Notes under the pieces: generated by a model
The model's input: only the letters and a program-made list of their open reading frames with translations
Database searches by the model: none
What the model was told of the DNA's origin: nothing
Position numbers and translations under genes: made by a program
Origin: an uncultured Eubacteriales bacterium
GTDB lineage: Bacteria; Bacillota; Clostridia; Oscillospirales; Acutalibacteraceae
Direction: 5' to 3'
Assembly: GCA_900316455.1 (NCBI GenBank)
Contig: ONCX01000010.1
Location: 18,587-82,586 of the forward strand
Length of the DNA stretch: 64,000 nucleotides
Shown here: positions 1 through 64,000 of the stretch, one piece after another
Numbering within the stretch: the stretch's first letter is position 1
Layout: each line of letters starts with the position of its first letter

Positions 1-1
1 G

Positions 2-673
2 GAATTCATAAGCAATTACGGCGAACGCATTCCTATGGGAACCACTGCCGACGGTCTTGTTATGCGTAAGGGCAATCAGGCTATAAAATTGATGGTCCAT
101 AATTACGATACCAAGTACGCCCACACTGCCATCAACTGCTATGCAGTAAACATGGAGGCGTGTCTCACAGGTCCTAACGTAAGCATTCTTTTTGCCAAGG
201 GCGTGACTCTCGGCTCTACGGAGAAGGATCTCGTTACTGCCTTCGGCAAGGATTTCGTCAAGAAGCACCCTGTCGTGGACGAAGAGGGCAATTATTCGGA
301 GAACGCCGAATCCTTCAGATACGACGCCCCTGACATGACCGGCTGCTATATCGAAAAGACTGTGGGCGATGAGTATACCGTTTATTCATGCGTGATGCCC
401 GACGACGTTCCGACCATTACTCTCCCCGTATCCATCACCGACATAGGCGATACCGGCGTGGATCTCCTGGGCGGGATCAGAAAGCATATCGATATCTACG
501 TCGCCAACGATACCCACATCGTATATAAATTCTATCTCCAGAACTGTCCGGAATACGTGGTTGACGAAAACAAGATAATCGAGGAACAGCTGGAGGCTCA
601 GAGAAAGAAAGAAAAGGAAGAATGGGAAAAGCAGCAGAAGGAAAAGGAAGCTGCCGAAAACAAAAACAGCTGA
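2..673 (+). CDS. Hypothetical protein, 5' end outside window
   Basis: The reading frame is open from base 2, upstream of the first visible ATG at 35, so the true start lies before the window. I do not recognise the family. The visible part is a mixed alpha/beta protein of about 220 residues with no obvious membrane segment. Its last 35 residues are a charged Glu/Lys/Gln-rich tail that should form a coiled coil or a disordered extension. A secreted or lipoprotein N-terminus cannot be excluded because that end is missing. A clear terminator follows about 35 bases after the stop. Confidence 0.7.
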   Translation, partial: EFISNYGERIPMGTTADGLVMRKGNQAIKLMVHNYDTKYAHTAINCYAVNMEACLTGPNVSILFAKGVTLGSTEKDLVTAFGKDFVKKHPVVDEEGNYSENAESFRYDAPDMTGCYIEKTVGDEYTVYSCVMPDDVPTITLPVSITDIGDTGVDLLGGIRKHIDIYVANDTHIVYKFYLQNCPEYVVDENKIIEEQLEAQRKKEKEEWEKQQKEKEAAENKNS

Positions 674-707
674 CCTCCCGTCGTAAATTTATAACCTCAT
701 AATCCAA

Positions 708-746
708 AATACCCCTGACATATTCAGTGTCGGGGGTATTATTTTT
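708..746 (+). terminator. Rho-independent terminator
   Basis: The stem AATACCCCTGACA pairs with TGTCGGGGGTATT around a short loop and is followed by a run of T. It ends the transcript of the gene that stops at 673. Confidence 0.85.
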
Positions 747-838
747 TATATTCTGATGTATATAATTCCAAAAAAGCCGGTCGATTGACGGTTGAATATG
801 GCAATATGGTGAATATTTTTTTACAGTAAAAAAGGGGC

Positions 839-867
839 TTGACTTTGCGCCGTGCGGCGGGTATACT
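839..867 (+). promoter_or_regulatory. Sigma-A promoter of lysA-like gene
   Basis: TTGACT at 839-844 and TATACT at 862-867 are separated by 17 bases. The start codon at 950 leaves a leader of about 75 bases. I see no recognisable lysine riboswitch in it. Confidence 0.75.
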
Positions 868-949
868 TTTTACAATAAAAAAACAGCCCGTCAAATTACG
901 GAAAAATGCGCTGCATTGTCCGTTGCCGCTGTAGGAAAGGAAAGTAAAA

Positions 950-2236
950 ATGTTTAAGACGCCTTTTGTCACACTTGAACAGCTCAGAGAGATAGAAAAA
1001 ACCTATCCCACTCCATACCATATATATGATGAAAAGGGTATACGCGAAAATGCCCGCCGCCTTTATAAGGCGTTTTCCTGGAACAAGGGTTTCAAGGAAT
1101 ACTTTGCCGTCAAAGCAACTCCCAATCCGTATATCATGAAAATTTTAGCCGAAGAGGGCTGCGGTTCCGACTGTTCCTCTTACACCGAGCTGCTGCTCGC
1201 TCAATCAATCGGAAACACCGGCAGGGAAATCATGTTCTCTTCAAATACCACTCCGGCAGAGGACTTCGCCCTCGCCCGCAAACTCGGCGCTATCATCAAT
1301 CTTGACGACATAACGCACATAGATTTCCTCGAAAAGGTCGCCGGTATCCCTGACACGATTTGCTGCCGCTTCAACCCGGGCGGATATTTTGAATTGGGAA
1401 CCGATATTATGGACAATCCCGGTGAAGCTAAGTACGGTATGACCCACGAGCAGATCATCAGAGCCTACAAGATTCTCATGGAAAAGGGCGTCAGGCACTT
1501 CGGTATTCACAGCTTCTTAGCCAGCAATACCGTCACCAACGACTATTATCCCGAACTTGCTCGCCAGCTTTTCGAGCTTGCCGTGGAGCTTAAAGAAAAA
1601 ACCGGCGCCTCTGTCGAATTCATCAACCTCTCCGGCGGCATAGGTATACCTTACCGCCCAGGACAGGAGCCTAACGATATTTTTGTTATCGGCGAGGGCG
1701 TCCGCAGGTATTACGAGGAAATCCTCACGCCCGCCGGAATGGACAATGTGGCTATTTACACCGAGCTTGGAAGATTCATGCTCGCTCCTTACGGTCATCT
1801 CGTCACCAAAGCCATTCACCGCAAGGAAACCTACAAGCATTATGTCGGCGTTGACGCCTGCGCCTGCAATCTCATGCGTCCAGCTATGTACGGGGCTTAT
1901 CATTATATCTCCGTCATGGGCAAGGACGAACACGGCAAACGCGTCATTTACGATATTACCGGTTCGCTCTGCGAAAACAACGACAAATTCGCCGTTGACC
2001 GCGATCTGCCTGTTATTGATATCGGCGATTTCCTTGTTATTCACGATACCGGAGCGCACGGCTTCTCTATGGGTTACAATTATAACGGAAAGCTCCGCTC
2101 CGCCGAGCTGCTTCTCTGCGAGGACGGCAGCGTCAAAATGATACGCCGCGCCGAAACCCCTGCCGATTACTTCGCTACCTTCGATTTTGAAGGCGCTACA
2201 ATTAAAGTGGACGTTGACGATATTGTAAAAAATTGA
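950..2236 (+). CDS. lysA: Diaminopimelate decarboxylase-family PLP enzyme
   Basis: The protein has 428 residues and belongs to the fold-III (alanine-racemase-like) PLP decarboxylases. The likely PLP lysine is Lys55 in FAVKATPNP. GIHSFLASNT and the glycine-rich LSGGIGIPYRPGQ match the barrel motifs that bind the phosphate, and LCENNDKF near the C-terminus occupies the place of the family's CESxD segment. The expected reaction is decarboxylation of meso-diaminopimelate to lysine in the cytoplasm. A related substrate (arginine, ornithine or carboxynorspermidine) is possible, because this branch differs from classical LysA. The start follows the ribosome site AGGAAAGG. The gene is monocistronic or leads into the small DUF378 gene. 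Confidence 0.8.
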   Translation: MFKTPFVTLEQLREIEKTYPTPYHIYDEKGIRENARRLYKAFSWNKGFKEYFAVKATPNPYIMKILAEEGCGSDCSSYTELLLAQSIGNTGREIMFSSNTTPAEDFALARKLGAIINLDDITHIDFLEKVAGIPDTICCRFNPGGYFELGTDIMDNPGEAKYGMTHEQIIRAYKILMEKGVRHFGIHSFLASNTVTNDYYPELARQLFELAVELKEKTGASVEFINLSGGIGIPYRPGQEPNDIFVIGEGVRRYYEEILTPAGMDNVAIYTELGRFMLAPYGHLVTKAIHRKETYKHYVGVDACACNLMRPAMYGAYHYISVMGKDEHGKRVIYDITGSLCENNDKFAVDRDLPVIDIGDFLVIHDTGAHGFSMGYNYNGKLRSAELLLCEDGSVKMIRRAETPADYFATFDFEGATIKVDVDDIVKN

Positions 2237-2340
2237 TTAATATTAAATTGCATTATTCCCGCCGGTCTGCACAAAATAGTTGTGCAAACATTTCGCTCAG
2301 GCGTTTTGCTTGCGCATCTATTAATTCAGGAGATGACAAG

Positions 2341-2559
2341 ATGCTTGACAGAACATCGCTGATACTCGTTATCATCGGCGCGTTGAACTGGGGCTCAGTC
2401 GGTCTTTTCAGATTCGACTTTGTGGGCTGGCTCTTCGGCGGACAGGCTGCCACCTTCAGCAGAATTATCTTCACCCTCGTCGGTCTGGCGGGACTTTGGT
2501 GCATTTCCCTGCTCTTCCGCGACAGGGACGAAACCTCCTCCGAAATTAGCCATATGTGA
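2341..2559 (+). CDS. DUF378 family small membrane protein
   Basis: This 72-residue protein has two predicted membrane helices and the DUF378 pattern: LDRTSLILVIIGALNWG, then GLFRFDFVGWLFGG, then a second helix ending in LWCISLLF. Bacillus YuzA is a small member of this family, whose function is unknown. The reading frame is open further upstream, but the ATG at 2341 is preceded by AGGAGATGACAAG and matches the family's usual start. A bidirectional terminator lies about 30 bases after the stop. Confidence 0.85.
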   Translation: MLDRTSLILVIIGALNWGSVGLFRFDFVGWLFGGQAATFSRIIFTLVGLAGLWCISLLFRDRDETSSEISHM

Positions 2560-2587
2560 TAGTCTTACCATTAATCCCCAAAAAGAA

Positions 2588-2638
2588 CAGTCCGGCTTTT
2601 TCCATTGATTGCGGGAAAAAGCCGGACTGCTTTTTTTA
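2588..2638. terminator. Bidirectional terminator between converging genes
   Basis: CAGTCCGGCTTTTTCC pairs with GGGAAAAAGCCGGACTG and is followed by T7. The other strand also gives a T-rich tail. It separates the DUF378 gene (+) from the ABC exporter operon (-). Confidence 0.9.
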
Positions 2639-2658
2639 TTTATAGTATAGTATTCAAT

Positions 2659-4584
2659 TTATTCAAGCTCGAACGCGCCTGTGTAAAGCCTGTAATACTG
2701 ACCCTTTTGCTCTATAAGCTGTTCATGAGTGCCGCGTTCGATGATCCTGCCGTGATCGAGCACCATTATGACGTCGGAATTTTTGACGGTGGAAAGCCTG
2801 TGGGCTATTACGAATACCGTCCTGCCCTCCATGAGCTTATCCATGCCGCGCTGTACTATCTGCTCGGTGTGGGTGTCAATGGAGGATGTCGCTTCGTCCA
2901 TTATCATTACCGGCGGGTCCGCGACTGCCGCTCGCGCAATCGCAATGAGCTGGCGCTGTCCCTGCGAGAGATTCTCGCCGTTGTTTTCCAGCATGGTTGC
3001 GTAGCCGTCCGGAAGACGGGTGATGAAGTCGTCCGCGCCGGCTAATCTGGCGGCGGTGCGGCATTCCTCGTCCGTCGCGTCGAGCTTGCCGTAGCGGATA
3101 TTGTCCATGACCGTGCCGGTGAAGAGGTTCGTCTCCTGAAGCACAAGACCGAGCGAACGCCGGAGGTCGGATTTGCGTATCTTGTTGATATTGATGCTGT
3201 CGTAGCGTATCTTGCCGTCCTCTATGTCATAGAAGCGGTTGAGAAGATTGGTTATCGTGGTTTTGCCCGCGCCGGTCGCGCCGACAAAGGCTATCTTCTC
3301 GCCCGGCTTTGCGTTCAGCGAGATATTGTGAAGCACAGTCTTGCCCTCTTCATAGGCGAAGTCAACGTCGAGCAGCTCCACGCTGCCTTCAAGGGGTGTG
3401 TAGGTGAGAGTGCCGTCGCCGTGCGGGTGCTTCCACGCCCAGTGACCGGTGTGCTTCCCTGTCTCCGTAATGCTGCCGTCGCTGCCGTATTCGGCGTTGA
3501 CGAGCGTTACATACCCGTCGTCAACCTCAGGCTCCTCGTCGATCATCGAGAATATTCTCTCCGCGCCCGCCATTGCCATTGCGACGGAATTGACCTGCTG
3601 CGCAAGCTGGTTGACGTTGCCGGTGAACTGCTTTGCCATGTTGAGGAACGGAATGAGAATGTCAATGGTGACAACTCCCACAGCTCCCGCGGCAATCGCT
3701 GAAATGCCAGGATTTGGAACCTTGGCGAGCAGCAGCGCTCCGCCTACCACGGCGAGAAGCACATAGAGAATGTTGCCGATATTCTGTATTATCGGCGCGA
3801 GAATATTGGCGTAGGTGTGCGCCTTGAAGCCGTCGTTGAAAAGCTCCTCATTGAGTCTGTCGAAATCCTCGCGGCACTTCTGTTCGTGGTTGAAGACCTT
3901 GACGACCTTTTCGCCGTTCATCATTTCCTGCACAAAGCCCTCGACCCTGCCGAGCGATTTCTGCTGACGTATGAAGAATTTTGCGGAGCCGCCTCCTGCC
4001 CGTCCGCTGACGAACATTATGCCGAATATTCCCAAAATTACAACCAGTGTCAGCCAAAGACTGTAGTAGAGCATTATGAAGAATACCGCGACAATCAGTA
4101 TTATCGTCTGAAGAAGCGTCGGAAGCGCCTGTGAAATGAGCTGGCGCAGCGCGTCGATGTCGTTGGTGTAACGGCTCATTATATCGCCGTGCTTGTTTGT
4201 GTCGAAGAATCTGATGGGCAGGTTCTGCATTTTGTCAAAGAGCGCGACGCGCATCTTTCCGAGAAAGCCCTGTGTGATATACGCCATGAACTGCGTGTAA
4301 AGCACTATTGACACAAGCGACAGCAGATAAAGCGAAAGCAGTATGATTACCTTTGGAATAATCACCTTTGAAGCGGCTGCCCAGTCGCCGGATTTCCAGT
4401 AAATCTCGATGTCCGCGATAATCTTCTGCTGGAATATGGCAGGCATAGCGTTGGTGATGGACGAAAGCACTATGCACCCCGCAGTCACGGGGAGAAGCAC
4501 AGGATATGACCTTACGAGCGTTGAAATAAGCCTTTTCAGACCTCCCGCGTTTATCGGCGGTCTTTTCATTTTATTGTTATTCAT
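2659..4584 (-). CDS. ABC exporter half-transporter, canonical ATPase subunit
   Basis: This is a 641-residue fused membrane/ATPase half-transporter of the multidrug exporter type. The first 320 residues hold six membrane helices. The ATPase domain shows Walker A GATGAGKTT, signature LSQGQRQ and Walker B VMIMDEATSSID with the catalytic Glu. An insertion of about 40 residues (DDGYVTLVNAEYG to DGTLTYTPLEG) precedes the first ATPase strand. The signature reads LSQGQ rather than LSGGQ, as expected for the subunit that completes the degenerate site of its partner. It starts inside the end of the upstream exporter gene (8-base overlap), so the two subunits are translated together. The substrate is unknown. 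Confidence 0.9.
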   Translation of the reverse strand: MNNNKMKRPPINAGGLKRLISTLVRSYPVLLPVTAGCIVLSSITNAMPAIFQQKIIADIEIYWKSGDWAAASKVIIPKVIILLSLYLLSLVSIVLYTQFMAYITQGFLGKMRVALFDKMQNLPIRFFDTNKHGDIMSRYTNDIDALRQLISQALPTLLQTIILIVAVFFIMLYYSLWLTLVVILGIFGIMFVSGRAGGGSAKFFIRQQKSLGRVEGFVQEMMNGEKVVKVFNHEQKCREDFDRLNEELFNDGFKAHTYANILAPIIQNIGNILYVLLAVVGGALLLAKVPNPGISAIAAGAVGVVTIDILIPFLNMAKQFTGNVNQLAQQVNSVAMAMAGAERIFSMIDEEPEVDDGYVTLVNAEYGSDGSITETGKHTGHWAWKHPHGDGTLTYTPLEGSVELLDVDFAYEEGKTVLHNISLNAKPGEKIAFVGATGAGKTTITNLLNRFYDIEDGKIRYDSININKIRKSDLRRSLGLVLQETNLFTGTVMDNIRYGKLDATDEECRTAARLAGADDFITRLPDGYATMLENNGENLSQGQRQLIAIARAAVADPPVMIMDEATSSIDTHTEQIVQRGMDKLMEGRTVFVIAHRLSTVKNSDVIMVLDHGRIIERGTHEQLIEQKGQYYRLYTGAFELE

Positions 4585-6319
4585 CTTCCGCCCTCCCGCT
4601 GGTCTGTTCCTCGTAAATCTCGCGGTAGATGGGAGCGGATTTCATCAGCTCTTCATGTCTGCCGGAGGCAATGATTCTGCCGTTTTCCATAATGATTATC
4701 ATATCCGCGTCCATGACCGAAGCCACGCGCTGGGCGATAATGAGCTTGGTGGTTTCGGGAATATATCTCCGGAAACCGTCGCGTATGAGCGCGTCGGTCT
4801 TGGTATCCACCGCGCTTGTGGAATCGTCGAGTATAAGTATTTTCGGCTTTTTGAGAAGCGCCCTCGCAATGCAGAGACGCTGCTTCTGACCGCCGGAGAC
4901 GTTTGTGCCGCCCTGTTCGATGTAGGTGTCGTAGCCGTCGGGGAACGACCTTACGAATTCGTCCGCCTGAGCAAGTCGGCAGGCTTCGGCGATTTCCTCA
5001 TCGGTGGCGTTCTCGTTGCCCCAGCGGAGATTATCCCTGATTGTGCCGGAAAAGAGCTGGTTCTTTTGCAGAACCATTGCCACGCTGTCCCGCAGGGCAT
5101 TCATATCGTAATTCCTTACGTCCACGCCGCCAACTGCGACGCTGCCTTCAGTGGCGTCGTAAAGACGCGGAATGAGCTGCACGAGTGTGGATTTGCTCGA
5201 ACCGGTTCCCCCTAAAATTCCCACGGTCATGCCGGAGTCAATGTGGAGATTTACGTCGGAAAGCGCGTAATTGCCGGATTTGAGGGAATACTTGAAGCTC
5301 ACGTCCTTGAAGTCGATGGAGCCGTCACTGATCTCGGTTACGGGGGAATCGGGATTGGTCATGGTGGATTCCTCCGAAAGCACCTCCGTTATTCTGCGCA
5401 TGGATTCAAGCGAAATCGTTATCATGACATAGATCATGGAGAGTATCATGAGCGACATGAGTATCTGGAATCCATAGGTCAGCATTGCGGACATCTGTCC
5501 CACGTCGATAGTGCTGCCGCGGCTGGTAATTATTATTTTTGCGCCCATTGTCAGCACAAACAGCATGTTGAAATATAGACATATCTGCATAAGCGGGTGA
5601 TTGACCGCCACGATCCTTTCCGCTTTGGTGAAATCCCTGCGGATATCGTCGGCAGCCTCGCCGAATTTTTTCTTTTCGTATTCCTCACGCGCAAAGCCCT
5701 TTACCACGCGCATTGCCCGCACGTTCTCCTCCACCGAGCGGTTGAGAATATCGTATTTTTTGAATACGCTGTGGAAAGCCGGCATTGCCTTTTTCGCTAT
5801 GATGAAAAGACCTACCGCGAGTACCGGAATCACCACGATGAACGCGGTCGCCAGCGCGCCGCCCATTATATACGCCATTATGACCGAGAAGATGAACATA
5901 AGCGGCGAACGTACCGCGGCGCGTATTATCATCATATAGGACATCTGCACGTTTGCAATGTCGGTTGTGAGACGTGTGACAAGCGAGGAAGAGGAAAATC
6001 TGTCAATATTCTCAAATGAAAAGCTCTGTACGCGGTCGAATACGTCGTGACGGAGATTCTTGGCAAATCCTGCGGAGGCCTTGGCGCTTGTGTAGCCCGC
6101 AAGACCGCCGCACGCAAGCGATACGACTGCCATGAAAATAAGCAGCGTGCCGGTCAGAAGAAGCGATTTCATGTCCAGATCGCCCTTGAGACGGTTTACG
6201 AGATCGGCGGTGATAAACGGTATAAGGCATTCGATTACCACTTCGCCGACGATAAACAGGAAGGACAGTATGGAAACGCGCTTGTATTCCCTGACCGACG
6301 CAAGCAATTTTCTGATCAA
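4577..6319 (-). CDS. ABC exporter half-transporter, degenerate-site subunit
   Basis: This is a 580-residue half-transporter with six membrane helices followed by an ATPase domain. Walker A reads GGTGSSKST, the signature is VSGGQKQR, and Walker B is ILILDDSTSAVD with Asp where the catalytic Glu normally stands. The same Asp occurs in known heterodimeric exporters such as BmrC and TM287. With the 641-residue partner it would form one active and one degenerate ATP site. The start is a TTG preceded by AAGGAGTG seven bases upstream. It is the first gene of the two-gene operon and lies immediately downstream of the cyclophilin gene. Confidence 0.9.
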   Translation of the reverse strand: MIRKLLASVREYKRVSILSFLFIVGEVVIECLIPFITADLVNRLKGDLDMKSLLLTGTLLIFMAVVSLACGGLAGYTSAKASAGFAKNLRHDVFDRVQSFSFENIDRFSSSSLVTRLTTDIANVQMSYMMIIRAAVRSPLMFIFSVIMAYIMGGALATAFIVVIPVLAVGLFIIAKKAMPAFHSVFKKYDILNRSVEENVRAMRVVKGFAREEYEKKKFGEAADDIRRDFTKAERIVAVNHPLMQICLYFNMLFVLTMGAKIIITSRGSTIDVGQMSAMLTYGFQILMSLMILSMIYVMITISLESMRRITEVLSEESTMTNPDSPVTEISDGSIDFKDVSFKYSLKSGNYALSDVNLHIDSGMTVGILGGTGSSKSTLVQLIPRLYDATEGSVAVGGVDVRNYDMNALRDSVAMVLQKNQLFSGTIRDNLRWGNENATDEEIAEACRLAQADEFVRSFPDGYDTYIEQGGTNVSGGQKQRLCIARALLKKPKILILDDSTSAVDTKTDALIRDGFRRYIPETTKLIIAQRVASVMDADMIIIMENGRIIASGRHEELMKSAPIYREIYEEQTSGRAEDE

Positions 6320-6357
6320 TTTAATTCACTCCTTGCTGCGTTAATTTTGATAATGAT

Positions 6358-6882
6358 TTATCTGAACCTCACCGGTTCGGGATATTCCACGTCGAATGTC
6401 TCCACAGTGACCTTCTTCATTCTCTGATCGGCGAGAGGTCTGTCTCTGCGGTCGGTGGGGGTTTCGGCGATGGCGTTCACGACGTCCATACCGGAAATTA
6501 CCTTGCCGAACGCGGCGTATTCGCCGTCAAGGTAGGGCGCGGGGGCGTGCATGATGAAGAACTGGGAGCCGGCGGTGTTGGGAAGGCTGGTTCTTGCCAT
6601 AGAGAGAACGCCGGGCGTATGTCTGAGGTTGTTCTCATAGCCGTTGTGATTGAATTCGCCCTTGATAGTGTAGCCCGGACCGCCCATGCCCGTTCCGTCG
6701 GGACAGCCGCCCTGAATCATGAAGCCGCTGATGACGCGGTGAAAGATAAGTCCGTCATAGAATCCCTTCTTGACGAGGCTGATGAAATTGTTGACGGTGT
6801 TTGGCGCGTTTGACGGAAAAAGCTCCGCCTTGATTATCCCTCCGTTCTCCATTTCAATAGTGACTACTGGATTTTTTTTCAT
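6358..6882 (-). CDS. Cyclophilin-type peptidyl-prolyl isomerase
   Basis: The 174-residue protein is a single cyclophilin domain that catalyses cis-trans isomerisation of Xaa-Pro bonds. [25 protein letters not shown] contains the catalytic Arg and the FMIQGG core, and NTAGSQFFI and [11 protein letters not shown] are the other family motifs. There is no signal peptide, so it acts in the cytoplasm. The frame is open for 20 codons upstream, but the ATG at 6882 follows AGGAAAGGAACAG and gives the normal family length. The gene lies 38 bases before the ABC exporter pair and may be co-transcribed with it. Confidence 0.92.
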
Positions 6883-6994
6883 TTTCACTGTTCCTTTCCT
6901 TGTCAGTAATATCTCTGTTGAGTGAAATTCAAACAGACACAATTATTTTACCACAATTTGAGAATATGTTTATGTACGATATATGAATTTTACA

Positions 6995-7050
6995 GCAAAA
7001 AATCTCCCGCGCTGCTCTGTGTAGAATATCTATAGCAGGGCGGGAGATTG
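6995..7050 (-). terminator. Terminator after SH3b/lysozyme gene
   Basis: On the minus strand AATCTCCCGCCCTGCT pairs with AGCAGCGCGGGAGATT and is followed by a T-rich run. It lies directly downstream of the gene that ends at 7064. Confidence 0.85.
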
Positions 7051-7063
7051 ATTTTATTTGAAT

Positions 7064-8839
7064 TTACGACCAGCTTATGCCTGACGGGAGAGTGAATTTG
7101 TTTTCCCTGTCGATTTCGTAATCGCCGGTGAGGAAAAGCTCCGCCTCATTGCGTCTGCGGTACCAGAGTCCCTTGTAGGATTTACCGCTCGACTTGTGAT
7201 AGCGGCAGAAGCCCTCGATTATCTGAGCGGGATCGGCTGCGCTGCCGGAGCGGTGAGCGATTATCGCGGACTTGAGATAGAATTTTGACGAATCCTTCTC
7301 CCACAGATATGGACCGACGTTGTAGCAGAATGAAACCAGCGCGTCAAACTGAACCTGATTGAGCAGAACGCCGTTTCGTGAAGCCCATTCGTTTACCGAC
7401 TTCACGTAGTCGCCGAGGTTGAGATCGGCGTTGAGCAGCATTTTCGCGGTTTCCTCGGTCAGATATGGCTTTTCGCTTGTGAGGATATATTCACTGCCGA
7501 TAAGCTCCTCGATATCCTTGTTGAATTCGGATATTGCCTTTGACTCAGACCATGATTTGCTGGCGGTTGTGGTTTTGGCGTGTCCGTAGCCGACTGTCCA
7601 GAAGCCGGAAACGTCCTTGTAGGGATAATATACGGTTTCGCCGGTGGGAAGCACCGTTCCGCCGCCCTCCCATATGGATATGAATTCCGCGCCCTTTTCG
7701 CTGACATGAAGCTCCTTAATGTCATTGTTTGGCGGAGCGAGAACCACAACGCACGCCACCGCGCTCGAATTGCCGCACTTTGCCGTAATGCTGTAAAGTC
7801 CCGGAGACATTCCCGTTGCAATGCCCTTGCCGCTTACCGGACATTTGCCGGAATCCGACGACGTGTAACTGACGGTCGAGCCGCCAACGCTGCGCGCAAG
7901 ATTGACCGACTGCCCCGGCTCCACATAGTAATATCCCGTTGCGTAGCTGAGAGCCACGGATTGCGTGACGGTCTTGATATCTATGAGATATTTCGCCATG
8001 ACATATCCGCTGCCGGAGCCGTATTCAACCTTGTGCCATTTGCTGCCCTTTTCAATTATGACAAGCTGCGAGCCTTTCTTGACGCTTCCGACAGTGGGAT
8101 AATTCGTTCCCGCGCCCTTGCGTACATTCAATGTTCCGGAAACGTTCACCGTTCCGACGAGAACGCTTCTTGTGCCGGCAGCGACGGCTACGCTCAGATC
8201 GGCGGTTGTTGTGGTGGTTGAAGCTGTGGTTGAAGCCGTGGTTGAAGCTGTGGTTGATGCTGTGGTTGAAGCCGTGGTTGAAGCCGTGGTGGATGCCGTG
8301 GTTGAAGCCGTCTTTTCCACAGATACAAAATCACCGCGTATCCAGCCGTATTTGCCGGCTGAAAGCACTATTTTATACCAGCCGTCCTTTTTATCGACGT
8401 ATTCATAAACGGAATTCTTATTTGCCATGGCGACCTTGCCGTAATTTGTGCCGGCGCCCGAACGGACGTTGACCGACGTGGCTATGACCGTCAGCCTGCC
8501 GCTTGACGGCTCGGTCTGGGGTGAGGAATCGCCGCCGTAGAGACTTACAAAGTCGCCCAAGACCCAGCCCCAGCGCACTTCGCTGACCTTGATGTAATAC
8601 CATGTGGTATTCTCGGCGGTTTTTGTTTCGGTATATTCGCATATCATGTCCTTTTTTACCGTGCCGATAAGGGCTGCCGATACCGACGGCTGAATGTGGA
8701 GGTTAAGCAGATTTGCGTTGATAACCAGTTTTTTGACGTTCTCTGTCTGCGACGGCTTTTGTGTGGAGGCTGTTGCAGTCGTCGCTTTTGTCCCTGTTAG
8801 TTGTGGTTGTTGTGTCGGAAGCGCCGGAAACAACGACAT
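7064..8839 (-). CDS. SH3b / GH24 lysozyme, C-terminal part of a frameshifted gene
   Basis: This is the C-terminal two thirds of a secreted peptidoglycan hydrolase. In order it holds SH3b domains (NLHIQPSVSAALIG, NVRSGAGTNYGKV), a low-complexity linker of repeated Thr-Ala-Ser-Thr, another SH3b (LNVRKGAGTNYPTV), an Ig-like Big2 segment (about residues 290-370) and a GH24 T4-type lysozyme domain. The GH24 catalytic region is visible as ISIWEGGGT, then YPYKDVSGFWTVGYGH, which supplies the Glu and the Asp/Thr. The first 20 or so residues of this frame are out of frame with the natural protein. The real N-terminus is the frame ending at 8703, which carries the signal peptide. Without it this part has no export signal. 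Confidence 0.85.
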   Translation of the reverse strand: MSLFPALPTQQPQLTGTKATTATASTQKPSQTENVKKLVINANLLNLHIQPSVSAALIGTVKKDMICEYTETKTAENTTWYYIKVSEVRWGWVLGDFVSLYGGDSSPQTEPSSGRLTVIATSVNVRSGAGTNYGKVAMANKNSVYEYVDKKDGWYKIVLSAGKYGWIRGDFVSVEKTASTTASTTASTTASTTASTTASTTASTTASTTTTTADLSVAVAAGTRSVLVGTVNVSGTLNVRKGAGTNYPTVGSVKKGSQLVIIEKGSKWHKVEYGSGSGYVMAKYLIDIKTVTQSVALSYATGYYYVEPGQSVNLARSVGGSTVSYTSSDSGKCPVSGKGIATGMSPGLYSITAKCGNSSAVACVVVLAPPNNDIKELHVSEKGAEFISIWEGGGTVLPTGETVYYPYKDVSGFWTVGYGHAKTTTASKSWSESKAISEFNKDIEELIGSEYILTSEKPYLTEETAKMLLNADLNLGDYVKSVNEWASRNGVLLNQVQFDALVSFCYNVGPYLWEKDSSKFYLKSAIIAHRSGSAADPAQIIEGFCRYHKSSGKSYKGLWYRRRNEAELFLTGDYEIDRENKFTLPSGISWS

Positions 8840-9833
8840 AATTGCCGTTGACCCAGCCCTTTTTGGAGCCGGAAACGGTTATGTAATACCATTTTTCCCC
8901 GTTGACGGTCTTTACGTTCGTGAAGCTGTAGGAGGCGTTCTTTTTGACGGTGGTAACTATCTTGGAATTGGTTCCCGCTTCGCTGCGGACATTCAGCAGA
9001 GAAGCCGATACGGTCAGTTTACCGGAATCCGAGGAAGTGCCGCCTGTATTCTGAGACGATATGACGGTGACATAACCGCCATTGACCCAGCCGCTTATGG
9101 AATTGTTTATTTTGATATAATACCACGTTTCATTCTCGACTGTCCTGACATTGCTGAAGGAGTACACCTGATCCTTTTTGGCGAGAAAGACCTTTTTGGA
9201 GGAGGTGCTTGCGCCTTCGCGGACATTCAGCGCGGAGGCGGCGATGCGGAGCTTGCCGCTTGCCGCCTGTGAGGAGGCGTCGGGATTCTGACCGACGGTA
9301 ACGCTCTTTGCGTATTCGGCGCATATATATCCCACGCCGGAATCAGTGGTTATTTTGTACCATTTTGTACCGCCGGAGTCGGTGGACTGACCCTCCGCAA
9401 TGAACTTCTGTCCGGATTTGACGGTGGTTAAAATCCTGCCGCTCTTTGAAGCGGAGCTGCGTACATTCAAAAGAGCCGTGTTGACTTCGATTGCGTTCAC
9501 GGAGCCGTTTACGATTGAATCAATAAGACTGAGAGTCTTGCTGCCCGCTATGCCGTCGGCGGTAAGGCGGTAGTCCGACTGGAACTGCCTGACCGCGTTT
9601 TCGGTATCAACGTCGTATGTGCCGCCAGCCGATCCGCTTTTGAGGTAACCGAGACGTATGAGATTATTCTGGAGCTGTGTGACCTCGCTTCCGGTGGAAT
9701 TAAGCCGGAGCGAGGAGGAAGCCGAAACAGTGACTACCCCGTTCGGCATATACGCTTCCGGAACCAAAACGCAGGACGAGCCGATTATTGCTGCGGCAGC
9801 GAGGACTGCGGCTATTTTTTTGTAATTCATCAC
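8703..9833 (-). CDS. SH3b cell-wall protein, N-terminal part of the same gene
   Basis: This part has a signal peptide (MNYKKIAAVLAAAAIIGSS, cleavage after about residue 40), a PG_binding_1 domain (SEVTQLQNNLIRLGYL to GIAGSKTLSLI) and three SH3b repeats (ALLNVRSSAS, ALNVREGAST, LLNVRSEAGT), each ending in a WxxGxYV-type segment. After SGASDTTTTT the frame runs into unrelated residues. The other frame continues the protein (TGTKATTATAST and more SH3b domains), so the two reading frames are one gene of roughly 940 codons. One surplus base in the ACA-rich linker near 8800 explains the break. The start follows AAAGGGGCTG. The gene lies 17 bases after malic enzyme. Confidence 0.85.
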   Translation of the reverse strand: MMNYKKIAAVLAAAAIIGSSCVLVPEAYMPNGVVTVSASSSLRLNSTGSEVTQLQNNLIRLGYLKSGSAGGTYDVDTENAVRQFQSDYRLTADGIAGSKTLSLIDSIVNGSVNAIEVNTALLNVRSSASKSGRILTTVKSGQKFIAEGQSTDSGGTKWYKITTDSGVGYICAEYAKSVTVGQNPDASSQAASGKLRIAASALNVREGASTSSKKVFLAKKDQVYSFSNVRTVENETWYYIKINNSISGWVNGGYVTVISSQNTGGTSSDSGKLTVSASLLNVRSEAGTNSKIVTTVKKNASYSFTNVKTVNGEKWYYITVSGSKKGWVNGNYVVVSGASDTTTTTNRDKSDDCNSLHTKAVADRERQKTGYQRKSA

Positions 9834-9850
9834 GAAAAACAGCCCCTTTG

Positions 9851-11029
9851 TTAAATATTGATCCTTGCTACTCCGGACTCCACGGCAGCCTTTGCAACGG
9901 CGCGTGATACCCTTTCCACAACGCGCTTGTCAAGCGCGCTGGGAATTATGTATTCGGGAGAAAGCTCGCTGTCCTCTATAATTCCGGCGATGGCATAGGC
10001 TGCGGCGATTTTCATTTCGTCGTTGATATCCGAAGCCCTCACGTCAAGAGCGCCGCGGAATATTCCCGGGAAAGCCAGAACGTTGTTTATCTGGTTGGGG
10101 AAGTCGCTCCTGCCTGTGCCGACGACAGCGGCTCCGGCAGCCTTCGCCACGTCCGGCATAATTTCGGGAGTGGGATTTGCCATTGCGAATACCATCGCGC
10201 CCTCAGCCATCGACGAAACCATTTCGCCTGTCAGCACATTCGGAGCCGATAGCCCGATGAACACGTTCGCGCCGGCGACCGCCTCTTTAAGAGTGCCTTT
10301 GATGTGCGCGGAATTGGTTACTGTGGACATATAAGCCTGTTCGCTGTTGAGACGTTCGTCGCCCTCGCAGATAATGCCCTTGCTGTTGCACATTATGACT
10401 TCCCTCACGCCGAGAGACAGAAGCAGCTTGGTCACGGCAATGGCTGCCGCTCCCGCGCCGTTTACCGCGATTTTAAGCTCGGAGAGCTTTCTTCCCGTCA
10501 GACGGCAGGCGTTTATCATAGCGGCGGCGACGCATACAGCCGTACCGTGCTGATCGTCGTGGAATATCGGGATATCGCAGATTTTTTTGAGTCTGCGTTC
10601 GATTTCAAAGCATCTTGGCGCGGAAATATCCTCCAGATTCACGCCGCCGAAGCTTCCGGCTATCAGGGCGACGGTGTTTACAATGGTATCCACGTCGTTG
10701 GAGCGTATGCAGAGCGGAATTGCGTCCACGTCGCCGAATTTCTTGAAGAGGGCGCATTTGCCCTCCATAACGGGCATGCCCGCCTCCGGACCGATATTGC
10801 CCAGACCCAGCACCGCCGAGCCGTCGGTTATTACCGCGACAAGGTTGGAACGGCGCGTGAGATCATAGCTTTTGTTTATATCCTTCTGAATTTCAAGGCA
10901 GGGCTTTGCCACTCCCGGCGTATAGGCGAGCGAGAGATCCTCGCTCGTCTCCACGGGACAGCGCGTCACGACTTCTATTTTGCCCTTCCATTCGTAATGC
11001 TTTTTTAATGATTCCGACTGATAATCCAT
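9851..11029 (-). CDS. NAD-dependent malic enzyme
   Basis: This 392-residue enzyme is of the short bacterial malic enzyme type and oxidatively decarboxylates malate to pyruvate. It shows LAYTPGVAKPCLEI near the N-terminus, VAVITDGSAVLGLGNIGP, the metal-binding IFHDDQHGTAVC, and a Rossmann segment IAVNGAGAAAIAV followed by CNSKG. The order and length agree with the family. Cofactor preference cannot be read securely. The start follows AAAGGATAG. It lies 49 bases after the unknown gene ending at 11079 and probably shares its transcript. Confidence 0.93.
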   Translation of the reverse strand: MDYQSESLKKHYEWKGKIEVVTRCPVETSEDLSLAYTPGVAKPCLEIQKDINKSYDLTRRSNLVAVITDGSAVLGLGNIGPEAGMPVMEGKCALFKKFGDVDAIPLCIRSNDVDTIVNTVALIAGSFGGVNLEDISAPRCFEIERRLKKICDIPIFHDDQHGTAVCVAAAMINACRLTGRKLSELKIAVNGAGAAAIAVTKLLLSLGVREVIMCNSKGIICEGDERLNSEQAYMSTVTNSAHIKGTLKEAVAGANVFIGLSAPNVLTGEMVSSMAEGAMVFAMANPTPEIMPDVAKAAGAAVVGTGRSDFPNQINNVLAFPGIFRGALDVRASDINDEMKIAAAYAIAGIIEDSELSPEYIIPSALDKRVVERVSRAVAKAAVESGVARINI

Positions 11030-11078
11030 TTATAACTATCCTTTCACCACGTAATGAATCCCGTTTGATTGTGTCAGA

Positions 11079-12005
11079 TTACTTCTTTTTGTTTGACTTT
11101 GTTTTTGACTTTGGCTTGACCTCTTCAAACTCGCTCCCCTTGACTTTGTAGGTGAATTTCTGGACAGCCTTGCCGGTTTTGTAATCTGTTTTGGTATAGA
11201 CGACTGTTCCGGAGCCTTCCTCGTCGCCGGCTTTCCATTCCTGACTGTAGACATAGCGGACGCCGTCCTCTATATTCTCGAAATTGCCGACGTACAGACC
11301 GTATTCAGGGTGAAGCTCATAGAGCGCGTTTTCCACCTCGCTGGAAACGCCGAAGTCGCTGAGAAGCTTGAAGTCCTCATCGGCGAAGGAGCTGATCTTG
11401 GCTTCTCTGCCGATAACCTTGAGATATGCCTCCGCGTATGCCTCGCACTGTCTGAGCATGGAATCCGTCAGCTCGCTGTCAGTGGGAGCGTCTATAGCCT
11501 TTTTTGCGAGAGCGGCGGGGAACATATTCCTGACCGACGGCACGAACTGACCGCCGTCCTTGGCTTCCTGAGCGTCTTTGAATATGTATCTGCCGTCCTT
11601 AACGTCGAACTGAATAAGGGTGGGAACGCAGGAAGCGCCGGTGTTGTCCACGAGAATTCCGTTTACAAAGCCGTAGCCGGAATATCCGCAAAGCGCGTAG
11701 ACCTCAACGTGACTGTCGTTTTTACTGAAGCCGAGTACCATGTGGCTTTCGCCCATGCATTCGCTTCCGAAGAAGCTTTTGCTGCCGCCGACCGCGGCGT
11801 ACCTGTAGGTTTTGCCGTCGATAGTCACATCGGACGGCGACACATGCTCGCGCGCGAAAATACTGAGCGCTACCGCCTCGTCAAGCTCGGCGGGAACGTC
11901 GGTGCTGTAGGTCTTGGGATTGAACGCCGAGACGAAAACCGCCGCGACTATGGCGACTATGCCGATGCAGATGAATCCCATTGCGAATTTCTTGTTGTTA
12001 AGCAT
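11079..12005 (-). CDS. Membrane-anchored hypothetical protein
   Basis: I do not recognise a family. The 308 residues begin with an uncleaved-looking membrane anchor (KKFAMGFICIGIVAIVAAVFVSAF), followed by an extracytoplasmic domain of about 260 residues and a very basic lysine-rich end (KPKSKTKSNKKK). A central segment has paired Gly/Tyr-rich strands (YALCGYSGYGFVNGILV). It is first in an apparent transcript with malic enzyme and has its own strong promoter. The lysine tail may bind wall or membrane phosphates, but that is inference. Confidence 0.75.
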   Translation of the reverse strand: MLNNKKFAMGFICIGIVAIVAAVFVSAFNPKTYSTDVPAELDEAVALSIFAREHVSPSDVTIDGKTYRYAAVGGSKSFFGSECMGESHMVLGFSKNDSHVEVYALCGYSGYGFVNGILVDNTGASCVPTLIQFDVKDGRYIFKDAQEAKDGGQFVPSVRNMFPAALAKKAIDAPTDSELTDSMLRQCEAYAEAYLKVIGREAKISSFADEDFKLLSDFGVSSEVENALYELHPEYGLYVGNFENIEDGVRYVYSQEWKAGDEEGSGTVVYTKTDYKTGKAVQKFTYKVKGSEFEEVKPKSKTKSNKKK

Positions 12006-12063
12006 GATGAATGCCCCTTTCAGATTTTTTACGGTATGCCTGTCCGCCTTCTCTCATAGAATT

Positions 12064-12092
12064 ATTTTAATACATCCGGCACGCAATGTCAA
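12064..12092 (-). promoter_or_regulatory. Sigma-A promoter
   Basis: On the minus strand TTGACA (12092-12087) and TAAAAT (12069-12064) are separated by 17 bases. It reads into the gene starting at 12005 and lies just beyond the end of pheA, so the aro operon and this unit have separate promoters. Confidence 0.75.
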
Positions 12093-12116
12093 CACACTTT
12101 TGAAAGCTAAGGGAAA

Positions 12117-13289
12117 TCAATAATTTCCGAGGAATTTAAAATAGCTCATTTCAGTGCTGAGGGAGCATATCAGCGCGCAAACGCGCTCGTCGTGTACGTT
12201 GCCGTTGAAATCAAGATAGAAACGGTACTGGAAATTCTGACCTCTGAGGGGACGGGATTCTATCTTGGATATATTCATACCGTTGGCGGCGAATCTCGAC
12301 AGCACGCGGTAAAGACTTCCCGTGCGGTGGGGAAGCGTGAACGTAAGGCTGATCTTGTCCGCGCCGTCGCGGATCACCATGTGCTTTGAAATGATAATGA
12401 AGCGGGTCTGATTGCCGTCGATATCCTGAATTCCCTCGTCTAAGATGTCAAGACCGAACTGCTTTCCGGCAACTCCGGAAGCTATAGCCGCCTTTGTGGG
12501 ATCGTTCCAGCGCGCGACGTTCTTTGCGGCGACGGCGTTGTTGCTGTACTCGTTGGTATTGAAGCCGTGGGTCTGAATGTACCTTGCGCACTGGGCGAGC
12601 GCCTGCGGGTGCGCGTAGACCTCCTTTATTCCGTCAGGGCTTGCGCCCTTGGGAGCGAGAAGGCAGTGATTTATCGCAACGTCCGTCTCGCCCACAATAT
12701 AGAACCCGTGAAGCGTGAGCAGGTCGTAAACGTCGTTGACCGCGCCGGCGGTGGTGTTTTCGAGAGGAAGCACGCCGAAATCCGCGTACTCCTCGGTCAC
12801 TGCGTCGAATACGTCACGGAATCCGGGGAAGAACACCGGCTCCGCGTCCTCGCCGAAGAACTGCTTTGCGGCGAGATGCGAATAAGCGCCGGACGTTCCC
12901 TGACAGGCTATTTTGGAGCCTTTGATTATCTTACCGGCGGTGAGGAATTTCTTGCGGAGCTTGCCGTCGTCGCCGTAGAGAAGCATCTGCTGATAGGTGC
13001 AGCTTATGTCGATGAGCGTAGCCATGAGAGTTCTCGCGCCGCCGCCGAATTCGCCCCCCTCGGCTTCGACCCGCTTGAGGATAGCCTGTTCGCGTTCGGG
13101 CTGAATGATGGGTGCGCCGGTTCGCTTTTTTATCGCGGCGACCTTTCCCGCAACGTGCATTCTGCGGACAAAAAGCTCAAGAAGCTGTTTGTCTATCTCG
13201 TCAATCTCTCCGCGAACGTCGTCAAGTCCGAAGTCCTCCGGAATGTCCGGAAGACCGGACATGCTGAAATTACTACCGGAAATGCTCAC
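12117..13289 (-). CDS. pheA: Bifunctional chorismate mutase / prephenate dehydratase
   Basis: This 390-residue P-protein converts chorismate to prephenate and then to phenylpyruvate. The chorismate mutase helix bundle covers about residues 25-110 (EIDEIDKQLLELFVRRM). The prephenate dehydratase domain runs from GTSGAYSHLAA to the typical NQTRFIIIS. A C-terminal ACT domain follows (GSLYRVLSRFAANGMNISKIESRP), whose ESRP motif binds the feedback inhibitor phenylalanine. The start is a GTG overlapping the aroC stop as GTGA, behind GGAGG, so translation is coupled. It is the last gene of the tyrA-aroB-aroA-aroC-pheA operon. Confidence 0.95.
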   Translation of the reverse strand: MSISGSNFSMSGLPDIPEDFGLDDVRGEIDEIDKQLLELFVRRMHVAGKVAAIKKRTGAPIIQPEREQAILKRVEAEGGEFGGGARTLMATLIDISCTYQQMLLYGDDGKLRKKFLTAGKIIKGSKIACQGTSGAYSHLAAKQFFGEDAEPVFFPGFRDVFDAVTEEYADFGVLPLENTTAGAVNDVYDLLTLHGFYIVGETDVAINHCLLAPKGASPDGIKEVYAHPQALAQCARYIQTHGFNTNEYSNNAVAAKNVARWNDPTKAAIASGVAGKQFGLDILDEGIQDIDGNQTRFIIISKHMVIRDGADKISLTFTLPHRTGSLYRVLSRFAANGMNISKIESRPLRGQNFQYRFYLDFNGNVHDERVCALICSLSTEMSYFKFLGNY

Positions 13290-14374
13290 AGTCTGCCAAC
13301 CTCCTTCATAAGCTCGGCAAGACCGATTGCGACAGCCGATTCGATTGCGGGAAGTGCGCGTGGAACTATGCAGGGATCATGTCTGCCGCCAACAGTGAGG
13401 ATAGCGTCGCGCTGCTCCTTGAGGTCAACGGTGTGCTGCTCCTGCGATATTGACGGAGTGGGCTTGACGGCGGCGCGGAGTATTATCGGCATGCCGTCGG
13501 AAATGCCGCCGAGGATTCCGCCGCAGACATTGCGCGTGGTGATAACGCGGTTACCGGCGATGGTGAAGGGGTCGTTGGACTCGCTGCCCCTCATTCTGGC
13601 GACGTCGAAGCCCGCGCCGAATTCCACGCCCTTGACAGCCGGAACGCCGTAAACGATGGAGGCAAGCACATTCTCAACGCCGCCGAACATCGGGGAGCCT
13701 ATGCCCGCCGGAACGCCCACAGCCGCGATTTCCACAATGCCGCCGACGCTGTCGTGATCGCTGCGGGCGTCGTCGATTCTGCGGCGCATACCCCTTTCGG
13801 CTTCCGGACGGTTGAGGGCGAAGAATCTCTCCTGAAGCCGGAGAAGCTGCTCGGCGTTTACCGAAACGGGGTCGAACGGATCGTCATACATATTCCCGAT
13901 GGCGTATATATGTCCGCCGACGGTCACGCCCCTGCGCGCAAGTATCTGACGGCATACGGCTCCCGCGAATGTAAGGGGCGCGGTGAGCCTTCCGCTGAAA
14001 TGACCTCCGCCGCGCACGTCGTTGTAGCCGTTGTAGCGGACCGCGCCGGTGTAATCGGCGTGTCCCGGACGCGGCAGGCGCTGCAGCTTGTCGTAATCCA
14101 CCGAGCGCGTGTTGGAATTTTCGATGACGGCGCACAAGGGCGCGCCTGTGGTTACGTTGTTAAGTATACCTGAGCATACCTCCGGCATGTCCTCCTCCTT
14201 GCGCGGGGTGGAAGATGAATCGTTGCCGGGTGCGCGGCGGTTCATCTGGAACTGTATCTCGTCAAAATCAAGCTCCTCGCCGGCGGGGAGACCGTCGATC
14301 ACCACGCCTATGCCGACTCCGTGGCTTTCGCCGAATATTGATATTTTTATGTTATTTCCCCAAGTCGATGACAT
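13286..14374 (-). CDS. aroC: Chorismate synthase
   Basis: The 362-residue enzyme makes chorismate from 5-enolpyruvylshikimate-3-phosphate and uses reduced FMN. The N-terminus shows the signature GESHGVGIGVVIDGLPAG. RPGHADYTGAVRY and DVRGGGHFSGRLTAPL are the other family signatures. The start is the ATG at 14374, preceded by GGAGG; it lies 23 bases inside the end of aroA. The open frame extends 11 codons further, but that start lacks a ribosome site. It sits between aroA and pheA in the aromatic operon. Confidence 0.96.
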   Translation of the reverse strand: MSSTWGNNIKISIFGESHGVGIGVVIDGLPAGEELDFDEIQFQMNRRAPGNDSSSTPRKEEDMPEVCSGILNNVTTGAPLCAVIENSNTRSVDYDKLQRLPRPGHADYTGAVRYNGYNDVRGGGHFSGRLTAPLTFAGAVCRQILARRGVTVGGHIYAIGNMYDDPFDPVSVNAEQLLRLQERFFALNRPEAERGMRRRIDDARSDHDSVGGIVEIAAVGVPAGIGSPMFGGVENVLASIVYGVPAVKGVEFGAGFDVARMRGSESNDPFTIAGNRVITTRNVCGGILGGISDGMPIILRAAVKPTPSISQEQHTVDLKEQRDAILTVGGRHDPCIVPRALPAIESAVAIGLAELMKEVGRL

Positions 14375-15665
14375 TTGCCTTACCTCCAAGAGAATTATAT
14401 ACTTCAAAGAATGACGGATAGCTTTTGCGGACGCTGCGGGGCGTCGTTATGGTAATCTCCCCGTCCGCGCAGAGAGCGCCGATTGCCGCGGACATGACGA
14501 TTCTGTGATCGCTGTAGCCGTGGACAGTGCCGCCTCTGAACCGCTTTACGCCGTGAATTACAAGCCCGTCGCGGTCGGGAGTGACCTCTGCCCTGCCGCC
14601 GAGCGAATTAATCATTGCGGCTGTGGAAGCGAGACGGTCGCTTTCCTTGATGCGCAGCCTTTCGGCGTGTTCTATGACGGTAGTGCCCTCGCAGAGCGCG
14701 GCGCATACCGCGAGACAAGGCACGAGGTCGGGAATCTGCCGCGCGTCGATGCGCTGTGCGCGGAGTATTCCGCTCCCGACGGTTATCTCGTCGTGACTAA
14801 GCTCTATTTCCGCGCCGAATTTACGGAACAGCTCAACAGCCGCCCTGTCGCCCTGCACTGAATCAAGACGCAGACCGCGCAGGGTGAGCCGGCTGCCGAG
14901 TGCGCCTGCGGCGAGGAAAAATCCTGCCTGCGACCAGTCGCCCTCTATGGAATAATTCCGTGCGGAATATCTCTGACCTCCGGCAATGAACCAGCCGTTT
15001 TCGGCGGGAATGACCTCAACGCCGAAATCCGACATACAGCGCAAGGTCATATCGACATAAGCCGAGGACTGCAGCGGGGTTGTGAGGGTAATGCTGCTGT
15101 CGCCTTCGCAAAGCGGGAGCGCCATGAGCATTCCCGTGATGAACTGGGAGCTTATGTCGCCTGGCATTCTGTAATTTCCGGAGCGAAGCCTTCCTCTGCA
15201 AACGAGGGGAAGTCCGCCGTCCGAGACGCATTCCACGCCCGCCTGAGGGAGAAGCTCGCCGTACAGTCCGACCGGACGTGAAACAAGCGTGCCGCTGCCA
15301 ACAAAACGCCCGTTGATTCCGGCGGCGCAGGCGATGGGAATGATGAATCTGAGCGTGGAGCCGGACTCGATACAGTTCACGGTTACAGGCTCGTCAAGAC
15401 CGTCTCCGTAACGACCGCCTATGCCGTCTATCGTGAGCGTATCGCCCGAAAGCTCCGCAGACGCGCCAAGAGCGGAAACGGCGTTGAGCGTCGCCCGCAT
15501 GTCGTCGGAAAGCTCGATAGGCGAAAGGACGCTTCTACCTTCGGCGAGCGCGGCGCAGAGAATCGCCCTGTGCGCCGCGCTCTTTGAGGGCGGAATGTTC
15601 ACCGTGCCGCAAAGCGAGCCGCCTCCGGAAATCCTGCATACCGATTCGTTTGTAAAAAGGCTCAT
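14352..15665 (-). CDS. aroA: EPSP synthase (3-phosphoshikimate 1-carboxyvinyltransferase)
   Basis: The protein has 437 residues and transfers the enolpyruvyl group from PEP to shikimate-3-phosphate. It shows PPSKSAAHRAILCAALA near the N-terminus, SGSTLRFIIPIAC, and the C-terminal-domain signature RLRIKESDRLAS. SGSTLRF in place of the common SGTxxR and ALAEGRS are worth noting for herbicide class, which cannot be assigned here. The ATG overlaps the aroB stop by four bases, indicating coupled translation. Confidence 0.95.
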   Translation of the reverse strand: MSLFTNESVCRISGGGSLCGTVNIPPSKSAAHRAILCAALAEGRSVLSPIELSDDMRATLNAVSALGASAELSGDTLTIDGIGGRYGDGLDEPVTVNCIESGSTLRFIIPIACAAGINGRFVGSGTLVSRPVGLYGELLPQAGVECVSDGGLPLVCRGRLRSGNYRMPGDISSQFITGMLMALPLCEGDSSITLTTPLQSSAYVDMTLRCMSDFGVEVIPAENGWFIAGGQRYSARNYSIEGDWSQAGFFLAAGALGSRLTLRGLRLDSVQGDRAAVELFRKFGAEIELSHDEITVGSGILRAQRIDARQIPDLVPCLAVCAALCEGTTVIEHAERLRIKESDRLASTAAMINSLGGRAEVTPDRDGLVIHGVKRFRGGTVHGYSDHRIVMSAAIGALCADGEITITTPRSVRKSYPSFFEVYNSLGGKANVIDLGK

Positions 15666-16747
15666 GAGTCCATTCCTTTCCGTATAAAATCAGGCAACCC
15701 GTCGCATCTTATCTTATGCACAAAGGAATCGCCTATATCCCGCAGCAGAACTATATTCATAAATTCGCCGCGCCGTTTTTTGTCAAGCATAGCCGCCGAG
15801 CAGAGCTGTCCGGTCGTGAATCCGCATTTTGTGGGCATTCCGCATTTTTCGAGAAGACGGGCTATCCTGTCGGAGACTCCGCGTGCGGAAAGTCCGGCGG
15901 CTTCTCCCGCGCGCGCCATAATCAGCATACCCACGCCCACAGCCTCGCCATGAGCGATCCCCTTATAGCAGGCGCATTTTTCGATGGCGTGACCCATTGT
16001 GTGACCGAAATTGAGCAGCATTCTCTCGCCGGACTCCCTTTCGTCACGTTCGACTACGCCGGCTTTGATTTCGATGGAACGTGCCGTCAGCTCTTCTATC
16101 ATATCCGGATCCGTCCCGTGCTTTTCGAGCAATTCAAAAAGCTGCGCGGACTTGATGCACCCGTGCTTGATAATCTCGCCGAAGCCGTCGGTAACGTAGC
16201 GGCGGGGAAGCGTTGAGAGCGTTGCGGAGTCGATCAGCACAAGGCGCGGCTGGTGAAAACTGCCGACAAGATTCTTGCCGCAATCGAGATCTATGCCCGT
16301 CTTGCCGCCAACGGAGCTGTCGTTCTGGGAGAGGACGGTGGTGGGAATCTGTATAAAATCAATGCCGCGCAGATAAGTCGCCGCGGCGAACCCGCACATG
16401 TCGCCCGTCACGCCGCCGCCGAGAGCCACCGCGAAATCGCTGCGGGTGAGTTCCGCGCCCGTGAACGCCTCATACATTCCCACGACAGCCGGAAGCCGCT
16501 TGTTTTCCTCTCCCGCCGGAAACACATGGATATAAGCCGCATATCCGGCGGACACGAGCGAATCCCTGACATTTTCAGCGTAAAGCGGGGCAACGTTGCT
16601 GTCGGAAACTATCACGCACCGTGCCGCCTTCGGCAGGATTTCCCTTATCATTTTCCCGCAGTCATTCAGGATTCCTCTCCGGATAACAACGTCGTAGGGT
16701 CTGCCTGTATTGACATGAATGGTTCCTGTGAATGACATGGAGTTCAT
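15662..16747 (-). CDS. aroB: 3-dehydroquinate synthase
   Basis: The 361-residue NAD- and metal-dependent enzyme cyclises DAHP to 3-dehydroquinate. The NAD-binding motif GGGVTGDMCGFAAATYLRGI is intact, as are VGGKTGIDLDCGKNLVGSFHQP and the metal-binding LNFGHTMGHAIEK and HGEAVGVGM histidines. The start ATG overlaps the tyrA stop by four bases. It is second in the aromatic operon. The aroF/G-type DAHP synthase and the dehydroquinase that would complete the pathway are not in this window. Confidence 0.96.
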   Translation of the reverse strand: MNSMSFTGTIHVNTGRPYDVVIRRGILNDCGKMIREILPKAARCVIVSDSNVAPLYAENVRDSLVSAGYAAYIHVFPAGEENKRLPAVVGMYEAFTGAELTRSDFAVALGGGVTGDMCGFAAATYLRGIDFIQIPTTVLSQNDSSVGGKTGIDLDCGKNLVGSFHQPRLVLIDSATLSTLPRRYVTDGFGEIIKHGCIKSAQLFELLEKHGTDPDMIEELTARSIEIKAGVVERDERESGERMLLNFGHTMGHAIEKCACYKGIAHGEAVGVGMLIMARAGEAAGLSARGVSDRIARLLEKCGMPTKCGFTTGQLCSAAMLDKKRRGEFMNIVLLRDIGDSFVHKIRCDGLPDFIRKGMDS

Positions 16748-17598
16748 TCGCCGAGCATCTCCTTTACCATACGGCCCCTGCCGAGTATTTTTTCAAGCGT
16801 TTCACGGTCGTCCGCCTTGATTGCGTCGCACATTTCGGTGATATTCCTGATGAGCAGGTCAAGCTCCTGCGTCAGCGCGTCGGAATTCTGGAGAAAAAGC
16901 TCCGCCCAGAGATGCTCGTTGAGCCTTGCCACGCGGGAAACGTCGCGGTAGCTTCCGGCTGAGAATCCCCTGTGTTTAAGGCACTGAGGACTCTGCACAT
17001 AGGCATTTGCCAGCACATGCGGCAGCTGCGAGGTAAAAGCGATCATGCGGTCGTGTTCCTCAGGCGAGCATACCACATGCATTCCGAATCCAAGCTCGGC
17101 GGCGAAGCGTCCGAGCCAATCCACCTCTTCCCTTGAAGAATCGTCCGTGGGTGTGATAATAAAGCTTGCGCCGTCGAATAGGGCAGCCTCGCTGTTTGCG
17201 TAACCGCTTTTTTCCTTGCCCGCCATAGGGTGCGCGCCGACGAATACGAACCCGTATTTACGGGCTATGGGGGGCATATTCCTGCATATGTAGCGTTTGA
17301 TGCCCGAAACGTCGATCACCAGAGCGCCCTTTCTTACTTTGCTTCCGATGGACTCCATATATTCCACAGCCTCTTCGGGGTAAAGACCGAGAATAATCAT
17401 ATCCGCCTTAGCGATATTCCCTTCCGTAAGCTCCTCATGAACCGCGCCGTCCGCGATTGCCGTGAGAAGCGTTTGACGTGTGCGGTTTTGCGCCATGACA
17501 TGATAATCTGTTCTCTCGGATATCGCCTTCGCAAGCGAACCTCCGATAAGTCCCAGACCGATTATAGCTATATTTTTTATTTGATTCATTTTTTCCAT
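16744..17598 (-). CDS. tyrA: Prephenate dehydrogenase
   Basis: The 284-residue enzyme oxidises prephenate to 4-hydroxyphenylpyruvate for tyrosine. It has an N-terminal Rossmann motif IAIIGLGLIGGSLAKAI, the prephenate-binding region VGAHPMAGKEKSGY, and the family helix FTSQLPHVLANAY. No C-terminal ACT domain is present. The frame is open to 17646, but the promoter -10 box occupies 17642-17647, so the ATG at 17598 behind GCAGGTC is the sensible start. It is the first gene of the operon. Confidence 0.93.
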   Translation of the reverse strand: MEKMNQIKNIAIIGLGLIGGSLAKAISERTDYHVMAQNRTRQTLLTAIADGAVHEELTEGNIAKADMIILGLYPEEAVEYMESIGSKVRKGALVIDVSGIKRYICRNMPPIARKYGFVFVGAHPMAGKEKSGYANSEAALFDGASFIITPTDDSSREEVDWLGRFAAELGFGMHVVCSPEEHDRMIAFTSQLPHVLANAYVQSPQCLKHRGFSAGSYRDVSRVARLNEHLWAELFLQNSDALTQELDLLIRNITEMCDAIKADDRETLEKILGRGRMVKEMLGE

Positions 17599-17641
17599 GA
17601 ATAAGACCTGCTTCCGGTTATTAAAAATACGGTTGTTCCTT

Positions 17642-17670
17642 ATCATACTAAATTATAAGTAAAATGTCAA
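17642..17670 (-). promoter_or_regulatory. Promoter of the aromatic amino acid operon
   Basis: On the minus strand TTGACA (17670-17665) and TATGAT (17647-17642) are separated by exactly 17 bases. The leader before tyrA is only about 35 bases, so there is no room for a T-box or an attenuator between promoter and gene. The 230 bases upstream (17671-17903) hold no gene I can support. Confidence 0.85.
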
Positions 17671-17903
17671 GCACCTGAATAATGCGAGGATATTAAAAAA
17701 AGAGGCAGTAAGTGCGCGGATCGCCTGAGGGCGATATTCAGCTCCCCGACGCGGGAAACGCGGCAAAAGCCCGGACGCGGGAAAAGATTTTCCCGTATAA
17801 ACAGGCGTAAATTCGTCAGATAATCCAGTCCATATCCAGCCGCGCCCCGCGCCAGACCCTTTTTTCAGAAGCATGTAAAGGCTGTAATTCAGATTGTGAA
17901 CGC

Positions 17904-17956
17904 AAAAAGCCGCGTTCGTCACTGTGCCTTTGGAGGAAATGAACGCGGCTTTTTTT
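17904..17956 (-). terminator. Terminator after YtvI-like gene
   Basis: AAAAAGCCGCGTTC and GAACGCGGCTTTTTTT form a strong stem with a loop of about 23 bases. It overlaps the stop of the minus-strand gene ending at 17955 and has T-runs on both sides. Confidence 0.85.
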
Positions 17957-18629
17957 ACTGAGAATCGTGAAGCTGCCGGAATATCATCATCGCGGGCGGC
18001 ATAATGAATATTCCCCAGACGCCGAAAAGTCTGCCGCCCGCGTATACTCCCGCAAGGGTGAAAAACGGGTGCATTTTCAGTCTGCCGGATATCAGCTTTG
18101 GCTCCAGCAGGCTCCGCACTGTCTCTATGATTCCGAAAAGAGCGAGCAGCATTATTCCCGAAACCGTCCGTCCGGATATCAGCTCATATAATCCCCACGG
18201 GATCAGCACCGTGCCGGTTCCGAGAACGGGCAGAATGTCAATAACGGATATTATCAGCGCGACGGTGACTATGCTCCCCGTGTCGTATCCGGCTAAATTA
18301 ATTATACCCAGTCCTGCCGCAAGCTCCGCGAATGTGACAAGCATGATAATTCCGTAGGTTTTCAAAAGAGCCGCCATTGTTTCCGCCGACGTTCTGACGA
18401 GAAGCGACGCTTTTCGGGACGTTTCCGGAGGGAGCAGACGCTTTATTCCCGACCTTATCCCGTCAAAATCCCCGCAGGCGAAAAGCGCAGAAAGCGCGGC
18501 GAATAACGTTCCCGCCGCAAATGACGGGATTCCCGAAACAAGCCACGTCGAACGTCTCAGCACCGACGGCAGATATTCGCGGTAATTCTCCGAAAAGAAA
18601 TCCATGCACCAGTTGGCAAGCTTTGGCAA
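17955..18629 (-). CDS. YtvI / AI-2E-family permease, C-terminal part of a frameshifted gene
   Basis: These 224 residues form the C-terminal half of an AI-2E/YtvI-type integral membrane protein: amphipathic region, then membrane helices (AALLKTYGIIMLVTFAELAAGLGII, VTVALIISVIDILPVLGTGTVLIPWGLYELI) and the family core SLLEPKLISGRLKMHPFFTLAGVYAGGRLFGVWGI. The family usually has 330-380 residues in one frame. The N-terminal half is in another frame (18463-18945) and the break lies near 18610-18630. The apparent TTG start is only the first codon of the shifted frame. Function in this family is unclear; relatives are linked to sporulation or small-molecule export. Confidence 0.8.
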   Translation of the reverse strand: MPKLANWCMDFFSENYREYLPSVLRRSTWLVSGIPSFAAGTLFAALSALFACGDFDGIRSGIKRLLPPETSRKASLLVRTSAETMAALLKTYGIIMLVTFAELAAGLGIINLAGYDTGSIVTVALIISVIDILPVLGTGTVLIPWGLYELISGRTVSGIMLLALFGIIETVRSLLEPKLISGRLKMHPFFTLAGVYAGGRLFGVWGIFIMPPAMMIFRQLHDSQ

Positions 18630-18945
18630 CGAGCCGTTTCATTTCCGCAAGGCGTTCGGGTATTCCCGGGCAGAACGAAACCGCGCCGTTCACAAGCGAA
18701 CATACGCCAAAATAAATCACAACAGCCGCGCCGAATATCACAGCCGAGGTCATTATCACGCAGCTTGTCCTCCGGCTGAGAGCGGGAATTCTTTCCGACA
18801 GCAGCGCGGCGGGCTTCTGTACCGCCGCCGCCACTCCCAATCCTATCGCAAACGGCGCAATCAGCGGCAGTCCGTACTTTACAGCGACGTAAAATACAAG
18901 CCCGTACAAAATATATCTGACCGCTTTTTTCGGGGATTCCGGCAT
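18463..18945 (-). CDS. YtvI / AI-2E-family permease, N-terminal part
   Basis: The true start is the ATG at 18945 behind AGAGGTGGC. It gives two or three membrane helices (YILYGLVFYVAVKYGLPLIAPFAIGLG, SCVIMTSAVIFGAAVVIYFGV) and the helical region PGIPERLAEMKRLVAKACQL. After about residue 110 the frame leaves the family sequence, which continues in the frame of the 17955-18629 entry (LPKLANWCMDFFSENYREYL). A single-base insertion or deletion near 18615 would restore one gene of about 330 codons. It may be a sequencing error or a real pseudogene. Confidence 0.78.
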   Translation of the reverse strand: MPESPKKAVRYILYGLVFYVAVKYGLPLIAPFAIGLGVAAAVQKPAALLSERIPALSRRTSCVIMTSAVIFGAAVVIYFGVCSLVNGAVSFCPGIPERLAEMKRLVAKACQLVHGFLFGELPRISAVGAETFDVACFGNPVICGGNVIRRAFCAFRLRGF

Positions 18946-18992
18946 TTGGAGCCACCTCTGTCCTTTTTTGGAAATTTTTCATAAAATAGACC

Positions 18993-19021
18993 TTGTAAAA
19001 ACGAAGAATATAATATATAAT
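18993..19021 (+). promoter_or_regulatory. Sigma-A promoter of solute-binding protein gene
   Basis: TTGTAA at 18993-18998 and TATAAT at 19016-19021 are separated by 17 bases. The gene starts about 65-80 bases downstream. Confidence 0.7.
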
Positions 19022-19086
19022 AGCTTTGTGAGCTTTTGCTCGCGATTATTCAATAAAAATTCTGTTAGCTATTCTGTTAAACCGAA

Positions 19087-20430
19087 ATGGAGAGAGGCTT
19101 TTTGATTTTTGGCGGAAATAAATTCCTGCGAAGGATCATATCTCTTATACTGACGGCTGCAACGCTGTTCTCTGTCACGGCTGTTCTTGGCTCCTGCGGC
19201 GGCAAAAGCAGGATCATCGTGTGGGTTTATTCCGACGAATACCGCGCCGAGCTGGAGAATTTTCTCAAAACAACTCCCCTTGACCTCAGCTTTACGGCGA
19301 GCATTCGCGCCGTGAATTCATCCGATTTCGCCGGCGAGCTGCAAAAGGCAATTGACTCCGGCAGGGATATCCCCGACGTTTTCATGCTGTCGCCCGACAA
19401 TATCAGGCAATACATAGAATCCGACCTCACAGCCGACGTTTCCGCGCTCGGTCTGGAGGTCACCATTGAAAAGTATTTCCCCTATGTCGCTCAGGCTGCC
19501 ACCGATTCCCGCGGACGGGTCAAGGCTGTCGGCTGGCAGGCGGATCCGGGTATATTCATGTACCGCCGCTCTATGGCAAAGGCTTATCTGGGAACCGACA
19601 ACCCCGATCAGATTCAGTCCATGCTGTCCGGCTGGGACGGCTTCTACGACGTCGCAAGGAAAATATACGAGGTCTCGGACGGCAAGACGCGAATGCTCGC
19701 CGGTCAGGAGGATATGCTAAGACCATTCATCGCTTCCGATACTCAGCCGTGGGTGCGGGACGGAAAGCTCATTCTCAGCCCGCGCAAGCAGGCGTATGTC
19801 GATTATCTTCAGAAAATGGCTTCCGGACATCTCATGTACACCGCCGAACAGTGGTCGGAGGCTTGGCTCGGCGGCATAAGCGACACGCAGAGCGTATTCG
19901 GATATTTTTCCTCCGGCATATGCATGCTCTATGTGATGAAGAAGGCGTGCGGCGGTAAGATGAACGGCGAGGGCAGCTACGGCGACTGGGCAGTAGTGCC
20001 GGGACCCGCGAATTACTGCTGGGGCGGAAGCTGGTTCGCCGCCTACGGCTCCGGCGAACATCTTGACGAAGCGGGCGATTTCATTTCGCTATTCACAGGC
20101 TGCACCGACGACGAGACGCGCCTTGACCAGTCGGTGAGGTACTTCCGCACAACCGGAGAATTCGCCGCAAGCAGCGAGATCGTTTCGCTTGTCAGATATG
20201 ACCCGCAGTTTGAGGATCCGTTCATAGGCGGTCAGAATTATTATCAGCAGCTTTGCGAGGCTGCCAAGGGAATATCCATGAAAAATATCACAATCTACGA
20301 CAGCGGTATAACCGATATTTTCAACAAATATATGAATCAGTGCGCCGGCGGTCTTAAAACGGCGGATCAGGCGTTAAGCGACTTCAGAACCTCTGTGGGC
20401 ATCGCTTTTCCTGAATTGAGCGTTGACTGA
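19087..20430 (+). CDS. Extracellular solute-binding lipoprotein (sugar ABC type)
   Basis: The protein of up to 447 residues is a family-1 type extracellular solute-binding protein, usually the receptor of a carbohydrate ABC importer. A signal peptide ends in the lipobox VLGSC, so it should be lipid-anchored outside the membrane. The body shows the usual layout (RIIVWVYSDEY at the start of the mature domain, PDVFMLSPDNIRQYIESD, WGGSWFAAYGSGEH). The true start may be the TTG at 19102, six bases after GAGAGG, instead of the ATG at 19087. No permease or ATPase gene lies nearby; the next gene encodes a zinc-ribbon membrane protein, so the partners must be elsewhere. Confidence 0.85.
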   Translation: MERGFLIFGGNKFLRRIISLILTAATLFSVTAVLGSCGGKSRIIVWVYSDEYRAELENFLKTTPLDLSFTASIRAVNSSDFAGELQKAIDSGRDIPDVFMLSPDNIRQYIESDLTADVSALGLEVTIEKYFPYVAQAATDSRGRVKAVGWQADPGIFMYRRSMAKAYLGTDNPDQIQSMLSGWDGFYDVARKIYEVSDGKTRMLAGQEDMLRPFIASDTQPWVRDGKLILSPRKQAYVDYLQKMASGHLMYTAEQWSEAWLGGISDTQSVFGYFSSGICMLYVMKKACGGKMNGEGSYGDWAVVPGPANYCWGGSWFAAYGSGEHLDEAGDFISLFTGCTDDETRLDQSVRYFRTTGEFAASSEIVSLVRYDPQFEDPFIGGQNYYQQLCEAAKGISMKNITIYDSGITDIFNKYMNQCAGGLKTADQALSDFRTSVGIAFPELSVD

Positions 20431-20463
20431 CGCGGAGCTGTTATTTTTAAAGGAGAGATACTT

Positions 20464-21183
20464 ATGGAATCAAGATTTTGTACCCGATGCGGAGCGTTGC
20501 TCAGACCCGACAATACCTGCCCGAACTGCGACGGAGCGCCTGCCCCTCAACAAAACTCCGGCGGATTTGACGTCAAGGAGCTTGGTATGGGATTATTCGA
20601 CTGCGCCAAGGCGTTCTTTTCAAAGGAACCGCACAAGGCGGTAGACGCTGTGGTGGAAAGCGGCTTCATGTGGATAGTGTTCGGCGCGGTCAATGTGATT
20701 TTCGCGGCGCTCGGCACTTCCGTGATTTTCAGCAACGGCGTTGACTGGGCTATCAACAAGGTCACGGGGCTTGACTCATATATGCTCGGAAATCTTATTT
20801 CACAGGACGTTAATACGTCAGGTCTTGGAATTTTCTTCTTCTCGCTGCTTTCGATGGCGGGCTGTCTCGCGGCGTTTGCCGGTATACAGTACCTCTTCTC
20901 GGCGCTGGAGGGAAAAAGACTTCCGCTAATCAAAACCTTCAAGGCGGTCACTGTATGCTTCTTCCCGATGACTATTATGAGCTTTGCCGCTTTTCTGTTT
21001 TCCTTCTTCCTCTTCACGGTGTCTGTCGTTTTCGTACTCGTCGGTATGCTCGGCAGTATCACCATGTTCAACGATTACGCCAAAAGAACCTCCGGCGATA
21101 TGTCATTCTGGGGCAGGGTTCTCTGCAACGCCGCACAGATTGTCGCCGCCGCGATGATTCTCGGCATTTCCGTTTCCGTCTGA
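20464..21183 (+). CDS. Zinc-ribbon integral membrane protein
   Basis: The 239-residue protein starts with a zinc ribbon (CTRCGALLRPDNTCPNC, two CxxC pairs). A short Pro/Gln/Gly linker follows, and then a Yip1-like membrane domain with about five helices beginning at FMWIVFGAVNVIFAALG. Proteins of this layout are common in Firmicutes and their function is unknown. AAAGGAGAG precedes the ATG. It follows the solute-binding protein by 33 bases and is followed by a strong terminator, so these two genes form one transcript. Confidence 0.85.
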   Translation: MESRFCTRCGALLRPDNTCPNCDGAPAPQQNSGGFDVKELGMGLFDCAKAFFSKEPHKAVDAVVESGFMWIVFGAVNVIFAALGTSVIFSNGVDWAINKVTGLDSYMLGNLISQDVNTSGLGIFFFSLLSMAGCLAAFAGIQYLFSALEGKRLPLIKTFKAVTVCFFPMTIMSFAAFLFSFFLFTVSVVFVLVGMLGSITMFNDYAKRTSGDMSFWGRVLCNAAQIVAAAMILGISVSV

Positions 21184-21188
21184 ATTTC

Positions 21189-21236
21189 AAAGCTCCGTGC
21201 GCCGCTGGATTCCTCCGGTTCACGGAGCTTTTTTTC
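21189..21236 (+). terminator. Rho-independent terminator
   Basis: AAAGCTCCGTG pairs with CACGGAGCTTT and is followed by T-rich sequence. It ends the solute-binding/zinc-ribbon transcript. Confidence 0.9.
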
Positions 21237-21339
21237 ATTGCCTGCCGGTTATTGCATTTTTTTGTGTGGGATATTGCTTATTTGTCCGGCGAATAATAGG
21301 ACTGACTACGAAATTCAGGAGGGAACGTCAGCTTATTAT

Positions 21340-21756
21340 ATGCGTCCAATCAAAAATTCAAAGGAATACGCCGCGGTTTTTCTGACAGGAGCAGCCGTCT
21401 ACAGCCTTATCGAGATACTCTGGCGGGGCAGGACTCACTGGACTATGGCTGTCACAGGCGGTATCTGTATGCTCCTTATCCACCGCTGCAACGAACGTCA
21501 CAGCAATCTCGACCTTCTCGGCAGATGCAGCCTTTGCAGCTTCTATATAACCGGTGTGGAATTCGCCGTAGGGTGTCTTCTCAACCTGCGCCTGAATATG
21601 ATGGTATGGGATTATTCCGACAGATACCTTAATGTCATGGGACAGATATGCCCTGAATACTGGGCTTACTGGTATCTCCTGTCAATACCGGCGATTATGC
21701 TGAGTACTATTGTTCTGGCGGTACGCAAGGCAACCGGCGGCGAGGTCAATTTTTAA
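21340..21756 (+). CDS. CmpB-like (PF06541-type) membrane protein
   Basis: The 138-residue protein has four predicted membrane helices. The segment EILWRGRTHWTMAVTGG, the conserved GVEFAVGCLLN and MMVWDYSDRYLNVMGQICPEYWAYWYLL match the family often named 'putative ABC-transporter type IV / CmpB', whose function is unproven. The frame is open to 21238, but the ATG at 21340 has AGGAGGGA upstream, with a rather long gap of about 15 bases. It is the only gene between two terminators. Confidence 0.75.
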   Translation: MRPIKNSKEYAAVFLTGAAVYSLIEILWRGRTHWTMAVTGGICMLLIHRCNERHSNLDLLGRCSLCSFYITGVEFAVGCLLNLRLNMMVWDYSDRYLNVMGQICPEYWAYWYLLSIPAIMLSTIVLAVRKATGGEVNF

Positions 21757-21789
21757 CACGGGGAATTTAATTGATTTCCGTGTTTTTAA
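21755..21789 (+). terminator. Terminator
   Basis: AACACGG pairs with CCGTGTT with extra wobble pairs inside and is followed by T5. It directly follows the stop at 21756. Confidence 0.65.
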
Positions 21790-21800
21790 CAAAATCCCCC

Positions 21801-21829
21801 TTTACAGTGCCGCTGAAATGTGCTAAAAT
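21801..21829 (+). promoter_or_regulatory. Promoter of murC
   Basis: TTTACA at 21801-21806 and TAAAAT at 21824-21829 are separated by 17 bases. Confidence 0.75.
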
Positions 21830-21884
21830 ATGTCCTGTGTAATTGAGATACAACAACAATAATTCAACAAAGGATTTGATACAA

Positions 21885-23279
21885 ATGAGAAGCAAGGTTA
21901 TCAGAGAATACGACGAACTTCTGAACAGGGTCAGCCGCGTTCACTTCATTGGCATAGGCGGTTCGGGAATGTGTCCGCTCGTTGACATTCTCAGGGGCGA
22001 CGGCAAGATTATCACAGGCTCCGACGTTGACGACAATTCCGACACCGTAAAGCGTCTGCGCTCTTTCGGAATCAAGGTGGCTATCGGTCAGCGCGCCGAG
22101 AATATCGGGGACGCGGAGCTTGTGGTCTATTCGGCGGCAATCGCCAAGGACAATCCCGAGCTTGTCGCTGCGCTCAATTCCGGCGTGCCGACTATCGAGC
22201 GTTCCGTGCTTTTAGGCGCGGTCTGCCGCAGGTACAAGCGCGATATCGCCATCTCCGGCACTCACGGCAAGACAACTACAACGTCGATGGTAACTACAAT
22301 TCTTATGGCGGGACAGCTCGACCCGACCGTCGTTATTGGCGGCAAGCTCGCTCTCATCGAGGGCTACGGCAGAGCAGGCAAAAGCGACCGCATGGTTTGC
22401 GAGGCGTGCGAATTCGTTGATACGTTCCTCCAGATAACGCCTGAGGTGGCTGTCATTCTTAATATAGACGCGGATCATCTTGATTATTTCGGCACTCTGG
22501 ATAACATCATCGCTTCATTCCGCCAGTTCGCGGATCAGACTACCGGCGTTGTCATCGCTAACGGCGACGACGCGAACACAATGAAGGCTCTCGATACCAC
22601 AAAGGCAAAAATCATCACGTTCGGTCTCGATCCCAAAAACGACTACTACGCCGAAAACGTCGAACAGGCGGGGGGCGGCTTCTGGAAATTCGACCTCTGC
22701 CGTCACGGCGAAAGGCTCACCGATATCTCCCTGCGCGTTCCTGGCGAACACAATGTCCTTAACGCGCTGGCGGCTGCCGCGGCGTCAATTTATGTCGGCG
22801 CGACTCCGGACGACGTGAAAAAGGGTCTTGGAATGTTCTCCGGCGCGTGCAGGAGATTTGAAATTCATACCGTACATAACGGTATCACCATCGCCGACGA
22901 CTATGCCCATCACCCGACGGAGATAGAAGCCACTCTCCGCGCCTGCAAGGAAATGGATTACAAGCGGGTATGGGCTGTGTTCCAGCCGTTCACCTACACC
23001 CGCACAAAGCAGCATATGCAGGAATTCGCCGATGTGCTGCAAATTGCCGACAAGGTTGTGCTGACAGACATAATGGGCGGCAGGGAATTCGACGACCTCG
23101 GCGTGAAATCAGAGGATCTGCAGGCGCTTATCCCCGGCTGCTATCTGGAACACACGTTTGAAGAGGTGGCTGAATTCGTGCTTGCCAACGCTCAGGAGGG
23201 CGACCTTATCATAACTATGGGCTGCGGCGACGTTTACAAATGCGCCAAGCTCATGACAGTTATGCTCAACAAAAAATAA
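21885..23279 (+). CDS. murC: UDP-N-acetylmuramate--L-alanine ligase
   Basis: This is the 464-residue Mur ligase that adds L-alanine to UDP-MurNAc in cytoplasmic peptidoglycan synthesis. The N-terminal Rossmann-like domain shows VHFIGIGGSGMCPL. The ATP-binding site is GTHGKTTTTSM, and DDYAHHPTEIEATL is the C-terminal-domain signature. A TTG at 21843 keeps the frame open, but the ATG at 21885 follows AAAGGA and gives the normal length. It is followed 13 bases later by a nitroreductase gene with its own AAGGAG site, probably on the same transcript. Confidence 0.96.
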   Translation: MRSKVIREYDELLNRVSRVHFIGIGGSGMCPLVDILRGDGKIITGSDVDDNSDTVKRLRSFGIKVAIGQRAENIGDAELVVYSAAIAKDNPELVAALNSGVPTIERSVLLGAVCRRYKRDIAISGTHGKTTTTSMVTTILMAGQLDPTVVIGGKLALIEGYGRAGKSDRMVCEACEFVDTFLQITPEVAVILNIDADHLDYFGTLDNIIASFRQFADQTTGVVIANGDDANTMKALDTTKAKIITFGLDPKNDYYAENVEQAGGGFWKFDLCRHGERLTDISLRVPGEHNVLNALAAAAASIYVGATPDDVKKGLGMFSGACRRFEIHTVHNGITIADDYAHHPTEIEATLRACKEMDYKRVWAVFQPFTYTRTKQHMQEFADVLQIADKVVLTDIMGGREFDDLGVKSEDLQALIPGCYLEHTFEEVAEFVLANAQEGDLIITMGCGDVYKCAKLMTVMLNKK

Positions 23280-23292
23280 GGAGAATTTCACA

Positions 23293-23835
23293 ATGGAGCT
23301 TATAGAAGGTATCAAAACACGACGCAGCGTGCGTAAATTCACAGACGAGAGCGTCAGCCGCGATACGGTTGAAAAAATCATCGACGCGGCGAGATTCGCG
23401 CCCACATGGAAGAACAGCCAGACCCCGCGCTATGTTGTAGTGCAGGACCGCGCCGTTATGGAAAGAATAGCCGCCGAGGGCGTTATGGGACGAGAACACA
23501 ACGCCGGTATTATCAGAAATTCCGCAGCCCTTGTCGTTCTGACATCCGTCAGGGGAATTTGCGGCTACAATCCCGACGGCAGCTTCACCACCGGCAAGGG
23601 TAACGAATGGCAGATGTTCGATGCGGGAATCGCCGCCCAGACCTTCTGCCTTGCCGCGCACAATTACGGCTTGGGTACGGTAATTATGGGAATATTCGAT
23701 GAGCGCGAGGTCGCCCGCGTTATCGGACTCGACGAAAGCCGCGTTGTTTCCGCGCTTATCGCCTTGGGATATCCGGCTCAGAAGCCTGACGCCCCAAAGC
23801 GTCTTGACGTTGCCGAATTCGTAAGTTTTATATAA
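23293..23835 (+). CDS. Nitroreductase family protein
   Basis: The 180-residue FMN-dependent oxidoreductase is of the nitroreductase fold. The N-terminal GIKTRRSVRKFTDESV supplies the phosphate-binding Arg-Arg-Ser, ARFAPTWKNSQTPRYVVV is the second FMN segment, and AHNYGLGTVIMGIFDEREV plus IALGYPAQ are C-terminal motifs. The physiological substrate is unknown; the fold reduces nitro compounds, quinones or flavins with NAD(P)H. It lies 13 bases downstream of murC. Confidence 0.9.
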   Translation: MELIEGIKTRRSVRKFTDESVSRDTVEKIIDAARFAPTWKNSQTPRYVVVQDRAVMERIAAEGVMGREHNAGIIRNSAALVVLTSVRGICGYNPDGSFTTGKGNEWQMFDAGIAAQTFCLAAHNYGLGTVIMGIFDEREVARVIGLDESRVVSALIALGYPAQKPDAPKRLDVAEFVSFI

Positions 23836-23861
23836 AATTTCAAAAATCGGTAATATCGTTG

Positions 23862-23890
23862 TTGACAATTTTGATTAAGTATGGTTAAAT
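23862..23890 (+). promoter_or_regulatory. Sigma-A promoter
   Basis: TTGACA at 23862-23867 and TTAAAT at 23885-23890 are separated by 17 bases, 40 bases before the ATG at 23931. Confidence 0.75.
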
Positions 23891-23930
23891 ATATATGAGT
23901 AATTCAAACTATACTTATGGAGGAATTATT

Positions 23931-25121
23931 ATGAATATTCAGTTAAATGACAGCGGTGTTCCTATTCTCAGGCAAAAGACTCTTGCTCAGAAGATAAAGT
24001 CCTTCCTGCTTTGGACCATTCTGGTTATTCTTACTCTCGCGGCGGCGCTTCTGGTGTATCTCTGCTTCGCGGGCGCAAGCGAAATGGCGGGGCTTACCAC
24101 ATTCAGAAAAATGAGCAGCCACCCGTTCTACACAATGGAGTATGAAAATTTTGAATACGACGAGCTTGTCACTAAGGAATGCGAAACCAACGACGATGTG
24201 ATTAAATTTTTTAAATCCAAGTTTTTCAAGGGTCTCGGCGGCATGTTCCCGGGCGAGGTTGAGCCTGATCCGGTCGTAAGAGGTTCCGTTGCGTTCAGCA
24301 GCCGCACTTCCACATACGCTATGGTAAAGTGCCGTCTTTACAATTCATATGACACCCCTATAATGATGGTCATAGCCAAGCCCGCAAATGGCTACAGATC
24401 ATGGAATTTCGTCGATATGGCTGATCTCGGCATTAATTCCCGCAAGGAGCTCGATCAGTGGTACGGCAACGCCTTCCAGACCGTCGCGGCTACCTACTGC
24501 GTATCTGAGGGTCTTAATTCCGAATTCTTCGGCGCTTCGCTCATCTCATGCCCCGTCGCCGACTGCGAGGATACATCAAAGGCAAACATCACCCCCTTCC
24601 TCGCCGTCAGACTCATGCTCGACAAGGCGGCTACCGTCGAAAGCGCTATCCAGATACTTGACGAATATGACATCGACTTCTCCAGCGGTCCATATCATTT
24701 CTTCCTTTCCGACAAGCATGGCGGCAGCGCTGTTGTGGAATATATTGACGGTAAAATGTCCGTTACATACCCCGAAACCGGTATATCTCATCAGGTCTGC
24801 ACCAATAAGATGGAGGATAAATCCGTCAGATCCGCCGATAAGGACTACAGCAACCGTTTCAAGGAGATTTCGGTATACAAGACATTCGACGACACGCTCA
24901 GGAATCAGTACGACCATGATTTCGGCATTGACCGCACCTACGCGTTCCTCATGCTCAACGACAAGGCACAGGATTTCGCCGCTACCGACGAGGAGCATTT
25001 CGGTACCAATATGTACGGCACTCAGTATACCGTCACTTACTGGTCGGATAAAATGCAGATGCGCGTTATCGTGGAAAACGACTCCAAAACCCAGTCCTAT
25101 ACCTACGATATCCAGCCGTAA
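23931..25121 (+). CDS. Ntn-hydrolase-like (linear amide C-N hydrolase / C45) protein
   Basis: The 396-residue protein has one N-terminal membrane helix (FLLWTILVILTLAAALLVYLCFA) and an outside domain resembling choloylglycine-hydrolase/acid-ceramidase-type N-terminal-nucleophile enzymes. In this family the nucleophile is Cys in a GCSxF-like segment and is followed by an RNxD motif. Here the corresponding segments read RGSVAFSS and CRLYNSYDTPIMMV, so Ser stands where Cys is expected and RNxD is not kept. The following AKPANGYRSWNFVDMADLGI matches family members. It may be an inactive or altered-specificity relative. The ATG at 23931 follows TGGAGGAATT. It is the only gene of its transcript. 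Confidence 0.65.
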   Translation: MNIQLNDSGVPILRQKTLAQKIKSFLLWTILVILTLAAALLVYLCFAGASEMAGLTTFRKMSSHPFYTMEYENFEYDELVTKECETNDDVIKFFKSKFFKGLGGMFPGEVEPDPVVRGSVAFSSRTSTYAMVKCRLYNSYDTPIMMVIAKPANGYRSWNFVDMADLGINSRKELDQWYGNAFQTVAATYCVSEGLNSEFFGASLISCPVADCEDTSKANITPFLAVRLMLDKAATVESAIQILDEYDIDFSSGPYHFFLSDKHGGSAVVEYIDGKMSVTYPETGISHQVCTNKMEDKSVRSADKDYSNRFKEISVYKTFDDTLRNQYDHDFGIDRTYAFLMLNDKAQDFAATDEEHFGTNMYGTQYTVTYWSDKMQMRVIVENDSKTQSYTYDIQP

Positions 25122-25147
25122 CCCTCTCTGAGCAAAAAATGAATTAT

Positions 25148-25187
25148 CGCCGGCAACGGAAATCTTCTTCCGCTGCCGGCGTTTTTA
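25148..25187. terminator. Terminator between converging genes
   Basis: CGCCGGCAACGGAA pairs with TTCCGCTGCCGGCG, followed by T5. It lies between the Ntn-hydrolase-like gene (+) and the TtcA-like gene (-). Confidence 0.9.
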
Positions 25188-25204
25188 GTTTCAATCGTTT
25201 ATAC

Positions 25205-25915
25205 TCACCAGCCGGAAATATTGCCGCTCTGCATGGCGGCGATGATCTTTCCGGTGAGGTCGGGGTAATTTTTTTCAAGCTGAATGAGTATATTCTGCGC
25301 GGCGGCTCGCTGAGTGCAGCCGTCGGCGGGACAGGCGCTCTTCATCACCGGAAGTCCGAGACGGACGGCGGCTGCGCTTATCTCGCGTTCGCGGCAGAAT
25401 ATCATGGGACGGATCAGGGTTATCCCCTTGCGGTCGAGGTACGTCACGGGAGAAAAACAACCTATACGGCTTCCCGATGTGAGATTCAGCCAGAATGTCG
25501 CCGCCGCGTCGTCCATATGATGACCGAGCGCAAGCCGCGTACAGCCTGCTTCCAACGCCATGTTGTGAAGTATGCCGCGCCGCATTCTCGCACAGAGCGA
25601 ACAGGGATTTTTTTCCCCGCGTTCCTCAAAGATTATTTCGCCCAGTCTTGAACGCTTTATTATGAGCGGTACGTCAAGCTCCGAACAGAGCGATTCAACC
25701 CCGCTGTAGTCGGCAGCCTTTCCCCCGAAGCATGGGTCCAGACAGAGCGCGGCAAGTCCGAAGCGCGCGGGGTGGAATTCACGCAGCGCCGCCATCAGAC
25801 GCAGCAGCACAAGGGAGTCCTTGCCGCCTGATACGCCCACGGCTATTTTTTCATTCTGACCCAGCATTCCGTACCTGTCGATGGCGGCGCGGGTTTTGGA
25901 AAGCAGCTTTTTCAT
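25205..25915 (-). CDS. TtcA-like tRNA 2-thiolation PP-loop protein
   Basis: The 236-residue ATP-pyrophosphatase has the PP-loop VGVSGGKDSLVLL near residue 30. It also has the CxxC pair NPCSLCARMRRG and a third cysteine in KSACPADGC. These features match the TtcA group that thiolates cytidine 32 of tRNA using an iron-sulfur cluster. TilS-type C-terminal domains are absent. The ATG at 25915 follows AAAGGGTGAT and gives the family's usual start; 11 further codons are open upstream. It is monocistronic, with the interspersed repeat at 26 kb upstream. Confidence 0.85.
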   Translation of the reverse strand: MKKLLSKTRAAIDRYGMLGQNEKIAVGVSGGKDSLVLLRLMAALREFHPARFGLAALCLDPCFGGKAADYSGVESLCSELDVPLIIKRSRLGEIIFEERGEKNPCSLCARMRRGILHNMALEAGCTRLALGHHMDDAAATFWLNLTSGSRIGCFSPVTYLDRKGITLIRPMIFCREREISAAAVRLGLPVMKSACPADGCTQRAAAQNILIQLEKNYPDLTGKIIAAMQSGNISGW

Positions 25916-26009
25916 TCTATCACCCTTTGTATGATTTTCAGCGTACATTATATTATAATTCCAACGTAAAAAATGTCAACTGTTCCGCGTCCACCAAAAT
26001 CAATTTTTG

Positions 26010-26205
26010 AGGGAAGTGCCGTCGGTATTCGCCTGAACCTGTTGTACGTTTTGGGCTGGTCTTGCTCGTTCGGCTTCGCCTCGCTCGTGGGGCGCTGCCC
26101 TTGACCCGCGAGGAGGTCCAGACCCCCTCGACTCCCACGCTCGCCTGGAAAAAAAACGCTCGCTAGTTATTGGCGCTTACGCTTGCTTTTTTTTTCAAAG
26201 CCTAA
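26010..26205. repeat. GC-rich interspersed repeat, copy 1
   Basis: This gene-free stretch (25949-26273) shares long blocks with 36130-36350 and 46940-47225: GTATTCGCCT, CTTGCTCG..CGGCTTCGCCTCGCT, GTGGGGCGCTGCCC, TTGACCCGCGAGGAGGTCC, CCACGCTCGC and CGCTCGCTAGTT. Compared with the other copies, the segment between two CGCTGCCC direct repeats is missing. Open frames through it are compositional artefacts. Just behind it a TATAAT (26237-26242) without a clear -35 box precedes polA. Confidence 0.8.
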
Positions 26206-26273
26206 TAAAAAACTTCCATTTTCCACTCGCACGGTATATAATATAAAAAAACGAATGTGGAGGCTGCTATAAA

Positions 26274-26534
26274 ATGAAGCTGCTTGTGCTTGACGGAAAC
26301 AGCATAATTAACCGCGCATATTACGGAGTGCGTCCGCTCACCACAAAGGACGGGTTCTTTACCAACGCTATTTACGGATTTCTCACAATGTTCCATAAAA
26401 TCTACGCCGACACGCGCCCCGACTGTATCGCTGTGGCATTCGATCTGAAAGCCCCTACCTTCCGCCACCTGAAATATTCCGAATACAAGGGCAGGAGCTT
26501 GCCATGCAGCTCCAGCCGCTCAAGGAGCTTCTGA
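26274..26534 (+). CDS. polA: DNA polymerase I, N-terminal part (disrupted)
   Basis: The first 75 codons are a normal PolA 5'-3' exonuclease start: MKLLVLDGNSIINRAYYGV, FTNAIYGFLTMFHKI and IAVAFDLKAPTFRHLKYSEYKG. The frame then leaves the family sequence. Family members continue with a basic segment (xRKxMP) before ELAxQLxPLKELL. Here that segment is missing and ELAMQLQPLKELL continues in another frame. About 19 bases therefore appear to be lost near 26490. The ATG follows GGAGG by ten bases. Because PolA is a core repair polymerase, an assembly error is a serious alternative to a real lesion. Confidence 0.85.
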   Translation: MKLLVLDGNSIINRAYYGVRPLTTKDGFFTNAIYGFLTMFHKIYADTRPDCIAVAFDLKAPTFRHLKYSEYKGRSLPCSSSRSRSF

Positions 26535-28861
26535 CCGCTATGGGAATACGGCTTCTCTCTGCCGAGGGCTGGGAGGCGGACGATATTCTCGGCACGCTCG
26601 CCGAGGCTTGCCGCCGCAATCCGGAGGATTCCTGCGTAATAGCGACAGGCGACCGCGACACGCTTCAGCTCGTCGGCGACGGCGTGGCTGTCCGTATGCT
26701 CACCACAAAGCAGGGCAAGGCGGAGGCGGTCATTTACGACGAGCGGAAAATTATGGAGGACTACGGCGTTAAGCCAATTCAGCTCATCGAGGTCAAGGCG
26801 ATACAGGGCGATACGAGCGACAATATCCCCGGAGTCCCAGGAATCGGCGAAAAGGGCGCTCTTGACCTCATAGGACGCTTCGGAAGTCTCGACTATATCT
26901 ATTCCCACATAGACGAAATAGACGTAAAGCCCGGTATTCGCAAAAAGCTCATTGAGGGCAGGGAAAGCGCCTACCTCAGCCGCTGGCTCGGAACTGTCAG
27001 CACTGACGCGCCCGTTCCCACCGACCTGAACGAATATGTGCCGTCACCGCCCGACACGGAAAAGGTCACGGAAATCATGCTCCGCTTCGAGCTTTTCAGC
27101 CAGCTGGAAAAAATGAAAAAGGAATGGTTCAGGGAATCCTCCCACGCCGAATCCGCGCCCGCGCCCCATTCAACGGGCAGTGAGGAATATTCCGCCGATA
27201 TCGTATTCTGCCGGAGCGTCGGAGAGCTTATCGCCGGTATTCTGGCGGACGGCGAGGTTTATTTCACTCTGGATTCAGACCTCGGACGCGCCTGCGTTTC
27301 GAGAAACGGAAGCGTCACCGTTGTCACACAGGACGACGTTAAGGAATTCTGCCGCGGTATACTCGGCAATGATTCGGTTAAAAAATTCACCTATGATTTA
27401 AAATCCGCAATCCACGCGCTCGAACCTTTGGAAATCGTTCCCCGTAACGTGGAGTGCGATATAATGCTCGGCGCGTATGTGCTCAATCCCTCGTCCGACT
27501 GCGAGGATCCCGAAAAGCTCGCGGCACAGTACGCTTCCCCGCTGCCGGACAACGTTCCGTCCGAACTCAGAACGCCGCTCTTCTGCCTGAGAATGCAGGC
27601 GATGTGCGCCAAAATCCTTGCGGAGATTCAGCGCAACGGTCAGAGCGAGCTGCTTGAAAAAATCGAAATTCCGCTTGCCCGCGTCCTCGCCGACATGGAA
27701 ACAGCCGGATTCTCCGCCGACGCGCAGGCTCTTGACGAATTCGGGAAGCGGCTCTCCGTGCGCGTCGATGAAATCACCGCGAAAATTTATCAGATCGCGG
27801 GCGAGGAATTCAATATTAATTCCCCAAAACAGACCGGAACGGTTCTCTTTGAAAAACTCAAGCTGCCAGGCGGCAAAAAAACCAAGACCGGCTATTCCAC
27901 AAACGCCGACGTGCTTGAACGCCTTGCCGCGGACAACGAAATCGTATCGCTCATTCTCGAGTACCGCACGCTCACCAAGCTGACCTCCACCTACTGTCAG
28001 GGACTCAGAAAGGCAATCGCCGCTGACGGCAGGATTCATACTAAATTCCGTCAGACCGAAACCCGCACGGGCAGAATAAGCTCAGTCGAGCCGAATCTGC
28101 AGAACATTCCCGTCCGCACGGAGCTTGGGAGCGAGCTTCGCAAATTCTTCCGCGCAGGGGAAGGAATGCTTCTCGTTGACGCGGATTACAGTCAGATAGA
28201 GCTGCGCGTGCTGGCTCACATGGCGGGCGACGAAACCATGACCGAGGCGTTCAGGAACGGCACGGATATTCACGCCGTCACAGCCTCGCAGGTATTCGGT
28301 ATCGGGCTTGAGGAGGTCACCCCGCGCATGAGGAGCAACGCCAAGGCGGTCAATTTCGGAATTGTCTATGGGATTTCCGCATTCTCGCTCGCCAAGGATA
28401 TCGGAGTAAGCAACGCCGAGGCTTCGGCGTATATCAGCGGATATATGCGTAAATATTCAGCCATCGCCGACTATATGAAGAAGGTCGTCGAAAAGGCTAA
28501 AGCTACCGGTTACGCCGAAACGCTCTACGGCAGGCGGCGGTATCTTCCCGAACTGACCGCCTCCAATTTCCAGACGCGTTCGTTCGGTGAACGCGTCGCC
28601 CGGAATATGCCAATTCAGGGTACGGCTGCCGACATCATCAAAATTGCCATGATAGCCGTGCATGACCGCCTTGCCGCCGAGGGCATGAGGTCGCGGCTGA
28701 TTCTCCAGATACACGACGAGCTTATTCTGGAATGCCCGCGTGACGAGGTTCAGAAAGCCACTGATATCCTGATAAACGAGATGGAAAAGGCGGCAGCGCT
28801 CTCCGTTCCGCTGACGGTTGACGCGCATTCCGGAGAAAATTGGTTTGACGCGAAGGGATAA
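26504..28861 (+). CDS. polA: DNA polymerase I, main part (disrupted at its 5' end)
   Basis: This frame holds the rest of PolA. The remaining 5'-3' exonuclease (GWEADDILGTLAEAC, ATGDRDTLQLV, GDTSDNIPGVPGIGEKGA) is followed by a 3'-5' exonuclease-like domain that appears to lack the catalytic acids. The polymerase domain follows, with motif A DADYSQIELRVLAHMAG, motif B RSNAKAVNFGIVYGIS and motif C LILQIHDELILE, plus YGRRRYLPEL. The ATG at 26504 is an internal methionine; the natural start is at 26274. If the frameshift is real, internal initiation would give a polymerase lacking a working 5' nuclease. It leads an apparent operon to 32178. Confidence 0.92.
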   Translation: MQLQPLKELLTAMGIRLLSAEGWEADDILGTLAEACRRNPEDSCVIATGDRDTLQLVGDGVAVRMLTTKQGKAEAVIYDERKIMEDYGVKPIQLIEVKAIQGDTSDNIPGVPGIGEKGALDLIGRFGSLDYIYSHIDEIDVKPGIRKKLIEGRESAYLSRWLGTVSTDAPVPTDLNEYVPSPPDTEKVTEIMLRFELFSQLEKMKKEWFRESSHAESAPAPHSTGSEEYSADIVFCRSVGELIAGILADGEVYFTLDSDLGRACVSRNGSVTVVTQDDVKEFCRGILGNDSVKKFTYDLKSAIHALEPLEIVPRNVECDIMLGAYVLNPSSDCEDPEKLAAQYASPLPDNVPSELRTPLFCLRMQAMCAKILAEIQRNGQSELLEKIEIPLARVLADMETAGFSADAQALDEFGKRLSVRVDEITAKIYQIAGEEFNINSPKQTGTVLFEKLKLPGGKKTKTGYSTNADVLERLAADNEIVSLILEYRTLTKLTSTYCQGLRKAIAADGRIHTKFRQTETRTGRISSVEPNLQNIPVRTELGSELRKFFRAGEGMLLVDADYSQIELRVLAHMAGDETMTEAFRNGTDIHAVTASQVFGIGLEEVTPRMRSNAKAVNFGIVYGISAFSLAKDIGVSNAEASAYISGYMRKYSAIADYMKKVVEKAKATGYAETLYGRRRYLPELTASNFQTRSFGERVARNMPIQGTAADIIKIAMIAVHDRLAAEGMRSRLILQIHDELILECPRDEVQKATDILINEMEKAAALSVPLTVDAHSGENWFDAKG

Positions 28862-28890
28862 TAATTCTTAATAGAATCGAGGTATAATTC

Positions 28891-29655
28891 ATGAAAAAAT
28901 TCAAGGCAGTATTCACATCAATATGTATGCTTCTTACGCTTACATCGTGCGTCGGCAGTACGGGAAACGCTGGCGGCGGCAGCTCTTCCGCGCCCGACGC
29001 GGGGGAGTCCGTACAGAGCGGCAGTCAGACCGCCCCCTCCGCGAGACTTCTCTATATGGGACACGCGAGCCTGAGAATCACTACGCCGGAAAACAAGGTC
29101 ATCTATATCGACCCCTACGCCGGCAGCGGCTATGAACCGGCGGCAGACCTGATTCTTGTGACCCACGGGCATTTCGACCACACGGCTACTGACAAAATCA
29201 CCTCCCGCGCACCCGACTGCCGCACCGTCACATGGAAGGAGGCTCTTGTAAAGGGGAAACACATGACCTTTGACTTGGGATTTGCTTCGGTGAAGGCTGT
29301 GGAAGCCGGCTTCAACCGCAATCACAACGCAAAGGAATGCGTGGGGTATATCGTAACGCTTTCGGACGGCGTGAAGATATACGTTTCCGGCGACACGAGC
29401 AAAACCGGACAGATGGCGGAGCTTGCTTCGGAAAATATCGACTACGCTTTCTACTGCTGCGACGGCGTTTACAACATGGATCTCAGGGAAGCCGCCGAAT
29501 GCGCGAAGCTCGTCGGGGCAAAGCACGACGTTCCATATCACGTAATCGCGGCAAGCGGCGACAGATTCTTCGACCGCGAGAGAGCGGAAAAATTCGATTC
29601 TCCAAACCTCCTTGTGATAGATCAGGGCGAGGAAATCGAGCTTCACAAAAATTAA
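28891..29655 (+). CDS. MBL-fold metal-dependent hydrolase lipoprotein
   Basis: The 254-residue protein starts with a lipoprotein signal ending in LTSC and a Ser/Gly-rich linker. A UlaG-like metallo-beta-lactamase fold follows: YMGHASLRI, then VTHGHFDHTATD (metal-binding HxHxDH), then YVSGDTSKTGQM and PYHVIAASGD. The substrate is unknown. The lipobox places it outside the membrane, which is unusual for the UlaG type. It starts 29 bases after polA and is followed 16 bases later by a phosphatase gene, so it is in the polA operon. Confidence 0.85.
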   Translation: MKKFKAVFTSICMLLTLTSCVGSTGNAGGGSSSAPDAGESVQSGSQTAPSARLLYMGHASLRITTPENKVIYIDPYAGSGYEPAADLILVTHGHFDHTATDKITSRAPDCRTVTWKEALVKGKHMTFDLGFASVKAVEAGFNRNHNAKECVGYIVTLSDGVKIYVSGDTSKTGQMAELASENIDYAFYCCDGVYNMDLREAAECAKLVGAKHDVPYHVIAASGDRFFDRERAEKFDSPNLLVIDQGEEIELHKN

Positions 29656-29671
29656 AGGGCGGTGTATAGCC

Positions 29672-30085
29672 ATGCATATAACATTCATCTGCACGGGCAA
29701 CACATGCCGTTCCCCTATGGCGGAGGGAATTGCGCGGGGCATAATCGCTGAGAAATATCCCGACAAAGGGATAACCGTTTCAAGCGCCGGACTTTCCGCG
29801 TTCAACGGCGAGCCTGCAAGTCAGCACGCCATAGACGTTTGCCGCGAAAAGGGAATTGACCTGACGGGTCACCGCAGCAGACGGCTCAATCCCGAAATAG
29901 CTGAGAAAACCGACATTTTCGCCGTAATGACTCAGCAGCACAGATATTTCCTGCTCAGACTCGGCATTCCCGACCACAAGATAAGGGTTTTAGGAGATAT
30001 TCCCGACCCGTTCGGCGGCAGCGAGGAGGATTACCGCCAGTGCCGCGACAGGATTTATTCCGAAACTGAAAAGCTTCTGAATTAA
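29672..30085 (+). CDS. Low-molecular-weight protein tyrosine phosphatase
   Basis: The 137-residue cytoplasmic phosphatase has the CX5R loop CTGNTCRS at residues 7-14. The general-acid Asp is in DIPDPFGGSEEDYRQC near the C-terminus, as in all LMW-PTPs. In Firmicutes such enzymes act on protein phosphotyrosine or phosphoarginine (YwlE type). The Thr in CTGNTCRS matches the YwlE type better than the Ile/Leu of many phosphotyrosine enzymes; this is inference. GGGCGGTG precedes the ATG. It is third in the polA operon. Confidence 0.92.
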   Translation: MHITFICTGNTCRSPMAEGIARGIIAEKYPDKGITVSSAGLSAFNGEPASQHAIDVCREKGIDLTGHRSRRLNPEIAEKTDIFAVMTQQHRYFLLRLGIPDHKIRVLGDIPDPFGGSEEDYRQCRDRIYSETEKLLN

Positions 30086-30109
30086 TAAATATTCCAGGGT
30101 GAAGTACAG

Positions 30110-30571
30110 ATGCAAAACGAAACCGAAATACGGATTGTTCCCATGAATGCCAGCCACATTGCTGAAATTGCGGAGATAGAACGCCAGTGCTTCTCCGAGC
30201 CGTGGAGCGAGAAGTCATTGGCGGAGGAGCTTAATGTGCCGTCGGCTGTCTTTCTCACGGCTCTTGCGGGCGGCAGAGTCGCCGGTTACATGGGAGTTCA
30301 TCACCTCGGCGACAGCGCATATGTCTGCAACGTTGCCGTGCCGCCGGAATTCAGGAGGAAAAAAGTCGCCTCGGCACTTATCGGGGCGCAGATAGCCAAG
30401 GCGGTGGAAGCCGGCATGAGCGAATTGACGCTGGAGGTTCGCACGTCGAATATTCCGGCGCGTTCCCTGTATGAAAAATTCGGATTTGACCACATTGGAA
30501 CCCGTCCGGATTTCTATTCCGCGCCTAAGGAAAACGCAGAAATATACACTCTCGTTATTGACAGAAAATAA
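30110..30571 (+). CDS. rimI: Ribosomal-protein-alanine N-acetyltransferase
   Basis: This 153-residue GNAT enzyme shows IERQCFSEPWSEKSLAEEL at the N-terminus, the acetyl-CoA loop VPPEFRRKKVASALI (Q/RxxGxG/A type) and ARSLYEKFGFDHIGTRPDFY at the C-terminus, all typical of RimI. It would acetylate the N-terminus of a ribosomal protein such as S18. In many Firmicutes rimI sits beside tsaD and tsaB. Here tsaD lies separately at 42 kb on the other strand. Confidence 0.88.
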   Translation: MQNETEIRIVPMNASHIAEIAEIERQCFSEPWSEKSLAEELNVPSAVFLTALAGGRVAGYMGVHHLGDSAYVCNVAVPPEFRRKKVASALIGAQIAKAVEAGMSELTLEVRTSNIPARSLYEKFGFDHIGTRPDFYSAPKENAEIYTLVIDRK

Positions 30572-30573
30572 TT

Positions 30574-32178
30574 ATGATACAGATTTCCGAAATAAAAGTC
30601 CCGATAAAGGACATGAATTTGAATTACCTGACCGCCGCCGCTGCGAAAATCGCAAGGGTCGCGCCGTCCGAGCTGAAAAAAGTCAGGCTCACAAAAAAAT
30701 CCGTCGATGCGCGTAAAAAAGAGAATGTCCACTTTGTATGCGCAGTGGAATGCGAGGTCAAAAATCCCGCGACCGAAAAGCTGATTCTCTCACGCGGTAT
30801 AAAAAACATAACGCGGGCGGCGCCTTATGTCTACAGCGTGGAGGTGACGAAACCTCTGCCGGAACGTCCGATTGTCGTGGGGAGCGGACCCGCGGGGCTT
30901 TTCGCCGCGCTTGTTCTCGCGATGGGCGGTCAGCGTCCGGTCATACTCGAGCGCGGCGGCGATGTTGATTCCCGCCGAGCCTCTGTGGAACGATACTTTG
31001 CGGGCGGGGAGCTTGACCCCGTAAGCAATATCCAATTCGGCGAGGGCGGCGCGGGAACCTTCTCCGACGGAAAGCTCACCACCGGAACCAAAGACAGACG
31101 CATTCATTTCATCTTAGAGCAGTTCGTGCGCTCCGGCGCGGCGGAGGAAATTCTCTATAATTCAAAGCCGCATGTGGGTACGGACGTGCTGCTCAACGTG
31201 CTGCTGAATATGCGTGCGCGTATCACGTCCCTGGGCGGGGAATACAGATTCTTTACCCGACTTTCGGACGTGTGCGTCGTGAACGGGAGACTCAAATCCG
31301 TCACCGTAACCGGCAGCAGGGACGGACATGAAGAAATACTTCCCGCTCACAGCGTCATTCTCGCAACGGGACATTCGGCGCGTGACACATTCCGTATGCT
31401 TTTTGACAGGGGAATCCCCATGATTTCCAAGCCCTTCGCTGTCGGCGCGAGGATCGAACACCCCCAGAGCGTCATCAACGCCGCGCAGTACGGAGCATTC
31501 GCCGGAAGCGCGGAACTGGGCGCTGCCGACTACAAGCTCGCGGTTCACCTGCCGGACGGCAGGGGCGTTTATACATTCTGCATGTGTCCAGGCGGGCATG
31601 TCGTGGCTGCTGCGAGCGAGCCGGAGAGCGTTGTCACCAACGGTATGAGCTTCTTTGCACGCGACGGCGCAAACGCCAACAGCGCACTTCTCGTGGGCGT
31701 GAATCCCTCCGATTTCGGCAGCGGTCACCCGCTTGCGGGAGTGGAATTCCAGCGGCGGATAGAGAGAGCGGCGTACTCCTACACCGGCAGCAGCTCCGCA
31801 CCGGCGCAGCTCGTCGGCGACCTGCTCAACGGAACGCCCTCGTCGGCGCTGGGGAATGTCATTCCCACCTACCGTCCGTCAGTCGCGCTTGGCGAAATAA
31901 GCTGCTGTCTGCCGGAATTCATAACTCAATCCATGAAGAGCGGCATTCTGCTGATGGACAAAAGGCTCAAGGGCTTTGCCGCTCACGACGCGCTTCTCAC
32001 CGCGCCCGAAACGCGGAGCAGCTCCCCTGTGAGAATTCTCAGGGGGGAGGACATGCAGTCTCCGGCTGCCGCGGGACTCTATCCCTGCGGAGAGGGCGCG
32101 GGATTTGCCGGAGGAATAATGTCGGCGGCGGTGGACGGGGTAAAATGTGCTGAAATGATTCTGAACGCCGCAAAATAG
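30574..32178 (+). CDS. FAD-dependent NAD(P)-type oxidoreductase
   Basis: The 534-residue protein has an N-terminal domain of about 90 residues. It is followed by an FAD-binding Rossmann motif PIVVGSGPAGLFAALVLA, then QFGEGGAGTFSDGKLTTG and a late FAD-contact segment GLYPCGEGAGFAGGIMSAAVDGVKCAEMI. This is a widespread family of uncharacterised flavoproteins in Firmicutes, sometimes called uncharacterised FAD-dependent dehydrogenases. The gene starts three bases after rimI, so it is the last gene of the polA operon. A terminator follows about 80 bases downstream. Confidence 0.88.
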   Translation: MIQISEIKVPIKDMNLNYLTAAAAKIARVAPSELKKVRLTKKSVDARKKENVHFVCAVECEVKNPATEKLILSRGIKNITRAAPYVYSVEVTKPLPERPIVVGSGPAGLFAALVLAMGGQRPVILERGGDVDSRRASVERYFAGGELDPVSNIQFGEGGAGTFSDGKLTTGTKDRRIHFILEQFVRSGAAEEILYNSKPHVGTDVLLNVLLNMRARITSLGGEYRFFTRLSDVCVVNGRLKSVTVTGSRDGHEEILPAHSVILATGHSARDTFRMLFDRGIPMISKPFAVGARIEHPQSVINAAQYGAFAGSAELGAADYKLAVHLPDGRGVYTFCMCPGGHVVAAASEPESVVTNGMSFFARDGANANSALLVGVNPSDFGSGHPLAGVEFQRRIERAAYSYTGSSSAPAQLVGDLLNGTPSSALGNVIPTYRPSVALGEISCCLPEFITQSMKSGILLMDKRLKGFAAHDALLTAPETRSSSPVRILRGEDMQSPAAAGLYPCGEGAGFAGGIMSAAVDGVKCAEMILNAAK

Positions 32179-32257
32179 CATTGTTCGACTGTAACTTTTT
32201 CACAGTTGCAACAGCGGCATAATTCAGCCCGCGGAAAAATTTACAAAAAATTTTAAT

Positions 32258-32299
32258 AAACGCCCCCGCATTTCTTCATGCGAGGGCGTTTTTTTTTAC
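32258..32299 (+). terminator. Rho-independent terminator
   Basis: AACGCCCCCGCAT pairs with ATGCGAGGGCGTT, followed by T9. It ends the polA operon. Confidence 0.92.
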
Positions 32300-32309
32300 G
32301 CTGATGTGG

Positions 32310-32338
32310 TTCAAAACCAAATAAATATATGATATAAT
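32310..32338 (+). promoter_or_regulatory. Promoter of typA
   Basis: TTCAAA at 32310-32315 and TATAAT at 32333-32338 are separated by 17 bases, 36 bases before the ATG. Confidence 0.7.
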
Positions 32339-32373
32339 ACAGGGTAACAATAACATAAAAGAGGTAAAATCGA

Positions 32374-34203
32374 ATGGGTGTAAAGACACAGGACAGGCTG
32401 AGAAATATCGCTATAGTGGCGCACGTTGACCACGGCAAGACTACGCTTGTGGATCAGCTTCTGAAGCAGAGCGGCATTTTCAGGGAGAATGAAGCCGTCG
32501 CCGAGCGCGTGATGGATTCAAACGACCTTGAAAGGGAAAGAGGTATCACGATACTCTCAAAGCAGACCGCCGTGCGTTACAAGGGCGTGAAGATAAACAT
32601 TATAGATACCCCCGGTCACGCGGACTTCGGCGGCGAGGTGGAGCGTATTCTGATGATGGTTGACGGCATTCTGCTGCTTGTGGACGCATTCGAGGGCTGT
32701 ATGCCGCAGACGCGCTTTGTGCTGAAAAAGGCGCTCGGTCTTGGCAAGAAGCCGATTGTCGTTATCAACAAGATCGACCGTCCGGGCGCAAGACCCGCCG
32801 AGGTCATCGACCAGATACTCGATTTATTCATAGACCTTGGAGCCAACGAGGATCAGCTTGAATTCCCCGTGGTGTACGCTTCGGGACGCGACGGCTATTC
32901 ATCGCTTGATCCCGACAACATGGGCAAGGACATGCAGGCGCTTTTTGAGACGATACTCAGCGAGATACCCGCTCCTGTTGGCGACGCGGAAGCCCCCGCG
33001 CAGGTGCTTTTCTCGAATATCGACTATGACGACTACGTGGGACGCATAGGAATAGGGCGCGTCGAGAGAGGTACGATAAAGAACGGACAGCAGCTCGTTC
33101 TCTGCCACAGCGACGGAACGACGCAGAATGTCAAAATCGGCAAGCTCTATCAGTTCGAGGGACTGCGCCGTGTGGAATCCGAGAGCGCGTCGGTCGGCGA
33201 CATTATTTCTGTATCCGGACTCAGCGACCTGAATATCGGCGAAACTGCCTGCGCGCCCGAATGCGTGGAAGCGCTGCCGTTCATCAAGATTGACGAGCCT
33301 ACGGTTTCCATGATGTTCATGGTGAATAATTCTCCCTTTGCGGGCAGGGAAGGCAAGTACGTCACCAGCCGCAACATACGCGACAGGCTCTTCAAAGAGG
33401 TGGAAACCAACGTCGCCATGCGTGTGGAGGAAACAGACACAACCGACTGCTTCAAGGTGTCCGGCAGAGGCGAGCTTCACCTTTCGATTCTCATAGAAAC
33501 CATGCGCCGGCAGAATTTTGAATTTCAGGTATCGCGCCCGCAGGTTATATATAAGGAGATAAACGGTCGCAAATGCGAACCGATAGAACTGCTTATGATA
33601 GAGGTTCCGCAGGATTACGTCGGTACGGTCATGGAAAAATTAGGCTCGCGCAAGGCTGAAATGCTGAATATGGACACACGTGAGACAGGTATGACGCATC
33701 TTGAATTCAGAATACCGGCGCGTGGTCTGATGGGCTACCGTTCCGAATTCCTCACCGACACCAACGGCAACGGCATAATGAATCACGTTTTTGACGGCTA
33801 CGAGCCATATAAAGGTGACATAGTAGTGCGTCAGCAGGGAAGTCTGATAGCTCACGAGACAGGCGAGACCACAGCCTACGGTCTTTGGAATTCTCAGGAG
33901 AGAGGGCGCATGTTCATTGGTCCCAATGTTCCAGTGTACGAGGGAATGATTGTGGGCGCGTCCCCGAAATCCGAGGACATTGTGGTGAACGTCTGCAAGA
34001 AAAAGCACGTTACCAACACCCGCGCCGCCGGTTCGGACGAGGCTCTCAGACTTGTACCTCATACGGTGCTGAGTCTGGAGCAGTGTCTTGAATTCATAGC
34101 CGACGACGAGCTTGTGGAGGTTACGCCTAAATCTATCAGAATGCGTAAGGTGATTCTCGACAAGGCTCTCCGCATGAAGGCGTGGAGCAAAACCGCTCAC
34201 TGA
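32374..34203 (+). CDS. typA: GTP-binding protein TypA/BipA
   Basis: The 609-residue translational GTPase contributes to ribosome assembly and stress adaptation. G1 is AHVDHGKTTLVD, G2 lies in RERGITILSK, G3 is DTPGHADFGGEVER and G4 is NKIDRPGAR. The C-terminal EF-G-like domains include SRPQVIYKEINGRKCEPIE and the BipA-specific MGYRSEFLTDTNGNGIMNHVFDGYEP. Length and motif order are normal. AGAGGTAAAATCGA precedes the ATG. It has its own promoter and terminator. Confidence 0.96.
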   Translation: MGVKTQDRLRNIAIVAHVDHGKTTLVDQLLKQSGIFRENEAVAERVMDSNDLERERGITILSKQTAVRYKGVKINIIDTPGHADFGGEVERILMMVDGILLLVDAFEGCMPQTRFVLKKALGLGKKPIVVINKIDRPGARPAEVIDQILDLFIDLGANEDQLEFPVVYASGRDGYSSLDPDNMGKDMQALFETILSEIPAPVGDAEAPAQVLFSNIDYDDYVGRIGIGRVERGTIKNGQQLVLCHSDGTTQNVKIGKLYQFEGLRRVESESASVGDIISVSGLSDLNIGETACAPECVEALPFIKIDEPTVSMMFMVNNSPFAGREGKYVTSRNIRDRLFKEVETNVAMRVEETDTTDCFKVSGRGELHLSILIETMRRQNFEFQVSRPQVIYKEINGRKCEPIELLMIEVPQDYVGTVMEKLGSRKAEMLNMDTRETGMTHLEFRIPARGLMGYRSEFLTDTNGNGIMNHVFDGYEPYKGDIVVRQQGSLIAHETGETTAYGLWNSQERGRMFIGPNVPVYEGMIVGASPKSEDIVVNVCKKKHVTNTRAAGSDEALRLVPHTVLSLEQCLEFIADDELVEVTPKSIRMRKVILDKALRMKAWSKTAH

Positions 34204-34222
34204 CTTATTCTTTTATTATTTT

Positions 34223-34262
34223 TACCCCCTGAGTATTGATTTGCTCAGAGGGTGTTTTTTTC
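34223..34262 (+). terminator. Rho-independent terminator
   Basis: ACCCCCTGAG pairs with CTCAGAGGGTG around a short loop, followed by T7. It is downstream of typA. Confidence 0.88.
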
Positions 34263-34351
34263 TGTATCGTAAAAAAATTGTTTATGCGTGTGTGAAAATT
34301 AAAAAAAATATGAAAAAATTATAAAAAATTGAGTAAATTTTCAAAAAAATA

Positions 34352-34380
34352 GTGACATTTTTGAAAAAGCATGTTATAAT
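34352..34380 (+). promoter_or_regulatory. Promoter of phoH-ybeY
   Basis: GTGACA at 34352-34357 and TATAAT at 34375-34380 are separated by 17 bases. A leader of about 135 bases follows; I recognise no riboswitch in it. The rest of 34263-34351 is AT-rich and empty. Confidence 0.7.
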
Positions 34381-34519
34381 ACTTAGGTAAATGTGATGAT
34401 TGAATCTTGTCGAAGGTAAATATTTTGTCGCTTTTTCGCTCGGACGGCACAGTTTGCCTGTCGGCGAAATTTAATCACGCCACATTAATTTTTGTATTTG
34501 TGAGAGGAGTCTTCAGGCA

Positions 34520-35488
34520 TTGTACGATGAAACCGTGCAAATAGACAGGCTGGAGTACGCTGTGAGCCTTTTCGGCAGCTATGACGAAAACATTAAGCTG
34601 GTGGAAAGGGCTTTCCATGTGAGCATCGTTACCCGCGGCTCGGAAATCAAAGTGTCCGGCGAGGAAAACGACGTTAATTCGGCGGTTCGCGCCATTAATT
34701 CCATGCTCGCTCTCGTCAGACGCGGCGAGACGCTATGCGAACAGTCTGTGATGTATTGCATTTCCCTTGTGCGGGATAATCTGGAGGGTCAGTGGGACAA
34801 TCTGCCGGATGAGTGTATTTGCATCACCTCAAGGGGCAAGCCCGTTAAGCCTAAGACTATCGGACAAAGCAATTACGTAAAAGCTATTGCCGGGCATTCC
34901 ATTACCTTCGGCGTGGGTCCCGCCGGAACCGGCAAGACTTATCTTGCCGTGGCTATGGCTGTCGCCGCTTTCCGCAGGGGCGACGTTGAGAGAATTATCC
35001 TCACGCGTCCGGCTGTCGAGGCGGGCGAAAAGCTCGGTTTCCTGCCGGGGGATCTTCAGTCAAAAATTGACCCCTATCTCAGACCTCTCTATGACGCGCT
35101 TTTTGACATGCTCGGCGCCGAAAGCTATCAGCGTTATCTCGAAAGAGGCACTATCGAAGTCGCGCCGCTTGCCTATATGCGCGGACGCACTCTCGACGAC
35201 AGCTTCATTATTCTCGATGAGGCGCAGAATACTTCGCGGGAACAAATGAAAATGTTCCTCACCCGCTTGGGATTCCGCTCCAAAATGGTGATTAACGGCG
35301 ACGTTACCCAGATAGATCTGCCGGACGGCAAAAAATCCGGTCTCTCACAGGTGATACGTATACTGAACAACATCGACGGCATTACTACCGTCCGCTTCGA
35401 CGGGCGCGACGTCGTGCGTCACAGGCTGGTTCAGGATATTATAAAGGCATATGAAAAAAGTGAGAAAACTGAAAAAAATAAGCCTTAA
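34520..35488 (+). CDS. phoH: PhoH family ATPase (YbeZ type)
   Basis: The 322-residue protein has an N-terminal KH-like region (EIKVSGEENDVNSAVRAIN) and a C-terminal PhoH ATPase domain. That domain has Walker A FGVGPAGTGKTYLAVAMAV, Walker B SFIILDEAQNTSREQMKMFLTRLG and the family segment RTLDDSF. PhoH/YbeZ proteins act in RNA metabolism together with YbeY, whose gene follows directly. The start is a TTG about 11 bases behind GAGAGGAG; no better start exists in frame. Confidence 0.93.
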   Translation: MYDETVQIDRLEYAVSLFGSYDENIKLVERAFHVSIVTRGSEIKVSGEENDVNSAVRAINSMLALVRRGETLCEQSVMYCISLVRDNLEGQWDNLPDECICITSRGKPVKPKTIGQSNYVKAIAGHSITFGVGPAGTGKTYLAVAMAVAAFRRGDVERIILTRPAVEAGEKLGFLPGDLQSKIDPYLRPLYDALFDMLGAESYQRYLERGTIEVAPLAYMRGRTLDDSFIILDEAQNTSREQMKMFLTRLGFRSKMVINGDVTQIDLPDGKKSGLSQVIRILNNIDGITTVRFDGRDVVRHRLVQDIIKAYEKSEKTEKNKP

Positions 35489-35540
35489 TCGACAATCAGT
35501 GTGTAATTATTTTTATTTGTAACGACAGGAGGTAATATAA

Positions 35541-36056
35541 TTGGACAGAACAAAGGTCATTATAGAAGACAGGCAAAGGGCGGTTAAAATTCCTACCGGT
35601 ATCAGACTCCTGATAAGAAGATGCTGCAACGCTGTCCTGCAAATGGAAAAAATCTCAGGCTCCTGCGAGGTCTGCGTGTCGTTCGTGGACGTGGACGAAA
35701 TTCAGCAGCTTAACGCTAAATTCCGCAATCACGACGCTCCCACCGACGTGCTTTCTTTCCCGCTCGGTATCGACGGGAATTACGACGTAAACCCCGCAAC
35801 CGGCGCAAAGCAGCTTGGCGATATCGTTCTCTGCGTTCCTATCGCCGTTGAACAGGCGAAAAAATACGGGCATTCCTTCCAGCGGGAAATGGGCTATCTC
35901 ACAGCGCATTCCATGCTCCATCTCCTTGGCTACGACCACGAACAGGGCGGCTTGGAGGCCGTCCGTATGAGGGAAAAGGAAGAGTCGGTCATGCAGTCGC
36001 TCGGTCTTCCACGCGATTCGAGCTACATCGGCGGCTCCGGCGATATGCCCCTCTGA
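35541..36056 (+). CDS. ybeY: Endoribonuclease YbeY
   Basis: This 171-residue zinc-dependent endoribonuclease works in rRNA maturation and ribosome quality control. The metal motif H-x3-H-x5-H is visible as HSMLHLLGYDHEQGG. It is preceded by DAPTDVLSFPLG and LGDIVLCVPIAVEQAKKYGHSF, both family signatures. The start is TTG behind AGGAGGTAATATAA. It follows phoH by 52 bases on the same transcript, and a terminator lies 20 bases downstream. The era, diacylglycerol kinase and cytidine deaminase genes that often follow in Firmicutes are absent. Confidence 0.95.
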   Translation: MDRTKVIIEDRQRAVKIPTGIRLLIRRCCNAVLQMEKISGSCEVCVSFVDVDEIQQLNAKFRNHDAPTDVLSFPLGIDGNYDVNPATGAKQLGDIVLCVPIAVEQAKKYGHSFQREMGYLTAHSMLHLLGYDHEQGGLEAVRMREKEESVMQSLGLPRDSSYIGGSGDMPL

Positions 36057-36074
36057 TACAATAATTTTTAATTC

Positions 36075-36128
36075 AAAACACGACGCTCCGGCAATTTTAT
36101 AAATTGCCCTGCCGCCGTGTTTTTTTTG
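36075..36128 (+). terminator. Rho-independent terminator
   Basis: The outer stem AAAACACG/CGTGTTTT encloses an inner GGCAATTT/AAATTGCC hairpin, followed by T8. It ends the phoH-ybeY transcript, and the GC-rich repeat begins right behind it. Confidence 0.85.
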
Positions 36129-36129
36129 T

Positions 36130-36350
36130 ATTCGCCTTTCCTCTTTGTTTGGCTTGGCGGGTGGTGCTTTGGTATTCGCCTTTCCTTGTTATTTGTCTTG
36201 GCGCGTCTTGCTCGCTCGCCTTCGCCTCGCTTGTGGGGCGCTGCCCCACCCCCCGCAAGGGCGCTGCCCTTGACCTGCCAGGGAGCTCGCCCCCTGGACC
36301 CCACGCTCGCATTCGCTCGCTAGTTGGGCGCTTCGCTCTGCTTTTTTCTT
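36130..36350. repeat. GC-rich interspersed repeat, copy 2
   Basis: This fills most of the gene-free stretch 36057-36459. It has two GGTATTCGCCTTTCC blocks, CTTGGCGCGTCTTGCTCGCT, then three nested hairpins in a row: GGGGCGCTGCCCC, AGGGCGCTGCCCT and CCAGGGAGCTCGCCCCCTGG. It ends with CCACGCTCGCATTCGCTCGC and TAGTTGGGCGCTTCGC. The same blocks occur in the same order at 26.1 and 47.1 kb. The reading frames across it are artefacts. Confidence 0.85.
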
Positions 36351-36374
36351 TCTCTGCCTTTTTCAAAACAGCTC

Positions 36375-36403
36375 TTGACAAAGGGCGCAGCTTAGTGTAT
36401 AAT
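36375..36403 (+). promoter_or_regulatory. Promoter of crp-like gene
   Basis: TTGACA at 36375-36380 and TATAAT at 36398-36403 are consensus boxes with the ideal 17-base spacing. Confidence 0.88.
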
Positions 36404-36459
36404 GCTATGGAAACTGTATTAAATGATACATTTTTCCGAGGAAAGGCAGGCAGGTTGAT

Positions 36460-37149
36460 TTGAAAAAATGCGAGCCGAATGTCCGTGATTATGAAATCGC
36501 GGGCGGCTGCGCGCTGTTCGCAGGCTGCGGCGCGGAACAGATACGCGGCTTTCTTGACGATTCCGGCGTGAGTGTGTTTTCGTTTTCGGGAAACGAACCC
36601 GTTCCTGCCGAAATGAGGAAAAACTCCTGGAGCATAATGATTTCCGGTTCGGTGAGAATATATTCGGGCGACGACGACGACGGCGGCGTTTGCAAAACGC
36701 TGCTTAATGCCGTGGGAAGCGGTCAGCCGTTCGATATCGCTTCGCTCGCCTGCCGCGGCGCGGATCCTGTCGCTTCCGAGGTCAGAGCCGCCGGAAAGTG
36801 CCGCGTGATGTTCATTGGCGCAATGGAGCCTATGCGCCTTATGTCACTTTATCCTCAGATCGCCGCCAACATTATGGAATTCTTCTGCGGACGTGTCGCC
36901 TTCCTCAACCGCAAAATCCGCACGCTCTCCAAGGGCTCCGTCGAACGCAGGCTCACTGACTTCCTTCTCGGTGAATTCAATACGGACAACGGAAAGCCTG
37001 AGGTTGTTATCAAAAGCTGCGCGGAGCTTGCCGTCCGGCTCAATGTCTCCCGCGCTTCGCTCTACCGCGCCCTCGCTGCTCTCGAACAGTCCGGCGTTAT
37101 CTCACGCAGGGGCAAGGTCATTGAAATTCTCAATCCTCAGTCCCTTTGA
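36460..37149 (+). CDS. Crp/Fnr family transcriptional regulator
   Basis: The 229-residue protein has an N-terminal cupin-like effector domain (about residues 15-130, ending in LYPQIAANIMEFFCGRVAFLNRKI at the dimer helix). A C-terminal winged helix-turn-helix follows, with the recognition segment CAELAVRLNVSRASLYRALAALEQSGVISRRGKVIEI. The residues that hold cAMP in CRP are not obvious, and no FNR-type cysteine cluster is clear, so the signal is unknown. The start is TTG behind GGCAGGCAGG. The neighbouring ABC operon has a palindrome inside its promoter and is the likely target. Confidence 0.85.
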   Translation: MKKCEPNVRDYEIAGGCALFAGCGAEQIRGFLDDSGVSVFSFSGNEPVPAEMRKNSWSIMISGSVRIYSGDDDDGGVCKTLLNAVGSGQPFDIASLACRGADPVASEVRAAGKCRVMFIGAMEPMRLMSLYPQIAANIMEFFCGRVAFLNRKIRTLSKGSVERRLTDFLLGEFNTDNGKPEVVIKSCAELAVRLNVSRASLYRALAALEQSGVISRRGKVIEILNPQSL

Positions 37150-37174
37150 GACTTGCGCGCTTTGCTTTGATTGA

Positions 37175-37203
37175 ATGACAGGCGTTTTGACGCTTGTTAT
37201 ACA
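37175..37203 (+). promoter_or_regulatory. Promoter of ABC transporter operon with palindromic operator
   Basis: ATGACA at 37175-37180 and TATACA at 37198-37203 are 17 bases apart. The spacer holds an almost perfect inverted repeat, ACAGGCGT-TTTG-ACGCTTGT (37178-37197, one mismatch), placed where a repressor would block polymerase. The upstream Crp/Fnr-type regulator is the obvious candidate to bind it, by inference. Confidence 0.6.
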
Positions 37204-37237
37204 ATATATTTTTATTTTATAGGAAGGAATTGTATCT

Positions 37238-38293
37238 ATGAAAACAATTTCAAGAATCTCAGCGGTTGTCATGTCGCTGGCAATGATGGTATCCCTCGCC
37301 GCTTGCGGCACGGACAAAAAGGATGGGAACGTTTCACCCTCTGACGATGCTTCCAATCTCTCCACTGTCTCCACACAGGTCAGATTCGGCGCTCTTTACG
37401 GTCCCACAGGCGTTTCCCTCGCCAAGCTCGCAAGTCAGAAGGCTACTATAGCCGAGCCTTACAGCGACGGTAAGAACATTTATTCCAATTCCTACGCCGC
37501 CGACTATGCCGAAGAGCCTACCCAGATGGTAGCTAAAATTTCTTCCGGCGACGTTGACGTGGCGTGCGTTCCCACCAACCTCGCCGCAAAGCTCTACAAG
37601 GTCACCGGCGGCAATATCAAGGTCGCTGCCGTCAGCACTCTCGGCGTCCTCTATATGATTGACACGTCAGGCGAGGTCAAGTCGGTAGCTGACCTCAAGG
37701 GCAAGACCATTTACGCGCCCTCCGGCGTACAGGGCTCCAACCCCGAATATATCCTGAATTTCGTCATCGAAAAGAACGGTCTTGACGACGTTAAGGTTAG
37801 CTACGAATACTCCGTCGATGAGCTTACCGCTAAAATCGTCAGCGGAGACGTGCAGACTATTATGGTTCCGGAGCCTAAGGCTACCGCTATCAAGGGTCAG
37901 CTCAAAAAGGCTGAGAAGGAATTCTCTGTCACCGATATCCAGGCTGAATGGAACAAGGTATGCGATACTCCCATAGCTCAGGGCGTCGTTATCGTCCGCA
38001 CCGATTGGCTCAAGGATAACGAGGGCGCTTTCAGGACATTCCTTAACGACTTCGCCGCTTCCTCCGACGCCGCTATCAATGATATCGACAACACCGTTTC
38101 CGCTGTCGTCGAGCTGGGCGTTATCCCCAACGAGGCTCTCGCAAAACAGGCTATCCCAAATTGCAATATTGTCAGCGTGACCGGTGAGGATATGAAGAAA
38201 TCCGTCGCGGGCTTCATCGACGTGCTGCTCAACGCGGATCCTCAGTCCGTGGGCGGTTCTGCTCCGGACGATGAATTCTATTATGTCGGCTGA
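37238..38293 (+). CDS. NitT/TauT-type ABC substrate-binding lipoprotein
   Basis: The 351-residue lipoprotein has a signal peptide ending in SLAAC and an acidic Ser-rich linker. A two-lobe binding domain of the NMT1/NitT-TauT type follows: FGALYGPTGVSLAKL, KISSGDVDVACVPTNLAAKLYK, VKSVADLKGKTIYAPSGVQGSNPEYILNFVIEKNGL. It would capture a small organic solute outside the membrane and deliver it to the permease encoded next. The ligand cannot be read from sequence. AGGAAGG precedes the ATG. The permease gene begins inside its last codons. Confidence 0.9.
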   Translation: MKTISRISAVVMSLAMMVSLAACGTDKKDGNVSPSDDASNLSTVSTQVRFGALYGPTGVSLAKLASQKATIAEPYSDGKNIYSNSYAADYAEEPTQMVAKISSGDVDVACVPTNLAAKLYKVTGGNIKVAAVSTLGVLYMIDTSGEVKSVADLKGKTIYAPSGVQGSNPEYILNFVIEKNGLDDVKVSYEYSVDELTAKIVSGDVQTIMVPEPKATAIKGQLKKAEKEFSVTDIQAEWNKVCDTPIAQGVVIVRTDWLKDNEGAFRTFLNDFAASSDAAINDIDNTVSAVVELGVIPNEALAKQAIPNCNIVSVTGEDMKKSVAGFIDVLLNADPQSVGGSAPDDEFYYVG

Positions 38294-39083
38294 TAAACGG
38301 AGTAAATTTAAAAAATTCATGATTAAGGCGGCTGTCGCGGCACTCTGGCTTGTGCTGTGGCAGCTTGTCTGTTTGATCGTGAACATGGAGCTGCTCGTCG
38401 CGTCCCCTTTGAATGTCGCTCGCCGCCTGTGGGAGCTTTCCCGCACGGCTGAATTCTGGAAATATTCCCTTTTCTCTCTCGGAAGAATCACTGAGGGATT
38501 CCTTCTGGGAAGTATCACCGGCGCGGCTCTCGCTGTATTATGTCACAAGTCCGGATTCGCACGCGAATTCTTCTCCCCCGCTGTCACTCTTATTAAATCC
38601 ACTCCCGTCGCTTCATTCATCATTCTGGCTCTCGTATGGCTCACGGGACAGCGCGTTCCGGTATTCATATCCTTCCTGATGGTGCTGCCCGTGGTCTACG
38701 GCAACGTATTTCAGGGTATCCGCGAGGTTGACCCAAAGCTCCTCGAAATGGCAAGGGTCTACGGAATGAACCCGAAAAAACGTGTGATGAAAATATACGT
38801 TCCCTCCGTGCTGCCCTACATGATGGCGGCGTGCCGGACCGCTCTCGGTCTTTCATGGAAGGCGGGCGTCGCTGCCGAGGTTATCGGCGTGACAAGGGAC
38901 TCCATCGGCCGTCAGCTCTATTATTCCAAAATCTATCTCGAAACCGCTGACCTCTTCGCTTGGACCGCTGTCGTGATAATACTCAGTATTTCGCTTGAAA
39001 AATTCCTTATATGGTCGGTCGGACATATATGCGGGAAGCTTCATCTCGTCAGGAGGGATTCAAATGCCGCTAAGATTATGTAA
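38271..39083 (+). CDS. NitT/TauT-type ABC permease
   Basis: This integral membrane protein of about 270 residues has six helices. The BPD_transp_1 coupling motif is visible around EVDPKLLEMARVYGMNPKKRVMKIYVPSVLPYMMAACRTALGLSWKAGVAAEVIG (EAA---G---------I-LP pattern). Translation is coupled to the binding-protein gene, with which it overlaps by 23 bases. The ATG at 38283 is an alternative start four codons downstream. Its 3' end overlaps the ATPase gene start by 20 bases. Confidence 0.9.
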   Translation: MNSIMSADKRSKFKKFMIKAAVAALWLVLWQLVCLIVNMELLVASPLNVARRLWELSRTAEFWKYSLFSLGRITEGFLLGSITGAALAVLCHKSGFAREFFSPAVTLIKSTPVASFIILALVWLTGQRVPVFISFLMVLPVVYGNVFQGIREVDPKLLEMARVYGMNPKKRVMKIYVPSVLPYMMAACRTALGLSWKAGVAAEVIGVTRDSIGRQLYYSKIYLETADLFAWTAVVIILSISLEKFLIWSVGHICGKLHLVRRDSNAAKIM

Positions 39084-39630
39084 TATCTTCAAGTCGTTCG
39101 GCGAAAAGCAGGTGCTCGCCGACTTCTCAATGGAAGTCCCTGACGGCGGGCGCGTCTGTCTGCTGGGCGCTTCCGGCGGCGGCAAGACTACCGTCCTCAA
39201 TATTATCGCCGGACTTATCTCCCCAGACAGCGGCAGCTTAGAACTTCCCGCGGGCAGTATATCTTATGTTTTTCAGGAATACCGCCTGCTCCCGTGGCTC
39301 ACCGCCGAGGAAAACATCACCGCCGCCGCCGGCTGTTCAAAGGAGCGCGCACGTGAGATTCTCGCGGCAATGGAGCTTGCCGGCGAGTCGAAGAATTATC
39401 CTGAGGATTTTTCCGGCGGCATGAAGCAGCGTGTGAATATTGCCCGTGCGCTCGCCCGCGATTCCGCGCTTATTCTGATGGACGAGCCTTTCAAGGGACT
39501 GGACCCCGGACTCAGGGAACGCGTCATCAACCGCGTGGACGAATTCTGCGCGGACAGAACCGTCGTTCTTGTCACTCATGATATTGCTGAATGTGACATG
39601 ATGAAATGCAATAAAATTTATGAAATATGA
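39064..39630 (+). CDS. NitT/TauT-type ABC ATPase
   Basis: The ATPase of 188 residues has Walker A LLGASGGGKTTVLNI, Q-loop YVFQEYRLLPWLTAEEN, signature FSGGMKQRVNIARALA, Walker B ALILMDEPFKGLDP and switch histidine VLVTHDIAECDMM. It ends shortly after the switch helix and is therefore about 50 residues shorter than most relatives, but all catalytic parts are present. The ATG at 39064 follows AGGAGG and overlaps the permease gene. It closes the three-gene transporter operon. Confidence 0.9.
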   Translation: MPLRLCNIFKSFGEKQVLADFSMEVPDGGRVCLLGASGGGKTTVLNIIAGLISPDSGSLELPAGSISYVFQEYRLLPWLTAEENITAAAGCSKERAREILAAMELAGESKNYPEDFSGGMKQRVNIARALARDSALILMDEPFKGLDPGLRERVINRVDEFCADRTVVLVTHDIAECDMMKCNKIYEI

Positions 39631-39837
39631 CGTGTGAGTAAAAAATCCACCCTTGCCGAAAACCTTCTTTTCGTCAGAATGCACAAACGCGCTTTAATCG
39701 GCTAAATTATTAATAGACACTATTTCCTGTTAAATCTTAAAATCGCAATATTTATCGTTATTTAATAAGTATTTATCGGACGTCGGTGATTACTTTTTGA
39801 AAAATTTGATAAAAATTCAAAAAACAAAAAAAATATA

Positions 39838-39866
39838 TTGAAATTCGATAAATGATGTGATATACT
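39838..39866 (+). promoter_or_regulatory. Promoter of sugar transferase gene
   Basis: TTGAAA at 39838-39843 and TATACT at 39861-39866 are separated by 17 bases. The rest of the gap 39631-39931 is AT-rich; I see no further feature in it. Confidence 0.75.
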
Positions 39867-39931
39867 ATTAACAAGCAAAAGGCATGAGCCTGTTGCTGTG
39901 ATTGTCAGGTGATTTGAAGGGGGTATTTGTC

Positions 39932-40588
39932 ATGGTTAACGTGCGTGAGAGCTACACGGGCACGCTTTATTTCGACGACTTACGTATCAGGACAAAACCT
40001 GTTTACACAATTCTCAAAAGATTGTTTGATATCTGCGTTTCCGCGGCGGCTCTCGTTTTTCTTCTTCCGCTTTTCGCCGTCGTTGCCGTTTTGATAAAGC
40101 TCGATTCCAACGGCTCCGTTATTTTCAGCCAGAAGCGCGTCGGTAAGAACGGCAATCTCTTCAAGGTCTATAAATTCCGCACAATGAAGGTTAACGCTCC
40201 CCACGAAACCGCTACCTCCGATCTCTCGGATCCTTACGCTCACATCACAAGAGTGGGCCGCGTGCTGAGAAAAACCTCCATCGACGAGCTTCCGCAGCTT
40301 TACAACGTCCTCAAGGGCGATATGAGCCTTGTCGGTCCCAGACCGCTTATCATGGGCGAATCCGATGTGCATAAGCTCCGTATGCGCGAAGGCGTTTACG
40401 ACGTCCGTCCGGGCGTGACCGGCTGGGCGCAGGTCAACGGGCGCGACTGCGTTCCCGCTGAGGAAAAGGTCTACTTCGACAAGGAATATGTCATAAAGCG
40501 CTCCGTCATTTTCGACGTGTTCATTTTCGTCAAAACAGTCATGGTCGTCGTTGGCGGTCAGGGATATGTCGAGGGACGCAAAAATTAG
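39932..40588 (+). CDS. Bacterial sugar transferase (polyprenyl-phosphate sugar-1-P transferase)
   Basis: The 218-residue enzyme starts the lipid-linked assembly of a surface polysaccharide by moving a sugar-1-phosphate to undecaprenyl phosphate. It has one membrane segment (LFDICVSAAALVFLLPLFAVVAVLI). The WbaP/WecA-unrelated PF02397 motifs follow: KRVGKNGNLFKVYKFRTM, LRKTSIDELPQLYNVLKGDMSLVGPRPL and RPGVTGWAQVNGRD. The ATG at 39932 follows AAGGGGGT; a TTG ten codons earlier lacks such a site. No other polysaccharide gene is nearby, which is unusual for this family. Confidence 0.9.
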   Translation: MVNVRESYTGTLYFDDLRIRTKPVYTILKRLFDICVSAAALVFLLPLFAVVAVLIKLDSNGSVIFSQKRVGKNGNLFKVYKFRTMKVNAPHETATSDLSDPYAHITRVGRVLRKTSIDELPQLYNVLKGDMSLVGPRPLIMGESDVHKLRMREGVYDVRPGVTGWAQVNGRDCVPAEEKVYFDKEYVIKRSVIFDVFIFVKTVMVVVGGQGYVEGRKN

Positions 40589-40613
40589 CAATAATTAAAT
40601 TTTGTATGTAATC

Positions 40614-40651
40614 AAAAAGACTGCCTCAAACGGAACGGCAGTCTTTTTTTA
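40614..40651 (+). terminator. Rho-independent terminator
   Basis: AAAAAGACTGCC pairs with GGCAGTCTTTTT, followed by further T. It lies downstream of the sugar transferase gene. Confidence 0.9.
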
Positions 40652-40705
40652 TTGCATTTTTCTGAAATTTTCGTCGCACGAATGAGAAAATAAGTGGAAA
40701 TGGTA

Positions 40706-40734
40706 TTGACAAATCCAGAATATAAGACTATAAT
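40706..40734 (+). promoter_or_regulatory. Promoter of DUF4373 gene
   Basis: TTGACA at 40706-40711 and TATAAT at 40729-40734 are perfect boxes with a 17-base spacer. The leader to the start at 40825 is about 85 bases. Confidence 0.88.
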
Positions 40735-40824
40735 ATACATGAGATTCCGTAAAAGGAACTTGATTGTATACTCTAAGACTGCCGCAGCATACGCCAAGCA
40801 GCCGGAAAAAAGGGATGTGTTCTT

Positions 40825-41955
40825 ATGCCAAGACCGAGAAAGACTGGGCTTGATTACTTTTACAAGGACGTTCACGATTGGGACGAAATTGCCATTATGG
40901 AGCTGATGCAGAAATACGGCCCCACGGGCTACTGCGTTTACGACGTGGTTCTCAGCAAGGTGTACGCCAACGGGTATTTTCTGGAGATTCCGCTGGACGT
41001 GCTGGCTTGCTATGTTGTGCGAGCTATCGGCAACAGATGGCTCAGGGACAAGGATATGGCTTTACAGGTGATAGAATACTGCGCCGAAATCGGTTTGTTT
41101 GATTACAACCTCATGAAGCGCTCTGTTGTAACCTCCGTGGAAATTCAGCGGCATTATTCGCAGGTAACCGCAAGAAGCAAGGCGGACAAAAGCAAATACT
41201 GGCTTCTTGACAACGGGGATTGCGCTGACAAAACCAATTGCGTCAATAACCCCGCTGAGAAACCGGAGATTTACACAAATGAAGTTCAGCCCTTCATTAA
41301 CGGAGTTTCCGCAGCAAAAACCCCTGAAAAAACAGCGGAAATGCAACAAACAAAAGAAAACAAAACAAAAGTAAACGAAAGCAAAGTAAACGAAAGCAAA
41401 GCAAACGAAAGCAAAGCAAACGAAAGCAAAGCAAACGAAAGCAAAGCAAACGAAAGCATAGCAAACGAAAGCATAGCAAACAAAACAAAAGAATATGAAA
41501 GCAAAGCAAACGAAAGCATAACAGAAAGCGAAAGCTGCTTTTCTGCCGCTGCCGACGCCGACGCCGACGCCGACGCCGCCACAAAACGGATAGAGAATGC
41601 TTTTGCCGCCGTTACCGGACGCCGCTTCAGGCATTCCGATATTCTGGCGATAGAAGAAATGTATCTTTTCGGAGCGGACAGCGAAACCATAATTAATGTG
41701 ATAAATGATATCGGCAGAAGAGGTATAAAGGATATCGGCTCAATGAGATATTTTCTGCCTATAGTTCGCAATGAGATGAAGCAAATAAATAAAAACAGAA
41801 GCGGCAGAAACATTCCGCAGCGAATCAGGACAAACGAGGAAAAAGGGTTTCTTCCCGAAACGTCAGATACCGCACAGATAGAAGCCGTGCTTGACGCTGA
41901 ATGGCTCGCGACTATAAGCAAATATAAGTCCGCGCCGGACGATAAATTCGTATAA
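40825..41955 (+). CDS. DUF4373 (Lin1244/Lin1753-like) protein with pentapeptide repeats
   Basis: The 376-residue protein starts with a DUF4373 domain (residues 1-110: RPRKTGLDYFYKDVHDWDE, MQKYGPTGYCVYDVVLSKVYANGYFL). This domain is typical of phage and plasmid replication-organiser proteins and is fused in them to DnaD-like parts. Residues 180-235 are Lys-Ala-Asn-Glu-Ser repeats, followed by an Asp-Ala run and a C-terminal helical domain (AVTGRRFRHSDILAIEEMYLFGADSETIINVINDIG). Such proteins usually recruit the helicase at a phage origin. Here it stands alone between a sugar transferase and tsaD, with its own consensus promoter. Confidence 0.78.
   Translation: MPRPRKTGLDYFYKDVHDWDEIAIMELMQKYGPTGYCVYDVVLSKVYANGYFLEIPLDVLACYVVRAIGNRWLRDKDMALQVIEYCAEIGLFDYNLMKRSVVTSVEIQRHYSQVTARSKADKSKYWLLDNGDCADKTNCVNNPAEKPEIYTNEVQPFINGVSAAKTPEKTAEMQQTKENKTKVNESKVNESKANESKANESKANESKANESIANESIANKTKEYESKANESITESESCFSAAADADADADAATKRIENAFAAVTGRRFRHSDILAIEEMYLFGADSETIINVINDIGRRGIKDIGSMRYFLPIVRNEMKQINKNRSGRNIPQRIRTNEEKGFLPETSDTAQIEAVLDAEWLATISKYKSAPDDKFV
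41360..41535 (+). repeat. 15-bp coding tandem repeats (KANES)
   Basis: A 15-base unit, AGCAAAGCAAACGAA and close variants, is repeated about nine times inside the DUF4373 gene, with degenerate units at both ends (AAAGTAAACG, AGCATAGCAAACG, ACAAAAGAATATG). It encodes Lys-Ala-Asn-Glu-Ser repeats, a charged linker. The length is a multiple of three, so copy-number change would keep the frame. Confidence 0.9.
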
Positions 41956-41971
41956 CGGACAGTATTTAATT

Positions 41972-42979
41972 TTATGCTTCAATATTCGCTTCGGCTCGCG
42001 CATTCAGGCTCATATCGGCAATATTGCCACTCAGATATTCATAATATCCCTGCGCTCCGATCATCGCCGCGTTGTCGCCGCAGAGCGATAGCTCCGGATA
42101 GTATAATTCCAGCCCGCGTTCACGGCAAAGCTCCTCCATTCGCCTGCGGAGAAGCGAATTCGCAGATACTCCCCCCGCAAGCACAAGTCTGCTCTGCCCG
42201 GTGTCTTTCGCGGCAAGGAGAAAGCGTTCGGTGAGAATATTCACTACAGATTTCCGCACCGACGCTGCCATGTCCTCACGCGGAACTTCTATTCCTTTTT
42301 GCTGCATATTATGTATCGTATTTATCACCGCTGTCTTTAAGCCTGAAAAGCTGAAATCATACGGCGAGCCATTCACCTTGGGTACGGGAAATTTGAACGC
42401 GTCGGGATTGCCGTTTTCCGCCAGCTTGTCCATGTGGACTCCCCCAGGATACGGCAGTCCTATTGTACGCGCCGTCTTGTCAAACGCTTCGCCTGCCGCG
42501 TCGTCCCGCGTTCTTCCGATAATTCTCATTGTGGTGTAGTCTGTCACTTCAACTATATGGCTATGTCCGCCCGAAACTACAAGGCACAGAAACGGCGGCT
42601 CCAATCCGGAATGGGAAATGTAGTTCGCCGCAATATGCCCGCGCAGGTGATGCACCGCAACCAGCGGCTTGCCACAGGTCAGCGACAGCCCTTTCGCAAA
42701 GCTTACCCCTACCAGCAGCGAGCCGATAAGTCCCGGATATGCCGTGACCGCTATCGCGTCGATATCGCTGATTTTCATGCCGGCGCGCGCGAGCGCTTCA
42801 CTCGCTACGTCCGATATCGCTTCACAGTGCATTCGTCCAGCTATTTCGGGCACGACCCCGCCGAATTCCACATGCCGGAATACCTGCGAGGCTACTACGG
42901 AGGAATGCACCCTTCTGCCGTCCTCCACTACGGCAGCCGCCGTGTCGTCGCATGAGGATTCTATTGCGAATATTTTCAT
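41972..42979 (-). CDS. tsaD: tRNA threonylcarbamoyladenosine synthase subunit TsaD
   Basis: The 335-residue ASKHA-fold enzyme transfers the threonylcarbamoyl group to A37 of ANN-decoding tRNAs, with TsaB, TsaE and TsaC. It shows FAIESSCDDTAAAVVEDG, the metal-binding VHHLRGHIAANY, CLVVSGGHSHIVEVTDY, AFDKTARTIGLPYPGG and LVLAGGVSANSLLRR. All are intact and the length is normal. It is the last gene of a minus-strand run aroE-aroK-flavoprotein-tsaD, nine bases after the flavoprotein gene. It converges with the DUF4373 gene. Confidence 0.96.
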   Translation of the reverse strand: MKIFAIESSCDDTAAAVVEDGRRVHSSVVASQVFRHVEFGGVVPEIAGRMHCEAISDVASEALARAGMKISDIDAIAVTAYPGLIGSLLVGVSFAKGLSLTCGKPLVAVHHLRGHIAANYISHSGLEPPFLCLVVSGGHSHIVEVTDYTTMRIIGRTRDDAAGEAFDKTARTIGLPYPGGVHMDKLAENGNPDAFKFPVPKVNGSPYDFSFSGLKTAVINTIHNMQQKGIEVPREDMAASVRKSVVNILTERFLLAAKDTGQSRLVLAGGVSANSLLRRRMEELCRERGLELYYPELSLCGDNAAMIGAQGYYEYLSGNIADMSLNARAEANIEA

Positions 42980-42988
42980 TGTTATTTT

Positions 42989-44269
42989 TCAGTTCCTTTC
43001 TGTCAGCGTGCGCGCCGCGCTTCTGCCTGCCAAAATGCCGCTGCTCCACGCCCATTGCAGATTGTAGCCCCCGCAGAAGCCGTCCGCGTCGAGTACCTCT
43101 CCCGCCGCGTATAGCCCTCTGCACAGCCGCGACTGCATTGTAAGTCCGTCGAATTCCGATAGCCTCACGCCGCCGCTTGTCACCTGCGCGCTGTTCCACT
43201 GGGGCTTGCCGCTCACGGGAAACCGCCATCTCTTGATTATTGACGATATCCGGCGTATGTCCGGATCCGAAAGCTCCCCCGCTCCACGCGAAAGCGGCGT
43301 GAGTCCCGCCTGCTTGAGAATGCACATTCCTATGCGCTTATTGAATACGCCCGTGAGGAAATTTTCAAGCGTCAGGTGCGGCAGCAGCGTTCTCCGCTTT
43401 GTGAGCATACGGATAATTCCTTCGCCGTCGCGTTCGGGAAGCATGTCAAGCTCTATCCGCAGATCCCTGCTCCCGATATTCGCCGCCGCTGACGATAGCT
43501 GAAATATTACTATCCCTGAAAGCGCTTTGTCCCCGAATTGCACCTCGCCTGTGTCAGAAAAAATCTCGCCGCGCCCGTCGCACAGTACTGCCTTGGCATG
43601 CGCACGTATTCCCTTGAGCGAGCTGAGATGCGGCGATTCTACCGGTATCGGACAGAGCGATGGGTTCAGCTCCGTCACGCTGTGTCCCAGCCTGTGAAGA
43701 AGTTCATAGCCCCAGTCCACTCCGCCCAGATTCGGCGCGGCTTTCCCTCCGCAGGCGACTATCACCGACTTCGCGCGCATTCCTCCCGTGGAACACGTCA
43801 GCCGGAACCCTTCGTCGTCCGGCTCTATCCTCTCTACTCGACAGCCGCACACCTCCGGTATATTCAGCCGCGCAAGCTCTAAACGCAGCAGATCCAGCAC
43901 CGCTGACGCCTGTCCGCATGCCGGATATATTCGCCCTTCGTCCTCTTCACGCCAGACAAGTCCCAGCGTTTCAAAAAAACTCAGCGTATCTTCGACATTT
44001 ACGCCGCTGAAAACCCGACTCAGCGTGTGAACGGAATCTGTGTGATATTTATTCGGAATCGCGTTGCGGTTTGTGAGGTTGCACCTTCCGTTGCCGGTGG
44101 CAAGCAGCTTCTTTCCGCAGCGCGGCTGCGCGTCGATAAGGGCTATTCTCCCCTTTGCACCAAGCTCACGCCCCGCCGCCGCTGCCGCCGCAAGTCCTGA
44201 AGCCCCTCCGCCTATCACCGCTATATCAACTTCATACGTATCGTTTGCTTTTAATGTGATGCTTTGCAT
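42989..44269 (-). CDS. HI0933/YhiN-like flavoprotein (NAD(P)/FAD oxidoreductase)
   Basis: The 426-residue flavoprotein belongs to the BaiN/YhiN family. It has the FAD-binding VDIAVIGGGASGLAAAAAAG, the family mark CGKKLLATGNGRCNLTN, KSVIVACGGKAAPNLGG and, at the C-terminus, MQSRLCRGLYAAGEVLDADGFCGGYNLQWAWSSGILAG. Members are annotated as uncharacterised or as RNA/bile-acid reductases; the substrate here is unknown. The ATG follows GGAAGTAATATA. It sits between aroK and tsaD on one strand with short gaps. Confidence 0.9.
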   Translation of the reverse strand: MQSITLKANDTYEVDIAVIGGGASGLAAAAAAGRELGAKGRIALIDAQPRCGKKLLATGNGRCNLTNRNAIPNKYHTDSVHTLSRVFSGVNVEDTLSFFETLGLVWREEDEGRIYPACGQASAVLDLLRLELARLNIPEVCGCRVERIEPDDEGFRLTCSTGGMRAKSVIVACGGKAAPNLGGVDWGYELLHRLGHSVTELNPSLCPIPVESPHLSSLKGIRAHAKAVLCDGRGEIFSDTGEVQFGDKALSGIVIFQLSSAAANIGSRDLRIELDMLPERDGEGIIRMLTKRRTLLPHLTLENFLTGVFNKRIGMCILKQAGLTPLSRGAGELSDPDIRRISSIIKRWRFPVSGKPQWNSAQVTSGGVRLSEFDGLTMQSRLCRGLYAAGEVLDADGFCGGYNLQWAWSSGILAGRSAARTLTERN

Positions 44270-44308
44270 TATATTACTTCCTTTGAGTAGTTGGATAGTT
44301 ATATAACT

Positions 44309-44821
44309 TTACAGTATTCCTACGGCTTTCATAACGTCGAGCGCAACAAAGCCGCGGGGTCTGTCGCCGTTTACCACGTAATCCGCCGCTTCGCGGTAGA
44401 TGGCTTCCCGCCGTGCGTAAAGCTCCCTTATCGCTCCGAGCTTATCGTCGCATTGCAGCAGCGGCCGCGTTGTGTCGTATTTCAGCCGTTCATATATTAC
44501 CTCCGGCGGCACGTCGAGCAGCACAAGCTTACAGCCCTCCCGCAATGCTTCTATATTCCGGCGGAATGTCAGCGCTCCTCCTCCCGCTGATATTATCAGA
44601 CGCTCCTTCCCCGCAAGCTCCACGCATATTTCATGCTCGCGGTTCCGGAAGTATTCCTCTCCGTGCTTTGAGAATATTTCGCTTACGCTCATTCCCTCTC
44701 TCTTCTCGATGAGCGCGTCTGTGTCTACAAGCTTCCTGCCTGTCTTTCGGGCAAGCTCTGTCCCTACTGTGCTTTTTCCGCACCCCATGAATCCGAACAG
44801 CACTATGTTTTTGTTCATCAT
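44309..44821 (-). CDS. aroK: Shikimate kinase
   Basis: The 170-residue P-loop kinase phosphorylates shikimate at O3. Walker A is GFMGCGKSTVG, DTDALIEKREGMSVSEIFSKHGEEYFRNRE contains the shikimate-binding DTD and Arg, and ISAGGGALTFRRN is the GGG motif. The lid Arg is in DTTRPLLQ. The frame is open to 44863, but the ATG at 44821 follows GAGGTAACG and gives the usual start. It completes, with aroE upstream, the two shikimate steps missing from the operon at 12-17 kb. Confidence 0.94.
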   Translation of the reverse strand: MMNKNIVLFGFMGCGKSTVGTELARKTGRKLVDTDALIEKREGMSVSEIFSKHGEEYFRNREHEICVELAGKERLIISAGGGALTFRRNIEALREGCKLVLLDVPPEVIYERLKYDTTRPLLQCDDKLGAIRELYARREAIYREAADYVVNGDRPRGFVALDVMKAVGIL

Positions 44822-44992
44822 TTTCTGCGTTACCTCGTTTTTTTGTGGTTTTTTGTTTTGCAAATGGGAAGAATTTTCTGTTTCCGAACAATGCTATATT
44901 ATTTGGACGCTTTTTCGGTTGCGCCTTCATTCTTCTTTTTTCCATGCGCGTTGAGGCGAGGGGCTCTTCGCGCTATCCTTTTTCCTGTTGCG

Positions 44993-45841
44993 TTAATTAC
45001 CTCTGAAATTCTCGTTCATGTACTCCGTCGCTGAGGTTATTACCTTCACTACCTCTTCCGACTCGAATTTTACCCCTAACCATATCTCCTGCGCCGCCGC
45101 CGCCTGCCACACAAGCATCGGCATTCCTCCCTGCGCTTTACAACCCAATTCCCGCGCCGATTTGATAAGCTCCGTGTTCTCCGGATTATATACCGCGTCG
45201 AATACCGCTTTACTTCTCCCCAATACTTCCTTTGCTACCGGCATGGCGTTCGTCCTTGGATACATCCCTACCGGAGTCGCGTTTATCAGAAGGTCGTATC
45301 CACCCTCAAGCCCGCCGATATCCTTCACATTCGCTCTGAATTCCGGATGGTGCTTCCTTATGTCCTCTATTATCCTCTCCGCTGAAGCCTTGTCGCTTTC
45401 CAGTACTCCGAATGTCACTTCACACCCTGCCCGGGCGGCTTCACCTGCGAATACTCTGCTCACTCCTCCCGCTCCTAACACGCAGACCTCTCCGCTGAGT
45501 TCTATCCCCGCGGCACCCAGCGCCCGTACAAAGCCTGTAGGGTCGGTCGTCCTACCTGAACGGTCAGCGCACCTTACCGTGTTAACTGAACCGTATTCCT
45601 CCGCTACTCCCTCTATACTGTCCAGATAGGGTATTACCGCCGATTTGTACGGAATCGTCACGTTGAAGCCGTCAAGCTCCCTCAGCAGCCGCGGTATCTC
45701 TCTGTCCAGCGCGTCCGGCTGGATATCCTCTGTCGTGTATTCCCCGTCAATGCCGTTCAGCCTGAACAGTTCCCTATGTATGAATGGCGACATTGTGTGT
45801 CCTATCGGATGTCCTATTACTGCGAAATGCTTTTTGCTCAT
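44993..45841 (-). CDS. aroE: Shikimate dehydrogenase
   Basis: The 282-residue NADP-dependent enzyme reduces 3-dehydroshikimate to shikimate. The substrate-binding MSPFIHRELF and GFNVTIPYKSAVIPYLD (catalytic Lys) are present, along with the Rossmann turn CVLGAGGVSRVFAG, DLLINATPVGMYP and the C-terminal GGMPMLVWQAA. The start follows GGAGAAGAAAGC. The gap to aroK downstream is about 170 bases and holds no terminator that I can see, so both may be on one transcript. Confidence 0.95.
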   Translation of the reverse strand: MSKKHFAVIGHPIGHTMSPFIHRELFRLNGIDGEYTTEDIQPDALDREIPRLLRELDGFNVTIPYKSAVIPYLDSIEGVAEEYGSVNTVRCADRSGRTTDPTGFVRALGAAGIELSGEVCVLGAGGVSRVFAGEAARAGCEVTFGVLESDKASAERIIEDIRKHHPEFRANVKDIGGLEGGYDLLINATPVGMYPRTNAMPVAKEVLGRSKAVFDAVYNPENTELIKSARELGCKAQGGMPMLVWQAAAAQEIWLGVKFESEEVVKVITSATEYMNENFRGN

Positions 45842-45902
45842 TGCTTTCTTCTCCTGTCTTTTTTTAAAAAAATTAAAATTATAAAAATTTTGATTAAAGA
45901 TA

Positions 45903-45931
45903 TTGACAAATGCGCTTTATGCTAATAATAT
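45903..45931 (+). promoter_or_regulatory. Promoter of acpP
   Basis: TTGACA at 45903-45908 and TAATAT at 45926-45931 are separated by 17 bases. The leader of about 130 bases contains a weak TGCGGGC/GCCCGCA hairpin. Confidence 0.7.
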
Positions 45932-46068
45932 CTTAGTAGTGGCTTTTTCTGGAAAATGAATTATTCCGCGCTTATGCCGCCGGTCTCTATTATGATAGCA
46001 TATGTGCGGGCAGAATTCAACTTTTTTTACGGCAAAGCCCGCATTATCCTCAGAGGGAGGTGTTTTTT

Positions 46069-46296
46069 GTGGTATTTGAAAAGGTCAGGGATATTCTTGC
46101 GGCACAGTTTGACGTTGAGGAGGATTCTATTACTTTGGAAACCGATATTCTTGATGACCTCGGCGCCGATTCTCTGGACGTTATGGACCTTATGATGACT
46201 TTGGGCGATGAGTTCGATATGCAGGTTGATGATTCCGAAATCGAAAACATCACAACCGTCGGCGCTCTCGTCAATTTCATCGAAGCTAATTCATAA
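46069..46296 (+). CDS. acpP: Acyl carrier protein
   Basis: The 75-residue acidic four-helix protein has the phosphopantetheine site in DDLGADSLDVMDLMMTLGDEF (Ser of DSL). It carries growing acyl chains in fatty acid or polyketide synthesis. The best start is GTG at 46069, eight bases behind GAGGGAGG; another GTG at 46060 overlaps that site. No fab, plsX or rnc gene is adjacent, which differs from the common Firmicute arrangement, so it may be a second or dedicated ACP. Confidence 0.93.
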   Translation: MVFEKVRDILAAQFDVEEDSITLETDILDDLGADSLDVMDLMMTLGDEFDMQVDDSEIENITTVGALVNFIEANS

Positions 46297-46348
46297 TTCC
46301 CCCCCGCTTTTCAGTCGTCAGGCTGTTCTTTACTCGTAAAGAAAATAA

Positions 46349-46400
46349 ACAACGGATACCTTCCTCGACTTTTGTCGGCTTTCGGGACGGTATCCGTTAT
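46349..46400. terminator. Probable terminator hairpin between converging genes
   Basis: AACGGATACC pairs with GGTATCCGTT; both sides are AT-rich rather than pure T-runs. It lies between acpP (+) and the Imm33-like gene (-). Confidence 0.6.
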
Positions 46401-46452
46401 TTATTGGGAATAGAGGGTTTATGAAAGAGTTTTTTTTTAAGATTTTCTTCGT

Positions 46453-46809
46453 TCATGACCAGTAGCGCCAGTCAACGTCATACGATATGTTTATCCAGTC
46501 GCCGTTTTCATCGCGCCTGTAGGCTGTATACGGCGGGGAGTCAAGCAGCTTCAGCGTCTCCGGACAGTAGTTCACTACCGTATTGAGATCGTATACGCCG
46601 TTGAAGCGTGAATCCGAGAGGTAGTCGTCGCTCTCTGTGCCGGAAAAGAATCTCCACCCGCTGTCGTAATGCCACGACGGCATTACACGGTACACTATCG
46701 ACACCGGCATTCCGTCTACAAGCACTGTGTCAGGCGCTATGCACAGTCCTTTTCCCCGTACAAGGGGCTTCAGCTGCTCACGCGGTATCTTGAAGTTCTT
46801 CGCTGCCAT
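46453..46809 (-). CDS. DUF2185 / Imm33-like protein
   Basis: The 118-residue protein matches the DUF2185 pattern: SIVYRVMPSWHYDSGWRFFSGTESDDYLSDSRFNGVYDLNTVVNYCPETLKLLDSPPYTAYRRDENGDW. In polymorphic toxin systems such proteins are listed as immunity proteins (Imm33), but many stand alone. No toxin gene is adjacent here: the neighbours are acpP and an interspersed repeat. A GGAAGTGAG site precedes the ATG. Its role as an immunity protein is inference from the family only. Confidence 0.8.
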   Translation of the reverse strand: MAAKNFKIPREQLKPLVRGKGLCIAPDTVLVDGMPVSIVYRVMPSWHYDSGWRFFSGTESDDYLSDSRFNGVYDLNTVVNYCPETLKLLDSPPYTAYRRDENGDWINISYDVDWRYWS

Positions 46810-46939
46810 GATCTCACTTCCTTCACATTATCCTGTTTTTAGCATACAGTATAAATTCTTATTTTTTTACATTAATTTGTAAATTTAATATAAACAAATG
46901 CAAATGTGAGCTTTGTTCTCTTTATGGAAATCATTTTTG

Positions 46940-47225
46940 AGGGAAGCGTTGTTGGTATTCGCCTTGTTGGTATTCGCCTTGTTGGTATTCGCCTTTCCTC
47001 TTTGTTTGGCTTGGCGCGTCTTGCTTTTGGTGGGTGGTGCTTTGGTATTCGCCTTTCCTCTTTGTTTGGCTTGGCGCGTCTTGCTCGCTCGGCTTCGCCT
47101 CGCTTGTGGGGCGCTGCCCCACCCCCCGCAAGGGCCCTGCCCTTGACCCGCGAGGAGGTCCAGACCCCCTCGACTCCCACGCTCGCATTCGCTCGCTAGT
47201 TGGGCGCTTCGCGCTTGCTTTTTTC
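46940..47225. repeat. GC-rich interspersed repeat, copy 3
   Basis: The gene-free stretch 46810-47258 carries the longest copy. It opens with three tandem GTTGGTATTCGCCTT units. A block of about 45 bases (GGTATTCGCC..GGCGCGTCTTGCT) then occurs twice, followed by GGGGCGCTGCCCC, AGGGCCCTGCCCT, GACCCGCGAGGAGGTCC and the CGCTCGCATTCGCTCGC tail. It is closest to copy 2 in the middle and to copy 1 in the AGGAGGTCCAGACCCCCTCG part. Long open frames on both strands are artefacts of its composition. Confidence 0.85.
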
Positions 47226-47258
47226 TTCTTTGTTTTTTTGTTTCTTCTTTGTTTTTTC

Positions 47259-47561
47259 TCAATCTCCGCCGCGGTCGCCTTTGTCGTCAAATTCGGAATT
47301 GCCCTCCGCTTTGAGATTATTCCAGCACAGCAGAAGGTATATCAGGAATACTACAAGCACACCCCTCGCTACCCACGCGCTTACCGCGCTCTCCGCAAAG
47401 CCTTTGATGAATTCCCGACACAGAATGTATATTCCTCCCATAATCATCAGTATGCCCGCCGGAACGCTCACCGCTCGCTGCCGCCTGAATCGCGTGAACA
47501 TGAGCAATGCTCCCGCTAAACACCCCGCGGCTATTATTATATTATACGGCGTTATTATCAC
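47259..47561 (-). CDS. Small membrane protein
   Basis: I do not recognise a family. The 100 residues contain three predicted membrane helices (IIIAAGCLAGALLMF, GILMIMGGIYILC, ARGVLVVFLIYLLLCW) and an acidic C-terminus (DDKGDRGGD). The start is GTG behind GTGGGGGGAAG. It is the third gene of the DUF2975-XRE transcript, 32 bases after the regulator gene, and probably works with them. Its end touches the interspersed repeat. Confidence 0.65.
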   Translation of the reverse strand: MIITPYNIIIAAGCLAGALLMFTRFRRQRAVSVPAGILMIMGGIYILCREFIKGFAESAVSAWVARGVLVVFLIYLLLCWNNLKAEGNSEFDDKGDRGGD

Positions 47562-47593
47562 TTTCTTCCCCCCACTCTCCGCTCTCGCTCTTT

Positions 47594-47839
47594 TTATTTG
47601 CTCAGATCCTCGTCCTCGTCCTCTTCGTCGTCATCTCCATGACGGTACTCCAATATGTCCCCGGGCTGGCAGTCCAGCTCCTTGCAGATGGCAAGCAGCG
47701 TCGAAAACCTTATCGCTTTGGCTCTGTTGTTCTTTAATATAGAAAGGTTTGACAGCGTTATCCCTACTCTTGACGCAAGCTCCGACGCGCCTATCTTCCT
47801 CTTTGCCATCATTACGTCTAAATTTACTACTATAGGCAA
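47594..47839 (-). CDS. XRE family regulator (YozG-like)
   Basis: This 81-residue helix-turn-helix protein belongs to the small Cro/CI group: DVMMAKRKIGASELASRVGITLSNLSILKNNRAKAIRFSTLLAICKELDCQPGDILEY. It ends in a very acidic tail. In Firmicutes this type is typically encoded next to a DUF2975 membrane protein, as here. The start is TTG behind AAGGAGGAGAAACC. It probably represses its own three-gene transcript. Confidence 0.88.
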   Translation of the reverse strand: MPIVVNLDVMMAKRKIGASELASRVGITLSNLSILKNNRAKAIRFSTLLAICKELDCQPGDILEYRHGDDDEEDEDEDLSK

Positions 47840-47855
47840 GGTTTCTCCTCCTTAC

Positions 47856-48329
47856 TCAGACCGTCAGGTCATTTTCTTCCTTGTATTTGATGGCTGTCTG
47901 GAATAAATTGGCGAATACCGCCGACAACAACGCTAAAAGCAGGAATATTACCGTGATTATCAACGGGAAAAACGACGTCAGAAAGGTTGAGAAAAATTGC
48001 ACCATTACTGCTATCACCAAGCTGCATATGCTTATTACCCTCAGACACGTTACATTCCTCTTGATGAACGACTTCCCTTTGCTGATGTTCATTGTCAGCA
48101 GCCACGCCATCGCAAGCGAAATGAATGTCGGCACGCCTATCGAGTACAGCATAGATATCATTACCTTATGCGTGTTGGGCGAAACCTCTACCGCTGTGTT
48201 GTCTATATAAAAATCTATCAGCCACGGCAGACCTACATATATCCCTACCCCTATCAGCATTATTATACTGATGAATAAACACGCCATGTGGCTAAGGTTG
48301 AATTTTAACAGTTTCTTCAGCTTGTTCAA
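47856..48329 (-). CDS. DUF2975 family membrane protein
   Basis: The 157-residue protein has four membrane helices (MACLFISIIMLIGVGIYVGL, VMISMLYSIGVPTFISLAMAWLL, VISICSLVIAVMVQFFSTFL, IITVIFLLLALLSAVFANLFQTA) and the DUF2975 segment ISKGKSFIKRNVTCLRVIS. The function of the family is unknown; it is nearly always paired with a YozG-like XRE regulator, which follows 16 bases downstream. The start is TTG behind GAGAGGAACGATG. Confidence 0.85.
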   Translation of the reverse strand: MNKLKKLLKFNLSHMACLFISIIMLIGVGIYVGLPWLIDFYIDNTAVEVSPNTHKVMISMLYSIGVPTFISLAMAWLLTMNISKGKSFIKRNVTCLRVISICSLVIAVMVQFFSTFLTSFFPLIITVIFLLLALLSAVFANLFQTAIKYKEENDLTV

Positions 48330-48462
48330 ATTACATCGTTCCTCTCTCGTCTTTTTTTACGGTTTTTCATTCGCGCTCCCTGTCGGATTGCCCCGAATCA
48401 CGGCAATACGCACTTCTTACCACTGCTTTTTTTGGAAGTAATGCCAAATTTATCAAAGGGTA

Positions 48463-48745
48463 TTGTACATGCCGCTCCGATTGTATTATAATATATAGTG
48501 AAAAGGAGGAAGCGGGATGCCGTGTTAGACTACAGGCGGTTATTTTTTCTCCGCGCTTATTTATAGAATAGCACAAATTTGCCGCCTGTTCAAGCCTATT
48601 TGATGAATTCTTGAATTATTTTGCACTTTTCCCGCGTTTTGGCGGTGTAAAATTTTTCTTACGCCGTAATGCCCGCTTGCACAAATTTATTTGCGTTTGA
48701 TTCCCCTTTTGGGGGATTAGTCACAAGCAATGCGGTTTTTTTCAT
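48463..48745 (+). other. Possible structured RNA or leader in gene-free region
   Basis: The stretch 48330-49002 has no supported gene. A promoter-like TTGTAC-N18-TATAAT (48463-48492) is followed by AAAGGAGG and a three-codon frame (ATG CCG TGT TAG at 48517-48528). An 8-base inverted repeat ACAGGCGG/CCGCCTGT (48532-48539, 48582-48589) and a hairpin CGGTGTAA/TTACGCCG (48643-48666) come next. A GATTCCCC/GGGGGATT hairpin (48699-48718) is then followed by GCGGTTTTTTT. The order promoter, hairpins, T-run resembles a small RNA gene. No known RNA family is recognised. Confidence 0.35.
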
Positions 48746-48861
48746 TCGTTTTTAGAGGGATTTTGAAAAAATCACGTGCATGTTGCACAAAAAAATGCGA
48801 TTTTATTTTACGAGAGTCGCTTTTCTTTGGTTCTTCTCACAAAAAAGTTACTTCAAATCTA

Positions 48862-48889
48862 TTGACATTGACGGAGAATGTGGTATAAT
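48862..48889 (+). promoter_or_regulatory. Promoter of small conserved-looking gene
   Basis: TTGACA at 48862-48867 and TATAAT at 48884-48889 are perfect boxes with a 16-base spacer. The leader before the ATG at 49003 is about 105 bases. Confidence 0.85.
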
Positions 48890-49002
48890 GACCTCGGTGA
48901 TTGCGAAGGGGCTTCGATTACGTTCCTCCTCCCGCATTCCCTCAAGCAATTTGTTGTAAGCTTTTTTTCTATGAGTTCTTTTTCTGAAAGGATGATTTTA
49001 TT

Positions 49003-49257
49003 ATGAGTACAGTATGGTCTCTTAGCAATGTTGACGTTAATGAATTCCTCGCTATCATTGACAAGTGCCAGGGCAATATCTATCTGGTTACCGATGATGG
49101 CGACAAGCTCAATCTCAAGAGCAAGCTCTGTCAGCTCGTTGGTCTGCAGAAGCTCATCGAGGGCGGCATTATCTCTAACGCTACTCTCGTCTGCGACAAT
49201 ATTAAGGACGAGGAAATCCTTGTCAAGTATAAGCTCTACAAGGTCATCGAAGAGTAA
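49003..49257 (+). CDS. Small hypothetical protein
   Basis: The 84-residue protein is soluble and alpha/beta (SNVDVNEFLAIIDKCQGNIYLVTDDGDKLNLKSKLCQLVGLQKLIEG). It has two cysteines that are unlikely to form a metal site. I cannot assign a family. The evidence that it is real is strong: consensus promoter, GAAAGGATG ribosome site, coding-type third positions, and a rho-independent terminator after it. The alternating strand/helix pattern and the DDGDKLNLKSKL segment suggest a small binding domain, by inference only. Confidence 0.85.
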   Translation: MSTVWSLSNVDVNEFLAIIDKCQGNIYLVTDDGDKLNLKSKLCQLVGLQKLIEGGIISNATLVCDNIKDEEILVKYKLYKVIEE

Positions 49258-49366
49258 TTCTCCCTTGTCCTCCACGCGCTTATATTTCATGTCTTGAGGC
49301 TTTGCCTTGAGCTTTTAATCACGACATCCCCTTTTTTCTTTTTTTCATTATAATCCCTCTTAAAAT

Positions 49367-49418
49367 TTCAGCTCCCGCCGCGTTGTTACGTGTCGGGAGC
49401 TGATATTTTTTTTGTTTT
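49367..49418 (+). terminator. Rho-independent terminator
   Basis: CAGCTCCCG pairs with CGGGAGCTG, followed by a long T-rich tract. It ends the transcript of the small gene at 49003. Confidence 0.85.
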
Positions 49419-49519
49419 TTTGGCTTTGTGAATCTTTTAGATCACTTTTCGTCTTTTTTGCTTTTCTTGCCTTTCTCCCCGCGTCTTGCTCTGGTTCGGA
49501 GACAGCGTGCCCATGTTTA

Positions 49520-49798
49520 TTATTCCGTTCTCTCCGTCCATGTAGTACCTGCCGCCGCTTTCAACTGCTCCGCTGTGTATTCCACTGACGAATTTTTTGT
49601 CTTATATACAGCGTATTTATTCACCGTTTCTGTCACGTTGCCTTGATTGTCGTATGCTGTCGGCGTTTCCCACGGCGTGCTTTCCGCAAGCATGGCTACG
49701 TCTATGTTGAATTCGCCGTTATTTTTGAACGTGATGTTCCCTGTGCGAGTGCTGCCTGGAATCAGTTTCACAGACCATTCTCTTTGAAAGGGTTTCAT
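49520..49798 (-). CDS. Hypothetical protein fragment, possibly camelysin/TasA-like
   Basis: The 92-residue frame reads KPFQREWSVKLIPGSTRTG, then NITFKNNGEFNIDVAMLAES and a Thr/Asn-rich end. The pattern of PG followed by NITFKNNGE, a strand with Asn-Gly, resembles the middle of TasA/camelysin-type secreted proteins. However, no signal peptide is present and no clear ribosome site precedes the ATG. It may be the remains of a longer gene. Nothing else is supported in 49419-49519 or 49799-49914. Confidence 0.35.
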   Translation of the reverse strand: MKPFQREWSVKLIPGSTRTGNITFKNNGEFNIDVAMLAESTPWETPTAYDNQGNVTETVNKYAVYKTKNSSVEYTAEQLKAAAGTTWTERTE

Positions 49799-49914
49799 TT
49801 ATTTTTGACTTTGCACAAAGTGGTGGGGAGAAGTCTGCCCTTCTGGCTATTGTTGCTTAACTCTCTTTTGTGCATTTTGACGAAGCTATCTCTTTTATGC
49901 TCATTTATAGTTTT

Positions 49915-50523
49915 TTACGTTTTTTGTGCCTGCCGCTCTGTTTCGCCTGTCTTTTGGACGTATATCTCAGCCGCTTCACGCAGTCCTTCCTCCCCTGTCA
50001 GAATTATCAGCTTCCCTCCGCACAGTCCCGCTATTCCGCCCTTCGTCCGGCGGTATGCCATCTCGCAGAACGACGCGTATATCCTCGCGCATTCCCTTAT
50101 ACGCCAGTGCCGCGCATATCCGGTCAGCAGCTCTCCGAAATCCCCCGCACAGTTCAGCGCTTTGTCCGACCCTTTTTTCAGAAATTCCCTCACGTCAGCC
50201 GCCATTACAGCTCCCTCGTACATGGTGAATTCCGTCAGCTCGTATTCCGCTCCCCTCTCCCGCATCGCTTCACCCATCGCTTCACACGCCGCGCTCTCTT
50301 CTACATTCCGCAGCAGTATGTGTGTCCCGAATATCCGCGTGCTCTCCGTACCTTCTCCTCCGCTCAGTGATAGCGCGTCCGCGTACGGGTAGAGTATCTG
50401 ATTGTACGTTATCTGTCCCCTCTTTATCAGCGCGTTCAGAAACTCCGCGCTGTATTCTGACCTTCTCTTGATTTCCTCCGCAGCCGGCTCCGTTATGTAT
50501 CTTATTCCTGTGATTCTTTCCAT
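49915..50523 (-). CDS. Hypothetical protein downstream of nrdR
   Basis: I do not recognise a family. The 202 residues look like a soluble helical protein (EIKRRSEYSAEFLNALIKRGQITYNQILYPYADALSL, AACEAMGEAMRERGAEYELTEF). It starts only two bases after the nrdR stop, so it is translated with NrdR and probably shares its regulation. The C-terminus is rich in Glu/Arg/Gln. Confidence 0.72.
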   Translation of the reverse strand: MERITGIRYITEPAAEEIKRRSEYSAEFLNALIKRGQITYNQILYPYADALSLSGGEGTESTRIFGTHILLRNVEESAACEAMGEAMRERGAEYELTEFTMYEGAVMAADVREFLKKGSDKALNCAGDFGELLTGYARHWRIRECARIYASFCEMAYRRTKGGIAGLCGGKLIILTGEEGLREAAEIYVQKTGETERQAQKT

Positions 50524-50525
50524 CT

Positions 50526-50978
50526 CTATTTGTTCGACAGCTTCTTCAGCTCGCGCATGAATGTGTCTACGTCCCGGAACTGCCTGTATACTGACGCAAA
50601 TCGCACGTACGCTACCTGATTTATCTTCATCAGCTTGTCCAGCGCCATCTCTCCTAATTCTACCGACGTTATCTCTCGCTCCGTCGAATTCAGCAGCACT
50701 GTCTCTATCTCGTCTACCGCCTTCTCAAGCGCTTTCAGGTCCGTCTCGCTCTTCTTGCACGCCCTGAGCATGCTCTGCAGCAGCTTCTCCCGGTCGAATG
50801 GCTCACAGTATTTATTCTTCTTTATTACTATTATCGGCACGGCTTCTATATATTCGTATGTCGTGAACCTCTTCTCGCATTGCAGACATTCCCTCCGCCG
50901 ACGTATCTTATTCCCGTCCTCCGTCGATCTTGAATCCACTACCTTGCTCTCTGTGTATCCGCAATATGGGCATTTCAT
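50526..50978 (-). CDS. nrdR: Ribonucleotide reductase regulator NrdR
   Basis: The 150-residue repressor has an N-terminal zinc ribbon (CPYCGYTESKVVDSRSTEDGNKIRRRRECLQCEKRFTTYE). An ATP-cone follows (PIIVIKKNKYCEPFDREKLLQSMLRACKK to KINQVAYVRFASVYRQFRDVD). It senses ATP/dATP and represses nrd genes. The ATG follows GGAGAGATACGA. A sequence matching the NrdR box overlaps its own promoter, suggesting autoregulation. It is transcribed away from the phage cluster, which begins 200 bases to the right. Confidence 0.96.
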   Translation of the reverse strand: MKCPYCGYTESKVVDSRSTEDGNKIRRRRECLQCEKRFTTYEYIEAVPIIVIKKNKYCEPFDREKLLQSMLRACKKSETDLKALEKAVDEIETVLLNSTEREITSVELGEMALDKLMKINQVAYVRFASVYRQFRDVDTFMRELKKLSNK

Positions 50979-50998
50979 TCGTATCTCTCCTTTTTCTT

Positions 50999-51038
50999 AT
51001 ACTACATATAGTATATCAGCTCGTTTCCGTTTTTTCAA
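50999..51038 (-). promoter_or_regulatory. nrdR promoter with NrdR box
   Basis: On the minus strand TTGAAA (51038-51033) and TATACT (51015-51010) are 17 bases apart. Over the -10 region and start site lies the palindrome ATACTATATGTAGTAT (51014-50999). It agrees at about 13 of 16 positions with the known NrdR box pattern acaCwAtATaTwGtgt. Confidence 0.6.
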
Positions 51039-51065
51039 TCTTTTTTTTATTTTGGCATCTCTTCA

Positions 51066-51094
51066 TTGATTTGCAGTCCCCTTTATGTTAAAAT
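51066..51094 (+). promoter_or_regulatory. Promoter at the head of the phage-derived cluster
   Basis: TTGATT at 51066-51071 and TAAAAT at 51089-51094 are separated by 17 bases. It reads into the terminase small-subunit gene (ATG 51179). I found no other promoter between here and the window end. Confidence 0.55.
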
Positions 51095-51178
51095 GCTATT
51101 GTAAGGAATTTGAAATGATTAATAAATTCTTTATGTGGAAAAACGCGCAATTCCTAATTATTCAGGGGGTGTATTCGG

Positions 51179-51613
51179 ATGAATACGGCTTTCCCAGCCG
51201 CTTCTGACCGCAAACGCGGCAGACCAAGAAAATTCAGAACTTGTATGAAACGCCTGCTCGCTCTTCCTGTCGCTGATCAGTCCGCGCGCGATGAGCTTCT
51301 CGCTCTCGGTATCGACGATGCCGACGCGGATAATTATATGCTCGTCACTCTCGCTGTCTTTAAAAAGGCTGTCGGCGGCGACCTTAAATTTATTCAGGAG
51401 CTAAGACAGATCGTCTCTGACAACGAAACCGATATCGACAGGAAAACCGGCGTAGCTCAACTCGATAAAATTAAGGCTCAGACTGAGGAAATACGACGCA
51501 AATTCCTTGACGACGACGACGGCGGTCAGTTTATGTCGCAGTTCTTCGACGCGCTCAGAAGCTCCCCCGCTCTCTCTGATTCAGCTCCTTCGGAGGAGGG
51601 TGACCGCTTTTGA
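51179..51613 (+). CDS. Phage terminase small subunit (probable)
   Basis: The 144-residue protein begins with a basic GRPRKF stretch. A helical region follows (DDADADNYMLVTLAVFKKAVGGDLKFIQELRQIVSDNETD), as in TerS proteins of PBSX/SPP1-like phages that recognise DNA for packaging. Sequence similarity is weak to the eye; the call rests on position directly before TerL with a four-base overlap. AGGGGGTG precedes the ATG. Confidence 0.7.
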   Translation: MNTAFPAASDRKRGRPRKFRTCMKRLLALPVADQSARDELLALGIDDADADNYMLVTLAVFKKAVGGDLKFIQELRQIVSDNETDIDRKTGVAQLDKIKAQTEEIRRKFLDDDDGGQFMSQFFDALRSSPALSDSAPSEEGDRF

Positions 51614-52923
51614 GCAAAATTAAGGGCGGATTCAGATTCGCTCCCTTCTCTCCCAAACAACTCAAAATCCTCGGCTGGTGGCTCGACGGCTCTTCCTCAG
51701 CCGACTTCGACGGCGTTATCGCCGACGGCGCTATCCGCTCCGGCAAAACCCTCAGTATGTCGCTCTCCTTCGTTATGTGGGCTACTCAGAATTTCTCCGG
51801 CGCAAATTTCGCTCTCTGCGGCAAAACCGTTACCTCCCTCAGACGCAATGTTATCTCTCCCCTTGAACAAATGCTCTCCTCTCTCCCCTATTCCTTCTCC
51901 GACAGGCGCACCGATAATCTTATCACTGTCTCCTACCGCGGCAGGGAAAATTATTTCTACCTCTTCGGCGGCAAGGACGAGGCTTCACGCGACCTTATCC
52001 AAGGCATTACCCTCGCGGGCGTGCTTTTTGACGAGGTCGCCCTCATGCCTGAGTCCTTCGTCAATCAGGCAACCGCAAGATGCTCCGTCGAGGGCGCGAA
52101 GTGGTGGTTCAACTGCAACCCTGAGGGTCCTTATCACTGGTTCAAGACCGGCTGGATCGACAGGGCTTCCGAACGCAGGCTCCTTTACGTCCACTTCCTT
52201 ATGACAGACAACCTTACCCTCTCTCAGAGAACCCTCGACAGGTACAGGTGTATGTACACCGGCGTTTTCGCCCGCCGATTCATTCTCGGCGAATGGTCCG
52301 CCGCCGACGGCGTTATCTATTCCATGTTTGACGATTCAAAAAACGTCGCTGAGGATATCCCCTTCTCTCCCGAAAGGGATTTCGTCGCTGTTGACTACGG
52401 CACGTTCAACCCATGCGTTTTTCTCCACTTCTTCGCCGCCGGTACAGGCGACAATATCTCTCATTACGTTGACCGCGAGTATTTCCACGACGGCAGATGC
52501 TCCCAGAACGGCGTTCCCGCTCAGAAGGACGACGGTCAGTATTCCTCCGATATGCTCGCTTTTACAGGCGGCAGACGCGACGTCCCTATCATTATCGACC
52601 CCTCCGCAAGCTCCTTCATCACTCGCCTCAGACACGACGGCTTCACCAATGTTATCCCCGCTAAAAATTCTGTCGCTAAGGGCATTTCCGTCGTTTCTTC
52701 TCAGCTTGTCAGGGAAAGGCTCCTCCTTTCGCCCGAATGCGTCCATACCCTCGGCGAAATTCCTTCTTATGTCTGGGATTCCAAATACGCCGCCTCCTGC
52801 GGCGAGGACCGTCCGCTCAAGGAAAACGATCACTGCTGCGACGCCCTTCGTTACGGCGTTTATTTCGATTTCGTCTCACACCCCGCTCTCCGTCCCTCTG
52901 TCAAAAGCAGGGGTACAAGATAG
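51610..52923 (+). CDS. Phage terminase large subunit
   Basis: The 437-residue PBSX-type packaging motor/nuclease shows Walker A DGAIRSGKTLSMSLSF, Walker B GVLFDEVALMPESF and the C-terminal RNase H-like nuclease with VAVDYGTFNPCVFL, then PIIIDPSASSF and CCDALRYGVYFDF as acid-containing motifs. It cuts and pumps DNA into the prohead through the portal. The start is TTG overlapping the TerS stop (TTGA), behind GGAGGAGGG. The motifs look intact, so packaging ability may be kept. Confidence 0.93.
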   Translation: MSKIKGGFRFAPFSPKQLKILGWWLDGSSSADFDGVIADGAIRSGKTLSMSLSFVMWATQNFSGANFALCGKTVTSLRRNVISPLEQMLSSLPYSFSDRRTDNLITVSYRGRENYFYLFGGKDEASRDLIQGITLAGVLFDEVALMPESFVNQATARCSVEGAKWWFNCNPEGPYHWFKTGWIDRASERRLLYVHFLMTDNLTLSQRTLDRYRCMYTGVFARRFILGEWSAADGVIYSMFDDSKNVAEDIPFSPERDFVAVDYGTFNPCVFLHFFAAGTGDNISHYVDREYFHDGRCSQNGVPAQKDDGQYSSDMLAFTGGRRDVPIIIDPSASSFITRLRHDGFTNVIPAKNSVAKGISVVSSQLVRERLLLSPECVHTLGEIPSYVWDSKYAASCGEDRPLKENDHCCDALRYGVYFDFVSHPALRPSVKSRGTR

Positions 52924-52959
52924 TTTATTACATTATATTTGATGAAGGAGTGATTTCTT

Positions 52960-54342
52960 TTGACGGTCAAGCCTACAGATTTTATTCTCGCCGAGCTTGG
53001 CGGACTTTGGGGGCAGGATATCCTTGAGGATATCTCCCGCACTATCCGCCTTTACGACTTCTACGACGGCAGGGGTCAGAACTGGCAGGTCGCTTCCGGT
53101 CTGGATTACAAGCCTACAAGAAAAAAGGTCAATCTCGTTAAAAAGCTTATCAAGCGTGAAGCCGGTTTTATGTTCGGGCGTTCCCCTGAAATCAATCTCA
53201 GATCCCGCTTCGCTGACCCTGACGACATCGCTCGCGCTCAGGCGCTTCTCGACGGTATTCTTGAAAATTCCCGCTTCAAAAACAAGCTCATTCAGGCGGC
53301 ACGCGATTGCTTTATCGGCAGACGCGTCGCTCTTAAAATCAGCGGCGCTCCCGGCAGGGAGCCACGTGTCACATTCCGCCCCTCCTTTGAATTCGTCTAT
53401 TCTACAGCCGACGACGACTGCGATTCCCTCGACAAAATCATCTTCTTCTATCAGACCAATTCTGAGTCCCTCCGCGAAAAGCAGCGCATCTGGAAACAAA
53501 AGTATTTTATGCGCGACGGTCGCTGCTTCCTCAATGAGGGCATTTTTGACGGCTTCGGACGCATTGTCAGCGGCGGCGGGGATATTGACACCGGTCTTGA
53601 TTTCATTCCAGCCTTCGTTATCGTCAACGAGGGTCTTTCGGGCGACCTTAAAGGCGAAAGCGACGTGGAAGAGCTTATCGACCTCCAGAACGCCTACAAT
53701 CACCTTAATTCCGACGACGCGGACGCTCTTAAATTCAATATGTTCCCTCAGACCGTCGCTACCGACGCTAAGGCTGAATCTCTCGACAATATCCGTCTCT
53801 CTCCCGGCGCTCTCGTCGATTTGCAGACCGACCCCGCCGTTATGGGCGACAGCGCTTCAAGACAGGCAAAGCTCCAGAAGCTTGAATCCGGCTTCGGCTA
53901 TTCTGACCGTTTTGAAGCCGCTATCAACCGTACCAAAAACGATATGTTCGACTTGATGAGCGTTCCTAACGTCACCCTCGAACAGCTAAAGGGTCTTATG
54001 CAGTCCGGCAAGAGTATGCGCGCTCTCTATTGGGAGCTTATCTCCAGATGCGAGGAAAAATGGGCTTCGTGGGAACCTGCTCTAAAATGGCTCGCTATCG
54101 CTTTGCTTAAAATGCGCGCCGTTTATCTCGGCGGGGTTTTTCCCGACGGTATCTTTGCCGAAATCGAACACCTTTATCCTATTCTTGAGGACGATTTTAC
54201 CGAAATGTCCAATGACAGACAGGAAGTCGCCGCTCACCTCCGCAGCCGCAAAAGCTATATCCAAAAATGGACTGTCGCTCCTGACGCCGACGCGGAGCTT
54301 CGCGCTATCGCTCACGAATTTTCCCTCTCTGACGTGGAATGA
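52960..54342 (+). CDS. Phage portal protein, SPP1 gp6 type
   Basis: The 460-residue protein forms the dodecameric portal ring through which DNA enters. It shows the family pattern with YKPTRKKVNLVKKLIKREAGFMFGRSPEI near the N-terminus, a long central alpha/beta region with FVIVNEGLSGDLKGESDVEELIDLQNAYN, and the C-terminal LMSVPNVTLEQLKGLMQSGKSMRALYWELISRCEEKW. The start is TTG behind GAAGGAGTG. Between it and the next gene 130 bases contain only a T-rich run and a ribosome site. Confidence 0.9.
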   Translation: MTVKPTDFILAELGGLWGQDILEDISRTIRLYDFYDGRGQNWQVASGLDYKPTRKKVNLVKKLIKREAGFMFGRSPEINLRSRFADPDDIARAQALLDGILENSRFKNKLIQAARDCFIGRRVALKISGAPGREPRVTFRPSFEFVYSTADDDCDSLDKIIFFYQTNSESLREKQRIWKQKYFMRDGRCFLNEGIFDGFGRIVSGGGDIDTGLDFIPAFVIVNEGLSGDLKGESDVEELIDLQNAYNHLNSDDADALKFNMFPQTVATDAKAESLDNIRLSPGALVDLQTDPAVMGDSASRQAKLQKLESGFGYSDRFEAAINRTKNDMFDLMSVPNVTLEQLKGLMQSGKSMRALYWELISRCEEKWASWEPALKWLAIALLKMRAVYLGGVFPDGIFAEIEHLYPILEDDFTEMSNDRQEVAAHLRSRKSYIQKWTVAPDADAELRAIAHEFSLSDVE

Positions 54343-54474
54343 TTCCCGTTGCTTTTTTTTCATTGACTTTTCCCGATGTATTGTCCCACTCTACATCTAT
54401 ACTATTATATTTTGCCGACGGGCTGGCGCTCACTTTTTTTTATCCGCGCCGAAACGGAAGGAGTACATGCTATC

Positions 54475-55068
54475 ATGGATAATCTTCAGAACACCGGTAT
54501 TCAGACTATTTCCGACGCTGACGCTGAAAGAATCGCCGATTCGCTCGCTGCCGCGCTCGATTCACGCAGACAGCGAGCCGAACGCTCCGTTATCAATTCT
54601 TTCGCCCGTCAGAACAACCTCAGCACCGAATTGCTTGAAAGCCTTATTCGGCAGCGAAGCCAACGTCAGTCACCCTCCATTCCCGCCGATGTGCAGGCGA
54701 TCATTGACAAAAAACTCAGGGACGCGGACGACAGGCTCATTCGCGCTGAAATCAGAAACGCTGGCTCTCAGCTCGGTCTTATCGATTCCGACGCGGCTTT
54801 TGCCCTTATGGACAAATCCGCTGTCGGCGTCGGCGACGACGGCTCCGTTTACGGTGTGCGCGAGTCCCTCGCCGAACTTCTTAAAGACAAGCCCTATCTC
54901 GCTTCCCGCCCCTCCGGTTCTACCGGTCGCACGGGCAATTTCCCCCGCCAATCCTCCGACGCCTCCGTTTATGCCTCGCAGCTCGCTCACGCAAGGGATT
55001 CCGGCAACAATTCCCTCGCTGCCGCTATTATCTCTGAAGCTGCTTCTAACGGCATTCTCCTTAGGTAA
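54475..55068 (+). CDS. Phage scaffold-like protein
   Basis: The 197-residue protein lies between portal and capsid, the place of the scaffold gene in SPP1-like phages. It is rich in Arg/Gln/Ala/Ser and largely helical (DADAERIADSLAAALDSRRQRAERSVINSFARQNN, ADVQAIIDKKLRDADDRLIRAEIRNAG), with a low-complexity C-terminus. Scaffold proteins direct prohead assembly and leave before packaging. The ATG at 54475 follows GGAAGGAG. Sequence identity to known scaffolds is not evident, so the call is positional. Confidence 0.7.
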   Translation: MDNLQNTGIQTISDADAERIADSLAAALDSRRQRAERSVINSFARQNNLSTELLESLIRQRSQRQSPSIPADVQAIIDKKLRDADDRLIRAEIRNAGSQLGLIDSDAAFALMDKSAVGVGDDGSVYGVRESLAELLKDKPYLASRPSGSTGRTGNFPRQSSDASVYASQLAHARDSGNNSLAAAIISEAASNGILLR

Positions 55069-55206
55069 ATTTTAATTCGTAATTCGGAATGCGGAATGCG
55101 GAATTATTTCTAATTCGGAACTGCGTTTTCATTCAGGAATTGCATTGCCGTCCGCAATAATTACGAATTACGAATTACGAATTCCGCATTGATATGCATT
55201 CCGCAT
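55069..55206. repeat. Palindromic cluster repeat, copy A
   Basis: The left arm AATTCGGAATGCGGAATGCGG and right arm AATTACGAATTCCGCATT are inverted copies of each other. The core between them is CGGAACTGCGTTTTCATTCAGG..TTGCATTGCCGTCCGCAATAATTACGAATT. The same arms and core recur at 57583, 62003 and, degenerate, at 63176. This copy ends 12 bases before the ribosome site of the capsid gene. Confidence 0.88.
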
Positions 55207-55232
55207 TATTTTTGAAAGGATTTGATTTTTTT

Positions 55233-56174
55233 ATGGCAAATGTTAACGCTACCGGCACTGTTTTTAATCTGCCTAATTTCGCAGGTCAGCTCTATTCCTC
55301 TACTCCCGCTGTCACACCTTTCCTCAGCCTTATTCAGTCCAAGGCTGTGAAAACCGACAACTTCCAGTTCCCTACCGGCGTTGAGTATACCCTCGACGCC
55401 GCTTCTCAGCCCGCTATCTCAGAGACGGCTTCTCTTACCGCGCCTACCGCAGTCAGCTACGTCCGCTCCCAGAATACCAACGTTACTCAGATATTTCATG
55501 AGAAAATCTCCGTGACCTACGCCAAACAGTCCAGCGGCGGCAGACTCAGCGGCGTTACCTCCTCGCTTGACCAGAGCTGCGCCCCAAATGAATTGGATTT
55601 CCAGACCGCAAGGGCTATTGAGAAAATCGCCCGCGATGTTGAATATACCTTCATTAACGGCGTTTACCAGCTCGCAGGCAATTCCTCCCAGGCTAACAAG
55701 ACCCGCGGTATGCTCGCCGCCGCCGGTACTGTCGTTAATTGCCAGAATGCCGCGCTCACTCAGTCCGTACTTAATTCAGCATTCAAAAACGCCTTCGACG
55801 CTGGCGCTGATTTTACCGATATGGTCCTTATCTGCGGTCCTGCCGTTAAACAGAAGCTCTCTGCTGTCTACGCCTCTCAAGCAGGTTTTAACCTCCCTGA
55901 GTCCCGCAACGTCGGCGGCGTGAACCTTATCTCGCTTGAAACCGATTTCGGCCCCGTCCGCATTCTGCTCGACCGCTTTATGCCCTCCGGCGTCCTCCTC
56001 GGCGCGGATATCTCCTGCATTCGCCCCGTTGAACAGGACGTTCCGGACAAGGGCAACTTCTTCCGCGAGCCGCTCTCTAAATCCGGCGCGGCTGAGGAAT
56101 ATCAGATCTTCGGTCAGATCGGTCTCGATCACGGCCCCGCCTGGAAGCATTTCAAAATCACCAACATCGCTTAA
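55233..56174 (+). CDS. Major capsid protein, DUF5309 / SU10 type
   Basis: The 313-residue protein matches the DUF5309 capsid family: an N-terminal LPNFAGQLYSSTPAVTPFLSLIQSKAVKTDNFQFPTGVEYTLDAA arm, then AQIFHEK-like FHEKISVTYAKQSSGGR, FTDMVLICGPAVKQKLSAVYASQ and a C-terminal YQIFGQIGLDHGPAWKHFKI. It would build the icosahedral shell. The ATG at 55233 follows GAAAGGATTTG. The ribosome site comes directly after repeat copy A, and no other promoter is seen. Confidence 0.88.
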   Translation: MANVNATGTVFNLPNFAGQLYSSTPAVTPFLSLIQSKAVKTDNFQFPTGVEYTLDAASQPAISETASLTAPTAVSYVRSQNTNVTQIFHEKISVTYAKQSSGGRLSGVTSSLDQSCAPNELDFQTARAIEKIARDVEYTFINGVYQLAGNSSQANKTRGMLAAAGTVVNCQNAALTQSVLNSAFKNAFDAGADFTDMVLICGPAVKQKLSAVYASQAGFNLPESRNVGGVNLISLETDFGPVRILLDRFMPSGVLLGADISCIRPVEQDVPDKGNFFREPLSKSGAAEEYQIFGQIGLDHGPAWKHFKITNIA

Positions 56175-56200
56175 CTTCTCACTCCGGAGGCTTCTTCTCT

Positions 56201-56512
56201 ATGGCTGACATTATCAACGACGGCGATTACTCCGCTCTGCTCCCTCTGCTGAGATTCAATCTCAGGGAAAATTCCGGCGAATGCGCCTGCTCCGCTTTCT
56301 CTCAGGAACAGCTCCTTTTGCTTCTCGGCAAGCATTCCGGCGACGTTAACGCCGCTTCCTACGAGGGGCTTCTCATTAAGGCTAAATGCGATTCCGTCTC
56401 GCTTCCCGACGGTATCAGTCTCCCTGACGGCAGAAATTACTGGCTCGCTCTCGCAAGACTCTACCGCCCCGCACGTTCCCGCAATATCCCTCGCGCAGAG
56501 GAGGCGGTCTGA
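56201..56512 (+). CDS. Phage head-tail connector (putative)
   Basis: This 103-residue, mostly helical protein lies directly after the capsid gene, where Firmicute siphophages encode the head-tail connector (gp15-like). It shows SALLPLLRFNLRENSGECACSAFSQEQLLLLLGKHSGDVNAASYEGLLIKA. A motif-level match is weak; the call is mainly positional. A CTCCGGAGG site precedes the ATG. Confidence 0.68.
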   Translation: MADIINDGDYSALLPLLRFNLRENSGECACSAFSQEQLLLLLGKHSGDVNAASYEGLLIKAKCDSVSLPDGISLPDGRNYWLALARLYRPARSRNIPRAEEAV

Positions 56513-56513
56513 T

Positions 56514-56885
56514 TTGGCTCTCGATACCGCCGTCTCTTCCCTCAGATGCAGACTGTGCAGAAACGGGCTCCTCGATGATTTTGAGGTCTATTCCCGCTCC
56601 GAGGGTCCTTTCGGAACGCAGCTGCCCCCTGTGCTTTTCGCTTATACCAGCGGTTATTTTTATTCCAAAAACAACCGTCATCTCGCTAATGTTATAGAAA
56701 TTGCCGGATATATCCCTGAAAGCACCTGCCATAATTTCAGACTCCTCGCTTTCGACGACAACGCTTCCGCCGGTGACCTTATTCTCATCGGCGGAGTATT
56801 CTATCGCGCCGCATGCGTCAGGGATATATCCCCTTCTTGCAGAATTATTGATCTGGAGGCTGATTCGGTTGAAGCTCAGAATTGA
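56514..56885 (+). CDS. Phage head-closure-type protein (putative)
   Basis: The 123-residue protein follows the connector by one base and starts with TTG behind GGAGGCGG. Beta-rich segments (RSEGPFGTQLPPVLFAYTSGYFYSKNN, RLLAFDDNASAGDLILIGGVFYRAACVRDIS) fit the small beta-barrel head-closure proteins (gp16 of SPP1) that sit at this locus. Its end overlaps the next gene by 17 bases. Confidence 0.62.
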   Translation: MALDTAVSSLRCRLCRNGLLDDFEVYSRSEGPFGTQLPPVLFAYTSGYFYSKNNRHLANVIEIAGYIPESTCHNFRLLAFDDNASAGDLILIGGVFYRAACVRDISPSCRIIDLEADSVEAQN

Positions 56886-57219
56886 CATTGACCCCCTTAT
56901 CTCCGGTCTTTCCGCTTATTCCGCAAACGCCCGCGTATGCCTCCGCCGCTCCGGCTCCGCTGCCGCTCTCAATATGGAATCCTTCGCCAAAGCCAATCGC
57001 CCCTGGACTGACAGAACGGGTATGGCAAGACGCACTATTCAGGGCGTTTCCGCTTTCGACGGCAGCCTTTTTTCCGTCGGCGTTGAGGGTCATATGCCCT
57101 ATTCCGTTTTCCTTGAGCTTGGCTTCGGCGGCAGATACTCCATTCTCGCCCCCGCCGTTCACCACTTCGCTCCTCAAGCCCTGCTCGGCTTCGCTAACGC
57201 TCTCCACAGTATGAAATGA
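56869..57219 (+). CDS. HK97 gp10-like minor head/tail component (putative)
   Basis: The 116-residue protein has the basic helix RSGSAAALNMESFAKANRPWTDRTGMARRTIQG and then YSVFLELGFGGRYSILAPAVHHFAPQALLGFANALH, the layout of HK97-gp10-like proteins. The start is TTG at 56869, nine bases behind GGAGG; the longer open frame upstream runs through the previous gene. It likely joins head completion and tail attachment. Confidence 0.7.
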   Translation: MKLRIDIDPLISGLSAYSANARVCLRRSGSAAALNMESFAKANRPWTDRTGMARRTIQGVSAFDGSLFSVGVEGHMPYSVFLELGFGGRYSILAPAVHHFAPQALLGFANALHSMK

Positions 57220-57226
57220 GGCAGTC

Positions 57227-57574
57227 ATGAATTATTCCGATATCATTAACACCCTTTCCAACGCGGATATCGACGTCGCTTTGCCTGCCGCAAAACAGGG
57301 CGTATGCACCTCGCCTTACGTTGTCGTGCAAAGCTCCGGCACTTATCCCTATGCTATATCCCGTTCCTTGTGCTATTCGCTCGTCACCGTGCGCTGCTTC
57401 GTCCCGCTGAATTCCTATCAGCTGCTCGATACTCTCGTCAGGAGCGTTTCTGACGCTCTCGCTCCTCTCGCTCCCGACCTCAGAGCTACCGGAAATCAGT
57501 CGCTCCATTCCGTTAACGACAAATTCCGCGCTCACGAATGCAGCGTTCAGTACCTTTTTCAGCACAGAATTTAA
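57227..57574 (+). CDS. Phage tail terminator / minor protein (putative)
   Basis: The 115-residue protein (SDIINTLSNADIDVALPAAKQGVCTSPYVVVQSSGTYPYAISRSLCYSLVTVRCFVPLNSYQLLDTLVRSVSDAL) has the alpha/beta profile and position of a tail terminator that caps the tail tube. It starts with ATG behind GAGGCAG and is followed by repeat copy B. Confidence 0.68.
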   Translation: MNYSDIINTLSNADIDVALPAAKQGVCTSPYVVVQSSGTYPYAISRSLCYSLVTVRCFVPLNSYQLLDTLVRSVSDALAPLAPDLRATGNQSLHSVNDKFRAHECSVQYLFQHRI

Positions 57575-57582
57575 TTATTATT

Positions 57583-57740
57583 AATTCGGAATTATTTTTT
57601 AATTCGGAATTCGGAATGCGGAATGCGGAATTATTTTTTTTAATTCGGAACTGCGTTTTCATTCGGGCAATGCATTGCCGTCCGCTATAATTACGAATTA
57701 CGAATTCCGCATTCCGCATTAATATGCATTCCGCATTGAT
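57583..57740. repeat. Palindromic cluster repeat, copy B
   Basis: It has the same arms and core as copy A, with an extra outer AATTCGGAATTATTTTTT unit. The core holds the perfect 14-base palindrome GGCAATGCATTGCC. It ends 8 bases before the ribosome site (GAAAGGATTG) of the tail tube gene. Confidence 0.9.
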
Positions 57741-57762
57741 ATGAAAGGATTGATAATTCACT

Positions 57763-58458
57763 ATGGCTAATATGCAGATGGCTATTGCCAATATCGAGCG
57801 CATCGATATTATTACCGGAGATTCGCCCCCAAGAGTCCTCTCTTTTGACTCCGCAAGCGACGCTTCCGCTCAGGCTCAGATCTCCGCAGGCTCCGAAAAG
57901 GAACTCCGTATTAAAAATCAGATCGTCGCTCAGAATTTTTCCGAGGATATCGTTAAGGGATTCAATATTTCCTTTACCGATTCCACCTTCTCTCCCGAAG
58001 TCTTCGCTCTCGTGGACGGCGGTCAGAGCTATGTCTCCGATTCCGGCGCTTATACGTGCTATTCCGCTCCCGCCGCCGGTCAGGTCGTTTCCCGCACCAA
58101 ATGCACTCTCGTCATATATTCCTCCGAAAAGGACTACGACGGGCATTCCCTTTCGTTCACGGCATTCGCCTTCCCAAACGCCTCCGGCTCCCCCGCTTCC
58201 GTCTCCCTCAGGGACGGCGAATTCTTCGCCCCCTCCTACACCCTCAAAAGCAGACCGTCAAAAGGCTCAAGCCCTATGACCGTCCTTTCCCTCCCGTCAA
58301 TGCCGGTTATCGTCGGCTCCGCCGCTGACCTTCCCCCGTCCCCCGTCGCCGGTAAAACCGTAATTCTCGCCGCCGCATCCGGTATCGCGGGTCTTGCTTC
58401 CAATATCTCCGCAGGCACTTACGCTCTCTACACAAGCTCCGGCTACGCGGCTATCTGA
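57763..58458 (+). CDS. Phage major tail tube protein
   Basis: This 231-residue beta-rich protein has the position and profile of siphophage tail tube proteins: ANIERIDIITGDSPPRVLSFDSASDAS, GSEKELRIKNQIVAQNFSEDIVKGFNISFTDSTFSPEVFALVDGG, and a C-terminal Pro-rich Ig-like extension (FAPSYTLKSRPSKGSSPMTVLSLPS). Tube hexamers stack on the tape measure. Repeat copy B lies directly before its ribosome site, as copy A does before the capsid gene; these are the two most abundant virion proteins. Confidence 0.8.
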   Translation: MANMQMAIANIERIDIITGDSPPRVLSFDSASDASAQAQISAGSEKELRIKNQIVAQNFSEDIVKGFNISFTDSTFSPEVFALVDGGQSYVSDSGAYTCYSAPAAGQVVSRTKCTLVIYSSEKDYDGHSLSFTAFAFPNASGSPASVSLRDGEFFAPSYTLKSRPSKGSSPMTVLSLPSMPVIVGSAADLPPSPVAGKTVILAAASGIAGLASNISAGTYALYTSSGYAAI

Positions 58459-58499
58459 TTATTCTTTTTTTTATTTTGAAAAGGACTGGTTTTTTTATT

Positions 58500-58913
58500 A
58501 TGAATTCCGTTGATTCAATCAGAACATCTCAGCTCGTTTCGCTCCCCGGCTGGGACGGCGGGAATTGGGAGTGCGAGCTGAAACGTCCCTCTATCCTCGC
58601 GATGGCCGCTTCCGGCGCTATACCCAACCCGCTGATGAAAACCGCCAGAAGGCTCTTTTACAGCGGCGTTTCCCCCGACGGCGGCGATCTTGCCGAGGAA
58701 GGGCGCGTGCTGCTCGAAATCGCCCGCGCCGCTCTGGTGAAGCCTTCCTTCGACGAGCTGCGGAAAGCCGGAATCGAGCTGACGGACGAGCAGTTGGTGG
58801 CTATCTTCCAATTCACTCAGTTGGGGGTCAAGGCTCTCGACCGATTTCGTGGATTCGCCAGCAATAATGACGGTGATATTCATGGCTCAGAGGTTCCGGA
58901 GCAGACCAAGTGA
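58500..58913 (+). CDS. Tail assembly chaperone (putative)
   Basis: This 137-residue protein (MNSVDSIRTSQLVSLPGWDGGNWECELKRPSILAMAASGAIPNPLMKTARRLF, then a helical FDELRKAGIELTDEQLVAIFQFTQLGVKALDRFR) lies between the tail tube and tape-measure genes, the usual place of the gpG-type chaperone. The ATG follows AAAGGACTGG. The next frame overlaps its end in +1, which recalls the gpG/gpGT arrangement. Confidence 0.68.
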   Translation: MNSVDSIRTSQLVSLPGWDGGNWECELKRPSILAMAASGAIPNPLMKTARRLFYSGVSPDGGDLAEEGRVLLEIARAALVKPSFDELRKAGIELTDEQLVAIFQFTQLGVKALDRFRGFASNNDGDIHGSEVPEQTK

Positions 58914-59106
58914 TCTTCTTCAAATTACCGACGGCTTTGCCGCCTATTGCTTCGACGAGGTATGCTGCTATATCCTCTCCCAGATCGACGAGGGCAAACG
59001 CCCTTTCTTTCGCCGGACACAGAACTTGTACGGGAATTTTACGGCAAATTCCCGTACCGTTGAAATTCTTCAGAATCTCGGCGCGGAGGTGAAACGCTTT
59101 GATTAA
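58882..59106 (+). CDS. Second tail chaperone-type protein (putative)
   Basis: The 74-residue protein (AQRFRSRPSDLLQITDGFAAYCFDEVCCYILSQIDEGKRPFFRR) has the AYCFDEVCxYI helix seen in the small product that precedes the tape measure in many Firmicute siphophages. It overlaps the end of the previous gene by 32 bases in the +1 frame and has only a weak ribosome site (GGTGATATTC). Translation may depend on coupling or recoding. Confidence 0.6.
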   Translation: MAQRFRSRPSDLLQITDGFAAYCFDEVCCYILSQIDEGKRPFFRRTQNLYGNFTANSRTVEILQNLGAEVKRFD

Positions 59107-60070
59107 CGCCGGTACTGTGGGTGCTTATCTCACACTCGATATCTCGGATTTCCGCGACAATCTCTCCTTCGCGGAAAGCCTTATTCAGAAATTCAGAAAT
59201 AACAACGGCGATACCGACGATTCCGGCGGGTCGGGGAATTCATTCCTTGACGGGTTCGCCGATTCCTTATTCGCCGCCGGAAAAAACGCGGTCAAATTCG
59301 CGGGCGATACAGCACGTTCGGTTTGCGACGCGTTCGGTGACGTTCCGGAAAAAACGCGGCTCTATATTCTCCATTCCTGCGACGGTATGAATTCTGTCCT
59401 TAAATCAGCCGCGCCCATTCTTTCCGCTTCCGCCGCAGGCTGCGCTGGCGGCATTCTCTCGGCAATAGATAATTCCCTCGGCGCGTCCTCAGGCTCCGGA
59501 GGAATGTTCGGCGCGGGCGGCAGGGCTGTCCTCGCCCTCGCTCGCGGTATGCAGGGGCGGAAGCTTGCCGCCGCGGATTCTATGTCCGGTATCATGCGGA
59601 GCATTCTCTCGGCAGCGGATTCCGTCAGCTTTTCCGGCGTTGGCTCCAACATCGTCAGCGGCATTATCAGGGGAATGAACCTTAATAAGCCCGCGCTTGT
59701 TTCGGCTGCCGCCGCTCTCGCACAAAGCGCCGCCGCCGCCGCTAAACGCGCTCTCGGTATAAATTCCCCCTCCCGCGTCATGATGGATGTCGGCAGATTC
59801 GCCGCAGAGGGCATGGAGCTTGGTCTCAGAAAAGGCTCCCGCAATGTCTACGCCGCGGCTTCTCAGATTTCACGCGAAACCGCTGAGGCTCTCGGCGGCA
59901 TTTCTTCGCCCGCCCTGAATTATTCCGCCTCGCGTTCTTCTGATTACAACGAGCGCATTGACCGTCTCGACAAAATCCTCGACGCTGTTGAAAAACTCGC
60001 CGATTCCCAGACCACTATGGAAATCGACGGACGACCCTTCGGAAGGCTGGTGCGTGAAGCGCTTCGCTAA
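59099..60070 (+). CDS. Tape measure protein, very short
   Basis: The 323-residue protein carries the C-terminal tape-measure hallmark KRALGINSPSRVMMDVGRFAAEGMELGLRKGSRNVYAAASQISRETAEAL, which ends the tape measure of many siphophages. It also shows membrane-like Ala/Gly-rich stretches and a repeated helical pattern. Siphophage tape measures usually exceed 600 residues. At the usual 1.5 angstrom per residue this one predicts a tail of about 48 nm. The start is TTG behind GGAGGTGAAACG, overlapping the previous gene by 8 bases. Confidence 0.82.
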   Translation: MINAGTVGAYLTLDISDFRDNLSFAESLIQKFRNNNGDTDDSGGSGNSFLDGFADSLFAAGKNAVKFAGDTARSVCDAFGDVPEKTRLYILHSCDGMNSVLKSAAPILSASAAGCAGGILSAIDNSLGASSGSGGMFGAGGRAVLALARGMQGRKLAAADSMSGIMRSILSAADSVSFSGVGSNIVSGIIRGMNLNKPALVSAAAALAQSAAAAAKRALGINSPSRVMMDVGRFAAEGMELGLRKGSRNVYAAASQISRETAEALGGISSPALNYSASRSSDYNERIDRLDKILDAVEKLADSQTTMEIDGRPFGRLVREALR

Positions 60071-60225
60071 CTGAAAACTGAATACTGAAAAATGAATAAT
60101 GAATAATGATGGAGCGGCAAAGCCGCTGGAAAATATATTTTCAAGGGCGAAGCCCTTCCGATATTTTTTCATTATTAAGTCTTAAATTTTCAGTCTTCAG
60201 TATTTTTATTTTTGGGGGTGATTAT
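60071..60225. repeat. Imperfect inverted repeat between tape measure and Dit
   Basis: The left half ACTGAAAACTGAATACTGAAAAATG and right half CATTATTAAG..TTTTCAGTCTTCAGTATT are inverted relatives around two small hairpins, AGCGGCAAAGCCGCT and AAGGGCGAAGCCCTT. It differs in sequence from copies A-D but has the same plan. Confidence 0.75.
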
Positions 60226-60237
60226 ACGGGAGAGCTA

Positions 60238-60516
60238 TTGCCTTACCGCATTCATTACGAGAATTCCGCGGGGGAAATCATTCGCTTTGATTCAGAACCA
60301 TTTGTCGTCCAAAGCAACGGCTGCTTCGATTGGCAATGGAACATTTCTTCTTACGACAGGGCTTTACGCGACGGCGGACGGGCTGTCGCCGCACGCCGTC
60401 CCGTGCAGGACCGCACTCTCGTCCTTGACGTTTTCGCCGATAACCAAGCCGATCACGACGCGGCGCTCGACAGGCTTCACGACGTTCTGGAATACTTCCT
60501 CCGTCAAGACGATTGA
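60238..60516 (+). CDS. Distal tail protein (Dit), N-terminal part of a disrupted gene
   Basis: The frame from the TTG at 60238 gives about 92 residues of a Dit-type tail hub: PYRIHYENSAGEIIRFDSEPFVVQSNGCFDWQWNISSYDRALRDGGRAVAARRPVQDRTLVLDVFADNQADHDAALDRLHDVLEYF. This belt domain normally continues with 25-30 residues before KTxDxxWTSY. Here that part is missing and the frame ends at 60516 while the family sequence goes on in another frame. The start is uncertain; GGGAG lies five bases upstream. Confidence 0.65.
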   Translation: MPYRIHYENSAGEIIRFDSEPFVVQSNGCFDWQWNISSYDRALRDGGRAVAARRPVQDRTLVLDVFADNQADHDAALDRLHDVLEYFLRQDD

Positions 60517-61015
60517 CCGCGACTGGACCTCTTACACCGTCGTCGGGCTGACTCTCAGGCTCATTTCCCCCGCGTGGGTCAAAGAGGAAACCGTCGCTGT
60601 GCTGCCTGTTTCGGGCGCGGGAGTCTCTTCCGACAAGAAGTACATGGGAAAATATCCCTACAAGTATTCCGAGGGCGGGAACGTTACGCGTTTTTTCAAC
60701 GACACGCCTTCTTCCGCGCCTATGATTATCAAAATATTCGGCGCTTGCTCTAATCCCTCCGTTTACGTCGGCGGGAACGAATATTCCGTCAACACCAGCG
60801 TTGCGGCGGGAGAGTACGTCGTTATCGACCAGCGGGACAAATCAATCTGCCGCGTAGGTCAGAACGGCGCGCGCTCCAATATCTTCAACCTTCGCAAAAA
60901 GAGCGTTGACAATTTTAAATCCGCGCCGTCCGGTTCGCTCACGGTTACGTGTTCCGGTCAGTTCGCCTGCGAGGTTACGTTCCTCACCCAAAGGAGTGAA
61001 CCGGAATGGACTTGA
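60497..61015 (+). CDS. Distal tail protein (Dit), C-terminal part
   Basis: The second part begins around SSVKTIDRDWTSYTVVGLTLRLISPAWVKEETVAVLPVSGAG and runs through the beta-rich galectin-like domain (NVTRFFNDTPSSAPMIIKIFGACSNPSVYVGGNEY, YVVIDQRDKSICRV) to 61015. It is in the +1 frame relative to the first part. The break looks like a deletion of several dozen bases around 60490-60497. An intact Dit is needed to attach the tail tip. Confidence 0.75.
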   Translation, partial: SSVKTIDRDWTSYTVVGLTLRLISPAWVKEETVAVLPVSGAGVSSDKKYMGKYPYKYSEGGNVTRFFNDTPSSAPMIIKIFGACSNPSVYVGGNEYSVNTSVAAGEYVVIDQRDKSICRVGQNGARSNIFNLRKKSVDNFKSAPSGSLTVTCSGQFACEVTFLTQRSEPEWT

Positions 61016-62001
61016 TTCATGCTGACAACAGCTTCAATGAGCTTGGGGTTGTGGAGTTTGTTCGCTTCGACGGGATAATCTCTCTGGACGCTGACGTGCA
61101 GGGGAACGACTGGGAAGCCGAGATCCCCGCCGAGGATTATTCCCGTTACGGCTTTGCGCTCGGACACTACCTCTACTTCCCCGATTCAGAATGGGGCGGG
61201 AGACTTGAAAAAATTACGCACGTTTCCAAGACGCACACTGTGAAATTATGCGGTGTTACTTGGCGCGGTATGCTCTCGCGCCGCGCTCTCCTTCCCCCCG
61301 ACGGTCAGACGCACACAGACCTGCGCGACACGGACATTTATCCCGCTATGCGCTCCCTTGTCTCCGGCTTCGGCGGACTTTTCTCCGCACCGTCGGGAAA
61401 TTCCGGTCTGTTATGCGGGCTGAAATTCCGCTACACGAATGTGCTTGACGCTATTCTCGATATTCTTGAACCTCACGGACTGCGGCTCGCGCTCGCCCTT
61501 GACCCCGACAGCAGGCACGTGATTCTCTCCGCTCCCGCTGTCGCCGATCATTCCGACGAAATAGAGCTTTCGGGGGATTACGATTTCTCCTACACCTCAA
61601 CCCTCGGTCAGGCTACCTACAATCACGTCATCGCCCTCGGCCGCGGCGAACAGGAAAACCGAACCGTCCGGCACGTCTGGCTTCTTCCCGACGGCACGAC
61701 CACTACCGACCCCAACGCTTCCGGCATTGCTTCCGGTGCTGACGAACGCACGCTTGTCTACGACTATTCCTCCGCTGAGGACGAAAAGGCTCTCATCAAG
61801 GGCGCGAAAAAACAGCTCAAGGATCACGGCGCTCAGAATTCCATCGAAATCACCTTCGATTCCGGCGACCTCGATCTTCCGCTTGGCGACAAGGTGGGCT
61901 TGCGCGACCGCACACTCGCTCTGTCCGACGTCCGCACCATTACGGGCAAGCTTCTCACCGTCTCCGCCGACGGCTTTTCTTTAAAATACACGGTTAATTA
62001 A
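61006..62001 (+). CDS. Siphophage Gp37-like (ReqiPepy6) tail protein
   Basis: The 331-residue protein matches the Gp37-like tail family: FVRFDGIISLDADVQGNDWEAEIPAEDYSRYGFALGHYLYFPDSEWGGRLEKITHVSKTHTVKLCGVTWRGMLSRRAL, then FSYTSTLGQATYNHVIALGRGEQENRTVRHVWLLPDG and GLRDRTLALSDVRTITGKLLTVSADG. It takes the place of the tail-associated (Tal) hub protein, with no endopeptidase seen. It overlaps the Dit gene end by ten bases. The start is ATG behind AAAGGAG. Confidence 0.85.
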   Translation: MDLIHADNSFNELGVVEFVRFDGIISLDADVQGNDWEAEIPAEDYSRYGFALGHYLYFPDSEWGGRLEKITHVSKTHTVKLCGVTWRGMLSRRALLPPDGQTHTDLRDTDIYPAMRSLVSGFGGLFSAPSGNSGLLCGLKFRYTNVLDAILDILEPHGLRLALALDPDSRHVILSAPAVADHSDEIELSGDYDFSYTSTLGQATYNHVIALGRGEQENRTVRHVWLLPDGTTTTDPNASGIASGADERTLVYDYSSAEDEKALIKGAKKQLKDHGAQNSIEITFDSGDLDLPLGDKVGLRDRTLALSDVRTITGKLLTVSADGFSLKYTVN

Positions 62002-62002
62002 T

Positions 62003-62110
62003 TCGTAATTCGGAATGCGGAATTATTTTTAATTCGGAACTGCGTTTTCATTCAGGCAATGCATTGCCGTCCGCAATAATTACGAATTCCGAATTCCGCA
62101 TTCCGCATTG
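62003..62110. repeat. Palindromic cluster repeat, copy C
   Basis: It has the same core as copies A and B, including GGCAATGCATTGCC. The right arm AATTCCGCATTCCGCATT leads without a gap into an open frame that lacks a start codon. Confidence 0.9.
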
Positions 62111-62576
62111 CCGCGAGCGGAATCCTCGGTTCGCTTACCTGCGTTAAGGTTGACAACAACACCGTCCGGCTCTCCGGCGGCGGCGTCAGCAACCGCGGCT
62201 ACATTCTTCGCATTCCCGACGGCGAGAATCTTGAGCTTGCCATCGACAACGGCGAGCCCGGGAAAAACAGAACCGACGTTGTGGCGGCTGTATTCACTAA
62301 GGGCGGCGGGGACGTTTCCGACACACATTCATTCGCTGTCGTCAAGGGAATCGCTTCCTCCGGCACTCCCTCCGTCCCCTCCCTCACAACCTCAAATCTT
62401 TCGTCAGCCGGAAATGTAAACCAGCTGGCGCTTTTTTATGTCACGGTCACAGGTTCGGAAATCACCGCCGTAAGCCGCGCCGCTTCACGTCTGCCAGCAG
62501 CTTCCTCCGCTCCCGCTGTCTTCGTTCAGCAGTCCGCGCCGTCCAACCCTTCCACCGGCGATCTGTGGCTATGGTG

Positions 62577-62577
<1 letters not shown>
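62107..62577 (+). pseudogene. 5'-truncated phage tail protein next to repeat copy C
   Basis: The frame 62107-62577 encodes a typical tail-tip protein end: ASGILGSLTCVKVDNNTVRLSGGG, RIPDGENLELAIDNGEPGKNRTDVVAAVFTKGGG, TSNLSSAGNVNQLALFYVTVTGSEITAVSRA and QQSAPSNPSTGDLWLW. Upstream, the frame meets a stop inside repeat copy C at 62077. No ATG, GTG or TTG with a ribosome site precedes the conserved part; a GTG at 62281 is internal. The 5' end seems to have been replaced by the repeat. Confidence 0.7.
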
Positions 62578-62636
<59 letters not shown>

Positions 62637-62650
62637 GGTGATGTTTTTTT

Positions 62651-63175
62651 ATGATTAAACGATATTCCGGAAGCTCCGCCGTTGATGTGACCTCCCGCAA
62701 ACGCTGGAACGGTTCGGGCTGGGTTGATCTGACATTCGGAAAACGCTGGAGCGGCTCCTCGTGGGTCGATTTATGGAATGATTCCGGCGGCTCGGGCGTG
62801 TTATTCTCCGATATGAAATCTACCGTCAGCTCGCCCACCGTGCATTATTCCGCTTCATATGAAGTTTCTGATTCTTCCCTCGTCCTGACATTCAAAGGCT
62901 GGCTCAATTCGTCCGCTTCATCGCTCGGTTCGGGCATTAAGCTGACGGTTTTCGCAAGGCTTAACGGCGGCGTGTGGGGAAATTCCGTCATTAAATCCGG
63001 CAGCGCTGTGTGGAGCGGAACGACAAAGCATTCCGCTTCGATTACGCTTGGCGGCGTTAAGAACGGCAAAAACAAGCTCGAATTCTACATCACACGCGCC
63101 GGTTCGTCCTACAGCGGTTCCGCCGGAAGTATCGGCAAAGCGTCCGATCCGAAAACTTATTTTTTTAATCTGTAA
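62651..63175 (+). CDS. Phage tail-tip protein with WxGSxWVDL repeats
   Basis: The 174-residue protein starts with three tandem modules of the type RKRWNGSGWVDLTFG, GKRWSGSSWVDLWN, each with two Trp and a turn. A beta-sandwich domain follows (VHYSASYEVSDSSLVLTFKGWLNSSASSLGSGIKLTVFARLNG). Such modules are common at the tail tip of Firmicute phages and may bind cell-surface sugars; this is inference. A GAGGTGATG site precedes the ATG. Confidence 0.75.
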   Translation: MIKRYSGSSAVDVTSRKRWNGSGWVDLTFGKRWSGSSWVDLWNDSGGSGVLFSDMKSTVSSPTVHYSASYEVSDSSLVLTFKGWLNSSASSLGSGIKLTVFARLNGGVWGNSVIKSGSAVWSGTTKHSASITLGGVKNGKNKLEFYITRAGSSYSGSAGSIGKASDPKTYFFNL

Positions 63176-63255
63176 TCCGGAATTGCGTTTTAATTCACGC
63201 GACGTATTTCCGTCCGCAAAAATTCCGCATTCCGCATTACGCATTCCGCATTGAT
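63176..63255. repeat. Degenerate palindromic cluster repeat, copy D
   Basis: It keeps GGAATTGCGTTTTAATTCACG.., a core-like CCGTCCGCAAAAATTCCGC and three right-arm units (GCATTCCGCATT). The left arm is almost gone. It ends 10 bases before the ribosome site of the last gene. Confidence 0.75.
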
Positions 63256-63275
63256 TTATTGGAGGTGTGGTTCGT

Positions 63276-64000
63276 TTGCGTGACTTTATACCAAGAAAAA
63301 TTGACATCAACGGCGATATTGACGCAGTTAATGTTAAACAGTTCGACAATGACAGCAGATATATTCACGTCACTATTTCTGACGAGGATTTGTCCGACGG
63401 CACTTTCGACCTGCTGGGCTGCTCCGCCGCGCTCTACATTCAGCCCCAAAACAACGACGATCCGACTAACGTTTCATTCGTCGCGGGGGAAATCGCCGAC
63501 GCGGAGAACGGCATTGTCACATTCCTGCTCCCGGGCGGCGTGACGCAGAACGCCGGACAGTACGAGTGCGAAATCTGGATTTACGAGGGCGATTCTCAGT
63601 CCCGTCCAGTTATTTCCACAAAGCCTTTCCTGCTCATTGTAGAGAAATCCATCCGCAATACCTCCGCTGTCGAGGCTTCTCAGAGTTTTTCCGCGCTGGA
63701 CAGGGCTCTTATCGAAGTGCAAAACGTCCGAAGCGAGGTCAACGCGCTCGCGGCTCTCGCTGACAGCGGCGAAATTCCCGCGGGTACGCTTGAATCAGAG
63801 GTGGTCGATGCGCGTTCCGGCTTCAGTACGCTCGGAGCCGCGCTCAGAGCGTGCGTCAAGGGCATGAATGTGTATCTCAACGCCGACAGGTTCAGGACTC
63901 TTTTCGGCGACAGCAATTACGAAAACGGCAATTTCGACAACGTGGGCAACAACAAAATCTACCCTATAGGTCTTTCCAACGGCGGCGAGCTTGGCAATTC
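63276..64000 (+). CDS. Baseplate upper protein (BppU)-like tail protein, 3' end outside window
   Basis: The frame is open from TTG 63276 (behind TGGAGGTG) to the window end, giving at least 241 residues. It starts with a BppU-type N-terminal domain: RKIDINGDIDAVNVKQFDNDSRYIHVTISDEDLSDGTFDLLGCSAALYIQPQNND, then ENGIVTFLLPGGVTQNAGQYECEIWIYEGDSQSRPVISTKPFLLIVEKS. A linker with LIEVQNVRSEVNALAAL and SRSGFSTLGAALRACVKGMNVYL follows. This family joins receptor-binding or enzyme domains to the tail tip; those are beyond the window. Confidence 0.8.
   Translation, partial: MRDFIPRKIDINGDIDAVNVKQFDNDSRYIHVTISDEDLSDGTFDLLGCSAALYIQPQNNDDPTNVSFVAGEIADAENGIVTFLLPGGVTQNAGQYECEIWIYEGDSQSRPVISTKPFLLIVEKSIRNTSAVEASQSFSALDRALIEVQNVRSEVNALAALADSGEIPAGTLESEVVDARSGFSTLGAALRACVKGMNVYLNADRFRTLFGDSNYENGNFDNVGNNKIYPIGLSNGGELGN

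Follow-up and report, generated by a model that had tools for sequence, protein, structure and literature searches.

The packaging-head-tail operon at the right end of a 64-kb window (the whole stretch of 64,000 nucleotides analysed here, from an uncultured Eubacteriales bacterium) is probably a late operon of phage origin that has been domesticated: a siphovirus-like element resembling gene transfer agents (GTAs), inherited mainly vertically within its genus. Domestication had been one of the readings offered by the first-pass annotation. It is well supported by orthologous clusters (type A), which 15 of the 18 genomes of this ruminant-gut genus carry, by insertion sites specific to host clades, a tree compatible with that of the hosts, purifying selection, readable flanks free of visible early genes, and short tape measures. 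Comparison of the copies shows the genes to be intact in nearly all of them and under purifying selection. Particle genes without self-copying genes in most species suggest that these bacteria make particles that move their own DNA, and we infer that such particles would package and deliver host DNA.

Gene content of the cluster

The operon is intact and runs from 51179 to the contig end, divergent from nrdR. Its position was annotated correctly, with the first start codon at 51179 behind a promoter at 51066-51094, as was its back-to-back arrangement with nrdR (50526-50978, minus strand), whose product matches the Pfam families Zn_ribbon_NrdR and ATP-cone.

50526..50978, minus strand: nrdR, by Pfam and synteny; divergent host neighbor of the cluster in 7 genomes
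51066..51094, plus strand: conserved promoter, read directly; -35 TTGATT (51066-51071), 17-base spacer, -10 TAAAAT (51089-51094)
51179..51613, plus strand: small-terminase-like protein (TerS), 144 aa; phrog_2412, a family without named function
51610..52923, plus strand: large terminase (TerL), 437 aa; phrog_2, Terminase_6N, TIGR01547 above cut-off
52960..54342, plus strand: portal protein; SPP1_portal, phrog_64
54469..55068, plus strand: head scaffold; Phage_scaffold
55194..56174, plus strand: major capsid protein (MCP); SU10_MCP (E 3e-63), phrog_1328
56201..57574, plus strand: four small genes (103, 123, 111 and 115 aa) from capsid to tail tube; phrog_4020 (unknown), phrog_5 (neck, weak), phrog_7585 (unknown)
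57763..58458, plus strand: tail tube; phrog_6686
58476..59106, plus strand: two overlapping genes (145 and 85 aa) directly before the tape measure; phrog_6280 and phrog_6541, both of unknown function
59099..60070, plus strand: short tape measure, 323 aa; phrog_1686 (E 3.8e-23)
60202..62001, plus strand: Dit and minor tail proteins (104, 168 and 331 aa); phrog_33, phrog_538, Sipho_Gp37-like below cut-off
62281..63998, plus strand: tail tip and fiber genes (98, 174 and 244+ aa); phrog_13141, BppU_N

The cluster encodes proteins of caudoviricete origin, a feature of GTAs (Kogay et al., 2022, PMC9662315). TerL scores 172 bits against TIGR01547, the PBSX family, where the cut-off is 105. It keeps its ATPase and nuclease motifs, whose roles we take to be those usually assigned to them. 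Another terminase family, PF03354, was considered and discarded, as it has no match in the genome and TerL belongs elsewhere. The family matched by TerS, phrog_2412, also matches the gene at the equivalent place in related prophages of the genus (type B, see below). A predicted fold of TerS was too poor to judge DNA binding (mean pLDDT 61) and was not used. The conserved start of the MCP is probably at 55233. The four small genes behind it, among which the 123-aa gene has no family match, probably encode connectors or completion proteins. Further downstream, the 104-aa gene of the Dit region has only a weak match, the 174-aa gene of the tail tip and fiber group has no family match, and the last fiber gene, which carries a BppU N-terminal domain, is cut by the contig end. 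The tape measure has the 323 residues first reported, a length that says nothing about head size.

Promoter and leader

The promoter is part of a longer motif, CATTGATTTGCAG-N9-TGNTANAATG, which starts at 51064 and is supported by an alignment of seven nrdR-divergent relatives and by pattern searches of 18 genomes. It had been called an ordinary sigma-A-type promoter, a description that has to be dropped: every one of the 15 type A copies has a site within 0-4 mismatches of one motif, and the next best upstream site has at least 8. A terminator-like hairpin lies downstream of the promoter in 10 of the 15 type A leaders, the others being those of G000 (the genome of the window), G006, G008, G012 and G013. 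No known RNA element scored above threshold between 46000 and 64000.

Many of the matches with three mismatches are generic TTGATTT...TATAATG sites; such matches were left out of the regulon, except for one upstream of a VapE gene in G007. VapE was discarded as a constant component of the element, any match being found in only 3 of 18 genomes.

Flanks and junctions

The left side carries no integrase or replication gene among the open reading frames read by eye, in agreement with the first-pass annotation. A Cro/C1-type HTH gene and its DUF2975 neighbor (47594-48329, by Pfam) are taken for a host pair, and the five Phage_integrase matches of the genome all lie on other contigs. As the window ends where its contig ends (C51, 82586 bases), the right side is readable only in relatives. 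Complete copies in G006 and G008 span 17-19 kb and end in lysis genes, which are followed by host genes. In G007, host genes come directly after the fiber gene. No lysis gene adjoins the cluster in G007 or G005, and G007 has a detached lysis operon that carries the cluster promoter with 2 mismatches.

To the right of the cluster, the open reading frames read by eye in G006, G008 and G007 include neither an integrase nor a repressor nor a replication gene, and the ten flank proteins compared with Pfam belong to host families only. Host genes on both flanks in these three genomes, together with the detached lysis operon, correspond to full endogenization, often spread over several loci, another feature of GTAs (PMC9662315). 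The reported lack of an attachment site extends to these relatives, where the two junctions share no significant direct repeat: the longest common words measure 11, 8 and 11 bases, and 18, 172 and 25 of 200 shuffles, respectively, gave words as long. A scan of 10 loci found no tRNA next to the cluster. Repeats of host type within the cluster were rejected as a sign of long residence, since only 17 of its 12822 bases lie in 15-mers that also occur in 50 kb of its own host sequence; three control stretches of host DNA gave 62, 132 and 253 bases, all above this value.

The genes suggest how such an element may work. The operon would be switched on by the cell from the conserved promoter. A terminator-like hairpin follows the promoter in most copies, so the operon may be gated by antitermination, the role that GafZ has in the Caulobacter agent. 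TerS and TerL would fill heads with host DNA, since no complete phage genome is attached for packaging, and a short tail would be joined to the head. Endolysins of the amidase, CHAP or M15 type would lyse the producing cell together with holins, and relatives would receive DNA from the particles.

Distribution, inheritance and selection

The cluster MCP is found in 17 of the 18 genomes of the genus as against 2 of 130 others, and all four genomes of a second genus have MCP relatives. Type A copies occupy four sites that match host clades: divergent from nrdR (seven copies), at thrC (two), co-directional with nrdR (three), and at a metallophosphoesterase gene (two read directly, with that of G002 inferred). 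The nrdR gene is thus the neighbor in two clades, in opposite relative orientation. Wherever the contig is long enough, the copies keep 19 cluster genes in order, and the TerL frame is uninterrupted in 14 of 15 copies and broken in G016.

The cluster tree shares 8 of 12 splits with a host tree built from two genes. An AU test on the two host genes fails to reject the cluster tree (p 0.247), and the host splits absent from this tree have bootstrap values of at most 34; the weakly resolved two-gene host topology is itself rejected by the cluster data (AU 0.001). Synonymous divergence of the cluster falls below half that of the host in none of 105 type A pairs (minimum ratio 0.84), compared with 3 of 28 type B pairs. 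Mostly vertical inheritance and co-diversification with the host, as described for GTAs (PMC9662315), are seen with one exception. In the three close species G002, G016 and G017, synonymous divergence of the cluster is 3.5-5 times that of the two host genes, so that inheritance there was not simply vertical. Across six close type A pairs dN/dS is 0.07-0.15, and by gene it is 0.06-0.09 for TerL (six pairs) and 0.005-0.05 for the MCP (five pairs).

Prophages related to the cluster

Type B prophages are present in G002 (C48), G004 (C59), G005 (C52) and G015 (C56), with additional fragments. Their genes from TerL to the tail are homologous to those of type A and stand in identical order. Genes for replication, recombination and late regulation, and one for head morphogenesis, however, occur only in type B (established in G002:C48 and by eye in the others). 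The tape measures differ as well, with 262-479 aa in 10 complete type A frames versus 943 and 1068 aa in two complete type B frames. The N-terminus of TerS in five type B copies differs from that of type A, and an insert present in all 15 type A proteins is absent from these five in the alignment. The best counterparts of the promoter motif have 6-8 mismatches in type B (five upstream regions; 12 contigs). In contrast to type A, type B has moved between species. What weakens the case for type A is that MCP and host distances are correlated in type B (0.46) nearly as well as in type A (0.51).

In trees, the type B phages branch inside type A. Together with sites that differ between clades, this nesting makes it possible that a genus-specific phage family was domesticated several times, once per clade, rather than once with later relocation. 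This is a question of history, separate from that of function, and we consider repeated domestication doubtful though well worth keeping in mind. Four different sites speak for it. Against it, the promoter and the TerS insert are common to all 15 type A copies, the insert is missing from the five type B copies examined, whose best upstream sites are at least 6 mismatches away, and nrdR is the neighbor in two clades, even if in opposite orientation.

Known systems and alternative explanations

To our knowledge, very few GTAs with known genes exist outside the Alphaproteobacteria. The tape measure of RcGTA is short, as in the present cluster. RcGTA and related Rhodogtaviriformidae likewise have a vertically inherited, endogenized structural cluster of tailed-phage origin, in a different host phylum (PMC9662315). 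The first-pass statement that GTAs are known mainly from Alphaproteobacteria stands, with a GTA-like Faecalibacterium element (FpGTA) to be added (PMC12946183, 2026). According to that paper, FpGTA has an operon of TerS, TerL, portal, scaffold and capsid genes without replication genes in 12 of 12 Faecalibacterium genomes examined, with a second operon containing lysis genes in some strains, and is most likely podovirus-like, packaging 8.4-8.9 kb. Both elements belong to gut Clostridia and have a packaging and head operon free of replication genes. The present cluster differs in its genes for a siphovirus-type tail tube, tape measure and Dit, and a podovirus-like tail module such as that of FpGTA is not among its genes. 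The best reading sets the two apart. The present TerL had no match in the one Faecalibacterium MAG searched (about 1.8 Mb), a weak negative.

In Caulobacter, CcGTA is encoded by a 14-kb late-gene cluster with one promoter, and GafZ acts by antitermination (PMC11150451). The likeness lies in this layout, in conserved sequence from the -35 element into the -35/-10 spacer and in a downstream hairpin, which suggest antitermination control. CcGTA is alphaproteobacterial, however, and its terminator follows the first gene (PMC11150451).

The main rival reading is a domesticated killing particle like PBSX of Bacillus subtilis, which would package host DNA, lyse its producer, inject nothing and kill relatives via its tail. 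We regard this as unlikely, if a serious contender. PBSX is domesticated too and shares with the cluster the family of its large terminase, for which TerL is above the NCBIfam cut-off; a complete tail tip with a BppU-type fiber is retained, and vertical inheritance and selection fit equally well. Pure killing, however, would need no packaging enzymes as strongly constrained as TerL, nor a capsid protein as constrained as the MCP, and the present tail is siphovirus-like, whereas PBSX is myovirus-like. PBSX itself keeps packaging enzymes. It kills instead of injecting DNA, as discussed in the paper on FpGTA (PMC12946183).

An ordinary temperate phage lineage that integrates time and again next to the same genes, and whose early genes lie past the contig ends, is improbable. 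The contig does stop within a fiber gene, as do those of several relatives, and the genus has type B prophages and integrases on other contigs of G000. Yet host genes follow directly on the lysis genes in G006 and G008, each with both junctions on a single contig, and on the fiber gene in G007, tRNAs and significant junction repeats were absent from the 10 loci and three relatives, respectively, and the host-compatible tree and synonymous divergence are unlike those of type B. A functionless decaying remnant, compatible with the lack of visible early genes and the broken TerL frame of G016, is very improbable given 19 genes in order, an unbroken TerL in all other copies, dN/dS far below 1 and retained catalytic motifs.

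Significance

The only clostridial GTA with known genes that we found in the literature is described as podovirus-like (PMC12946183). Tentatively, and with much less confidence than in domestication itself, the present element may be an old siphovirus-like GTA of two ruminant-gut Clostridia genera. It would form a one-promoter regulon gated by the hairpin and a putative antiterminator. Besides the cluster, this regulon would comprise the detached lysis operon as well as VapE-type helicase genes that acquired the promoter in one species, while closely related prophages persist in the same genomes. As a mainly vertical element stands beside closely related wild prophages in one genus, the steps of domestication can be compared gene by gene: loss of early genes, shortening of the tail, change of TerS, and acquisition of a dedicated promoter. 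The cluster is also a candidate genetic basis for random packaging of host DNA in further gut Clostridia.

Locus and gene content

The window takes in bases 18587 to 82586 of a contig 82586 bases long, from a metagenome-assembled genome of 2.19 Mb, and its right end is therefore the contig end. All late phage genes lie on one strand. The first-pass annotation, which had the cluster back to back with nrdR and its tape measure at 323 residues, holds on both points: nrdR adjoins the cluster divergently, and the tape measure reads as 323 aa.

Features of the window
51179 to window end, one strand: in order, TerS-like (small terminase), TerL (large terminase), portal, scaffold, capsid, small connector-like genes, tail tube, tape measure, Dit, minor tail and fibre
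60070-60230, 62003-62115, 62577-62640, 63170-63255: inverted and short tandem repeats between late genes (by eye)
47594-48329, minus strand: Cro/C1-type HTH gene beside a DUF2975 membrane gene, 2.2-2.9 kb left of nrdR

The gap repeats are not shared, at the 15-mer level, with 50 kb of the element's own host sequence. The HTH and DUF2975 genes are probably a host pair and not a phage repressor. A catalogued viral contig (L030; IMGVR_UViG_3300037249_001779) is 100% identical to the TerL, portal and capsid of the window over the matched residues, so that a viral database carries a fragment of a chromosomal element as a virus.

Distribution and types

Matches to the capsid protein occur in 19 of 148 relatives, namely 17 of the 18 genomes of the genus (the window's own included) and two of the 130 others, one of which (G080) is a weak partial match. 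Once 19 cluster genes and two host neighbours were placed on the fetched contigs, three kinds of cluster could be distinguished from gene layout and tree. Type A, the window-like kind, is present in 15/18 genomes (G000-G003, G005-G008, G010-G013 and G015-G017), G002 being counted on its TerS-to-scaffold contig. Type B, a group of related prophages, occurs in eight genomes (G001, G002, G004, G005, G007, G015, G016 and G017), mostly as contig fragments. Type A is missing from G004 (86% complete), G009 (83%) and G014 (76%). The nrdR gene was not found in G003, G004, G014 or G016; since it is likewise missing from G004 and G014, the absence of type A from these two may be an assembly gap.

Type X occurs in G009 and also in another genus, g45, each of whose four genomes has one major capsid protein (MCP) relative. 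At one of three such loci (L193, L195, L198), L193, a compact cluster of ~13 kb has a TerS-like gene (phrog_1206) at one end and an amidase at the other, and no early genes were seen between it and its neighbours; the other g45 copies end at contig ends. Upstream of TerS, TGACAGTAGTGCA is exact in G009 (C84), L193 and L195, and L198 has it in three copies with 1-2 mismatches each. This conserved promoter word of type X is different from the type A motif.

The right end of type A can be read in three relatives. The whole cluster of G006 lies on one 246 kb contig and spans ~18.6 kb from TerS to the lysis genes, which code for an amidase endolysin, an XhlA-like protein (below cut-off) and a weakly holin-like protein; beyond these, on the opposite strand, are Complex1_51K and 2Fe-2S thioredoxin-like proteins. 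In G008 the cluster is ~17 kb, with a CHAP endolysin last, and borders on SH3-domain and polysaccharide genes. Behind the fibre gene of G007 come a collagen-like gene (by eye) and then recQ, with the lysis genes elsewhere. No integrase, repressor or replication gene was seen in these three flanks (ORF lists by eye, Pfam on 10 flank proteins).

Insertion sites of type A clusters
Divergent from nrdR: G000, G006, G008, G011, G012, G013, G015
Behind nrdR, same strand: G001, G005, G007
Beside threonine synthase: G003, G010
Beside a metallophosphoesterase: G016, G017 (read); G002 (inferred, from the same gene together with the promoter motif at a contig end)

The genomes that share a site form a clade in the host tree and also in the cluster tree. 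The type X cluster of G009 adjoins the same metallophosphoesterase as G016 and G017.

Inheritance and constraint

Trees and distances favour mainly vertical inheritance of type A, for which type B served as the internal control. The host tree was built on two conserved genes of the window, at 26504-28861 and 32374-34203; we take them to be polA and typA. Type A shares 8 of 12 splits with this tree, and bootstrap support is 34 or less for the four host splits not shared. In AU tests the type A cluster tree is not rejected by the host data (p 0.247), and the weak host topology is rejected by the cluster data (0.001). For type B, cluster and host data reject each other's trees (p 2e-46 and 8e-45). 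Mantel correlations with host distances are 0.89 for the head genes of 15 type A copies and 0.49 for eight type B copies; for MCP alone they are 0.51 (14 type A copies) and 0.46 (eight type B copies).

Synonymous p-distances over TerL, portal, capsid and scaffold give cluster/host ratios of 0.84-5.10 in 105 type A pairs, 0/105 falling below 0.5, and of 0.17-4.80 in 28 type B pairs, with 3/28 below 0.5. Three type B pairs (among G002:C48, G004:C59, G015:C56, G016:C304/C137 and G017:C60) stand at 0.10-0.16 while their host genes stand at 0.56-0.58. For close pairs, dS over the full set of shared cluster genes was also set beside that of single host genes. In type A, cluster and host values are 0.23 versus 0.11-0.32 (G001/G005), 0.80 versus 0.68-0.82 (G006/G012), 0.85 versus 0.42-0.90 (G008/G015) and 1.23 versus 1.11-1.26 (G003/G010); for type B of G002/G004 they are 0.105 versus 1.12. 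Judging by these distances, type B prophages have moved between species. Two type A pairs count against a vertical reading, G016/G017 (0.77 versus 0.05-0.30) and G002/G017 (0.52 versus 0.06-0.20); this excess of cluster dS implies an exchange in G002, G016 and G017, of either the element or the two host genes.

The N-terminal GGKASG stretch found in five aligned type B copies is missing from type A TerS, which has an insert common to 15/15 type A copies; these differences from type B favour a single origin of type A. The TerS structure model is too weak for judging loss of DNA binding.

Across all shared cluster genes, dN/dS is 0.07-0.15 in six close pairs, and TerL is in a single frame in 14 of the 15 type A copies; in the exception, G016, the ATPase motifs are still present in the part read. 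Such constraint indicates that the function of the cluster is kept. TerL of G016 is split near residues 310-325 in both its type A (C109) and type B (C304) copies, which may reflect either assembly error or gene conversion. Tape measures are 262-479 aa in type A (10 complete ORFs, one more cut), and 262-405 aa in type X (three complete ORFs, one more cut at 411). Type B has two complete tape measure ORFs, of 943 and 1068 aa. The type B contig G002:C48 also encodes an SSB, a replication initiator, RusA, a late-type transcription regulator and a head-morphogenesis gene. No integrase was seen on the type B contigs, all of which are fragments.

Promoter and leader

In the 600 bases searched upstream of TerS, the motif CATTGATTTGCAG-N9-TGNTANAATG occurs with at most four mismatches in 15/15 type A copies (none in 10 genomes, two in G006 and G012, three in G011, four in G008 and G015); the second-best site there has at least eight. 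It is in tandem in G010, G011 and G016 (two copies) and G017 (three). The reversed pattern has no match in the 18 genomes. Because the pattern was derived from the type A sites themselves, the evidence for a promoter is its conservation at four separate places together with the extra sites, which point to a dedicated promoter for the type A cluster. Twelve type B contigs come no closer to the motif than 6-8 mismatches; in G002:C48 and G004:C59 a 6-mismatch site lies just upstream of TerS, has GCAGTA and TGTGCTAAAAT in common with the type A promoter and may reflect the late promoter of the ancestor.

Among the extra sites, one in G007:C2 (two mismatches) precedes a fibre-like ORF, an 89-aa ORF and an M15 endolysin, a set that is, by gene content, a detached lysis operon. 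Two stand-alone VapE-like helicase genes of the same genome have promoter copies just upstream: one on C39 (L365:144-1445; two mismatches), which is matched at all in 3/18 genomes, and a second on C24 (L373:4342-5604; three mismatches). A site in G006:C16 (two mismatches) precedes a 451-aa ORF. The window's own genome has an orphan 2-mismatch promoter (G000:C35:39121-39152; L344:1501-1532). It is not directly followed by an ORF and has a candidate terminator-like hairpin of a kind also seen in 16/100 shuffles; a small RNA or a relic is possible.

Between promoter and TerS, 10 of 15 type A leaders have a terminator-like hairpin (0-11/100 in simple leader shuffles); none was found in the window's own leader. 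The Caulobacter GTA (gene transfer agent) operon is gated by an antiterminator binding between -35 and -10; a terminator lies downstream (PMC11150451). This arrangement resembles the promoter and leader hairpin of type A and is suggestive of similar gating.

Relation to known gene transfer agents

GTAs are a known kind of element. A literature search that covered little of the subscription press and left out bioRxiv returned no siphovirus-like GTA of ruminant-gut Clostridia. FpGTA, the GTA-like element of Faecalibacterium, is most likely podovirus-like according to its report, which also mentions GTA-like packaging in other Ruminococcaceae (PMC12946183). The definition of a GTA rests on six features (PMC9662315). 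Three of them were tested here and all were found, one with an exception; since the other three depend on particles, the element is classed as GTA-like and not as a proven GTA.
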